Assembly: GCA_026984045.1 (NCBI GenBank)
Contig: JALSSV010000086.1
Span: forward strand, 1 to 35,860
From: Chromatiales bacterium
GTDB lineage: Bacteria; Pseudomonadota; Gammaproteobacteria; UBA6429; Thiohalophilaceae
Reading direction: 5' to 3'
Length of the DNA stretch: 35,860 nucleotides
Positions 1-35,860 of this stretch are shown here, piece after piece. Under the pieces are notes generated by a model. The model did no database searches and was not told where the DNA came from. It saw only the letters and a list, made by a program, of their open reading frames with translations. Position 1 is the stretch's first letter. Each line of letters begins with the position of its first letter. A program made the translations under genes and the position numbers.

Positions 1-638
1 TGTTCGGCGATCACGTCCTGCGTGTAGCCCTGATCTTCGGGCATGGGCGGCAGGTGGTCGGGATGGAGGCGGAAGTCGTCCGGATCCATGCCGCCGAGCA
101 TGTTGATCCGGGCCCAGGACCATTGCACGTCGGCGTAGGCCATGCGGATGTCCTGCTCCACGTCGTCGAGGCGGTAGGGCAGGAGGATCCGGTCGTCCTT
201 CTCGACGGTGGCGGGGCGCACGTCCCGGCCGGCGTACTTGTGCAGGTTGACGTCACGGAACCGGCCCTGGGGCAGCACTTCGAGTTCGCGCCAGAGGTAG
301 CCGCCCTTGAAGATGTAGAGCCAGCCGGGGGCGCGGGGCACGGCGCATTTCGCCGGGTCCGGCTCGGGGGTGGTGTAGACCCGCGGCAGGACGGGCACGA
401 GGACGTTCTTCTCGGGGGTGGGGGCTTCGTCCCGCCCTCGCGTGGCAACCTTGCCAAGGGGCAGGCTGTACCAGGTGAAGCGGGTGTCCTTGTACTTGAG
501 GAAAAACTTGCCGGTGCCCCGGGAGGGCATGACCAGCTCCCGGTTGCGGCCTTTCTGCGTGCCGGCGCCGAGGGGCACTTCCAGGCACTCGCCCCGGTGG
601 ATGCGGGCGTAGGCCGGGTTGACGGGGGTGTCAGTCAT
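1..638 (-). CDS. Hypothetical protein, N-terminal part; possible T6SS toxin-family (VasX-like) N-terminus
   Basis: An open frame runs from an ATG at 638 leftward off the window edge (212 codons seen). The start is set by a strong Shine-Dalgarno AAGGAGG on the minus strand, about nine bases upstream. The protein begins MTDTPVNPAYARI, has no signal peptide or membrane segment, and is rich in Pro, Arg and aromatic residues. A central stretch, APGWLYIFKGGYLWREL at about residues 110-126, recalls the 'R.GY.Y...G.W..Y' pattern in the N-terminal domains of VasX-like type VI secretion toxins. That resemblance is from memory and weak. The rest of the gene lies outside the window, so the function is open. 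It is divergent from fliK and shares a control region with a CRP-like site. The frame is real judging by its start signal and continuous length. Confidence 0.6.
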   Translation of the reverse strand, partial: MTDTPVNPAYARIHRGECLEVPLGAGTQKGRNRELVMPSRGTGKFFLKYKDTRFTWYSLPLGKVATRGRDEAPTPEKNVLVPVLPRVYTTPEPDPAKCAVPRAPGWLYIFKGGYLWRELEVLPQGRFRDVNLHKYAGRDVRPATVEKDDRILLPYRLDDVEQDIRMAYADVQWSWARINMLGGMDPDDFRLHPDHLPPMPEDQGYTQDVIAE

Positions 639-773
639 CGCGATCTTCCTCCTTGAAATTTCGGCCACGGGAAGGGGCGTGCGTGCCGGTCCATGGCCTG
701 TGTCGGGATGCGGGGTCGGCGGTTTCGCCCTGCGGAAACCACATTCAGATTAGCAAGTCCGTAGGATGAATCT

Positions 774-789
774 TGTGAACTGGATCACG
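774..789. promoter_or_regulatory. CRP/Vfr-like binding site
   Basis: TGTGA-N6-TCACG, nine of ten matches to the CRP half-site consensus TGTGA-N6-TCACA. It lies between the leftward gene starting at 638 and the sigma-54 promoter of fliK, so it could act on either. Binding is inferred from the motif only. Confidence 0.45.
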
Positions 790-830
790 GTTTTGGTGCG
801 GTGCTGGTAATAAGGCTCCGAACCCACGTC

Positions 831-846
831 TGGCACACGCCTTGCA
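831..846 (+). promoter_or_regulatory. Sigma-54 promoter upstream of fliK
   Basis: TGGCACACGCCTTGCA fits the -24/-12 consensus TGGCACG-N4-TTGCA at all but one position, with the invariant GG and GC in the correct spacing. The start site would be near 858, about 30 bases ahead of the fliK ATG. Sigma-54 control of mid-class flagellar genes through FlrC/FleR-type activators is established in Vibrio and Pseudomonas. Confidence 0.75.
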
Positions 847-889
847 GCTGTCCCGGCAACACAGGCAACCGAGACGATGGTGTGGCGTC

Positions 890-1966
890 ATGTCAGATAC
901 CCTTCCTGTACCCCAGTCCAGCGGCCAAGCCCGGCCGGCAACGGCTTCCGGCCAGCAGGGCGTGTCTCCCTCCGGTCCCGTTCCCGTCTCCGCGGGCGGC
1001 GCGGCGCCGGGCGGCGACGAGCGTCCGCCTTTCGAGGGGCTGCTCGACGCCGCCCTGGCGGCGCCCGAGGGAACGATGCTCGAAATGCTGCCGCTGACGG
1101 CGGCGGCAAATCCGCTGGCCCCCTTGCCGCAACCCGGCAAGGATCTGCCGGACGATGGCGGCCTGCCCATGGCCTGGAACGGCTTCTTCCTGGTCGGCGA
1201 GCCGGCCACTCCCACGCCGGCGCCCGCCGCCGGGAACGCCCAGCCGCCCTCCCTGCTGCTGGCCGCCGTGGAAGGCGAGGGCGCAAACGACACCACCCAG
1301 GCCCATGTGCAACTGCTGGCCGCCCGGACCCGCCTGCAGGGCGACGACGGCAGCGTGCCGATGCCCGATCCGGCCTTCGCCCGCCGCCTCGAAATCCTGG
1401 CCGCCACTCCGACCGACGTGCAGGGCGCCATGGCCACGAACCACGGCCACCGCGCCGACATGGCCGCGGTCGCCCCCCTGCCGGCCCATGCGCTCGCCGG
1501 TGGTGACCGGGGCCTGCCCCAGGCACCGGCCATCACCGTGCCGCCGCAGCATCCCCAATGGAGCCAGGCCGTCGGCGAACGGCTGCACTGGATGGTGGGC
1601 CAGCAACTGCAATCGGCGGAGATCCGCCTCGATCCGCCGGAACTGGGCAGCCTCGACGTGAAGGTGATGGTCAACAAGGACCATGCCACCGTCCACTTCG
1701 TCACCCACAATCCCCACGTGCGTGACGCCCTGGAAGCGGCGACCCCCCGCCTGCGGGAGATGTTCGCCGATGCCGGTCTCAACCTGGGTGACGTGAACGT
1801 CTCGCAGGAATCCTTCCAGCAGCAGGCGGCCCGGGAAGAGGCCGGCCGCCAGGCCACGGCTGGCGCCGGCGGTCCGGGCGATGAGGAAGGGATCATCGAC
1901 GCAGTGGGGGAGGTGAGCGCGTTGCCGGTGCGCAGGGGGCAGGGATTGCTCGATACCTATGTGTAA
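890..1966 (+). CDS. fliK: Flagellar hook-length control protein FliK
   Basis: 358 aa. FliK is secreted by the flagellar export apparatus, measures hook length and switches export specificity at FlhB. The first two-thirds are low-complexity, rich in Ala, Pro and Gly, as expected for the ruler part. The conserved C-terminal domain (Flg_hook) starts near W224 and contains the typical motif IRLDPPELGSLDV followed by VHFVTHNPHVRDAL. The tail is Gln-rich. The start at 890 (MSDTLPVPQ) is preferred over the upstream ATG at 842, because 842 lies inside the -12 element of the sigma-54 promoter and cannot be in the transcript. The gene stands at the head of the chemotaxis island, with about 110 bases to the STAS gene. 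Confidence 0.92.
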   Translation: MSDTLPVPQSSGQARPATASGQQGVSPSGPVPVSAGGAAPGGDERPPFEGLLDAALAAPEGTMLEMLPLTAAANPLAPLPQPGKDLPDDGGLPMAWNGFFLVGEPATPTPAPAAGNAQPPSLLLAAVEGEGANDTTQAHVQLLAARTRLQGDDGSVPMPDPAFARRLEILAATPTDVQGAMATNHGHRADMAAVAPLPAHALAGGDRGLPQAPAITVPPQHPQWSQAVGERLHWMVGQQLQSAEIRLDPPELGSLDVKVMVNKDHATVHFVTHNPHVRDALEAATPRLREMFADAGLNLGDVNVSQESFQQQAAREEAGRQATAGAGGPGDEEGIIDAVGEVSALPVRRGQGLLDTYV

Positions 1967-2001
1967 CCATACCGTGTCATGAAAATTTCCGTTGTCATGC
2001 C

Positions 2002-2028
2002 TAAAGACCGGTAGTCTGCGGCCGATGG
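2002..2028 (+). promoter_or_regulatory. Sigma-28 (FliA) promoter of the chemotaxis operon
   Basis: TAAA at 2002-2005, exactly 15 bases, then GCCGATGG at 2021-2028. The enterobacterial FliA consensus is TAAA-N15-GCCGATAA. It sits between fliK and the STAS gene, giving a leader of about 40 bases. The fliA gene itself lies downstream of this operon. Confidence 0.7.
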
Positions 2029-2075
2029 ATAGGTTGAGCCACCCGCGTCTTGGTGGCAGCCCGACAGGAAACGAC

Positions 2076-2369
2076 ATGGCCGAGAGCACGCCGATTCAAT
2101 GTCCGTCGACGCTGGACATCGCCGCCGTCGCGGACTTCCACCGCCAGCTGTGCGAGGCCTTCGATGCCGGTACAGCGCTGGAACTGCACGCCGCGGAACT
2201 GGAGCGCATCGACACCGCCGGTCTGCAGTTGCTGGCCGCCTGCTGCCTGGATGCGGTCAGCCGGAACATTCCCGTGCAGTGGGCGGAGACCTCCGGCGCG
2301 CTGCACGAGGCGGCAGCGCGTCTGGCGCTGGCCGATGTGCTGCAACTTCCCGAACCCCCGAACTCCTGA
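2076..2369 (+). CDS. STAS-domain protein at the head of the che operon
   Basis: 97 aa, essentially one STAS domain (anti-anti-sigma fold, as in SpoIIAA). The segment ERIDTAGLQLLAACC carries the usual phospho-acceptor loop with Thr47 in place of the common Ser. There are no membrane segments. The start at 2076 is preceded by AGGAA and is the first ATG downstream of the expected start site of the sigma-28 promoter; an ATG at 1992 would lie upstream of that promoter. It is 22 bases ahead of cheY and probably co-transcribed. Small STAS proteins occur at the head of some proteobacterial chemotaxis operons, but their role is unsettled. No partner anti-sigma kinase gene is visible here. Confidence 0.8.
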   Translation: MAESTPIQCPSTLDIAAVADFHRQLCEAFDAGTALELHAAELERIDTAGLQLLAACCLDAVSRNIPVQWAETSGALHEAAARLALADVLQLPEPPNS

Positions 2370-2391
2370 ACCTTCCAAGCGAGACGAAACC

Positions 2392-2754
2392 ATGGCTACG
2401 ATTCTGGCAGTTGACGATTCCGCCTCCATGCGACAGATGGTCGCCTTCACCCTCAAGGGCGCCGGGCACGACGTGGTGGAAGCCACCGATGGCGTCGATG
2501 CCCTGAACAAGGCGAAAGGCAAGCGCTTCGACCTGGTGATCTCCGACGTGAACATGCCCAACATGGACGGGATCACCCTGATCCGGGAGCTGCGCAGCCT
2601 GCCGGCCTTCAAGTTCACGCCGATCCTGATGCTCACCACCGAAAGCACGGCCGACAAGAAACAGGAAGGCAAGCAGGCAGGCGCTACCGGCTGGATCGTC
2701 AAACCCTTCAATCCCGATCAGTTGCTGGCCACCATCCGCAAGGTGCTGGGCTGA
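2392..2754 (+). CDS. cheY: Chemotaxis response regulator CheY
   Basis: 120 aa single receiver domain. The full active site is present: acidic pair D8-D9, phospho-acceptor D52 in SDVNMPNMDG, T82 in MLTTES and K104 in IVKPF. There is no output domain. Phosphorylated by CheA, it would bind the flagellar switch or act as a phosphate sink. The conserved KKQEGKQAGATGWIVKPF segment is typical of CheY proteins encoded next to CheA in non-enteric operons. It is followed 25 bases later by cheA. No cheZ lies in this operon, so dephosphorylation must rely on another protein or on intrinsic turnover. Confidence 0.95.
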   Translation: MATILAVDDSASMRQMVAFTLKGAGHDVVEATDGVDALNKAKGKRFDLVISDVNMPNMDGITLIRELRSLPAFKFTPILMLTTESTADKKQEGKQAGATGWIVKPFNPDQLLATIRKVLG

Positions 2755-2779
2755 ACGCCGATCGCCAGGGAGGCGCCCC

Positions 2780-4816
2780 ATGAGCATCGACCTTTCCCAG
2801 TTTCTCGAAACCTTCTACGAGGAGAGTTTCGAAGGCCTGGAGACCATGGAGCAGGAGCTCCTCAATCTGGAATCGGGCAACCACGATCCGGAAACCATCA
2901 ATAGCATCTTCCGCGCCGCCCATTCCATCAAGGGCGGTAGCGGTACCTTCGGCCTCGACAGCGTGGCCGAATACACCCACGTGTTGGAAACCCTCCTCGA
3001 CGAGATGCGCGACGGCCGCCGGGCCGTCACCCCGGAGATCATCGCGCCGCTGCTCGAATCGGTCGACGTGCTGCGTGACATGCTCACCGCCCTGCGCGCC
3101 GGCGAGGAACCGGATCCGGCCCCCGTGGCCGCCTCCCGGCAGAAGCTCGAAGCCGTGCTCGGCGCCGCCGGGGGCGGGGATGCCGCGTCCGCCGCCACCG
3201 AAGCGACTCCCGGCGCCCCGGCGGCAGGCTGGCAGATCCGCTTCCGCCCCCATCCCCACCTGCTGCAGACCGGCAACGATCCGGTGCGCATGTTCCGTGA
3301 ACTGGCCGAGCTGGGCGACCTCGAGGTGGAGGTCGACACCGACGCCCTCCCGGCCCTGGCCAATCTCGCCCCGGAGGATTGTTATCTCGGCTGGACGCTC
3401 ACCCTGCGCGGCGACGTGGCCCGGGAAGCGGTGGATGAGGTGTTCGACTGGGTGGAGGGCGACTGCGACCTGACCATCACCCCGCTCGATTCGGCGCCGC
3501 CTGAAACGCCTTCGGCACCGGCCGAGACCGCCGCCGCTACGCCATCGCCGGCGGCGAAGGCTGACGCCCCGGCGGCGTCCGCCCCGGCAAAGAAGCCGAC
3601 GCGGCCAGCCGAGGCCAGCTCCATCCGCGTGGCCATCGACAAGATCGACGAACTCATCAACATGATGGGCGAGCTGGTGATCACCCAGTCCATGCTCAGT
3701 CAGCTCGGCGAAGCGGAACAGTTCGGGCCGGAGCACATCGAGCGCCTGCGCGACGGCCTGGCCCAGCTCGAACGCAATACCCGCGAGCTGCAGGAAAACG
3801 TCATGCGCATCCGCATGCTGCCCATCAGCTTCGCCTTCCAGCGCTTTCCGCGGCTGGTCCACGACCTGGGCGCCAAGCTGGGCAAGCAGGTGGAGCTGCA
3901 ACTGTCCGGCGAACAGACGGAACTGGACAAGACGGTCATGGAGAAGATCGGCGATCCGCTGGTGCATCTGGTGCGCAACTCACTCGATCACGGCATCGAA
4001 ACCCCCGAGCAGCGGCGCGCGGCGGGCAAGCCGGAAACGGGCATCATCCACCTCAATGCCTTCCACGAAGGCGGCAACATCGTCATCGAGATCCGCGACG
4101 ACGGTGCCGGCCTCAACCGGGATCGGATCCTGGCCAAGGCCATCGAGAACGGCCTGGTCGGCCCGGACGAGCACCTGAGCGACGAACAGATCCACGATCT
4201 GATTTTCGCCCCCGGCTTCTCCACCGCCGAGGTGGTGTCGGACGTCTCGGGCCGCGGCGTGGGCATGGACGTGGTGCGCAAGAACATCCGCGCTCTGGGC
4301 GGGACGGTGGAAGTGCACAGCGAGCCGGGCCAGGGCTCCACCTTCACCATTCGCCTGCCGCTGACCCTGGCAATCCTCGACGGCCAGAGCGTGCGGGTGG
4401 GCAAGGAAATCTACATCGTGCCGCTGATCGCCATCATCGAATCGCTGCAGGTGGATCCCGAGGCCGTCAAGTCGGTGACCGGCGCGGCGCAGGTCTACTG
4501 CCTGCGTGACGAATACATCCCCATCGTGCACCTGGCCGAAGTGTTCGGCGTGCAGGCCGAGGCCCGCCGCCTGGAAGACGGCCTGCTGGTGGTGGTGGAA
4601 GGCGAGGGCAGCAAGATCGCCCTGTTCGTGGACGACCTGCTCGGCCAGCAGCAGGTGGTGATCAAGAGCCTGGAAACCAACTTCCGCAAGGTGGACGGCA
4701 TCTCCGGCGCCACCATCCTCGGCGATGGCACCGTGGCGCTGATCCTCGACATCACCGGCCTCATCGGCCTGTCGCGTACGCGGGCGACGGGCAGTGATGC
4801 CACCCGCGCGGCCTGA
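2780..4816 (+). CDS. cheA: Chemotaxis histidine kinase CheA
   Basis: 678 aa. The Hpt domain (about 1-105) carries phospho-acceptor H48 in AAHSIKGGSG. A P2-like response-regulator docking domain follows at about 150-235 (WQIRFRPHPHLL, then EVEVDTDALP). An Ala/Pro-rich linker leads to the dimerisation helices (about 280-345). The HATPase domain (about 350-530) has the N box with N400 in HLVRNSLDHG, DDGAG at 440-444 and the GRGVGMDVV lid motif. The CheW-like regulatory domain closes the protein (about 535-670, LAILDGQSVRVG). All catalytic elements are intact. A leader with AGGGAGG precedes the ATG. Cytoplasmic, coupled to receptors through CheW and phosphorylating CheY and CheB. Confidence 0.96.
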   Translation: MSIDLSQFLETFYEESFEGLETMEQELLNLESGNHDPETINSIFRAAHSIKGGSGTFGLDSVAEYTHVLETLLDEMRDGRRAVTPEIIAPLLESVDVLRDMLTALRAGEEPDPAPVAASRQKLEAVLGAAGGGDAASAATEATPGAPAAGWQIRFRPHPHLLQTGNDPVRMFRELAELGDLEVEVDTDALPALANLAPEDCYLGWTLTLRGDVAREAVDEVFDWVEGDCDLTITPLDSAPPETPSAPAETAAATPSPAAKADAPAASAPAKKPTRPAEASSIRVAIDKIDELINMMGELVITQSMLSQLGEAEQFGPEHIERLRDGLAQLERNTRELQENVMRIRMLPISFAFQRFPRLVHDLGAKLGKQVELQLSGEQTELDKTVMEKIGDPLVHLVRNSLDHGIETPEQRRAAGKPETGIIHLNAFHEGGNIVIEIRDDGAGLNRDRILAKAIENGLVGPDEHLSDEQIHDLIFAPGFSTAEVVSDVSGRGVGMDVVRKNIRALGGTVEVHSEPGQGSTFTIRLPLTLAILDGQSVRVGKEIYIVPLIAIIESLQVDPEAVKSVTGAAQVYCLRDEYIPIVHLAEVFGVQAEARRLEDGLLVVVEGEGSKIALFVDDLLGQQQVVIKSLETNFRKVDGISGATILGDGTVALILDITGLIGLSRTRATGSDATRAA

Positions 4817-4831
4817 CGGAGACGCAGCGAG

Positions 4832-5347
4832 ATGGAAGCCATGCAGATCGATTCGGCCCTCACCGGCGAGGTGGGCGACGGCAGCGAAGACCAGGTGCTG
4901 ACCTTCACCCTGGCCGACGAGGAATACGGCGTGGACATCCTGCGCGTGCAGGAGATCAAGGGCTGGGATTCGGTCACCGGCATCCCCAACACCCCCGACT
5001 ACATCCGTGGCGTAATCAACCTGCGCGGCACCATCGTGCCGGTGATCGACATGCGCCTGCGCTTCGGCCTGCCGCCGCTCGAGTACGGCCCGCTCACGGT
5101 GGTCATCGTGCTGCGGGTGGAGAGCGGCAGCCGCACGCGCATCATGGGGATCGTGGTGGATGCCGTCTCCGATGTCTACAACCTGCCCGAGGATCGGATC
5201 CGCCCGGCGCCCGACTTCGGCGGCGCGGTGGAGAGCGAGTTCATCACCGGCCTGGCCGGCGTCGAGGACAAGATGGTGATCGTGCTGGACGTGGATCGGC
5301 TGCTCAATTCCCGCGAACTGGCGGTGATGGACAGCCTGGGCGAATGA
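4832..5347 (+). CDS. cheW: Chemotaxis adaptor CheW
   Basis: 171 aa single CheW domain linking receptors to CheA. Characteristic segments include LTFTLADEEYGVDILRVQEI, GVINLRGTIVPVIDMRLRFG and GIVVDAVSDVYNL. A short acidic N-terminal extension of about 20 residues precedes the domain. It starts 15 bases after cheA and ends 13 bases before parA, consistent with one transcript. This is the only cheW in the window. Confidence 0.95.
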   Translation: MEAMQIDSALTGEVGDGSEDQVLTFTLADEEYGVDILRVQEIKGWDSVTGIPNTPDYIRGVINLRGTIVPVIDMRLRFGLPPLEYGPLTVVIVLRVESGSRTRIMGIVVDAVSDVYNLPEDRIRPAPDFGGAVESEFITGLAGVEDKMVIVLDVDRLLNSRELAVMDSLGE

Positions 5348-5360
5348 ACGGCAGGGGAAC

Positions 5361-6137
5361 ATGCGCATGCTGGCCGTAATCAACCAGAAGGGCGGGGTGG
5401 GCAAGACCACCACCACCCTCAACCTGGCCCATGCCCTGGCCCGTCAGGGGCGGCGCGTGCTGGCCATCGATCTCGATCCCCAGGCCCATCTCACCGCCGG
5501 CTTCGGTGCCCTGCTGCACGAACAGGCCGGTGTCGACAGCCTGATGCTGGGCGAAGCGGCGCTGGCCGAGCGGACCCTGCCGGTGCGCGAACGGCTCGAC
5601 CTGCTGCCCGCCGGCAGCCGTCTGGGTGAACTGGAGCACCTGCAGGAAGGCGGCGCCCGTCGCGGCTTTTTGTTGCGCGATACCCTCGGTGAGGCCGATG
5701 ACTACGATGCCGTGCTGATCGACTGCCCACCCTCGTCGGGGATCCTGGGCATGAACGCCCTGCTGGCCTGCCGCGAGGTGCTGATTCCGGTGGCCGGGGA
5801 TTTCTTCTCCCTGCAGGGGCTGGCGCGGCTGATGGCCATCTTCGAACACATCGAGTCCACCCTGAATCGGGAGATCCGCAAGTGGGTGGTGCTCACCCGC
5901 TTCCACGCGCGGCGGCGACTGGCCCGCGAGGTGCGCGACAAGATCCTCGACTACTTTCCCGACCGGGTGCTGCGCACGCCGATCCGCGAATCGGTGGCGC
6001 TGGCCGAGAGCCCCGGCTTCGGCCAGACCATTTTCGAATACCAGGCCCGCAGCCACGGCGCCCGGGACTATCAGGCCCTGGCCGAGGACCTCTGGCAGGG
6101 ACAGACCATGACCAGCGAGGCACCTTGCCATGCCTGA
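5361..6137 (+). CDS. parA: ParA/MinD-family ATPase of the chemotaxis operon
   Basis: 258 aa. The deviant Walker A motif KGGVGKTTTT lies at about residues 10-19 with the signature lysine, DLDPQAH follows at about 37, and the switch/Walker B region is AVLIDCPPS. ParA proteins form ATP-dependent gradients on the nucleoid and position cargo. Homologues in chemotaxis operons, such as PpfA of Rhodobacter sphaeroides, segregate cytoplasmic receptor clusters, while ParC of Vibrio places polar arrays. Here it sits between cheW and a soluble receptor, which favours the PpfA-like role. The ATG at 5367 (MLAVINQKGG) has better spacing from AGGGG than the one at 5361, so the protein may be two residues shorter. 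The end overlaps the next small ORF by 8 bases. Confidence 0.9.
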   Translation: MRMLAVINQKGGVGKTTTTLNLAHALARQGRRVLAIDLDPQAHLTAGFGALLHEQAGVDSLMLGEAALAERTLPVRERLDLLPAGSRLGELEHLQEGGARRGFLLRDTLGEADDYDAVLIDCPPSSGILGMNALLACREVLIPVAGDFFSLQGLARLMAIFEHIESTLNREIRKWVVLTRFHARRRLAREVRDKILDYFPDRVLRTPIRESVALAESPGFGQTIFEYQARSHGARDYQALAEDLWQGQTMTSEAPCHA

Positions 6138-6288
6138 ACGTGCAGCCCCAGATCCCGACAAGGCCCGACGTCTGCGGCGTCCGCGCAAGCGCCGCGTCAC
6201 CGAGTGGCCCTGGCGGACGCGTGTGGCGGCGAGCCGCTGCTGCATGCTGGACGAAATCCTGGCCGGGATTTCCTTCTCCGGTGGCTGA
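6130..6288 (+). CDS. Small Arg-rich ORF between parA and the receptor gene
   Basis: 52 aa. The ATG overlaps the parA stop by 8 bases and is preceded by GAGG nine bases upstream, an arrangement typical of translational coupling. The N-terminal half is strongly basic (KARRLRRPRKRRVTEWPWR), and the second half is short and hydrophobic with a CC pair. No family is recognised. ParA-type ATPases are normally stimulated by short basic peptides of their partners, so a ParA-activating role is conceivable, but this is inference. It may also be non-coding spacer, since no second copy is available for comparison. Confidence 0.35.
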   Translation: MPERAAPDPDKARRLRRPRKRRVTEWPWRTRVAASRCCMLDEILAGISFSGG

Positions 6289-6309
6289 CTTTCTTTCCAA
6301 GGAGCGAAC

Positions 6310-9216
6310 ATGACTGCCAAGAAACAGAAACTGGGCTTCGACCCGCTGGCCTGGATGAACGAGGAGGCGCCGCCGGCCGACGAACCGGCGCCCGCCGCCA
6401 CCCGGCGCACCGCAAAGCGCAAGGCCGTTCGCAAGGCGCCGGCCGGGGACGGCCTGCCGCTCGACGTGGAGACCCTGGAGAAGAGCTTCGCCAAACTCGA
6501 GCCCAAACTGGAGACGGTGGTGAGCCGCTTCTACGAGGAGCTGTTCGCCCGCCATCCCGAAGTCAAACCGCTGTTCGCCAACACGAACCCGGCGCGCCAG
6601 CAGCAGAAACTGGCGGGCGCCCTGAAACTGGTGGCCGCCAACCTGCGCAAGCCCGACGCCCTGGTCAAGGCCCTGCGGGAGATGGGCGCGCGCCACCAGG
6701 GCTATGGCGCCCGGCCCGAACACTATGCCGCCGTGGCCGACACCCTGCTCGACGTGATGGGCGAGGCCGCCGGTCGCGCCTGGACCCGTCCCGTGCAGAA
6801 GGCCTGGCGGGAGGCACTGAACCTGATCGCCGAGACCATGCTCGGCGCCTACGAAAAGGAGGACGAACCCATGCCCATGACAGCAACGGCCGCGGCCGCG
6901 CAGGGCGGCGAAATACTCGGCGACATCGAGGTGCTCAAGCAGATCCTCGAACACGCGCCCATCAACATCATGATTGCCGATGCCGACGAGAACATCGTGT
7001 TCGTCAACCGGCAGGCCCGCGAGGTGCTGACCGAACTGGAAGACGAGCTGGCCAAATACCTGCCCGGGTTCAAGGCCGAGATGGTGCTCGGCGGCAGCAT
7101 CCATCGCTATCACAAGGATCCGGAGGCCATCAAGCGCATCCTGCATGCCCTGCAACCGGGCGAGGTGCGCAAGGGCGTGATCACGCCGGGTCCCTTCCTC
7201 TTCGAGCACGAAACGCGGGTGCTGGCCGATGCCGAGGGCAACCGCCTCGGTTACGTGGTGCAGTGGCACGACAACACCGAGCGCCGGCGCAAGGAAGAGG
7301 AAGCCTTCCGCCTGCAGCGGGCGCTCGACAGCGCCCAGACCGCGTTCATGATGATCGACCGGGATCTGGTGATCACCTACATCAACGACACCACCCGGGA
7401 ACTGCTCAAGTCCCACGAGGACACCCTCAAGAGCCTGTACCCGGCGTTCGATGCCGATGCCATCGTCGGCACCTGTATCGACATCTTCCACAAGAACCCG
7501 GCACATCAGCGCCGGCTGCTGTCGGATCCGGCCAACCTGCCCTACGAAACCGACATCCAGGTGGGCCCGCTGGTGTTCCACATCCGGGTCGGCGCCATCC
7601 ACGATCTGGACGGCAACTACATCGGCAACACCCTCGAATGGGACGACGTGACCGAGAAGCGCGCCTCCGAGCTGGAGGTGATGCGCCTCAAGTCGGCCAT
7701 CGACGGCGCCACCACCAACATCATGCTCTGTGACGAGAACCTGAACATCACCTACGCCAACCCGGCCGTGGTGCAGATGCTGGAGAACCGCCTGCCCGAG
7801 CTGCGCAAGACCTGGCCGAGTCTGGATCCGCGCAACCTGGTGGGTCAGAACATCGACCAGTTCCACAAGCATCCCGAACACCAGCGGGTGCTGCTGTCCG
7901 ATCCGGCGCGCCTGCCGTATCGCGCGGCCATCCAGGTCGGCGATCTCGATTTCGAGGTCAATGCCACCATGGTCACCGATGCCGACGGCAACTACATGGG
8001 CAACATGGTCGAGTGGAAGGATCTCACCGAACAGCGCCAGGCCGAGCAGGCCATCGAACGGCTGATCAACGCCGCCATCGAAGGGCGCCTCGACGAACGG
8101 CTGGACGCCGACAACTACCAGGGCTTCATGCAGGAGCTGGCCATGAGCATCAACCGGCTGATGGATGCCATCGTCGAGCCGGTGCAGGCCGGCAAGGAAG
8201 CCCTCAAGCGGCTGGCCGAGGGCGATCTGACCCGCGTCATGGACGGCGAGTTCCAGGGCGAGTTCACCGAACTGCAGGATGCCATCAACAGCTCCATCAA
8301 CAACCTCAAGGGCATGGTGGGGCAGATCATCACGGCAGCCGGCAGCATCACCGCCAGCGCCGGTGAAATCTCGCGCGGCAACCAGGATCTCAGCCAGCGC
8401 ACCGAGGAACAGGCGTCCAGTCTCGAGGAGACCGCCTCGAGCATGGAGCAGATGACCTCCACCGTGCGCCAGAATGCCGACAATGCCCGCCAGGCCAACC
8501 AGCTTGCCGCCGCGGCCAGCGAACAGGCCAGCAAGGGCGGCGAAGTGGTCAACAAGGCCGTGGAAGCGATGGCCGACATCAACCAGTCGAGCCGCAAGAT
8601 CGCCGACATCATCGGCGTGATCGACGAAATCGCCTTCCAGACCAACCTGCTGGCCCTCAACGCGGCGGTGGAAGCGGCGCGCGCCGGCGAGCAGGGACGC
8701 GGCTTCGCGGTGGTGGCCGGCGAGGTGCGCAACCTGGCCCAGCGTTCCGCGGGGGCTGCCAAGGAGATCAAGGCCCTGATCAGCGACAGCGTGGACAAGG
8801 TGGAGGATGGCTCCAAGCTGGTGGACGAATCGGGCCGCACCCTGAACGAAATCGTCGAGGCGGTGCGCAAGGTCAGCGACATCATCGCCGAGATTGCCGC
8901 CGCCAGCCAGGAACAGTCGAGCGGCATCGAGGAAGTCAACAAGGCCGTCTCGCAGATGGACGAGATGACCCAGCAGAACGCCGCGCTGGTGGAAGAGGCG
9001 GCGGCGGCCTCCGAGTCGATGGAAGAGCAGGCCCGGCAGCTCATGGAGCTGGTGGGTTTCTTCAAGACCGGCGACGAGCACTTCGCCGAACCGCCTGCAC
9101 GCCCGGCGCCGGCCCCGGCTTCTGCCCAGGCGGTGGCCGATGCGGCCCCGGCACCGCGCCCGGCGCATCGCCCCGCCGCGCCGGCCGAGGACGACGACGA
9201 GTGGGAAGAGTTCTAG
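6310..9216 (+). CDS. Soluble globin-PAS-PAS-PAS chemoreceptor with CheR-tether pentapeptide
   Basis: 968 aa with no transmembrane segment. The Pro/Lys/Arg-rich N-tail (1-50) is followed by a globin domain (about 52-190) close to Vitreoscilla-type haemoglobin: [16 protein letters not shown], Tyr B10 candidate Y75, CD1 Phe F89 and proximal His candidate H129 in GARHQGYG. Three PAS domains follow (about 213-325, 335-450, 460-575). Each contains an HK-x-P motif (H268, H394, H519) and, about 50 residues later, a Trp in the last strand (W319, W444, W569). That His/Trp pair matches the haem-PAS pattern of Aer2. Then come HAMP-like repeats (about 580-670) and the MCP hairpin with [20 protein letters not shown] near 780. 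The C-terminus is EWEEF, a CheR-binding pentapeptide. An AAGGAG site precedes the ATG. It stands where aer2 (mcpB) stands in Pseudomonas che2. Confidence 0.93.
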
Positions 9217-10068
9217 ATGACCACCTCGGCAGCGGCGGCTGCCGGGCGCGAACGGGAGTTCGAGCTCGGTGACGCCGAGTTCGAGACCATCCGCCGCCTG
9301 GTCGGCGAGCGCACCGGCATCGTGCTCTCCGACGCCAAGCGCGACATGGTCTATGGCCGCCTGGCCCGCCGCCTGCGGGCCCTGGGCCTGCGCAGCTTCG
9401 GCGACTACCTGGCCCGCCTGCTGGACGGCGACGCCGAGGAGATGGTGGCCTTCACCAATGCCCTGACCACCAATCTCACCGCCTTCTTCCGCGAGGCCCA
9501 CCATTTCGACTATCTGCAGCAGACCCTCCTGCCGACCCTGCTGCGCGAGAAGCGCCAGCGGCGCCTGCGGATCTGGTCGGCCGGCTGCTCCACGGGCGAG
9601 GAGCCCTATTCCATCGCCATGGTGGTGCGCGAAACGGTGCCCGACGACTGGGACGCGAAGATCCTCGCCACCGATCTCGACAGCGACGTGGTCAGTCACG
9701 CCCGGGAAGGCATCTACCGCGCCGAACGGGTCGAGGGCCTGAGCCGCGAACGGCTCAGGCGCTGGGTGCGCCGGGGCAGGGGGGACAAGGCCCACCTGGT
9801 GCGCATGGCGCCGGCCCTGCGCGAGATCATCACCTTCAAGACCCTGAACCTGATGGAGAGCTGGCCCATGCGCGGGCCCTTCGATCTGATCTTCTGCCGC
9901 AACGTGGTGATCTACTTCAGCAAGGAGACCCAGCGGGTGCTGTTCGATCGTTTCGCCGATTACCTGCCCAGCGGGGGGCATCTGTTCATCGGTCATTCCG
10001 AATCCCTGCACCGGGTCAGCGATCGCTTCCGTCTGCTTGGCCAGACCATCTACCGGAAGGTGAAATAG
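9217..10068 (+). CDS. cheR: Chemoreceptor methyltransferase CheR
   Basis: 283 aa. The N-terminal helical domain binds receptor helices (FETIRRLVGERTGIVLSDAK). The SAM-binding domain has IWSAGCSTGEEPYSIAM and the FCRNVVIYF motif. It methylates receptor glutamates. The beta-subdomain that docks C-terminal pentapeptides is expected between about 175 and 215, and the neighbouring receptor ends in EWEEF, a matching ligand. The ATG directly follows the receptor's TAG stop with no gap, so the genes are translationally coupled. Confidence 0.95.
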   Translation: MTTSAAAAAGREREFELGDAEFETIRRLVGERTGIVLSDAKRDMVYGRLARRLRALGLRSFGDYLARLLDGDAEEMVAFTNALTTNLTAFFREAHHFDYLQQTLLPTLLREKRQRRLRIWSAGCSTGEEPYSIAMVVRETVPDDWDAKILATDLDSDVVSHAREGIYRAERVEGLSRERLRRWVRRGRGDKAHLVRMAPALREIITFKTLNLMESWPMRGPFDLIFCRNVVIYFSKETQRVLFDRFADYLPSGGHLFIGHSESLHRVSDRFRLLGQTIYRKVK

Positions 10069-10070
10069 CC

Positions 10071-10712
10071 ATGGCCGCCCGCCCGGCTCCCGTCGCTCCC
10101 GCCACCAGTCTGCGCGGTTTCGAACACATCAACCGCTACTGGGACAAGGTGCATCATCTGTATGCGGCCAAGATCCTGCCGGGCCAGTTTTACGTGACCC
10201 TGCACGACGAGGCCATCGTCACCGTGCTCGGCTCCTGCGTGGCCGCCTGCATCCGCGACCGGGTGTTCGGGATCGGCGGCATGAACCACTTCATGCTGCC
10301 CGACGACGGCGGGGGCGAGCGGCTGCTGCAGCCGGGCAGCCTGGCCACCCGCTACGGCAACCATGCCATGGAACAGCTCATCAACGAGATCCTGAAAAAC
10401 GGCGGGCGGCGGGAGAACCTGGAAGTGAAGATCTTCGGCGGTGGCCAGATCATCCGCAACATGCGCACCCTCGATATCGGCCGGCGCAACATCGACTTCG
10501 TGCACGAATATATCCGCACCGAAGGGCTGACGCTGGTGGCCGAGGACACGGGCGACATCCATCCGCGCAAGGTCATGTATTTCCCGGCCACCGGCCGCGC
10601 CCGGGTCAAGCGCCTGCGGCACATGCACAACGACACCATCGTCCGCCGCGAACTGGACTACCGCGAGGAGCTGGTGCAGCAGCCGGTGACCGGCGACGTG
10701 GAGCTGTTCTGA
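10071..10712 (+). CDS. cheD: Receptor glutamine deamidase CheD
   Basis: 213 aa. The catalytic Cys lies in [12 protein letters not shown] (C56) and the catalytic His in GGMNHFMLP (H73), with T51 as the third residue expected from the Thermotoga CheD structure. KIFGGGQ is the further family motif. CheD deamidates receptor glutamines to methylatable glutamates. The N-terminal extension of about 30 residues ([20 protein letters not shown]) is typical of proteobacterial CheD. It begins two bases after cheR and is followed by AAGGAG for cheB. Confidence 0.94.
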
Positions 10713-10722
10713 AGGAGAAGTC

Positions 10723-11823
10723 ATGCAACCGATCCGCGTGCTGATCGTCGACGACTCGGCCCTGGTGCGCCAGGTGCTGAGCGAAATTCTGGCCACCGAT
10801 CCCCGCTTCGAGGTGCTCGGCACCGCCAAGGATCCCTACGACGCCCGGGAGAAGATCAAGCAACTCAATCCCGACGTGCTGACCCTGGACGTGGAGATGC
10901 CGCGCATGGACGGCGTGACCTTCCTGCGCAATCTCATGCGCCTGCGCCCCATGCCGGTGGTGATGATCTCTTCGCTTACCGAGCAGGGGGCCGAGATCAC
11001 CCTGCAGGCCCTGGAGCTGGGCGCGGTGGACTTCGTCTCCAAGCCGAAGATCGGCGTGGCCCAGGGCCTCGAGGAATACGCCGACACCATCCGCGAGAAG
11101 GTGGCCATGGCCGCCCGGGTGGACGTGCAGCCCCTGGCCGACCGCCTGGCCCGCCGCCGGCAGGCCACGCCAGACGATCTGCCCGCCGTGGATCCCAAGC
11201 TCAGTGCCGATGCGGTGATCGCCCGGGGCGGGCGGCGGACCTTCCGCACCACCGAGCGGATCATCGCCATCGGCGCCTCCACCGGCGGCACCGAGGCGAT
11301 CCGCGAGATCCTCGAGGCCCTGCCGGCCGACGCGCCGGGCATCGTGATCAGCCAGCACATCCCGGCCGCCTTCAGCGCCCCCTTCGCGGCGCGCATGGAT
11401 CGCCATTCGGCCATGACCGTCTGCGAGGCCGCCGACGGCCAGCAGATCCTCCCGGGCCACGTCTACATCGCGCCCGGCGATCGGCACCTGCTGGTGGAGC
11501 GTAGCGGCGCCCGCTATCTGTGCCGGCTCAACGACGGCCCGCCGGTCAACCGCCACAAGCCGAGCGTGGACGTGATGTTCCGCGCAGTGGCCCAGCACGT
11601 GGGCCCCAACGCCATCGGCGTGCTGCTCACCGGCATGGGCGACGACGGCGCCCGTGGCCTGCTGGAGATGCGCGAGAACGGCGCGCCCACCCTCATCCAG
11701 GACGAACGCACCTCCGTGGTCTGGGGCATGCCGGGGGAGGCGGCAAGAATTGGCGCGGCCGACGAGGAATTGCCGCTGCCGCGCATCGCCGCCCGCCTGC
11801 TGGCCCTCGCGCGCGCCGAGTGA
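10723..11823 (+). CDS. cheB: Receptor methylesterase/response regulator CheB
   Basis: 366 aa. The receiver domain has D10-D11, phospho-acceptor D56 in [12 protein letters not shown] and K in VSKPK. After a linker of about 40 residues comes the methylesterase domain with the triad S186 (GASTGG), H212 (SQHIPA) and D308 (GMGDDG). It removes methyl groups from receptors under CheA control, opposing CheR. AAGGAG stands upstream of the ATG. It is the last gene of the che operon; a gap of about 230 bases separates it from fliA. Confidence 0.96.
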
Positions 11824-11884
11824 AGGCCGTAATCCCCTGTCTTTTCTGATAATTATTCACTTCGCCGGCCGGCTTGCCGCCCTC

Positions 11885-11900
11885 CGGCACGAATCCTGCA
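11885..11900 (+). promoter_or_regulatory. Possible sigma-54 promoter ahead of fliA
   Basis: CGGCACGAATCCTGCA keeps the invariant GG and GC at the correct 16-base layout of TGGCACG-N4-TTGCA, with two transitions away from consensus. It lies in the 229-base gap between cheB and fliA, 153 bases ahead of the fliA ATG. No convincing alternative promoter was seen there. Weaker than the one before fliK. Confidence 0.4.
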
Positions 11901-12052
11901 ATGAATCTGCCACGGACGGCCGCGCCCCTTCCCCGGGCGGCGGCCCGGAAAAAGGTGACCGGGTTCTCAAGTTTTTCCCGGGTCTGTCGACACAGAGAGA
12001 CACGCGCCGACAGCCATAGCCGGCTGGCGGGCCCTGCAGGACGAGCCAGAGC

Positions 12053-12766
12053 ATGTATCCCGTACAGAAGACGCACGAAGCCGACGACCTCATCGAACAG
12101 CACGCGCCCCTGGTGCAGCGCATCGCCTATCACCTCAAGGCCCGCCTGCCGGCCTCGGTGCTGGTGGACGATCTCATCCAGGTGGGCATGATCGGCCTGC
12201 TCGACGCCTGGCAGCAGTACGATCCCAGTCAGGGCGCCAGTTTCGAGACCTACGCCACCATCCGCATCCGCGGCGCCATGCTCGACGAGCTGCGGCGCAA
12301 CGACTGGGCGCCCAAGTCGGTGCACCGCAAGGCCCGCGAACTGCACGACGTGGTCAAGCGCATCGAGGACCGCACCGGGCGCGAGGCCCGGGCCTCGGAA
12401 ATCGCCGCCGAGATGAACATCAGCCTCGAGGAATACCACCGGCTCCTGCAGGAGTCCAACGCCTGCCGCATCCACAGCTTCGTCGATCTGGGCGTGGACG
12501 AGGACGGCCTGGGCCTGGACGGGCGCTCCCATGCCGCCGGCCCCTGCGACGGCCTGCAGGAAGAACAGTTCCGCGACAACCTGATCGAAGCCATCGAGGC
12601 CCTGCCCGAACGGGAGAAACTGGTGGTGAGCCTCTACTACGACGAGGAATTCAACCTGCGCGAGATCGGCGAGATCCTCGGCGTCAGCGAATCCCGGATC
12701 AGCCAGCTTCTGAGCCAGGCCCACAATCGCCTGCGCGGTTTCCTCAGCGACTATACTGGCAAGTAA
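12053..12766 (+). CDS. fliA: Flagellar sigma factor FliA (sigma-28)
   Basis: 237 aa. Region 2 is LVQRIAYHLKARLPASVLVDDLIQVGMIGLLDAWQ-like, with the characteristic FETYATIRIRGAMLDELR. Region 3 holds RASEIAAEM. Region 4 ends the protein with LREIGEILGVSESRISQLLSQA as the recognition helix-turn-helix. It directs RNA polymerase to late flagellar and chemotaxis genes and is normally held by FlgM, which is not in this window. The Shine-Dalgarno is weak. Its probable targets include the promoter at 2002-2028, so the operon upstream of it may be under its control. Confidence 0.95.
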   Translation: MYPVQKTHEADDLIEQHAPLVQRIAYHLKARLPASVLVDDLIQVGMIGLLDAWQQYDPSQGASFETYATIRIRGAMLDELRRNDWAPKSVHRKARELHDVVKRIEDRTGREARASEIAAEMNISLEEYHRLLQESNACRIHSFVDLGVDEDGLGLDGRSHAAGPCDGLQEEQFRDNLIEAIEALPEREKLVVSLYYDEEFNLREIGEILGVSESRISQLLSQAHNRLRGFLSDYTGK

Positions 12767-12848
12767 GGAAATAACGGCGCAACCGCAGGGTGCGCTCGCC
12801 CGGCAGCGTTCCCCGTCCGCTTTCGCCGCTGTCGATCCCACACCAAAT

Positions 12849-12891
12849 GTGATCCATGCCACGGTTTGCCGTTGCCGGTGAACGCTATGAT
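12849..12891 (+). promoter_or_regulatory. Possible CRP-assisted promoter
   Basis: A TGTGA half-site with a degenerate partner (TGTGA-N6-CCACG, 12849-12864) is followed by TATGAT at 12886-12891 with no clear -35. The site centre falls about 41 bases upstream of the expected start, the class II CRP position. It would serve the membrane-protein gene at 12948. Tentative. Confidence 0.25.
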
Positions 12892-12947
12892 GGGTCTTCG
12901 ACAAGCCGGGGCACACCGGCCGGCGGTACCACCATGAGGAGAGCACG

Positions 12948-14396
12948 ATGTCCGTCTCGAGCATCTACATGATCACCCCCAGCCCCCTGCTGTCCGGGCT
13001 CATCTGGTTCATCGGCATCACCGTCGTCCTGTACCTGGCGCGCAGTCATGCCCACCGCACCATCAGCGCCCTCGCCCGCGTGGTGCACAACGCCATGCGC
13101 CTCAGCGCCCGCGCCGTCACCGGCGCCGAGCAGCGCCTGCAGCAGCGCAACCGGGAGGTGCTGCTGGAGCAGGGGCGTGAAGCTACCGAGCGGCAGATCG
13201 AGCGGGAATTCGAGCGCATCGATGCCACCGTGCGCCGGGATCTGGCCGAGTATCCGGCCCTGCACCGTCATCTGAGCGAGGAGATCCTCAAGATCGACGA
13301 GGACTACAACGCCAGCATCGAGGTGCCGCCGGCGCCGCCCGGCTGGGTCAAGGCCGTGGAGGCGGTGGCCAAGATCCCCGCCTCGAAAGGCGATCCCATG
13401 GTCGGCCGGGTGCTGGAAGACATCCACCAGTCCCTCAACAAGGCCAGCATCAAGGCCATCGAGGAATACCGTAAGGAGAGCCACGAGCGGCATCGCATCC
13501 TCAACCGCATGATGCCCCACTGGCGCAAGCTCAAGCAGCTCCTCGGCCAGGTGGACAAGAACGTCACCAGCCTGCTGCAACGTTCCGCCGCCATCGACCG
13601 GCACATGGAGAACTACGAGGCCATCATCCAGCAGAGCGATTCCGCCGTGCGCATGCTCTCGTCCTCGTCCCTGACCCGGTTCTTCATCTCCGCCTTCGTG
13701 CTGGCCATCGCCGTGGGCGGGGCGCTGATCAACTTCCATCTCATCGCCCGCCCGCTCTCGGAAATGGTGGGGGGCACGAGCATGATCATGGGCTTCCCGC
13801 TCAACAACGTGGCAGCCCTGGTCATCATCCTGGTGGAGCTGACCATGGGGCTGTTTCTCATGGAAGCCCTGCGCATCACCCGCCTGTTCCCGGTAATCGG
13901 CGCCCTCAACGACAAGACCCGGGTGCGCATGGCCTGGACCTTCTTCTTCATCCTGCTGTTCCTGGCCACCGTCGAGGCGGGCCTGGCCTTCATGCGCGAA
14001 CTGCTGATGGAAGAGGATGCCGCCACCCGTGCCCTGCTGCGGGGCGACGAGACGGCCCAGTTCACCCAGAGCTCCTACCTGTGGATCACCACCGCCGCGC
14101 AGATGGGCATGGGCTTCGTGCTGCCCTTCGCCCTGATGTTCGTGGCCATTCCGCTGGAGACCTTCGTCCACTCCCTGCGCACGGTGATCGGGCTCATCGG
14201 TGTCGGCCTGCTGCGCAGCCTGGCCTGGCTGCTGCGGGTGCTCGGCAACGGTGCGCGCTATGCCGGCGTCGCCTTCAACAATTTCTACGATCTGGTGATC
14301 TTCGCGCCCCTGTGGATCGAGCGCCTGATCCAGCAGAAACGGGCGGCGGCCCCGCCCGGCGACAAGTCGCAGGACTTCCAGGAGGTGGCCTCATGA
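12948..14396 (+). CDS. Multi-pass membrane protein with long cytoplasmic helical domain, unknown function
   Basis: 482 aa. One membrane helix near the N-terminus (about 12-30, LLSGLIWFIGITVVLYLA) is followed by a charged, helical stretch to about residue 230 that looks like a coiled coil (EQRLQQRNREVLLEQGREAT). Further membrane segments follow at about 238-262, 280-312, 333-355 and 390-420, with an amphipathic, Arg/Lys-rich tail. Start chosen by GAGGAGA upstream. I do not recognise a named family. The stop overlaps the start of a VWA-domain lipoprotein in an ATGA junction, so the two products probably work together at the envelope. Confidence 0.85.
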   Translation: MSVSSIYMITPSPLLSGLIWFIGITVVLYLARSHAHRTISALARVVHNAMRLSARAVTGAEQRLQQRNREVLLEQGREATERQIEREFERIDATVRRDLAEYPALHRHLSEEILKIDEDYNASIEVPPAPPGWVKAVEAVAKIPASKGDPMVGRVLEDIHQSLNKASIKAIEEYRKESHERHRILNRMMPHWRKLKQLLGQVDKNVTSLLQRSAAIDRHMENYEAIIQQSDSAVRMLSSSSLTRFFISAFVLAIAVGGALINFHLIARPLSEMVGGTSMIMGFPLNNVAALVIILVELTMGLFLMEALRITRLFPVIGALNDKTRVRMAWTFFFILLFLATVEAGLAFMRELLMEEDAATRALLRGDETAQFTQSSYLWITTAAQMGMGFVLPFALMFVAIPLETFVHSLRTVIGLIGVGLLRSLAWLLRVLGNGARYAGVAFNNFYDLVIFAPLWIERLIQQKRAAAPPGDKSQDFQEVAS

Positions 14397-15049
14397 TCCG
14401 GCGTCTGTGCAATCTCCTGGGCCTGCTGCTGATCGTCACCCTGCTGAGTGCCTGCGGTGACGACACCCCGCGGACCCGCGGCGTCTACATGCTGATGGAC
14501 ACCTCCGGCACCTACACGAAGGAGCTGAAACAGGCCCAGCGGGTGATCAACTACATCCTCGCCAACCTGCAGCCCGGCGACTCCTTCGCCGTGGCCCGGG
14601 TGGATACCGGCAGTTTCAGCGAGAAGGACATCATCGCCAAGGTCACCTTCGATGATCGCCCCAGCCGCGCCAACCAGCAGAAGCGGGAGTTTCGGGACCG
14701 GATCGATCACTTCGTCAAGACGGTGAAGGGCAGCGCCTACACCGACATCACCGGCGGCATGCTGCAGGCCATCGAATGGCTCAACGAATCCCGTGCCGGC
14801 CACAAGACCATCCTGATCTTCTCGGATCTCAAAGAGGATCTGAAGGAAGGCTACGTGCGCGACATTCCCCTGCAACTGGGCGGCTTCAAGGTGGTGGCCC
14901 TCAACGTCACCAAGCTGCGCTCCGACAACGTGGACCCCCGCGAATACCTCAACCGCCTCGCCGCCTGGCAGGAACGGGTCGAATCGGGTGGCGGCTCCTG
15001 GCAGGTGGTCAATGACCTCGAACGCCTCGAATCGGTCCTCGTGCTGTAA
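14393..15049 (+). CDS. VWA-domain lipoprotein
   Basis: 218 aa. A type II signal peptide ends in the lipobox LLSAC with C21 as the lipidated residue. The +2 residue is Gly, so outer-membrane sorting is possible. A von Willebrand A fold follows, with an apparent MIDAS metal site: D36-x-S38-x-T40 in MDTSGT, a Thr in DITGGM and an Asp in IFSDLKED. Such domains mediate metal-dependent protein contacts. It is joined to the upstream membrane protein by an ATGA overlap. The partner and substrate are unknown. Confidence 0.85.
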   Translation: MIRRLCNLLGLLLIVTLLSACGDDTPRTRGVYMLMDTSGTYTKELKQAQRVINYILANLQPGDSFAVARVDTGSFSEKDIIAKVTFDDRPSRANQQKREFRDRIDHFVKTVKGSAYTDITGGMLQAIEWLNESRAGHKTILIFSDLKEDLKEGYVRDIPLQLGGFKVVALNVTKLRSDNVDPREYLNRLAAWQERVESGGGSWQVVNDLERLESVLVL

Positions 15050-15065
15050 CCACTCACCAGCCCCC

Positions 15066-15231
15066 ATCGCGGCGGGGGCGCCGCTCCTACCCTGCCTCCC
15101 CGCATCCGCAGGCGCGGCGCAAGCCGCGATACTCCCCTCGACGTATCCTCCCTACCCGCAGGAGCGGCGCCCCCGCCGCGATATGCCCCGTGACGTTTCC
15201 CCCACCCGTAGGCGTGCCGCCCCCGTCGCAC
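15066..15231. repeat. REP-like palindromic repeat cluster (four copies)
   Basis: Four copies of a short imperfect palindrome of the form GTAGGAGCGGCGCCCCCGCC followed by GCGAT: 15066-15090 (minus orientation), 15108-15130, 15158-15182 and 15208-15231 (plus, the last more diverged). They fill most of the gap between the VWA lipoprotein gene and the DUF1249 gene. The form is that of gammaproteobacterial REP elements. No RAYT transposase is in the window. Confidence 0.75.
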
Positions 15232-15297
15232 CCCCATTCTTGTCGAAAAGCCCTCCCCTCGCTACACTCGGCAAACCGCAACCGTTTTCCCATCGGC

Positions 15298-15325
15298 TAA
15301 AGCCAATCGCCACAACGGCCGATGC
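15298..15325 (+). promoter_or_regulatory. Sigma-28-like promoter before the DUF1249 gene
   Basis: TAAAG at 15298 and GCCGATGC at 15318-15325, with 16 rather than 15 bases between TAAA and GCCGAT. The start site would lie close to the ATG at 15362. The match is good but the spacing is one base long. Confidence 0.35.
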
Positions 15326-15361
15326 AAAGGAAAACACCGCCCGAACCGATTCAAACCGAGC

Positions 15362-15811
15362 ATGAGCCACACGATTCCGCAAATCCGCAAGCGTACCCCC
15401 ATGTGGGTGTACGAGAAGAACTACGCCCTGCTGCGGCGGCTGCTGCCTTTCCTGCAGCAGGCGTCCCCCGGCACCCGGGCGGTAGCCCGCCACGAGGGGG
15501 AGCGGGTGATCGTGACACTGATCGAAAACAGCCCCTACACCCAGGTGCTGGCCCTGCGCCAGGACGTCCAGCACGGCAGCGGCTACCTCCAGGCGCTCGA
15601 TTTCCACGTGCGCCTTTACGACGATGCCCGGGTGGCCGACGTGATCCGCTACCAGGATCAGCGTCACCTGCACGGTCGTTATCCCTATCCCAACGATTGC
15701 ATGCACCAGCCGGACGAGAAGCGCCAGTCCAACCTGTTGCTCCATGAGTGGCTGTGTCTGTTACACGGTCGAGCCTTCGAAATCGAGCAAGCCTGTCCCC
15801 AGGTCTGCTGA
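15362..15811 (+). CDS. DUF1249 (YqiB-family) protein
   Basis: 149 aa soluble protein. It shares with E. coli YqiB the layout LLRRLLPFL near the N-terminus, a central VRLYDDARVADVI segment, then GRYPYPNDCMHQPDEKRQSN and the LLHEWL segment. The family is widespread in Gammaproteobacteria and has no assigned biochemical role. The Shine-Dalgarno is poor (the ATG is preceded by accgagc). It is followed 17 bases later by a SPOR-domain gene, and the two are probably co-transcribed. Confidence 0.88.
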   Translation: MSHTIPQIRKRTPMWVYEKNYALLRRLLPFLQQASPGTRAVARHEGERVIVTLIENSPYTQVLALRQDVQHGSGYLQALDFHVRLYDDARVADVIRYQDQRHLHGRYPYPNDCMHQPDEKRQSNLLLHEWLCLLHGRAFEIEQACPQVC

Positions 15812-15828
15812 GAATCGGAGAGACAGGG

Positions 15829-16509
15829 ATGCGAACAGCAGTGCGTCGAGGAACGACCCGTCAGCGGAACCGCAGGCTCCGGTTCGTCTGGTTTCTGCTG
15901 GCCCTGCTCCCCGGTCCGCTGCACGCGGCAGGGGCCCTGGCGCCAGCCCTCGCGGCACTGGAGGAGGGCGATCTCACCGCCGCCATCGACCAGCTCACCT
16001 CGCCAGCCCGGAACGGCGATGCCGCGGCGGCCTACGATCTGGCCATCGCCATCGATCGCCAGGGCGGCGATCCGGAGCAGGTGCGTTTCTGGCTGCGCCA
16101 GGCGGCCCGTCATGGCCTGGTCCAGGCCTACCGGCGCCTCAATGCCCAGGCGGTAAAGCCGGCGCCCCAGGCCCGGGCCCTGGTGCTCGTGACGCCCGAC
16201 GACTGGATCCGCCACCAGAATCCCCGCCATTACACCCTGCAACTGGCCAGCAGCACCAATCGACGCGTCATCGATCGCTACTACCGCGAAAACGGCCTGG
16301 AAGGGCAGGGCGGCTATTACCGCAACCGGCGTGAAGGCCAGGACTGGTACGCCCTGGTGTACGGCGCCTATCCCACCGTGGGCGAGGCCAAGGCAGCCAT
16401 CGGCAATCTTCCCGAGGCCTTGCGCAAGTGGTCCCCCTGGGTGCGTCGTCTGCGCGACATCCAGCGAATCATGCAGCCCCTCGATGCTTCCGCTGCCACC
16501 GGCGGGTGA
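15829..16509 (+). CDS. Exported SPOR-domain protein
   Basis: 226 aa. The start at 15829 is set by GGAG nine bases upstream and gives a basic N-terminus followed by a hydrophobic core (RFVWFLLALLPGPLHAAG), a signal peptide or membrane anchor. The middle is helical and resembles Sel1/TPR-type repeats (LTSPARNGDAAAAYDLAIAI, then FWLRQAARHGLVQAYRRL). The C-terminal 85 residues form a SPOR domain (HYTLQLASSTNRRVIDRYY, then WYALVYGAYPTVGEAKAAI), which binds denuded peptidoglycan at division sites. The role in this organism is unknown. Confidence 0.87.
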   Translation: MRTAVRRGTTRQRNRRLRFVWFLLALLPGPLHAAGALAPALAALEEGDLTAAIDQLTSPARNGDAAAAYDLAIAIDRQGGDPEQVRFWLRQAARHGLVQAYRRLNAQAVKPAPQARALVLVTPDDWIRHQNPRHYTLQLASSTNRRVIDRYYRENGLEGQGGYYRNRREGQDWYALVYGAYPTVGEAKAAIGNLPEALRKWSPWVRRLRDIQRIMQPLDASAATGG

Positions 16510-16544
16510 GGCCACGCCCAACGCCTTCCCAAATCACCTCGATT

Positions 16545-16560
16545 TGTGATACCAATCACA
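16545..16560. promoter_or_regulatory. CRP/Vfr-like binding site, perfect consensus arms
   Basis: TGTGA-N6-TCACA with both five-base arms perfect (TGTGATACCAATCACA). It lies about 190 bases upstream of the Cys-motif/ankyrin gene in an AT-rich gap that contrasts with the surrounding GC-rich DNA. Confidence 0.6.
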
Positions 16561-16579
16561 TCCTGATACCATTCCGTGC

Positions 16580-16601
16580 GTATATGAAATTGGTCATATA
16601 C
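16580..16601. promoter_or_regulatory. Palindromic operator GTATATGA-N6-TCATATAC
   Basis: A perfect inverted repeat with eight-base arms and six-base spacer lies 20 bases downstream of the CRP-like site. It is centred about 40 bases upstream of the start expected from the TATAAT at 16618-16623. The cognate regulator is not known. Confidence 0.55.
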
Positions 16602-16617
16602 TCAGTAACGCATTGAA

Positions 16618-16623
16618 TATAAT
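16618..16623 (+). promoter_or_regulatory. Consensus -10 box TATAAT
   Basis: Perfect TATAAT in the AT-rich gap, with no good -35 hexamer at 16-18 bases. This fits an activator-dependent promoter using the two upstream palindromes. Confidence 0.4.
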
Positions 16624-16656
16624 ACAAAAATAGTATCGAGCCGATTCGGGTGAGAC

Positions 16657-16684
16657 TAAAGTCACACTCCGTCTCTGCCGATAC
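16657..16684 (+). promoter_or_regulatory. Sigma-28-like promoter before the ankyrin gene
   Basis: TAAAGTCA at 16657 and GCCGATAC at 16677-16684. Both boxes match the FliA consensus well (TAAAGTTT and GCCGATAA), but there are 16 instead of 15 bases between TAAA and GCCGAT. The expected start is near 16691, with the ATG at 16749. Confidence 0.45.
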
Positions 16685-16748
16685 ACCATAAAGCCCTCGA
16701 CCGCCAAGCCGGTTGCCGTTGACCCTATTCGACCACGAGAGAGAAACC

Positions 16749-17360
16749 ATGTCCTGCAGCCACTCCTCATCCTGTGAGCTTTATCCCCTGATGGCCATGG
16801 AACCGGCGCTCAAGCTCTGGAAGCAGCACTACTGCGAGGGGAACTTCGAGAAATGCGCCCGTTACGTTCTGTCCACGGAGGGCAAGCCGGTGCCGCTGAC
16901 CCTGCTGCCCAACGGCAAGCAGCTCGCCCCGCGCAGCAAGGACGAAATCAACGCCGCCGCCCTGTTCAACGCCATCCAGAAGCACCGCCTGCCGCTGATC
17001 CGCTCCATGTACAAGACCGGCGTGGCCAAGACCGAAGCCACCATCAGTGACGGCACCACGCCCCTGATGGCCGCCGCCACCCTGGGGCACGTGGACATCG
17101 TCGAATTCCTTCTGGAGCAGAACGCCAACCCCTTCCGCCGCAACAAGGCCGGCCAGACGGCCCTTGAACTGGCCAAAGCCGGTGGCCACGCCGAATGCGT
17201 GGCCCGGCTCGATGCCGCCATGCAGGCCCACAGCCCGGAGGAATACGACAGCCCGGCGCCGCGCGAGGCGAATGCCGGCGATTCGGCCGAGGACAGGGAG
17301 GGGTCGAGCATCGTGTCCTTCCTGCGCAAGCTCAATCCGTTCAAGACGGCCACATCCTGA
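16749..17360 (+). CDS. Cys-motif and ankyrin-repeat protein
   Basis: 203 aa, no signal peptide. The N-terminal 60 residues carry three spaced cysteines, in SSCELYPLMAM, HYCEGNFEKC and KCARYVLS. This module (C-x-YP...W...YC-x-G-x-x-x-x-CARY) recurs in small signalling-type proteins and may bind metal or an Fe-S cluster; that is inference. The second half has two ankyrin repeats (DGTTPLMAAATLGHVDIVEF, then AGQTALELAKAGGHAEC). The tail is acidic and ends in a short basic amphipathic segment (SFLRKLNPFK). The ATG at 16749 has GAGAGA upstream and is preferred over a TTG at 16713. It is 12 bases ahead of the sulfur-carrier genes. Confidence 0.85.
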   Translation: MSCSHSSSCELYPLMAMEPALKLWKQHYCEGNFEKCARYVLSTEGKPVPLTLLPNGKQLAPRSKDEINAAALFNAIQKHRLPLIRSMYKTGVAKTEATISDGTTPLMAAATLGHVDIVEFLLEQNANPFRRNKAGQTALELAKAGGHAECVARLDAAMQAHSPEEYDSPAPREANAGDSAEDREGSSIVSFLRKLNPFKTATS

Positions 17361-17372
17361 GGCCCCGGAGGC

Positions 17373-18014
17373 ATGACGATGACGGAATACTGGCCCTGGT
17401 GGCTCGGCGCCATTGGACTCGGGGGCGTGAGCATCCTCTATCTGCTGCTGATCGGTCGGCTGCTCGGCGTCTCGGGAAGCTGGGCCAAGGTGGTGGCCTG
17501 GAAGGAGAACCGCGAGCAGCTCGAGGCCGCGGAAGCCCTGGTGGAAGACACCGAGGCCATGGAAAACGCCCTCATGGCCGAGACCCTGGCCGAGTTCGGC
17601 GAGGATGCCATTCGTGAGCTGCAGGCAGAATCTGCGACCAACGAAGCCGAACCGGCCGCCACGGCGTCGCTCGACGAGCTGGAATCCACCACACCCTGGA
17701 CGGCGCACCTGGTGTTCCTGCTGAGCATGTTCGTGGGGGCCTTTCTGGTCTCGTGGTTCACCGGCGAGTTCCATCCGCGGCTCGATCTCAGCGATGTCCA
17801 TACGCGGATCTTCGGTTCCCTCTGGGAGGTCTGGCTGGCCCTGCTGGTGGGCGGCATGATGGTCGGCTTCGGGACCCAGATGGCCGGCGGTTGCACCTCC
17901 GGCCACGGTCTGTCGGGCTGTGCACGCCTGTTGCCGGCCAGCCTGCTGGCCACGGCCGTGTTCATGGCCAGCGCCATCTTCCTCTCCCTGCTGATGGAGG
18001 TGATGATCCGATGA
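17373..18014 (+). CDS. YeeE/YedE-family transporter, first half
   Basis: 213 aa membrane protein. The first membrane segment (about 8-28) and a GVSGSW loop are followed by an unusual acidic, Ala/Glu-rich soluble stretch of about 60 residues (45-108). Then come three further membrane segments with the family motif GGCTSGHGLSGC near residue 177. YeeE/YedE proteins move thiosulfate or related sulfur groups, handing them between conserved cysteines. The ATG at 17379 has better spacing from GGAGG than the one at 17373, so two residues may be extra. The stop overlaps the next gene in an ATGA junction; both halves are needed for a full carrier. Confidence 0.85.
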   Translation: MTMTEYWPWWLGAIGLGGVSILYLLLIGRLLGVSGSWAKVVAWKENREQLEAAEALVEDTEAMENALMAETLAEFGEDAIRELQAESATNEAEPAATASLDELESTTPWTAHLVFLLSMFVGAFLVSWFTGEFHPRLDLSDVHTRIFGSLWEVWLALLVGGMMVGFGTQMAGGCTSGHGLSGCARLLPASLLATAVFMASAIFLSLLMEVMIR

Positions 18015-18436
18015 ATACCCGTCGCGTCAAACAGCACCTGGCCTACGGCCTCGTCGGCCTCATCTTCGGCGGTGTGCTCACCCGCATCGGCTTCGCCGAC
18101 TACGACGAGCTGCACAAGATGTTCATCTTCGCCGATCTGCGCATGCTCTATACCTTTGCCGGGGCAGTGGCGCTGACCATGGTGGTCTACCTGGTCCTCA
18201 ACCGCCGGATCCCCAAACAGCACAAGATCATCCAGCCCGGCACCATTCCCGGCAGCATGCTGTTCGGCTTCGGCTGGGCCATCACCGGCGCCTGCCCGAG
18301 CCTGGTGTTCGTGCAGCTCGGCATGGGTGCCCTGCCGGCCGTGTTCACCGGCATCGGGATCTTCATCGGCGTCTGGCTCTATCGCAAGGTCCACGGCCGC
18401 TTCTTCGGCTGGGACACCGGCACCTGCGGCGTCTGA
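18011..18436 (+). CDS. YeeE/YedE-family transporter, second half (DUF6691-like)
   Basis: 141 aa membrane protein with about four hydrophobic segments. It carries the pseudo-symmetric counterparts of the family motifs: GLIFGGVLTRIGFAD near the start and FGWAITGACPSLVFVQLG with the conserved Cys. It starts within the stop codon of the first half (ATGA). Split YeeE/YedE pairs of this size are common in sulfur-oxidising and other Proteobacteria, often beside rhodanese or sulfide genes. No rhodanese is seen here; the neighbour is an ankyrin protein. Confidence 0.87.
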   Translation: MNTRRVKQHLAYGLVGLIFGGVLTRIGFADYDELHKMFIFADLRMLYTFAGAVALTMVVYLVLNRRIPKQHKIIQPGTIPGSMLFGFGWAITGACPSLVFVQLGMGALPAVFTGIGIFIGVWLYRKVHGRFFGWDTGTCGV

Positions 18437-18458
18437 ACCCCGTGCTCCATATCTCCCT

Positions 18459-18530
18459 GCAGGCGCGGCGCAAGCCGCGACCCTGCGCGGCCTGTCCCCG
18501 TCACCCGTAGGAGCGGCGCCCTCGCCGCGA
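18459..18530 (+). repeat. REP-like repeats (two copies)
   Basis: Two copies of the palindrome family of 15066-15231: GCAGGCGCGGCGCAAGCCGC at 18459-18481 and GTAGGAGCGGCGCCCTCGCC at 18507-18530, both in plus orientation. They begin 22 bases downstream of the YeeE/YedE pair. The rest of the 277-base gap (to 18713) holds the promoter below and no other feature. Confidence 0.75.
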
Positions 18531-18657
18531 ATCTGCAGTAGCGGGTGGCGAGGAGCCGATTGCTGGCAAAACCACAAAGCCGTTCCCGGCGACCCGCCCC
18601 CCAGCCACCCGCTACCCGTCCATCCTGGCGAGACCCACGCCTGCCTCGCCACCTCGC

Positions 18658-18687
18658 TTGACACTTCCTCGCCCCCGGGCGTAACTT
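18658..18687 (+). promoter_or_regulatory. Sigma-70 promoter of the DUF883 gene
   Basis: TTGACA at 18658-18663, an 18-base spacer and TAACTT at 18682-18687. The start would be near 18694, only 20 bases ahead of the ATG with GGAGG between. Confidence 0.6.
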
Positions 18688-18713
18688 GCAACGAAGCCAA
18701 GGTGGAGGAAGCC

Positions 18714-19037
18714 ATGAGCACGCGCACCACTTCGCAGGATGAACTGGATGAACTCAGGCAGGCCTTCGAAAGCCTGCGTGCGGACGTCGCGGCACTGAAC
18801 GACAGCCTGCAACAGGTGCTGCAGTCCCGTACGAACGAGGCCGGTGAAACCGGGAACGAAGGCGAGGCAGTCTCCGATCTGGAAGCCCTGCGCCGCAAGG
18901 TCGAGGAACTGCGTGACAGCAGCGAAACGGCAGCCCGTGAACTGGCGCAAGAAGTGGAGGCCCATCCGCTGCTCAGCGTCGGCGTTGCTTTCGGTATCGG
19001 TTACCTGCTGGCCCGGATCACCGGCGCGTTTCGCTAA
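18714..19037 (+). CDS. DUF883 family protein (ElaB/YqjD-like)
   Basis: 107 aa. The N-terminal 80 residues are a charged helix, probably a coiled coil (DELDELRQAFESLRADVAAL). A single C-terminal membrane helix has the family signature PLLSVGVAFGIGYLLARITG. ElaB/YqjD proteins are tail-anchored inner-membrane proteins linked to stationary phase and ribosome binding in E. coli. GGAGG precedes the ATG. The next gene has the YqjE form, as in the E. coli yqjD-yqjE order, but a 268-base repeat element separates them here. Confidence 0.87.
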   Translation: MSTRTTSQDELDELRQAFESLRADVAALNDSLQQVLQSRTNEAGETGNEGEAVSDLEALRRKVEELRDSSETAARELAQEVEAHPLLSVGVAFGIGYLLARITGAFR

Positions 19038-19301
19038 ATGAAAGTTCCAAATACCAGACCATGGTTCATTATGCGTACTGAGCCCTCTGAGACAGAGAGT
19101 CGTTTCGTGACCGTCGGCCGCAGGGACGACGTCCAGGACGGACAAGTGTCGCGTGAGGGCAGGACGCCCGAAGCGACTGCGGCCGTCGAGCCTACATGGA
19201 GGTATTCACGGCGTGTCACGAAACGACTCTCTGTCTCAGAGGGCGGTGTTGGAACCGGGCACGCTTGCCTAAGTGATTCGGTATTTGGAACGTCTATTTA
19301 G
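19034..19301. mobile_element. Nested inverted-repeat element (MITE-like)
   Basis: The outer arms are CTAAAT-N4-GTTCCAAATACC at 19034-19055 and its reverse complement at 19280-19301, matching at 18 of 22 positions. Inside lies a perfect 28-bp inverted repeat (19083-19110 and 19216-19243), and inside that CGGCCGCAG/CTGCGGCCG. The element begins in the stop codon of the DUF883 gene and ends at the Shine-Dalgarno of the next. No transposase is encoded. I see no clear target duplication. It could fold as one long stem in RNA. Confidence 0.7.
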
Positions 19302-19313
19302 GGAGCAGGCAAC

Positions 19314-19592
19314 GTGAAGACCACCATTTCCGATTTCATCATCGCCTTCTTCGATTTGCTCGAAGCCGAGGGGCGGGCCCTGCGCCGCAATGCCATGAAC
19401 GTGGGCTATGGCCTCGGGTTCGTGATGCTGGCCATGCTCGTGGCCGGCGTGGCCGTGGCCTTTCTGCTGTGGGGGATCTATCTGTTGCTGCTCGGCTGGT
19501 TCTCGCCCCCGGTGACCGCGTTGCTCATGTCCCTGCTGGCCCTGTTGCTGGCCCTGCTGCTGCTCGGTGTCGCCCGATGGCTGACCCGCTGA
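19314..19592 (+). CDS. YqjE-like/phage holin-family (DUF1469-type) membrane protein
   Basis: 92 aa from a GTG start, with GGGAG eight bases upstream. An amphipathic N-terminal helix (ISDFIIAFFDLLEAEGRALR) is followed by two strong membrane helices (about 32-56 and 65-88) and a short basic end. It matches the layout of YqjE and Holin-X-type proteins. The end overlaps the next gene by 16 bases. With the DUF883 protein it forms a small membrane module often induced by stress; the function is not defined. Confidence 0.75.
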   Translation: MKTTISDFIIAFFDLLEAEGRALRRNAMNVGYGLGFVMLAMLVAGVAVAFLLWGIYLLLLGWFSPPVTALLMSLLALLLALLLLGVARWLTR

Positions 19593-19927
19593 ATCCCGAT
19601 GAAGCCCGCCAGCGTTTCCTGGCCGTGACCCAGGGGCGGCGCCCGGCGGATCCCACCCTCGACATCGCCACGGCCAAGGCCCGCCTCCGCCAGGCCGATC
19701 CGGGCCTCGACATCGGCCCTGCCCTGCGTCTGCTCGGCGAAGGCCGATGGCGACCCGCTCTGCTGAGCCTGATGCCCTGGCTGCTGGGCGAATCAGGCCG
19801 CGCTTGGTTCGCCCCGTTGCTGTTGCAGCTGGTGGAAGGTTTCCATGTCGTGCTGGCCCTGGTGCGCCGACAGTCGAAGCAGGCCGCCAGCGGGCAGGCG
19901 CAGACATCCTCTCCGTCTGGGGAGTGA
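19577..19927 (+). CDS. Small hypothetical protein of the yqjD/yqjE-like module
   Basis: 116 aa starting inside the yqjE-like gene. The N-terminal 55 residues are polar (NPDEARQRFLAVTQGRRPAD), the middle is hydrophobic (ALLSLMPWLLGESGRAWFAP, then LLLQLVEGFHVVLALV), and a polar tail follows. It occupies the position of YqjK-type proteins in related modules, though I cannot match it to that family by sequence. Translation is probably coupled to the gene before it. Confidence 0.65.
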   Translation: MADPLNPDEARQRFLAVTQGRRPADPTLDIATAKARLRQADPGLDIGPALRLLGEGRWRPALLSLMPWLLGESGRAWFAPLLLQLVEGFHVVLALVRRQSKQAASGQAQTSSPSGE

Positions 19928-20253
19928 ATCCCTCCCCCTTTGCGTCGCAAGCGACGGGCGGTTTTCTCCCGCCCTTGTCGGGCCGTTCGCAACTCGACCT
20001 ACCAACCCCGTTGCACCGCAAACGAAGCCTGCCGGAGGCTGGAATAACGCGGGTCCAATACGCAGGCGGGGATGGCGGACTTGCCTGAAATCAGATCATT
20101 GGAATGTACTGTAATACTGTAATAAAAGGATTTTTTTCCCGTAGTGTCGGAATTTTGGTATAAGCATGTTGCAGTTGTGGCCATGACCGTTTTCTGTATG
20201 CGGTGAGATCCGGGCTGGCGCATTCAGGCAACCGACACAGATGGGTGAGCAGG
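19928..20253 (+). other. Intergenic region before the ECF sigma gene
   Basis: No gene is seen in these 326 bases. Short hairpins lie at its start (CGTCGC-AA-GCGACG, then GGGCGG/CCGCCC), without a T-run. An AT-rich stretch has the 8-base tandem repeat ACTGTAAT-ACTGTAAT at 20108-20123 and a TGGTATAAG box, extended -10-like, near 20157-20164. These are the probable promoter elements of the sigma factor gene. Confidence 0.4.
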
Positions 20254-20802
20254 ATGCGGATGTTCGTTCACAAGAAAAGCGCACGCTGCCGGTTTCTCGG
20301 GTATCTGGATCGGCTGTATGCCTATGCGCTCAGTCTCACGCGGCAACGTGAACGGGCCTGTGATCTGGTACAGAGCTGTGTTCTGCGGGCCCTTTCGGCC
20401 AAGCGGGTCCCCGAAGACGAACCGGCTTACCGTTCCTGGTTGTTCCGCATCCTGCACAATCTCCATCAGGACGAAGTCCGGCGCGAACAACACTCATTCA
20501 TCAGCCTGGACGAGCCGACATCCGGTGCCCGCAAGGATTCGGCCGGCCCCGCCGCGCTCGCTTCCCTGAGCGTCGATTACCGGGAGCAATGGCTGGACGA
20601 ACTGAGCATCGAAGACGCGCTGGAGAATCTCAGTCGGGAACATTGTGAAATCATCATCCTTGTCGATATCCTCGGTTACAGTTACCGGGAAGCCGCCGGC
20701 ATGCTCGGGATTCCCGAGGGAACGGTCATGAGTCGGATCAGTCGCGCCCGCGCCAGGATGCTGGAAAGGCTCGTGGAAGACGAAGCGGATTCCTGCTCAT
20801 AA
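20254..20802 (+). CDS. ECF-family RNA polymerase sigma factor
   Basis: 182 aa. Sigma region 2 covers FLGYLDRLYAYALSLTRQRE and AYRSWLFRILHNLHQDEVRR. Region 4 has ALENLSREHCEIIILVDILG followed by the helix-turn-helix YREAAGMLGIPEGTVMSRIS. There is no region 1.1 or 3. Such factors respond to envelope or oxidative signals and are held by a membrane anti-sigma factor, here the next gene. The ATG at 20254 is supported by GAGCAGG; the ATG at 20260 is a close alternative. Confidence 0.9.
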   Translation: MRMFVHKKSARCRFLGYLDRLYAYALSLTRQRERACDLVQSCVLRALSAKRVPEDEPAYRSWLFRILHNLHQDEVRREQHSFISLDEPTSGARKDSAGPAALASLSVDYREQWLDELSIEDALENLSREHCEIIILVDILGYSYREAAGMLGIPEGTVMSRISRARARMLERLVEDEADSCS

Positions 20803-20844
20803 CCGGCTGTGGCCATGCCCGCCGCGGGCAGGGAAAACGCGGGC

Positions 20845-20876
20845 CCCTTTTCAAGGACGGCGAGTCATGAAAAGGG
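20845..20876 (+). other. Inverted repeat between ECF sigma and anti-sigma genes
   Basis: CCCTTTTCA at 20845-20853 and TGAAAAGGG at 20868-20876, a perfect nine-base stem with a 14-base loop. No T-run follows, so it is not a classic terminator. It could tune the sigma to anti-sigma ratio. Confidence 0.35.
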
Positions 20877-20955
20877 TGAGGTAACCCTCTACATCACGAT
20901 CCGGTGTCGAAAATCGGTGTTTTCAACCACGAAAAACGGAAATCGGGAGCGTTGC

Positions 20956-21762
20956 ATGCATCGATCCAGCCGTTGGGAACAGTTGAATGCGTACCTGGAT
21001 GGAGAACTCCCGCCCCGGGCCAGAGCCGCACTCGAACGGACACTGCGGACGGATCCGGAACTGGCGCGCGAGTTGGCCAGACTGCGGGCCCTGAAAGCCG
21101 GGTTGCGCCGCGTCTCCCGACGCAGAGGCATGGTTGCACGTCGACCCGTCACCCGCAGAAGTCGTCTGTCACCGGCATGGGCTGGCGCCATGGGATGCCT
21201 CTTGTTGCTGCTGGTCATGGCCGTCTGGTGGCGCTGGCCGGTCGAACCCGGGGCCACGGTGCCCGATCACGACGTCTGGCTGGCTGCCCTGAACGCCCAT
21301 GCGGCCTGGAAATCCTCCCTTGTCCAGCCAACCCCGCTCGCCCACGACCACCACCGGGACGGCGAGCGGGTCGATCTGCGTTCCTGGTCGCCGTTCGTTC
21401 CCGACCTCGGCCGGGCGGGTTTTCGTTTCGATGGCATCACGACGACCGAGAGCGGTGAATCGACCGGCCTGCATGTCGGCTATCTTGGGCGCCATGGTTG
21501 CCGGGTCAGTCTGGTGGTCTTCCGGGAGCCGCGTACTTACGACACCCCCTTGCGGCGAACCCGGTTCCAGGCGGTGACGTTCTATGACTGGCATGCCGGA
21601 CACGGTCACTACCTCCTTCTCGGCCCGAGCATGGATCCCCACCGTCTGGCGGGGATCGCCGGGGTCGTCTGGCGCCTGACCCGCGAACGGTCCGGGCTGG
21701 ATGGCCTGGCGACCCGCATGCTCGTGCAGGCCCGTCATCTGAGCCGTCCTTGTACCGCCTGA
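20956..21762 (+). CDS. Membrane anti-sigma factor partner of the ECF sigma
   Basis: 268 aa. The N-terminal cytoplasmic part (WEQLNAYLDGELPPRARAAL) is the usual anti-sigma helical start. It lacks the H-x3-C-x2-C zinc motif, so it is not a ZAS-type redox sensor. A single membrane helix lies at about 76-95 (AMGCLLLLLVMAVWWRW), followed by a periplasmic domain of about 170 residues containing a His-rich patch (LAHDHHRDGE) and HAGHGHYLL. It is co-oriented with the sigma gene, separated by 153 bases with a hairpin. The assignment rests on topology and position. Confidence 0.75.
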   Translation: MHRSSRWEQLNAYLDGELPPRARAALERTLRTDPELARELARLRALKAGLRRVSRRRGMVARRPVTRRSRLSPAWAGAMGCLLLLLVMAVWWRWPVEPGATVPDHDVWLAALNAHAAWKSSLVQPTPLAHDHHRDGERVDLRSWSPFVPDLGRAGFRFDGITTTESGESTGLHVGYLGRHGCRVSLVVFREPRTYDTPLRRTRFQAVTFYDWHAGHGHYLLLGPSMDPHRLAGIAGVVWRLTRERSGLDGLATRMLVQARHLSRPCTA

Positions 21763-22301
21763 AAACCGGCGCGGCAGGAAATCCGCTCCTGGGGGAATAA
21801 ATGCCCCCTCTCCATCGTTTCTTCCCTAACCCGGATATTGCACCCAAGGATTCGATTCTCTGGGTGAAGCTGGCCAGGCAGGGTGGGTGATCGCCCGAAA
21901 ACCATCGCCATGGTGTAGGGGAGATCGGTCAAGATGCGCCGCCAGATTCGTCCTGTAATCGAACAGGCGCACAACGTGACGCGCCATCCCGGGTTTCGAA
22001 GGTGGACTGGATTCGCAACATCGCGAATCGGCCCATCGAGGTCAGCCGCCGTGGTGCAATGTCCGGGGACGCAGGCTGTTGAAAAACGCCGTTTTTCGGC
22101 CGCCTGCGTGCAATGCAGGGAGGCATCGCCATTTTCAATCCGGTGTCCGCATCAGGGCACGAGCGGTCTGTCCGGCTCACCGGCACGGCCCTCGCCCCGC
22201 GGCTTCGGGATCCGGGCGCGAGATCCGGAATACGTGGCACGGCCGCAATTCGTGACCGGTGCCATGGCAATCCACCGTTGCGAACGTTGTGGGAGGAAAA
22301 T
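21763..22301 (+). other. Intergenic region with hairpins, no gene seen
   Basis: These 539 bases hold no convincing gene. GGGGGAATAAATGCCCCC at about 21793-21810 is a short hairpin after the anti-sigma gene and may end its transcript weakly. A longer interrupted stem, ACGCAGGC...GCCTGCGT around GAAAAACG/CGTTTTTC, lies at about 22069-22110 and resembles insertion-sequence ends or a bacterial interspersed repeat. The YeiH-like gene follows with GGGAGGAAA as ribosome-binding site. Confidence 0.4.
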
Positions 22302-23735
22302 ATGGGCAATAACAAGAATGACGAACTGGAACTGACTGAAACCCAGAAGGAATGGGACGAAGAGGCCGACGATCTGCGCGTGAAAAACGTCGGCTGGAAG
22401 GAGCTCTATCTCAAGGAAGACTGGTGGGCCATCTGGGTGGGGCTGGGCATCGTTGTGGTGGCCGTGCTGTTCTTTCTCAACGGATCGAGCATAAAATGGA
22501 TCGCCATCACGCCCCATCGCTGGCACACATCCGCTGAACTGGCCACGGATTTCAGCAATCATCTGGGACAGTATTTCTCCCAGTTCCTCTTGTGGCTGGT
22601 GATCTTCATGATCAGCGTCAGGGTGATGGGATACAAGCTGTCGGAGTACATTCCCTCATTCATCTTCGTCTACATCTTCTCCATCATCATCTTCATGATC
22701 GGCGCCTGGGACCAGGCCCATCATTACAACCTCGAACCTCCGCTGGTGGCCCTGGTGCTGGGGATGATTATCTCCAACTTCTTTGGCCTGCCGCGCTGGA
22801 TGGATACCGGGTTCCGGGTAGAGTATTACATCAAGATCGGTATCGTTCTGCTGGGCGCGACCCTGCCTTTCACCCTCATCGTGTGGGCCGGGCCGGTCGC
22901 CATCGTGCAGGCTTCCATCGTCTCCATCAGCACCTTCCTCGTGATCTTCTTCGTCGGGAAGAAACTGGGCCTCGATCGCCGGCTGTGTGCCGTGCTGGGT
23001 GCGGGCGGGGCCGTGTGCGGGGTGTCTGGTGCCATCGCCATCGCCGGCGCGGTGGGTGCCAAGAAGGAACATGCCCCCATCGCCATTACCCTGGTGATCA
23101 TCTGGGCCATCATCATGATCTTCTTCCTGCCGCTGGTCTCCCGGGCCCTGCATCTGCACACGGGCGTCGCTGGGGCCTGGATCGGGACATCGGAATTCGC
23201 CGATGCGGCCGGTTTCGCCGCTGCCCAGGCTTATGGCAACCTGGCGGGCAACGTGCCGGGCATTCCGGGCCAACCGGACGATGCGGTCTGGGGCTTCACC
23301 CTCATGAAAGTGGTGGGTCGGGACATCTGGATCGGCATCTGGGCCTTCGTTCTGGCGCTGATTGCCACCACCCGCTGGGAGCGGAAAGCCGGCACCAAGC
23401 CCGATCCGGCAGAAATCTGGTGGCGCTTCCCGAAGTTCGTCATCGGCTTCATTGTCGCGTCGCTGATCATCACGGTCATTTCCAGCGGCTACAGCTTCGC
23501 CGACTACAACAAGATCGTGAAGCCCGAACTGGTCGGACCGGTCAAGGCCTTGCGGACCTGGGCCTTCATCTTCTGCTTCTTCAGCATCGGCCTGACGACC
23601 CGGTTCCGGGAACTGGCCAGTACCGGGATCAAGCCGGTCATGGCCTTCTCCACGGGTGTGGTGGTGAATGTGGTACTTGGTTTCATCCTGTCCACCATCG
23701 TCTTTGCCGCTTACTGGCAAAGTCTCAGTCACTGA
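22302..23735 (+). CDS. YeiH/UPF0324-family (putative sulfate exporter) permease
   Basis: 477 aa. A charged cytoplasmic N-terminus of about 40 residues is followed by about eleven membrane segments. Family motifs include LEPPLVALVLGMIISN, KIGIVLLGATLPF, and AGGAVCGVSGAIAIAGAVGA with the conserved Cys. The C-terminal part has RTWAFIFCFFSIGLTTRFRE. The protein is longer than E. coli YeiH (about 350 residues) because of the N-terminal extension and extra loops. Substrate assignments in the family are weak; sulfonate or sulfate export has been proposed. The start is set by GGGAGGAAA. Confidence 0.88.
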   Translation: MGNNKNDELELTETQKEWDEEADDLRVKNVGWKELYLKEDWWAIWVGLGIVVVAVLFFLNGSSIKWIAITPHRWHTSAELATDFSNHLGQYFSQFLLWLVIFMISVRVMGYKLSEYIPSFIFVYIFSIIIFMIGAWDQAHHYNLEPPLVALVLGMIISNFFGLPRWMDTGFRVEYYIKIGIVLLGATLPFTLIVWAGPVAIVQASIVSISTFLVIFFVGKKLGLDRRLCAVLGAGGAVCGVSGAIAIAGAVGAKKEHAPIAITLVIIWAIIMIFFLPLVSRALHLHTGVAGAWIGTSEFADAAGFAAAQAYGNLAGNVPGIPGQPDDAVWGFTLMKVVGRDIWIGIWAFVLALIATTRWERKAGTKPDPAEIWWRFPKFVIGFIVASLIITVISSGYSFADYNKIVKPELVGPVKALRTWAFIFCFFSIGLTTRFRELASTGIKPVMAFSTGVVVNVVLGFILSTIVFAAYWQSLSH

Positions 23736-23790
23736 CGATCGGGCCGGGGGCATGTCTTCTGCCCCCGGCCGGTTTATCGGGAGATCCAGC

Positions 23791-24003
23791 ATGAACCCCC
23801 CTGCCAATCCGCGAATCCGTTGTGCCTATTGTTGCCATTTCCGCAACGATCCCGACTATCTGGAAGCCATGATCCCCGGGCTCAATTGCCTGAGTTCCGG
23901 ACGGGCGTCGGTACGCAAGCAGGATGGCCTGTGTGCGCACAACGAACTCTATCTTGGTGCCGATGACTGGTGTGAGGAATTTCAGGCGGCGCAGTCGTCC
24001 TGA
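23791..24003 (+). CDS. Small Cys-rich protein
   Basis: 70 aa with GGGAGA ahead of the ATG. It has seven cysteines: C11-x-x-C14-C15 in RCAYCCHF, then single Cys in GLNCLSSG, GLCAHNE and DWCEEF. The spacing suggests a bound metal, zinc ribbon-like, or an Fe-S centre. It lies 55 bases downstream of the permease and before a strong terminator, so the two are probably one operon. No family is recognised. Confidence 0.7.
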   Translation: MNPPANPRIRCAYCCHFRNDPDYLEAMIPGLNCLSSGRASVRKQDGLCAHNELYLGADDWCEEFQAAQSS

Positions 24004-24033
24004 ACCGCGGGGGCGCGGCACCGGTGGCATGAC

Positions 24034-24057
24034 AAAGCCCGGTTCCCCGGGCTTTTT
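24034..24057. terminator. Intrinsic terminator
   Basis: AAAGCCCGG-TTCC-CCGGGCTTT followed by TT: a perfect nine-base stem with T-rich flank. It ends the permease/Cys-protein operon and, being symmetric with A-rich flank, may also stop the leftward AI-2E gene transcript. Confidence 0.85.
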
Positions 24058-24139
24058 GCCGTCCGGCAAGGAGATTGGCACGTAACGGCAGAGGAGAACC
24101 CTCAGGCCCGGAGTCGCTGATTCCGGTGACGGCGGGCGC

Positions 24140-25204
24140 TCAGCCGCCGGCAGGCGGGAGTCGCGATTCCCCCCCCGGCCCGATCAGGATGGCGATCCAG
24201 CGGGTCTCCTCCCGGCTGCCCAGCACTACCTTCAGGAACATGGTCAGGGGCACCGACAGCAGCATGCCCACCGGGCCCAGCACCCAGCCCCAGAAGATCA
24301 GCGACAGGAACACCGCCAGCACCGACAGGCCGAGGCCATGCCCCATGACCTTGGGCTCCAGGATGTTGCCCATCACGATGTTCACCGTAAGATAGCCGCC
24401 CGCGGTCAGGAGCGCCAGTTGCAGACCGCCCTGCACCAGGGCCAGCACCACTGCCGGAATCGCCGCGATGATGGAGCCGATGTTGGGCACGAAGTTGAAG
24501 AGAAAGGCCAGCAGACCCCACAGCAGGGCGAAGTCCACGCCCAGGAACGCCAGCCAGAGTCCCACCGCCGCCCCCGTGATCAGGCTCACCGTGGTCTTGA
24601 TGGCGAGATAGCGCAACAGATCCTGGCCGAAGACGTGAAAGCTGTCGAGGGTGCGCTGCGCCGTGGCGCTGATCTGCCGCAGCTTGTCGGGAAAGCTCGG
24701 CACCTCCAGCAGGATGAAGATGGTGGTCAGGAAGATGAAGAAGGCATTGGTGAGCATGTTGCTCAGGCTGGCGAACAGGCTGCCGGCCAGTTGCATGATG
24801 GCACCCGGATCGAACACTCGGGTGGCCTTGGCAAAGAAGTCCTCGGACACGGGAATGCCCTGGGCGCCCAGCCAGGCCTGCAGTCCGGCCAGACTCTCGT
24901 GCAGGCGCTGGTTGTAGTGGGGATAGCTGCGGGTAAAATCGGTGATGGAGGCCCCGAGCACCGCCACCAGCAGCACATCCAGCAGCAGGCCCACGAGGAT
25001 GATGACGGTGAGTGCGGCCCAATAGGGCAGGCCGCGTTTTTGCAGCCACAACAGCGGGGGCATGGCCACGAAGGCCGCGAACACGGCCAGCAGGAAGGGG
25101 ACCAGCACCGGCGCGGCATGCTTGAGGCCGGCGATGATGACTACCAGGGCGGCGCCCTGCACCAGCACGCCGGCGCGGCTCGGCAGGGGAAGGGGATCGG
25201 TCAT
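24140..25204 (-). CDS. AI-2E family transporter (PerM-like)
   Basis: 354 aa from the ATG at 25204 (MTDPLPLP); an in-frame ATG 20 codons upstream is possible but has no better ribosome site. About eight membrane segments are arranged as in the family: a pair near the N-terminus, a helix after residue 60, a soluble loop of about 80 residues (TDFTRSYPHYNQRLHESLAG), then the cluster LLWGLLAFLFNFVPNIGSII, which is the signature, and LEPKVMGHGLGLSVLAVFLS. Members export small molecules such as AI-2 or act as Na+/H+ antiporters. The substrate here is unknown. Alone on the minus strand. Confidence 0.88.
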   Translation of the reverse strand: MTDPLPLPSRAGVLVQGAALVVIIAGLKHAAPVLVPFLLAVFAAFVAMPPLLWLQKRGLPYWAALTVIILVGLLLDVLLVAVLGASITDFTRSYPHYNQRLHESLAGLQAWLGAQGIPVSEDFFAKATRVFDPGAIMQLAGSLFASLSNMLTNAFFIFLTTIFILLEVPSFPDKLRQISATAQRTLDSFHVFGQDLLRYLAIKTTVSLITGAAVGLWLAFLGVDFALLWGLLAFLFNFVPNIGSIIAAIPAVVLALVQGGLQLALLTAGGYLTVNIVMGNILEPKVMGHGLGLSVLAVFLSLIFWGWVLGPVGMLLSVPLTMFLKVVLGSREETRWIAILIGPGGESRLPPAGG

Positions 25205-25359
25205 GGCTTCGCGATTCCTGGACAGTGAGTCATCGCCATCGACCATAGCGAATCCGGTGTGCACTGTCCATTGGCAGCAGACGGCCCGGGTGGCTGCGCC
25301 TCGATCCGGGGCGCTATCCGGGCTATGCTGAAGGAGTGTGCCAGGCCGTTTGATGCATC

Positions 25360-26013
25360 ATGCCTTCCCTGTTGTCCCTGCTTCAACAACTCCTGCAACG
25401 TCTCTATGGTGTCGAGGTGGAGGAATCCATCGACGACTACGTGATCAGCGATGCCCGCCTGGCGCACATTTTGCGCGGCGGGCCCAGCGAGGCGCCGGAA
25501 GAGTTGCTGGTGCATGAAGAAGACGACACGCTGGAACTGAGTCTCTACCTCGCGCCGGAACTGCTCGCGCGCGTGGATCGTGGCCGGCCCCTGGAACGCC
25601 TCGAAGGCCGGGACGTGAACGCCTTTTGCACCGTGCTCGAGGGGGTGAGCCATTTCCTGTATCTGCTCAGCCGGGCCCGCGCCGAACGCCGCGTCACCCG
25701 GCTGGAGCTGGAGCTGCAGGCGGAAATCGACAAGTATGCGGTGCTCGGCTACCTGCTGCGGGCCCAGCGCCAGGGTACCCTGCCGGCCTGGTTGCCGCGC
25801 TGGCTGTTCGAGGCGGTGCGCTACCGCGCCGATCTCGCGGCCGACGAGCGAACCCGGTATGTCACGGCCAATGCCTATGCGCGCCGCTACTGTCGGCGCC
25901 TGCAGAGCCGCTACCAGTGGGCCTGGAACGGTCGGGCGCTGCAGGCCGAGCTGCGCCGTTTCCACGCCTTCGGCCAGGCCGAGAAGCTGCGCTACATCAA
26001 TCGCCTGGCCTGA
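25360..26013 (+). CDS. Hypothetical protein, helical and charged
   Basis: 217 aa, no signal peptide or membrane segment. The first half is acidic (EESIDDYVISDARLAHIL, then EELLVHEEDDTLELSLYLAP); the second half is Arg-rich (SRARAERRVTRLELELQAEI) and ends RFHAFGQAEKLRYINRLA. The composition and codon pattern match the neighbours, and the frame is long with few alternatives. Two aromatic-rich stretches (AWLPRWLFEAVRYR, RYQWAWNGRA) look like conserved core. I do not recognise the family. The ribosome-binding site is poor, with AAGGAG over 20 bases upstream. It is convergent with the Aer gene, 14 bases apart. Confidence 0.7.
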   Translation: MPSLLSLLQQLLQRLYGVEVEESIDDYVISDARLAHILRGGPSEAPEELLVHEEDDTLELSLYLAPELLARVDRGRPLERLEGRDVNAFCTVLEGVSHFLYLLSRARAERRVTRLELELQAEIDKYAVLGYLLRAQRQGTLPAWLPRWLFEAVRYRADLAADERTRYVTANAYARRYCRRLQSRYQWAWNGRALQAELRRFHAFGQAEKLRYINRLA

Positions 26014-26027
26014 TTGCCCGGCGGGAA

Positions 26028-27614
26028 TCAGGGCCGGCGCGTCTCCCAGAACTGCTGGGCCAGGCGTTTCATGGCCTGGGCATCCTCGGCCATCTGCGCG
26101 CTGGCCGCCTCGCTGATCTGAATCCGGTCAACGCTGGTTTCCGAGGTCTGCTTGATGGTGACGATGTTCTCGGTCACTTCCTGGGCCACGGCATTCTGCT
26201 CGTCAAGGGCCGCGGCGATCTGGGCGCTCATGTCGTTGATCACGCCAACGGCCTCGGCGATGGCATTGAGCGATGCCACCGCTTCCCGGCCGGCGGAGAC
26301 GCTCTGCTCGGCCTGCTGGCGGCTCTGCTCCATCACGTCCACGGCACGGCGGGAACCGGTCTGTAGCTGCTCGATCATCTCGTGGATCTCGCGGGTGGAA
26401 TCGTGGGTGCGGTTGGCCAGGGTACGCACCTCGTCGGCCACCACGGCGAAGCCGCGGCCCTGTTCGCCGGCCCGGGCGGCCTCGATGGCCGCGTTCAGGG
26501 CCAGCAGGTTGGTCTGCTCGGCGATCTCGCTGATCACGCTCACCACCGAACTGATCTGCTCGCTGTCCTGGCTCAGCTGTGCGATCACCTGGCTGGCCTG
26601 CTCGATGTCGCCGGCCAGGCTCTGGATGGCCTCCATGGTGCGGTCCACGACCTCGCGGCTGTGGCCCACTTCCTCGTTGGCCCGGGTGGCCGATTCGGCC
26701 GACAGCGAAGTGTTGTTGGCCACTTCCTGGATGCTGGCCGACATCTCGGTGACCGCCGTGGCCACCTGATCCGTTTCCTGATGCTGCTGATCGATGGTCT
26801 GGCGGTTGTCGTCCAGCGCCTCGTTCACCCTGCCGGCCTGCTGGACGATGTTGCTGGATGCCTGGTTGATGCGGCCCACGATGCCCGCGGTTTCCGCTTC
26901 CAGGTAGCGCAGGGCCAGCAGCAGGGTGCCCGTTTCGTCGTTGCGGCCGGTGAACACATGGCGGGCGATGGGGTTGTTGAAAATCTTGCGCGCCTTGGCG
27001 ATGCTGCAGCAGATGGGCTTCACCTCCCGCCACATGAACGCCGGCACGATGACCGCGGCCGGCAACAGGGCCAGCAGGGCCTGCATGGGTGAAATCGCGC
27101 CCATGGCCAGGGGCACGGCGGCAGTGGCCAGGGCCACGCCGGCGAAGGCCAGCGCCAGCTTGACCTGGAAGCGCATCGGCCGGCGTTTCAGCCAGCGGGG
27201 CGGTTTGCCCGCATTGAGCCGGGCATATAGTTTCTCGGCGCGGGCGATGTCCTCGGGGTGGGCCTTGCGCCGCACCGACTGGAATTCGACGATTTTACCG
27301 TCTTGCATGATGGGAGTAACATAGGCATTCACCCAGTAGTGATCGCCGTTCTTGCAGCGGTTCTTGACGATGCCCATCCACGACTGGCCGCTCTTGATGG
27401 TGGCCCAGAGATCGGCGAAGGCCGTCGGCGGCATGTCGGGATGGCGCACGATGTTGTGGCTCTTGCCCAGCAGTTCTTCCCGGGTGAAACCGCTGATGGC
27501 CACGAACTCGTCATTGGCATCGGTGATGATGCCCTTGGGATTGGTAGTGGTGAGGATATTGGCATCTTCCGCCACGGGTTGTTCGTGGTTGGTGACGGGG
27601 TAGTTCTTCTTCAT
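26028..27614 (-). CDS. aer: Aerotaxis receptor Aer (PAS-FAD chemoreceptor)
   Basis: 528 aa. The N-terminal PAS domain aligns without gaps to E. coli Aer at the FAD-pocket residues: N34 in TDANDEF, R57-H58 in NIVRHPDMP and W79 in [12 protein letters not shown] membrane hairpin of about 45 residues follows (about 150-197), with almost no periplasmic loop. A HAMP-like segment and the MCP signalling domain ([20 protein letters not shown]) complete it. There is no CheR pentapeptide at the C-terminus. It senses redox state through FAD and so complements the haem-type receptor of the che operon. Divergent from the GGDEF/EAL gene. Confidence 0.93.
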
Positions 27615-27699
27615 TCTTGTTGTACCTCATGTGGGCTGAATGGCACAGGCAGATCCGTCAGCCTTGCCGCCGGAGACGGAAGTGCTGCGTCTGCCATTC

Positions 27700-27726
27700 T
27701 TGGCGTCCCGTTTCACAAAACCTTTA
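27700..27726 (-). promoter_or_regulatory. Possible sigma-28 promoter of aer
   Basis: On the minus strand TAAAGG (TAAA at 27726-27723), 15 bases, then GACGCCAA (27707-27700). The -35 box is good; the -10 box matches only five of eight bases of GCCGATAA. Confidence 0.3.
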
Positions 27727-27775
27727 CCCCTTTGGGTGGTCATTCGTGCGCAGTGGCGGCGGGGGGCAAATGCGG

Positions 27776-27802
27776 TAAAGATCCGGTTGCGTTGACCGCT
27801 AA
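27776..27802 (+). promoter_or_regulatory. Possible sigma-28 promoter of the GGDEF/EAL gene
   Basis: TAAAG at 27776, exactly 15 bases after TAAA, then ACCGCTAA at 27795-27802 (six of eight matches to GCCGATAA). It sits about 65 bases ahead of the ATG at 27868 and is divergent from the aer candidate. Confidence 0.4.
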
Positions 27803-27867
27803 AAAGACAATGAACCGCCCGCGAGCGCCGCTGTGCGTCGCGCCGGCGGAAGAGCTTCGGGAGCCAG

Positions 27868-30024
27868 ATGGATCAGTTCGTCGACAAGGGGCACGGGGTG
27901 CCCATTCGCTTCATGGCGCAGGCGGAAGTGGAGCCGTTGCGCCGGCTGCTAGCCAGGATCCTGCGCACGCTCGTGCGTCTGCCCTGGTTGCATGCCGATG
28001 CCGGCGGGATCTTCCTTGCCGATGGCGAGGATGGTTCCCTGGAGCTGCTCACCCACATCAACTTTCCGCCCCGCATCCAGGGGACCTGCAAGCGGATAAC
28101 GCCCGGTCACTGTCTTTGCGGGCGAGTGGCCGAAATCGGCGAGTTGCTGCACGCGGGCTGCGTCGATCACCGCCATGACATCACCTACCCGGGAATGGCC
28201 GATCACGGCCATTACGTGGTGCCCATCAAGGCCGGGGAGCGGCTGCTCGGCGTGCTGACGCTCTATGTGCCGGCCGGGCACCGCGCCTGTGAAGAGGAAA
28301 CCGAGACCCTGCGCGATTTCGCTGCCACCATGGCGGTGGTCATCCAGACCATGCAGCTTCGCCGTGACAAGGCGCTGATGGACATGGTGGTGGAGCAGAG
28401 CAGCCACGGCGTGATGATTGCCGATCGCGCACAGCGCATCCAATGGGTCAATCCGGCCTTCGAACGGACCACCGGTTACCGCCTCGAGGAGATCCGCGGC
28501 AAGACGCCCCGGCTGCTCTCCTCCGGCCGGCACGATCGCCCCTTCTACCGGCGCATGTGGCGGGCCATCCAGCGCCATGGCCAGTGGCAGGGAGAAATCT
28601 GGAATCGCCGCAAGTCGGGGGAGATCTACCCCGAGTGGCTGAACATCGTGGCCCTGCGCAACGCCCGTGGCGAGCCCGAGCGCTATGCGGCCATGTTCGT
28701 CGATCTGACCGAGATCCGGCGTGCAGAGGAACACATCCGCCGCCTGGCCTATTTCGACAGTCTCACGGGTCTGCCGAACCGCAACCGTTTCCTCGAGGAG
28801 CTGTCACGACTGCTGTCAGAGCAGAGCGGCGTCATCGTGCTGGTGCTGGACCTCGACTGTTTCCACGAGGTGAACGATGGCCTCGGCCATGCGGTGGGCG
28901 ATGCCATGCTCCGCGAAACGGCCCGCCGCCTCGAGTCGCTGGTGGCCGATGGTCTCCTGGCACGCGACAATCCCGACCAGTTCCTGATCGCCGTGCGCCC
29001 GGCCGATCGCGAAGGGCTTGTGGAACACTGCCAGGCCCTGATCGACACCATCGGCCACGCCTTCCGCGAGGACTTTGGCCATGGTCAGCAGGCCCTGAAC
29101 ATGAGTGCCACGCTGGGGGCAGCGATCGCCGCTGGCGATGATGCCCCGGGGGAACTGCTCAAGCGCGCGCTCCAGGCGTTGCGCCAGGCCAAGCGTGACA
29201 GCCGGGGAGGATACCGGGTTTTCGACGCGGAGCTGGGCCGGCAGTCGGAATTCGACAACTTCGTAATGCTCAACGTGCGCCACGTGGTGGCGCGGGGTGA
29301 GCTGGATCTGGCCTATCAGCCCCAGGTCGATGCGCACGGCCGGGTGGTTGGCGCCGAAGTGCTGGTCCGCTGGAACAGCCCGGAACGGGGCGCGATCCCC
29401 CCTGATCGGTTCATTCCCCAGGCCGAGGAGAGCGGCGCCATCGTCGACATCGGGCGCTGGGTGGTCGAACAGGGTGCCGCGCAACTGGCAGCCTGGCGCC
29501 ACGGTGCGATGGTGAGCAGCGACGGTTTCCGGCTGTCCATCAACCTTTCGCCCGCCCAGATGATCGGCTGCGACGTGAGCGACGGTTTTGCGGCCATCTG
29601 CCGCCAGCTTGATCTGCCGCCTTCCGCCCTCGAGGTAGAAATCACCGAAACGGCGCTGGTGCGGGGGTTCGGCCGGATCCGCAGCCAGCTCACGGCGCTG
29701 TCGGACCACGGTTTTCACATCGCCATCGACGATTTCGGCACCGGCTACTCCTCTCTCTCTCGCCTGCATGCCTTTCCCATCGATGTCTTCAAGATCGATC
29801 GCAGCTTCATCGACCGCATGGAAGAGGGCAGCTCCCACCTGGCCATCGTGCGCGCCATGATCGACATGGCTCATTCCCTGGGCTACGCGGTCGTGGCGGA
29901 AGGCGTGGAGACAGAGAGCCAGTTCAACCGCCTAAAGGCCCTGGGTTGTGACCGCTTTCAGGGTTACTGGCTCGCCAGACCGCTGAGCGCCGATGACCTG
30001 GCCGCCTTCGTGCAGGCCCACTGA
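27868..30024 (+). CDS. GAF-PAS-GGDEF(degenerate)-EAL c-di-GMP phosphodiesterase candidate
   Basis: 718 aa, soluble. The GAF domain (about 20-165) contains GHCLCGRVAEIGELLHAGC with a CxC pair. The PAS domain spans about 172-290 (VEQSSHGVMIADRAQRIQWV). The GGDEF domain (about 300-450) reads NPDQF at 368-372 where GGDEF is expected, so cyclase activity is very unlikely. The EAL domain (about 465-715) keeps the catalytic set: E497 in EVLVRW, Asn in SINLSPAQ, Glu in EITETAL, D621-D622 in IDDFGTG, Lys in FKIDRSF and Glu in VVAEGVE. It should hydrolyse c-di-GMP, under control of GAF and PAS signals. GGGAG precedes the ATG. Its place beside aer suggests motility control. Confidence 0.92.
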   Translation: MDQFVDKGHGVPIRFMAQAEVEPLRRLLARILRTLVRLPWLHADAGGIFLADGEDGSLELLTHINFPPRIQGTCKRITPGHCLCGRVAEIGELLHAGCVDHRHDITYPGMADHGHYVVPIKAGERLLGVLTLYVPAGHRACEEETETLRDFAATMAVVIQTMQLRRDKALMDMVVEQSSHGVMIADRAQRIQWVNPAFERTTGYRLEEIRGKTPRLLSSGRHDRPFYRRMWRAIQRHGQWQGEIWNRRKSGEIYPEWLNIVALRNARGEPERYAAMFVDLTEIRRAEEHIRRLAYFDSLTGLPNRNRFLEELSRLLSEQSGVIVLVLDLDCFHEVNDGLGHAVGDAMLRETARRLESLVADGLLARDNPDQFLIAVRPADREGLVEHCQALIDTIGHAFREDFGHGQQALNMSATLGAAIAAGDDAPGELLKRALQALRQAKRDSRGGYRVFDAELGRQSEFDNFVMLNVRHVVARGELDLAYQPQVDAHGRVVGAEVLVRWNSPERGAIPPDRFIPQAEESGAIVDIGRWVVEQGAAQLAAWRHGAMVSSDGFRLSINLSPAQMIGCDVSDGFAAICRQLDLPPSALEVEITETALVRGFGRIRSQLTALSDHGFHIAIDDFGTGYSSLSRLHAFPIDVFKIDRSFIDRMEEGSSHLAIVRAMIDMAHSLGYAVVAEGVETESQFNRLKALGCDRFQGYWLARPLSADDLAAFVQAH

Positions 30025-30128
30025 AACGGGGACGGTTCAATCGGTTCTGGTCGACGCTTTCCCGGACGACGGTGCGAACCGGGGAAAAATGAGCGAGAAT
30101 CGTCTGCCGTGTACGTCGGGAGTCCGTC

Positions 30129-30338
30129 ATGTCCCCAGTTGAACAACGTCTGGAAGAACTGGAAAGCCGCCTTGCTTTCCAGGACAGCACCCTGGAATCC
30201 CTCAATGCCGAGCTGGCCACCCAGCAGCAGCGGATCGCCGAACTGCAGGCGGCCGTGGCGCGGCTCGAGCAGCAGCTGGCCCGGGCCATCGCCCGTGCGG
30301 CCGTCGCGCCGGTGGACGAGCCGCCCCCGCACTACTGA
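30129..30338 (+). CDS. slyX: SlyX family protein
   Basis: 69 aa coiled-coil protein (EQRLEELESRLAFQDSTLES, then LATQQQRIAELQAAVARLEQ) ending in the typical PPPHY. The length and C-terminal motif fit SlyX, a widespread gammaproteobacterial protein with no firm function. GGGAG precedes the ATG. It lies about 100 bases after the EAL gene and may be separately transcribed. Confidence 0.88.
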   Translation: MSPVEQRLEELESRLAFQDSTLESLNAELATQQQRIAELQAAVARLEQQLARAIARAAVAPVDEPPPHY

Positions 30339-30376
30339 GCCTCCCATCCATTCGTGACACTTCGCCTCGGCCGCAG

Positions 30377-30400
30377 GGTGCGCTCGCGATGCAGCGCACC
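30377..30400. repeat. Hairpin GGTGCGCT/AGCGCACC
   Basis: A perfect eight-base stem with eight-base loop lies in the gap between the convergent slyX and ilvE genes. The left side (CCGCAGGGTGCGCTCGC, 30372-30388) recurs after fliA near 12784-12800, so it may be a dispersed repeat. There is no T-run. Confidence 0.35.
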
Positions 30401-30505
30401 GCCTCTCGGCACGAAGGCAGCGGACACTTTGTCTCGATTCGTGATCGGCGATGCCCCCAATTGCCAGGCGCTGTCGGCTGCGGCGCGTGTCCTGCGCAAC
30501 GGTCA

Positions 30506-31387
30506 TCAGGCAGGGCGGGGCACTGCGCATTCCCGCTGGATGACTTCCCGAAATGCCGCTTCACAGGCGGCGTGGACCGGGCCGGGGCAGGCCGGCAGGC
30601 GCCGGCCGTCCACTTCGCGTACCGGGATCAGTTCGGCGCCGGTTCCGGTCAGAAAGGCTTCCTCGGCGGTATGCAGATCGTAGGGGCCAAGCGGCTGTTC
30701 CCGGGCCGGGATGCCCTGTTCCGCCGCCAGCGACAGGATCAGTTCCCGGGTGATGCCGGCCAGCGCCCCTTCCGTCGCGGGTGGCGTCAGCAGCACGTCG
30801 TTACGCACCAGGAAGAGGTTGTCGGCCGTCCCTTCCGTGAGGCGGCCCTCGCGATTGAGCAGGATGGCCTCGTCGGCCCCGGCCCGGCTGGCCTCCAGCC
30901 GGGCGAGGATGGAATTGAGGTAGTTCAGGCTCTTGATGCGGGGATCCAGCCCGTCGGCGGACAGCCGCCGGGTCGCAGCGATGATCAGCGAAACCCCCCT
31001 GCTGCGCTGCTGCGCGGTGACCATGTTCAGTTCGTCGGCCATCACCAGCAGACGCGGCGTGCCGCAGGGCCCGGGATCGATGCCCAGCGGGCCGTCGCCC
31101 CGGGTCACGATCAGGCGCAGGTAGCCATCGGGCGCGCCGAAGGCCGTCACGACCCGCAGCACGATGCCGGCCAGTTCGTCCGGCGCACGGGGAAGGGGCA
31201 GGGCGATGGCCCGGGCCGAATCCTGCAGCCGCTGCAGATGGGCAGCGAGACGGAAAGGCCGGCCATGATAGAACCGGATGCCCTCGAAGACGCCGTCGCC
31301 GTAGAGCAGGCCGTGGTCGCGGACGGGAATGCGGGCCGCGTCGAGGGGGCGGATTTCGTCATCGATCCAGCAGACGGGTTGGACCAT
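30506..31387 (-). CDS. ilvE: Branched-chain aminotransferase (class IV PLP enzyme)
   Basis: 293 aa. Fold-type IV motifs are present: RDHGLLYGDGVFEGIR near the N-terminus, the PLP lysine in RIKSLNYLNSILAR (about K153), the AILLNREGRLTEGTADNLFL motif and LTGTGAELIPV near the end. The enzyme transfers the amino group between glutamate and Leu, Ile or Val; D-amino-acid aminotransferase is the alternative within the class. The start at 31387 has GAGG eight bases upstream, at the edge of the palindrome shared with the divergent marR gene, which suggests control by that regulator. Confidence 0.9.
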   Translation of the reverse strand: MVQPVCWIDDEIRPLDAARIPVRDHGLLYGDGVFEGIRFYHGRPFRLAAHLQRLQDSARAIALPLPRAPDELAGIVLRVVTAFGAPDGYLRLIVTRGDGPLGIDPGPCGTPRLLVMADELNMVTAQQRSRGVSLIIAATRRLSADGLDPRIKSLNYLNSILARLEASRAGADEAILLNREGRLTEGTADNLFLVRNDVLLTPPATEGALAGITRELILSLAAEQGIPAREQPLGPYDLHTAEEAFLTGTGAELIPVREVDGRRLPACPGPVHAACEAAFREVIQRECAVPRPA

Positions 31388-31395
31388 GGGCGTGC

Positions 31396-31428
31396 CTCAT
31401 ACAGGTCAATTAGGTTGACCTGTATGAG
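31396..31428. promoter_or_regulatory. Perfect 14-bp palindromic operator between ilvE and marR
   Basis: CTCATACAGGTCAA, five-base spacer TTAGG, then TTGACCTGTATGAG. The arms are perfect over 14 bases. It lies directly upstream of ilvE and 28 bases upstream of the marR start, so one MarR dimer could block both genes. Confidence 0.75.
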
Positions 31429-31450
31429 GGTGCGGCAAATCGGTTATCAT

Positions 31451-31465
31451 GTCAATATGGTTGAC
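31451..31465. promoter_or_regulatory. Second MarR half-operator overlapping the marR start
   Basis: GTCAA-TATGG-TTGAC repeats the core of the upstream operator (GTCAA-TTAGG-TTGAC) with the same spacing, and includes the marR ATG at 31457. It probably gives autoregulation. Confidence 0.55.
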
Positions 31466-31942
31466 CAAAAATCCTCTGCCGACGAAGCGGATCTGAACGC
31501 GGCCCTCGAAGCCCTGCATTTCGGTTTCCGTGCGATCACGGCCATCCCCGATGCGCGGCTGAAGGCCCTGGGGCTGTCGCGGGTCCATCACCGGATTCTG
31601 TATTTCATCGCCCGCCATCCAGGCTGCAGCATCAACCAACTGCTGGGCATCATGCGGATCAGCAAGCAGTATCTGCACCGTCCGCTGCGGCGCCTGATGG
31701 ATGACGGTTATGTGGCGGTGCGGCAGGATGCGCAGGATCGGCGCATCAAGCGACTCACCCTGACTCCTGCCGGTCAGCGCCTGGAGACCGAACTCACCGG
31801 CATCCAGCGCAAGCAGATCCGGCAGGTCTTCCAGAAGGCCGGTCCCGCCGCGGAAGCCGGCTGGCGGCAGGTGATGGCGCTGCTGGGAGCCGAACTCGAC
31901 TCGCCACAGGCCGGGCCGGAGGCAGGCGGAATGAACGGTTGA
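31457..31942 (+). CDS. MarR-family transcriptional regulator
   Basis: 161 aa. The winged helix-turn-helix reads LSRVHHRILYFIARHPGCSI, the recognition helix RISKQYLHRPLRRLMDDGYV and the wing RQDAQDRRIKRLTLTPAG. Flanking helices form the dimer domain. The start at 31457 is preferred, since the in-frame ATG at 31424 lies inside the upstream operator. There is no clear Shine-Dalgarno, and TATCAT at 31445 suggests a very short or absent leader. Divergent from ilvE, with two matching operators between. The ligand is unknown. Confidence 0.88.
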   Translation: MVDQKSSADEADLNAALEALHFGFRAITAIPDARLKALGLSRVHHRILYFIARHPGCSINQLLGIMRISKQYLHRPLRRLMDDGYVAVRQDAQDRRIKRLTLTPAGQRLETELTGIQRKQIRQVFQKAGPAAEAGWRQVMALLGAELDSPQAGPEAGGMNG

Positions 31943-31945
31943 ATG

Positions 31946-32213
31946 TTACTAATCCCAACGGTAACAAAGCCTCATTCAGCGGGTCTCTGGATGGTCAGGC
32001 GCAAGGCGCCGTGGCGTCGGCAGGGTCATTCCCTGTCAAGCCGCGGCAACGCCGCGAATGGCCATCCAGAGGCCCGCCCGAAGGGAGCGAACCTGATGCG
32101 CCGGCTCGGCGTTGCGGTCCTTGCCAAGGGCTAGCCATTCCCTGCGGACCGCGCCTTGATCCGGCGCATCAGGTTCGCTCTGAATGAGGCTTTGTTACCG
32201 TTGGGATTAGTAA
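31946..32213. mobile_element. MITE-like element with 34-bp perfect terminal inverted repeats
   Basis: The ends at 31946-31979 and 32180-32213 are perfect reverse complements over 34 bases, starting TTACTAATCCCAACGG. Inside are a perfect 20-base pair (32085-32104 with 32161-32180) and a 13-of-14 pair (31981-31994 with 32062-32075). The second arm of the 20-base pair abuts the right terminal repeat. No open frame of note lies inside. A TA just inside each outer end could be an IS630/Tc1-type target duplication. It fills the gap between the stops of the convergent marR and selO genes. Confidence 0.8.
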
Positions 32214-33689
32214 TCAGGTTCCGCAATAGGTCACGAAGGGGCCGAAATCGTCCGGCGGGGGACTGGCATGGGCGTCCGCCTCCGGCTGCACGGTGAAGGG
32301 CTGGCGGACGACGGCAAGAAGACGCCGGAACGGCGCCAGATCCCCTTCCAGGGCCGCCGACAATGCCGCTTCCACCAGGTGGTTGCGCGGAATGTACAGG
32401 GGGTTGACCCGATCCATCGTGGCGGCCCGCGCCTCGGCCGCCTGCGGCTCCCGGGCCAGCCGCGCCTGCCAGCCTTCGAGCCAGTTACGGGCTTGCCGAG
32501 GGGAGGTGAACAGATCCAGAAACGGGCCGTTCTCGCCCCGCAACACCGCCGACAGGTGCCGGAAGGCGAGCGTGTAATCCGCCTCACCGCGGTGCATGCA
32601 TTCCAGCAGATCGTCGATCAGCGCCGCGTCTTCGTCTTCCGCCGTCGTCAGCCCGAGTTTCTGCCGCATGCCGGCGAGCCAGTGGTGGCGATAGCGTTCC
32701 GGCACGGCCCGGATCACCTCGCTGGCCTGCTCCACGGCCCGCCGGGAGTCCTCGTCGATCAGCGGCAACAGCGCTTCGGCCAGGCGGGCGAGGTTCCAGA
32801 CCAGAATGGCGGGCTGATTGTCGAACGCATAGCGACCGTCCCGATCGATGGAGCTGAACACGGTGTCCGGCACGTAGCGGTCGACGAAGGCGCAGGGGCC
32901 ATAGTCGATGGTCTCGCCCGAGATCGTCACGTTGTCCGTGTTCATCACGCCATGCACGAAACCCACGTGCATCCAGCGGGCCACGAGTTGCGCCTGCCGC
33001 TCGGCCACCTGCTCGAGAAAGGCCAGGTACCTGTCCGGGCGGTCGGCCAGATCCGGATCGTGGCGGCTGATGGCGTAATCGGCCAGCCGCCGCAGATCGG
33101 CCACCCGACCGCGCGCCGCGGCGAATTCGAGGCTGCCCACCCGCAGGTGGCTCGCCGCCACCCGGGCCAGCACCGCGCCGGGCTGGGGGGATTCCCGGTA
33201 CACCGGCTCGCCCGTGAGCACCGCCGCCAGGGCCCGTGTGGTGGGGATCCCCAGCGCGTGCATCGCCTCGCCCATCAGGTATTCCCGCAGCACCGGGCCC
33301 AGAGCCGCCTTGCCATCCCCGCCCCGCGAGAAGGGCGTCGGCCCCGAGCCTTTCAGATGCAGATCGCGCAACTTGCCGGCGGGATCGCGGATCTCGCCCA
33401 GCAACAGGGCCCGCCCGTCGCCCAGTTGCGGCGCGAACTGCCCGAACTGGTGCCCGGCGTAGGCCATCGCCACCGGTCGCGCCCCGGCCGGCACGCTCGC
33501 GCCACAAAGAAGCTGCGCCCCCTCGCTCGACTCCAGCTCGCCCGGCAGCCCCAGTTCCCCCGCCAGTTCCGCGTTGAACAGCAGGATCCGCGGCGCAGGC
33601 ACCTCGTCCCCTTTCCAAGGCACATGAAAGCCTTCCAGCTTGCGGGCATAGTCGTCTTCGAGGGGGAGATGCAGGGCAGGGGAGCGCAT
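32214..33689 (-). CDS. selO: Protein adenylyltransferase SelO (YdiU)
   Basis: 491 aa from the ATG at 33689. This pseudokinase-fold enzyme moves AMP from ATP to Ser, Thr or Tyr residues of target proteins. The motifs are typical: YAGHQFGQFAPQLGDGRA, LKGSGPTPFSRGGDGKAAL, HGVMNTDNVTISGETIDYGP with the metal-binding Asn and Asp, and DNQPAILVWNLARLAEALL. The C-terminus ends TYCGT: a Cys third from the end, where eukaryotic SelO has selenocysteine. The stop codon directly abuts the MITE-like element. The ribosome site is weak, and an in-frame ATG 22 codons upstream is possible. Confidence 0.93.
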   Translation of the reverse strand: MRSPALHLPLEDDYARKLEGFHVPWKGDEVPAPRILLFNAELAGELGLPGELESSEGAQLLCGASVPAGARPVAMAYAGHQFGQFAPQLGDGRALLLGEIRDPAGKLRDLHLKGSGPTPFSRGGDGKAALGPVLREYLMGEAMHALGIPTTRALAAVLTGEPVYRESPQPGAVLARVAASHLRVGSLEFAAARGRVADLRRLADYAISRHDPDLADRPDRYLAFLEQVAERQAQLVARWMHVGFVHGVMNTDNVTISGETIDYGPCAFVDRYVPDTVFSSIDRDGRYAFDNQPAILVWNLARLAEALLPLIDEDSRRAVEQASEVIRAVPERYRHHWLAGMRQKLGLTTAEDEDAALIDDLLECMHRGEADYTLAFRHLSAVLRGENGPFLDLFTSPRQARNWLEGWQARLAREPQAAEARAATMDRVNPLYIPRNHLVEAALSAALEGDLAPFRRLLAVVRQPFTVQPEADAHASPPPDDFGPFVTYCGT

Positions 33690-33766
33690 GGACGGAATAC
33701 CGCTGAGAAACTGGACTGAGTATAAACAGGTGGGAGAAGGGCTTCTACGACACAAGTTGCAGGGGA

Positions 33767-33795
33767 TTGGCGGAGGTCTATATTTGGTCTATATT
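33767..33795 (+). promoter_or_regulatory. Promoter and tandem operator of the toxin-antitoxin pair
   Basis: TTGGCG at 33767-33772, 17 bases, TATATT at 33790-33795. Overlapping it are two direct copies of GGTCTATATT (33775-33784 and 33786-33795), spaced 11 bases, one helical turn. This fits the cooperative autorepression usual for Phd-type antitoxins. Confidence 0.6.
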
Positions 33796-33825
33796 CAGTC
33801 TCATTGAAGCGAAAGCGGGGCCACA

Positions 33826-34104
33826 ATGAAATATTCGGATCGAATCAAACCCATCAGTTACCTCAAGGCGCATGCAGCAGACGTGGTGCGGGAGCTGACC
33901 GAGCGAAGAGAGCCCATGATCATCACCCAGAATGGTGAAGCCCGGCTCGTGGTCCAGGATGTCGAGAGCTATGAACAGACCCAGGAAACCCTGGCCCTCC
34001 TCAAGATTCTGGCGCTGGGCACCCAGCAAATCGACGCAGGCCGCGTTACGCCCGCCGTGGAAGCCTTCCGCCGCGTCCGCAAGCGACAACATGAAGGTTC
34101 ATGA
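33826..34104 (+). CDS. Type II antitoxin, Phd/YefM family
   Basis: 92 aa. The N-terminal Phd/YefM fold shows the pattern ISYLKAHAADVVRELTERRE followed by PMIITQNGEARLVVQDVESY. The C-terminal third is a helical, charged toxin-binding tail. It binds the toxin and represses its own promoter. The ATG is followed by overlap with the toxin gene (ATGA at 34101-34104). Confidence 0.9.
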   Translation: MKYSDRIKPISYLKAHAADVVRELTERREPMIITQNGEARLVVQDVESYEQTQETLALLKILALGTQQIDAGRVTPAVEAFRRVRKRQHEGS

Positions 34105-34427
34105 CCTTTCAGATCCTGCTCACCGAGGACGCGCTGCATGACCTCGAAGCGCTGTATGACTACATCACGTATCACGATGGGTCGGAAAAGGCCGAATATG
34201 TTCTGGGCCGGATCGAGTCGGTGATTCTCGGCCTGAGCAATTTTCCCGAACGGGGAAATCTGCCACCGGAACTTTCCCCGCTTGGCATCAGGGAATATCG
34301 TGAGGTCTTCTTCAAGCCCTATCGAATCATCTATCGAATCATGGGCGAGAAGATCTACGTTTACCTGATTGCCGACGGTCGCAGAGACATGCAGACGCTG
34401 CTGGCGCGTCGCTTGCTGCAACAATAA
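34101..34427 (+). CDS. Type II toxin, ParE/RelE superfamily
   Basis: 108 aa. ParE-like layout: LTEDALHDLEALYDYITYHD at the N-terminus, then YREVFFKPYRIIYRIMGEKI and YLIADGRRDMQTLLARRLL. ParE members poison gyrase, while RelE members cleave mRNA; the C-terminal DGRRDMQTLL form is typical of ParE-type entries. Coupled by ATGA to the antitoxin. Confidence 0.9.
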   Translation: MTFQILLTEDALHDLEALYDYITYHDGSEKAEYVLGRIESVILGLSNFPERGNLPPELSPLGIREYREVFFKPYRIIYRIMGEKIYVYLIADGRRDMQTLLARRLLQQ

Positions 34428-34466
34428 AACTGTGCCGGCCTCTCCGCGACGTTGCCGGGAATGAAA

Positions 34467-34492
34467 AAGGCCAACCCGCCCGGGTTGGCCTT
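34467..34492. terminator. Hairpin terminator after the toxin gene
   Basis: AAGGCCAACCCG-CC-CGGGTTGGCCTT, a perfect 12-base stem. The T-run lies on the minus-strand side (AAAAA precedes on plus), so it is best read as a leftward terminator, with weaker effect on the rightward toxin transcript. It marks the border to the recombinase remnant. Confidence 0.6.
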
Positions 34493-34502
34493 GGGGTATT
34501 GG

Positions 34503-35350
34503 TGGATGTGACGAGGGAGCGGATCCGCGGCAAGATCGCCATCAGCAAGAAGAGGGCTGTGGATGGGCGGCATCCCGCCCCTTGGCTACGACGTGCAGGA
34601 CCGGCGCTTGGTGGTCAACGAGCGCGAGGCCAGGACCGTCCGGCACATCTTCCGCCGCTTCGTCCAGCTGGGTTCCGCAACCCGGCTGGTGAAGGAACTG
34701 CGGCTGGACGGCGTCACCTCCAAATCCGGGGTCACCCAGAGCGGCCGGCGGCGGGAGGGTAAGCCCATCGACAAGAGCCTGATCTGGAAAATGCTCAATA
34801 ACTGCGTCTACCTGGGCTAGGTCAAGCACAAGGAGCGGTGGTACAAGGGCGAGCACCCGTCCATCATTGACAAGGCGCTCTGGGACCATGTCCTGGTCAT
34901 CCTCGAAACCAACTGGCGCAAGCGGGCCAATGCCATCCGCGGCAAGGTGCCGTTCCTGCTCAAGGGGCTGGTGTTCGGCAGCGACGGGCGGGCCATGTCT
35001 CCCTACAACACCAAGAACCGCTACGGTCGGCGCAAGCTGGTAACACTGCGCAACGCGAAACGATCGCTCCGAAACGTCCCTGGGACGATGCGCTCACCCC
35101 CATGCCGTTGGCGCTGGCCCGCAGGCTCCGCTGGCTGGCCATGCTGGCGTCCGGCAAGGCGGGCACACTCCGGGAGATCGCCGACAAGGAAGGCGTTGAC
35201 AACAGCTACGTGAGCCGCATGATCAACCTGACCTGCATGGCGCCGGATATTGTGGCCGCCGTCCTCGACGACACGCTGCCGGATGATGTCACTCTGTTCG
35301 AACTGGCGGTGGATCCGCCGGGGGGGCGTGGGAGGAGCGGCGCAAGTTAA
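34503..35350 (+). pseudogene. Decayed large serine recombinase
   Basis: Four pieces of one protein lie in order in different frames. Piece 1 reads VDVTRERIRGKIAISKK from 34503 and has no catalytic resolvase domain before it. A one-base shift near 34552 leads to piece 2, MGGIPPLGYDVQDRRLVVNE and the following recombinase domain. This ends at a TAG at 34818-34820 in CVYLG-stop-VKHKERWYKGE, where a GAG Glu codon is expected. Piece 3 continues to KNRYGRRKLVT near 35043. After an apparent internal deletion, piece 4 (from about 35052) carries LARRLRWLAMLASGKAGTLR and the helix-turn-helix DNSYVSRMINLT found at the C-termini of such recombinases. Probably a relic of a prophage or similar element. Confidence 0.85.
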
Positions 35351-35751
35351 TCAGTCAGCAGCTTCTTCATCGCTGAAACCGCCACCCCCTGATTACTTTC
35401 GACGTTGGACGACCGCACCTCAGAGAATTGATCGATATATTCTTTACCCCATACGTACAGCGCTTCCAGAATCGGGATCAGCGTTTTCCCGAAATCGGTG
35501 AGTACGTATTCCACCCGTGGTGGCACTTCGGGATAGACGGTGCGAGCCACAATCCGGTCCCGCTCGAGTTCCCGAAGTTGCCTCGTCAGGGTCCGTTGTG
35601 TGACGTCCGGGATCAGGCGGCGTAATTCGTTGAAGCGCCGTTTGCCGTCTTTCAGATGGAACAGGACTAGCCCTTTCCATTTGCCGCCCAGCGCTTCCAG
35701 AGCGGCCTCGACGGGGCAGCCGAAATTGCAGTCGTAGCGTTCATGCCGCAT
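35347..35751 (-). CDS. HxlR-family transcriptional regulator
   Basis: 134 aa. The N-terminal [20 protein letters not shown] carries the family Cys pair (C8, C12), which in some members senses thiol-reactive compounds. The winged helix continues with [20 protein letters not shown] and [20 protein letters not shown]. The tail of about 25 residues is variable. GGAGG lies 13 bases ahead of the ATG. It overlaps the last codon of the recombinase remnant tail-to-tail. The cognate target is probably the divergent gene beyond the right edge. Confidence 0.88.
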
Positions 35752-35782
35752 GGCCGGCGGTATCCTCCATGTGCCTGGGTGA

Positions 35783-35808
35783 CATCGATGTGCGTTCTTA
35801 CATGGATG
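35783..35808. promoter_or_regulatory. Possible HxlR operator
   Basis: CATCGATGT, eight bases, ACATGGATG: an imperfect palindrome with eight of nine matches between the hxlR-type gene and a divergent gene. The Shine-Dalgarno of that gene (GGAGG at about 35851-35855) is the last thing in the window. Confidence 0.4.
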
Positions 35809-35860
35809 GTGCCGCTAGCATAGCATACGAGGCCGGTTCATGAATGATTGGAGGTGAAAT

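Follow-up and report, generated by a model that had tools for sequence, protein, structure and literature searches.

The gene at 6310..9216 (+) of the window, by which we mean the whole 35,860-nucleotide stretch of DNA analysed, encodes a 968-residue protein in a frame without internal stops. We propose, with about even confidence, that the protein is an F7/Aer2-type receptor made in two forms, in which haem-PAS domains sense O2 and a ParA-recruiting peptide together with a globin constitutes a detachable payload module. The proposal builds on what is seen in the sequence: the domains, the ligand residues, the linkage of a peptide motif to parA, the variability of the linker, the conservation of a Shine-Dalgarno sequence and an ATG (SD–ATG) in that linker, and the capture of globins by relatives. 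All features described below lie on the + strand.

From these features we infer haem loading, two isoforms, ParA binding and a payload function. The receptor would belong to a cytoplasmic chemosensory array of the F7/Aer2 type, probably in two forms. Its PAS1-PAS2-PAS3-HAMP-MCP core would sense O2 directly and hold up to three b-haems, and a conformational change in the PAS domains would be passed through the DxT motifs and the HAMP region to CheA. The peptide of the long form would recruit ParA, encoded by the adjacent gene, and thereby have the array positioned and inherited on the nucleoid. The detachable module of the long form would also include a flexibly leashed globin of the F family. 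A conserved internal ribosome-binding site and ATG past the globin would give a short receptor without the globin and without the ParA link; if the short receptor is also made, long forms would be diluted within the array. As for the globin, it is most likely not the switch but an array-tethered O2- or NO-binding payload, i.e. a local gas buffer or an NO scavenger near the haem-PAS domains.

Overall structure of the receptor and its operon

The long form is composed of an N-terminal peptide, a globin, three PAS domains, a HAMP domain and an MCP signalling domain, as indicated by translation, a residue check and Pfam. The residues named in the original prediction (Y75, F89, H129, H268, H394, and H519) all carry the numbers it gave them. 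A Shine-Dalgarno sequence, AAGGAG, precedes the gene at 6299..6304. Folds are assigned by Pfam and by sequence alignment to PDB entries. The single HAMP_2 match (residues 603–666, 8116..8307; PF18947, E 9.1e-14) precedes the signalling domain, and residues 457–669 align to the Aer2 structure 3vol; Aer2-type receptors have two HAMPs at this place, followed by a signalling domain of the 36H class. The MCP signalling domain (residues 731–887, 8500..8970; MCPsignal PF00015, E 1.8e-59) also matches Tsr structures; residues 620–944 align to Tsr 217–543 with nearly unchanged length. The C-terminus carries the CheR-tether pentapeptide EWEEF (9199..9213), which follows the pattern x-[HFYW]-x2-[HFYW] of Ortega 2020, as do 39 of the 45 distinct C-termini found among globin receptors. 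The fusion is not an assembly error, as the globin and the PAS domains share one frame in 73 distinct receptors.

The maximum hydropathy over 19 residues is 1.26. Because no segment attains the value of 1.6 usual for transmembrane segments, the receptor looks soluble. The operon has the F7-like order cheY-cheA-cheW-parA-receptor-cheR-cheD-cheB, presumably as in Che2. CheY is a 120-residue response regulator (2392..2754) whose start we place at ATG 2392 (Response_reg PF00072, E 1.3e-28 on the longer ORF 2050–2754). It is followed by cheA (2780..4816), with Hpt, dimerisation, kinase and CheW-like domains in Pfam, by cheW (4832..5347; PF01584, E 2.8e-38), and by a parA-family ATPase gene in a PpfA-like position (5361..6137; AAA_31, E 6.5e-42, with CbiA and ParA matches). 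A small ORF of 52 residues (6130..6288) overlaps the end of parA; its translation is basic and ends in DEILAGISFSGG, relatives have similar C-termini, and it is possibly a microprotein. Downstream of the receptor, Pfam identifies cheR (9217..10068), cheD (10071..10712), and cheB (10723..11823). The hydropathy and the che neighbours on both sides support the original prediction, which saw a soluble receptor in the aer2 place of an F7/Che2-type operon. In addition, parA adjoins the soluble receptor inside the che operon, as in ParA-positioned cytoplasmic arrays of the PpfA/TlpT type.

Three haem-type PAS domains

PAS1 (6928..7293), PAS2 (7300..7665), and PAS3 (7675..8040) are delimited by Pfam, by PDB alignment and by an alignment of relatives. 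In the profile search that had been suggested, PAS_8 matches three stretches of the receptor. In the suggested comparison with Aer2, each PAS matches 3vol and 4hi4 of P. aeruginosa, with E values between 1.7e-14 and 2.5e-21, and the His and Trp of all three align with the 'FHK' His and the 'QW' Trp. The Trp follows the His by 51 residues in PAS1 (H268–W319) and by 50 residues in PAS2 (H394–W444) and PAS3 (H519–W569), in accordance with the predicted three haem-type domains with a Trp about 50 residues past the His.

The ligand pair is retained across relatives. When 41 receptors are aligned (that of the window plus 40 of 49 listed relatives), H268 and W319 are present in 41/41, H394 and W444 in 36/36 rows having letters there, H519 in 39/41, and W569 in 40/41. 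A receptor with six globins (L046) keeps His and Trp in all four of its PAS domains. A DxT motif follows every PAS (residues 321–323, 446–448, and 571–573), with D321 in 39/41, T323 in 41/41, D446 in 34/36, T448 in 36/36, D571 in 39/41, and T573 in 40/41. The spacing of the relay is nearly fixed: PAS1 and PAS2 are 75 residues apart in 45/51, PAS2 and PAS3 75 in 55/57, and PAS3 and HAMP 46 in 61/64, in data that include alignment outliers (200 twice and 231 once). Counting the globin, the conserved candidate ligands are compatible with up to four haems per chain, the number originally put forward.

The globin and its linker

The globin (residues 49–184, 6454..6861) matches PF00042 with E 4.6e-15 and 56.6 bits against a cut-off of 22, and PDB alignments and residue conservation single out Y75, F89, Q97, L101, H129, and Y139. 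By homology we take these to be helix positions B10, CD1, E7, E11, F8, and G5, respectively. At the level of the profile this confirms the N-terminal globin that had been predicted from its Tyr B10, Phe CD1 and proximal His (F8), and with Gln E7 and Leu E11 the F-family signature is complete. A globin-coupled-sensor identity was tried and rejected, with Protoglobin PF11563 scoring 19.1 bits below its cut-off of 25. Judged by sequence, the globin is of the flavohaemoglobin/single-domain (F) family and not of the HemAT family. Among its closest solved relatives are HGbRL (3wfw, which we take to come from Methylacidiphilum), flavohaemoglobins and Vitreoscilla haemoglobin, with the proximal His and the Tyr aligned. 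These are enzymes or stand-alone globins, whereas the window globin is a receptor domain, and Pfam finds no FAD/NAD reductase match fused to it in the whole 968 residues. The lack of a fused reductase to sustain NO dioxygenation counts against our best explanation.

The haem site is conserved. Among 110 globins, a set that includes 6 stand-alone globins and excludes those under 110 residues, Tyr B10, Gln E7, and Leu E11 occur in 110/110 and Phe CD1 and His F8 in 108/110. Tyr, Gln, and His are retained in 24/24 globins of tandem-array loci. In the F8 column of the 41-receptor alignment, 2 of 37 letters are not His: a Tyr in L125 and a misaligned residue of a globin-less receptor (L140). The linker between globin and PAS1, in contrast to the relay, is variable in length, with a range of 42–99 and the commonest value in 14/45 (45 of 67 rows were used, rows without both anchors being dropped).

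The strongest competitor of the payload reading, though we consider it unlikely, treats the globin as a genuine input domain: a second, higher-affinity sensor of O2 (or NO/CO) beside the three haem-PAS domains, which would provide a wide dynamic range in a HemAT-like manner. The N-terminal placement and the intact Tyr B10/Gln E7 distal pocket fit such a role, and the available passages of a review describe HemAT globin receptors as a known sensor type. However, the globin lies outside the globin-coupled-sensor family, its leash varies in length while the remaining relay is nearly fixed, the probable internal start leaves it out, and the same globin is found in CheA and CheW.

The N-terminal peptide and parA

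The first 16 residues (6310..6357) form a peptide that we propose to recruit ParA on the basis of its linkage to parA. The motif GFDPLAW is encoded directly after parA in 49/50 distinct parA loci, where its carriers are globin receptors, one globin-less receptor, globin-STAS and STAS proteins. It is present in 32/39 receptors with parA nearby and in 0/62 without parA (Fisher 7e-20), the latter being 29 globin and 33 globin-less receptors, some of them only distant relatives; a further 10 receptor rows, whose 5' end was open or whose upstream DNA was short, were not counted. The 7 parA-linked receptors without the motif have it on another post-parA product or as GYNPLAWM. A control at random places gives 91/1020, and is not clean, as the places could overlap a real motif. 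Decayed motifs without parA in the 19 kb examined (KLGSDPLAG in L116 and KLGSDPFAG in L110) count against our best explanation. GFDPLAW is likely a ParA-recruiting peptide.

A probable internal start codon in the linker

Comparison of SD–ATG pairs across receptors reveals an internal Shine-Dalgarno sequence, AAGGAGG, at 6856..6862. Translation from Met188 (6871..9216) would give a 781-residue short form, PAS1-PAS2-PAS3-HAMP-MCP, without the peptide and the globin. An in-frame ATG is present in 73/73 linkers between globin and PAS1, and the best linker ATG has an SD core in 64/73, compared with 240/1674 other in-frame ATGs. In like-for-like windows, an SD–ATG occurs in 65/73 linkers and 162/1585 controls. 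Among divergent receptors, a strong SD with an in-frame ATG is found in 52/57 linkers, compared with 131/1237 control windows, and is missing in 5/57. The SD–ATG spacing is 6–9 nt in 43/51. The SD occurs in all three frames, amid differing amino-acid contexts, and in fixed windows at other globin ends (globin-globin, CheA, CheW, STAS-like, and stand-alone) a strong SD–ATG is found in 0/31. Because the linker SD–ATG is conserved, the gene probably also yields a second, globin-less short receptor.

A synonymous-codon test gives a median of 0.21 at the linker SD and 0.68 for other ATGs. The effect is moderate (42/57 below 0.5; 0.51 for the window receptor itself), indicating that part of the SD signal resides in the amino acids (Glu-Glu or Glu-Gly before Met). 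A fusion scar or a peptide motif may be the source of the signal. The linker ATG and SD could be left over from an ancestral receptor gene without a globin, to which a globin gene was fused, with only the long protein made. Globin-less PAS-MCP relatives do exist (nine with three PAS and three with two among L130–L141), and Met-Ala resembles an old N-terminus, Ala following 49/175 linker Met and 134/1683 elsewhere. Yet the SD is kept in divergent receptors with proper spacing, in all frames and amid different residues, and synonymous codons favour it, which makes a relic improbable.

Globins in other array proteins

The original prediction knew of no described receptor with this exact order of domains. 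The order is not peculiar to this protein: globin-PAS1-PAS2-PAS3-HAMP-MCP recurs in many gammaproteobacterial genomes, and the passages available from a review describe V. vulnificus Aer2 as a protein with three haem-PAS domains. The original prediction contained neither parA and the linked peptide nor the linker start codon, nor the multi-globin, CheA-globin and CheW-globin relatives. A globin-only alignment proved too variable for a genome scan, so an alignment of globin and PAS1 was used instead, and its results comprise the best 80 of 99 confirmed relatives. A scan of viral contigs with residues 1–333 found no confirmed relative.

Relatives' receptors carry 2–6 tandem globins, the largest having six globins and four PAS domains in 1839 residues. 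In the CheA of relatives a globin is inserted at two distinct positions; one CheW is split by a globin and another is joined to three globins, and a protein with motif, globin and STAS-like domain is also present. Such a distribution is expected if the globin is a payload, which could be carried 1–6 times by the receptor, lie inside CheA, be inserted in CheW or appended to it, or belong to a separate STAS-like protein that is linked to ParA. The stacked or relocated globins suggest array cargo rather than ordinary sensor switches. On the other hand, the window has a single globin, which sits at the N-terminus, the classical place of a sensor domain, and Pfam finds no globin match in its CheA and CheW. 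These points count against the payload view, and globins built into a kinase or a coupling protein could also be regulatory inputs. Least probable is that the N-terminal module is mainly structural, with the globin as array spacer or oligomerisation domain and the haem incidental, for although the copy number varies from 1 to 6 and globins are placed in the structural array parts CheA and CheW, a spacer would not need the haem-site residues that are conserved even in tandem arrays.

Comparison with known systems

The Aer2-type F7 receptors of P. aeruginosa (Aer2/McpB), V. cholerae (Aer2) and V. vulnificus share with the window receptor the haem-type PAS with aligned His/Trp, the DxT motif, HAMP followed by MCP, solubility and the CheR-tether pentapeptide. 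To these the window receptor adds the F-family globin, the DPLAW peptide, a parA gene in its operon and, probably, an internal start. Ortega 2020 describes PAS/HAMP architectures, and its main text does not use the word globin. HemAT globin-coupled sensors also combine a globin and an MCP signalling domain in one soluble protein. The window globin differs in being PF00042 F-family, in having three haem-type PAS domains in between, and in its flexible leash of variable length. Corallococcus coralloides Cc-5 MCP, one of seven such proteins listed by Sharma 2018 (PMC6194562), likewise combines PAS, globin and MCP domains in one soluble receptor; its globin is Bac_globin PF01152, while the window protein has PF00042, three Aer2-type PAS domains and an F7-like operon with parA.

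In Rhodobacter sphaeroides, PpfA adjoins the soluble receptor TlpT, whose N-terminus is the ParA contact (PMC3964821), and ppfA homologues are found in che operons of 77/206 species (PMC2829493), according to the passages available. The window resembles this cluster in having a ParA homologue beside a soluble receptor. Unlike for the window receptor, those passages mention neither globin nor haem-PAS for TlpT.

Among the matches listed in our literature search, whose coverage leaves out most subscription papers, no title or passage describes the DPLAW peptide, this receptor architecture or CheA- and CheW-globins. E. coli CheA-short is a chemotaxis protein shortened by initiation at an internal site. 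The proposed short form would be alike in origin; here, it would be a receptor that loses its globin and ParA peptide.

Implications

More tentatively, and at somewhat less than even confidence, we suggest a class of arrays loaded with leashed F-family globins (1–6 on the receptor, and in CheA and CheW) as a gas payload, in which haem-PAS senses and two start sites are used. The two start sites, giving the long and the short form, would then set the globin dose and the ParA linkage by translation. The probable production of a long and a short receptor from a single gene is testable, as is the movement of a short ParA-linked peptide between unrelated proteins. In one relative each receptor chain has ten candidate haem sites, on its six globins and four PAS domains, and naturally occurring receptors, whose tandem globins number from 1 to 6, could separate sensing from buffering. 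If the payload-array reading is true, the globins of an array would act as an O2 buffer or clear NO in the surroundings of its sensors. Arrays are usually treated as pure signal processors; if globin-laden throughout, they may control the gas chemistry of their own sensors.

Domain organization of the receptor

The ORF at 6310–9216 (+) encodes a protein of 968 amino acids, and every residue named in the original prediction is found at its position in the translation. The predicted globin and PAS domains are both recovered by Pfam, with Globin (PF00042; residues 73–177; E 4.6e-15) and three stretches of PAS_8, along with HAMP_2 (residues 603–666) and MCPsignal (residues 731–887; E 1.8e-59). Protoglobin (PF11563), to which HemAT-type sensors belong, remains below the cut-off (19.1 vs 25 bits), and hydropathy gives no transmembrane stretch. 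Among solved structures, a PDB sequence search best matches the globin to 3wfw, flavohaemoglobins, and Vitreoscilla-type haemoglobin, the PAS part to Aer2 3vol/4hi4 and 6ceq, and the signalling part to Tsr.

The proposed haem-type His/Trp pairs hold in alignment with the Aer2 structures: in PAS1, PAS2, and PAS3, the His falls on the 'FHK' His and the Trp on the 'QW' Trp. We take this Aer2 His to be H234, and the Trp presumably stabilises O2. Aer2 receptors use their PAS haems to sense O2, and by homology the PAS chain would be the sensor here as well. H234 is named as the haem ligand of Aer2 in an excerpt of a review (PMC13401364). The C-terminus, EWEEF, matches the CheR-tether pattern that an excerpt of Ortega 2020 (PMC7184735) gives for Aer2-like receptors. 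With identical C-termini counted once, those without the tether include L111, L112, L113, and L128 (L-numbers denote loci of relatives).

The operon comprises cheY (2392–2754), cheA (2780–4816), cheW (4832–5347), parA (5361–6137), the receptor gene, cheR (9217–10068), cheD (10071–10712), and cheB (10723–11823), all on the + strand. Directly 3' of cheB is a protein of the sigma-70 family that has regions 2, 3, and 4 (12053–12766, +) and may, from its size, be a flagellar-type sigma factor. The window also encodes an ECF-like sigma factor followed by a zf-HC2 anti-sigma candidate (20203–21762, +; the latter weak, below the cut-off), a second PAS-MCP of 528 amino acids (26028–27614, −), and a GAF-PAS-GGDEF-EAL protein (27868–30024, +). 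The home genome, a 2.98 Mb draft that is 99.3% complete, has two flagellin matches and 11 CheW-domain matches above the cut-off; no PF00042 match other than the receptor globin is found there.

Distribution of the architecture

The receptor is not isolated, and its component parts are already known. With residues 1–333 as the query and the own genome counted, the order gives matches in 25 of 40 genomes (E 1e-10; the top hit in G005, G006, G009, G020, and G039 is a short frame encoding a stand-alone globin), the class in 49 of 369 sampled genomes (1e-25; judged by coordinates, three of these cover PAS1 only and one is a globin standing alone), and the phylum in 6 of 398 sampled genomes (1e-20). 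A scan of named-species genomes yields at least 80 loci (the best 80 of 99 confirmed relatives). The nearest relative among the matches listed is a Chromatiales MAG (JALVBM010000270.1; 87% across globin and PAS1). Among the 86 globin-bearing frames in L057–L170, duplicates counted, 54 are globin-PASx3-MCP (28 cut at an end) and 14 are globin-PASx2-MCP (5 cut). Globin-less relatives in L130–L141 comprise nine PASx3-MCP and three PASx2-MCP. Relatives from metagenome-assembled genomes are included, and every count contains related sequences.

In the excerpts of the literature searched, among the matches listed, we find no combination of an F-family globin with Aer2-type PAS, no CheA or CheW globin captures or tandem globins, and no parA-linked peptide or receptor internal start. 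The nearest printed relative among those matches is a PAS + Bac_globin MCP, as given in an excerpt of Sharma 2018 (PMC6194562).

Association of the N-terminal peptide with parA

The N-terminal peptide of the receptor (GFDPLAW) follows the pattern xDPL[AS]W, which occurs near the N-terminus in 32 of 39 receptors with adjoining parA vs 0 of 62 without, 29 of the latter being globin receptors (Fisher 7e-20, a guide only, as the sequences are related). All seven misses are accounted for: in L047–L050, the motif sits on an extra ORF after parA, which also has a Lys-rich stretch and a STAS-like end; for L053 and L054, parA lies downstream of the receptor and is followed by a motif-globin-STAS-like protein; and L142 has GYNPLAWM instead. 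In 49 of 50 fetched loci (window counted once; 50/51 entries), parA is followed by the motif within about 520 nt; the sole exception is L197, whose STAS-like protein has the variant DPFDW. Among nine parA loci retrieved once the rule had been set, three of which were already partly known, eight obey and L197 is the variant; eight later-fetched receptor regions without parA contain no motif. Against the rule, L110 and L116 have decayed motifs (KLGSDPFAG/KLGSDPLAG) without nearby parA. The globin-less receptor of L140 bears the peptide; together with the counts, this indicates that the peptide goes with parA, not with any particular domain. A contact of the peptide with ParA would fit the receptor–ParA contact described for TlpT-PpfA in an excerpt of PMC3964821.

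STAS-like proteins with DPLAW are encoded directly after parA in L047–L050, L181, L182, L189, and L197 (DPFDW in L197), and such proteins may be ParA adaptors for receptors without the peptide. STAS_2 is above the cut-off in L048 and below it in L054, other STAS-like calls being made by eye. The Lys-rich stretch of the L048 protein resembles histone H1-like HC2 (below the cut-off).

A basic ORF of 52 amino acids (6130–6288, +; C-terminus DEILAGISFSGG) overlaps the parA stop, and small ORFs in the parA–receptor gaps of relatives end alike (AGLSWFGG, SGLAWNG, AGLAWHG). A regex for this end, written after inspecting the sequences, matches 10 of the 26 gaps longer than 80 nt, none of the 13 shorter ones, and 23 of 1300 shuffles. 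The small ORF is possibly a new microprotein.

Globins in other array proteins

In same-family genomes, a receptor carries one, three (L036), at least four (L044, open at the contig start), or six (L046) globins; the L142 receptor has two. L044 and L045 (four and three globins) are contig ends of one genome that may belong to one gene and are counted unjoined. The L046 receptor (1839 amino acids) has six globins, four PAS, and MCP, as confirmed by Pfam, with His and Trp kept in all four PAS.

Globins are also found inside CheA, either behind the segment linking Hpt to the dimerisation domain (L043, L045, L046, and L123), which we infer to be the P2–P3 junction, or directly after Hpt (L142), the inferred P1–P2 junction. 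Pfam confirms Hpt before and the dimerisation domain after the globin in L043, L046, and L142. In L051 and L055, the same insertion begins and the sequence ends within the globin; L039, open at its start, reads globin then kinase. By eye, the CheA of L183 has a divergent globin-like insert. CheW is split by a globin in L067 and L069, with identical frames in L110 and L116, and is followed by three globins in L037. L110 and L116 each present a receptor + CheW-globin pair, around which no cheA, cheR, cheD, or cheB is found in the fetched 19 kb. Motif-globin-STAS-like proteins occur in L052–L054, L181, and L182.

A tree of 110 globins, built on few alignment columns, leaves many forks open, includes one very long branch (L024), and does not unite its outgroup in a single clade. 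On this tree, the CheA label needs four changes, two of them forced by strongly supported branches, and the CheW label two, one of them forced. In L043, the globin within CheA groups as sister to the one on the receptor from the same operon (98% SH-aLRT). Whatever the context, all 110 globins have Tyr B10, Gln E7, and Leu E11, and 108 of 110 have Phe CD1 and 108 of 110 His F8. The only F8 exceptions (L074 and L075) have Tyr for His and may be haem-free or Tyr-ligated.

The globin–PAS1 linker and a probable internal start

The distance from globin helix H (W166) to PAS1 (P217) ranges from 42 to 99 residues among receptors (45 of 67, those with both anchors), and PAS–PAS and PAS–HAMP distances are nearly constant save for a few alignment outliers.

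All 73 receptors compared have an in-frame ATG in this linker, and the best one has a Shine-Dalgarno (SD) core in 64 of 73, vs 240 of 1674 other in-frame ATGs. When the best ATG per window is taken on both sides, 65 of 73 linkers are strong vs 162 of 1585 control windows; for 57 divergent representatives, the counts are 52 vs 131 of 1237. In these representatives, the SD–ATG spacing is 6–9 nt in 43 of 51, and the SD occurs in all three frames, over residues as unlike as EE, EG, RRR, and TRS. For 42 of 57 linkers, fewer than half of the synonymous shuffles match this strength, vs 468 of 1356 other ATGs. The 31 globin ends examined elsewhere (globin-globin, CheA, CheW, STAS-like, stand-alone, or contig end) include four with an ATG but no strong SD.

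In the window receptor, AAGGAGG (6856–6862, +) is positioned 8 nt 5' of ATG 6871; its own synonymous-shuffle value is unremarkable (0.51). A strong linker SD is missing in 5 of the 57 divergent receptors, and within the set of 73 the core is absent from L065, L066, L069, L076, L085, L097, L106, L112, and L128, of which L112 and L128 also lack the CheR tether. In L189 (G158:C6), the globin stretch is interrupted by stops and the downstream PASx2-MCP frame is intact (788 amino acids), which fits a receptor able to initiate downstream of the globin. In this locus, parA follows the receptor. On these sequence features, a start that bypasses the globin is probable.

Proposed role of the globin

The globin could be an allosteric input to the receptor or a gas-binding payload tethered to the array. 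The flexible leash, the probable bypass start, the variable copy number, and the occurrence in three different core proteins favour the tethered payload. What the globin-bearing core proteins share is membership of one array, which favours the same reading. With moderate confidence, judging from sequence, we thus favour a globin that would be carried by the array as a gas-binding payload rather than as an allosteric input, and ParA would spread the array over the nucleoid.
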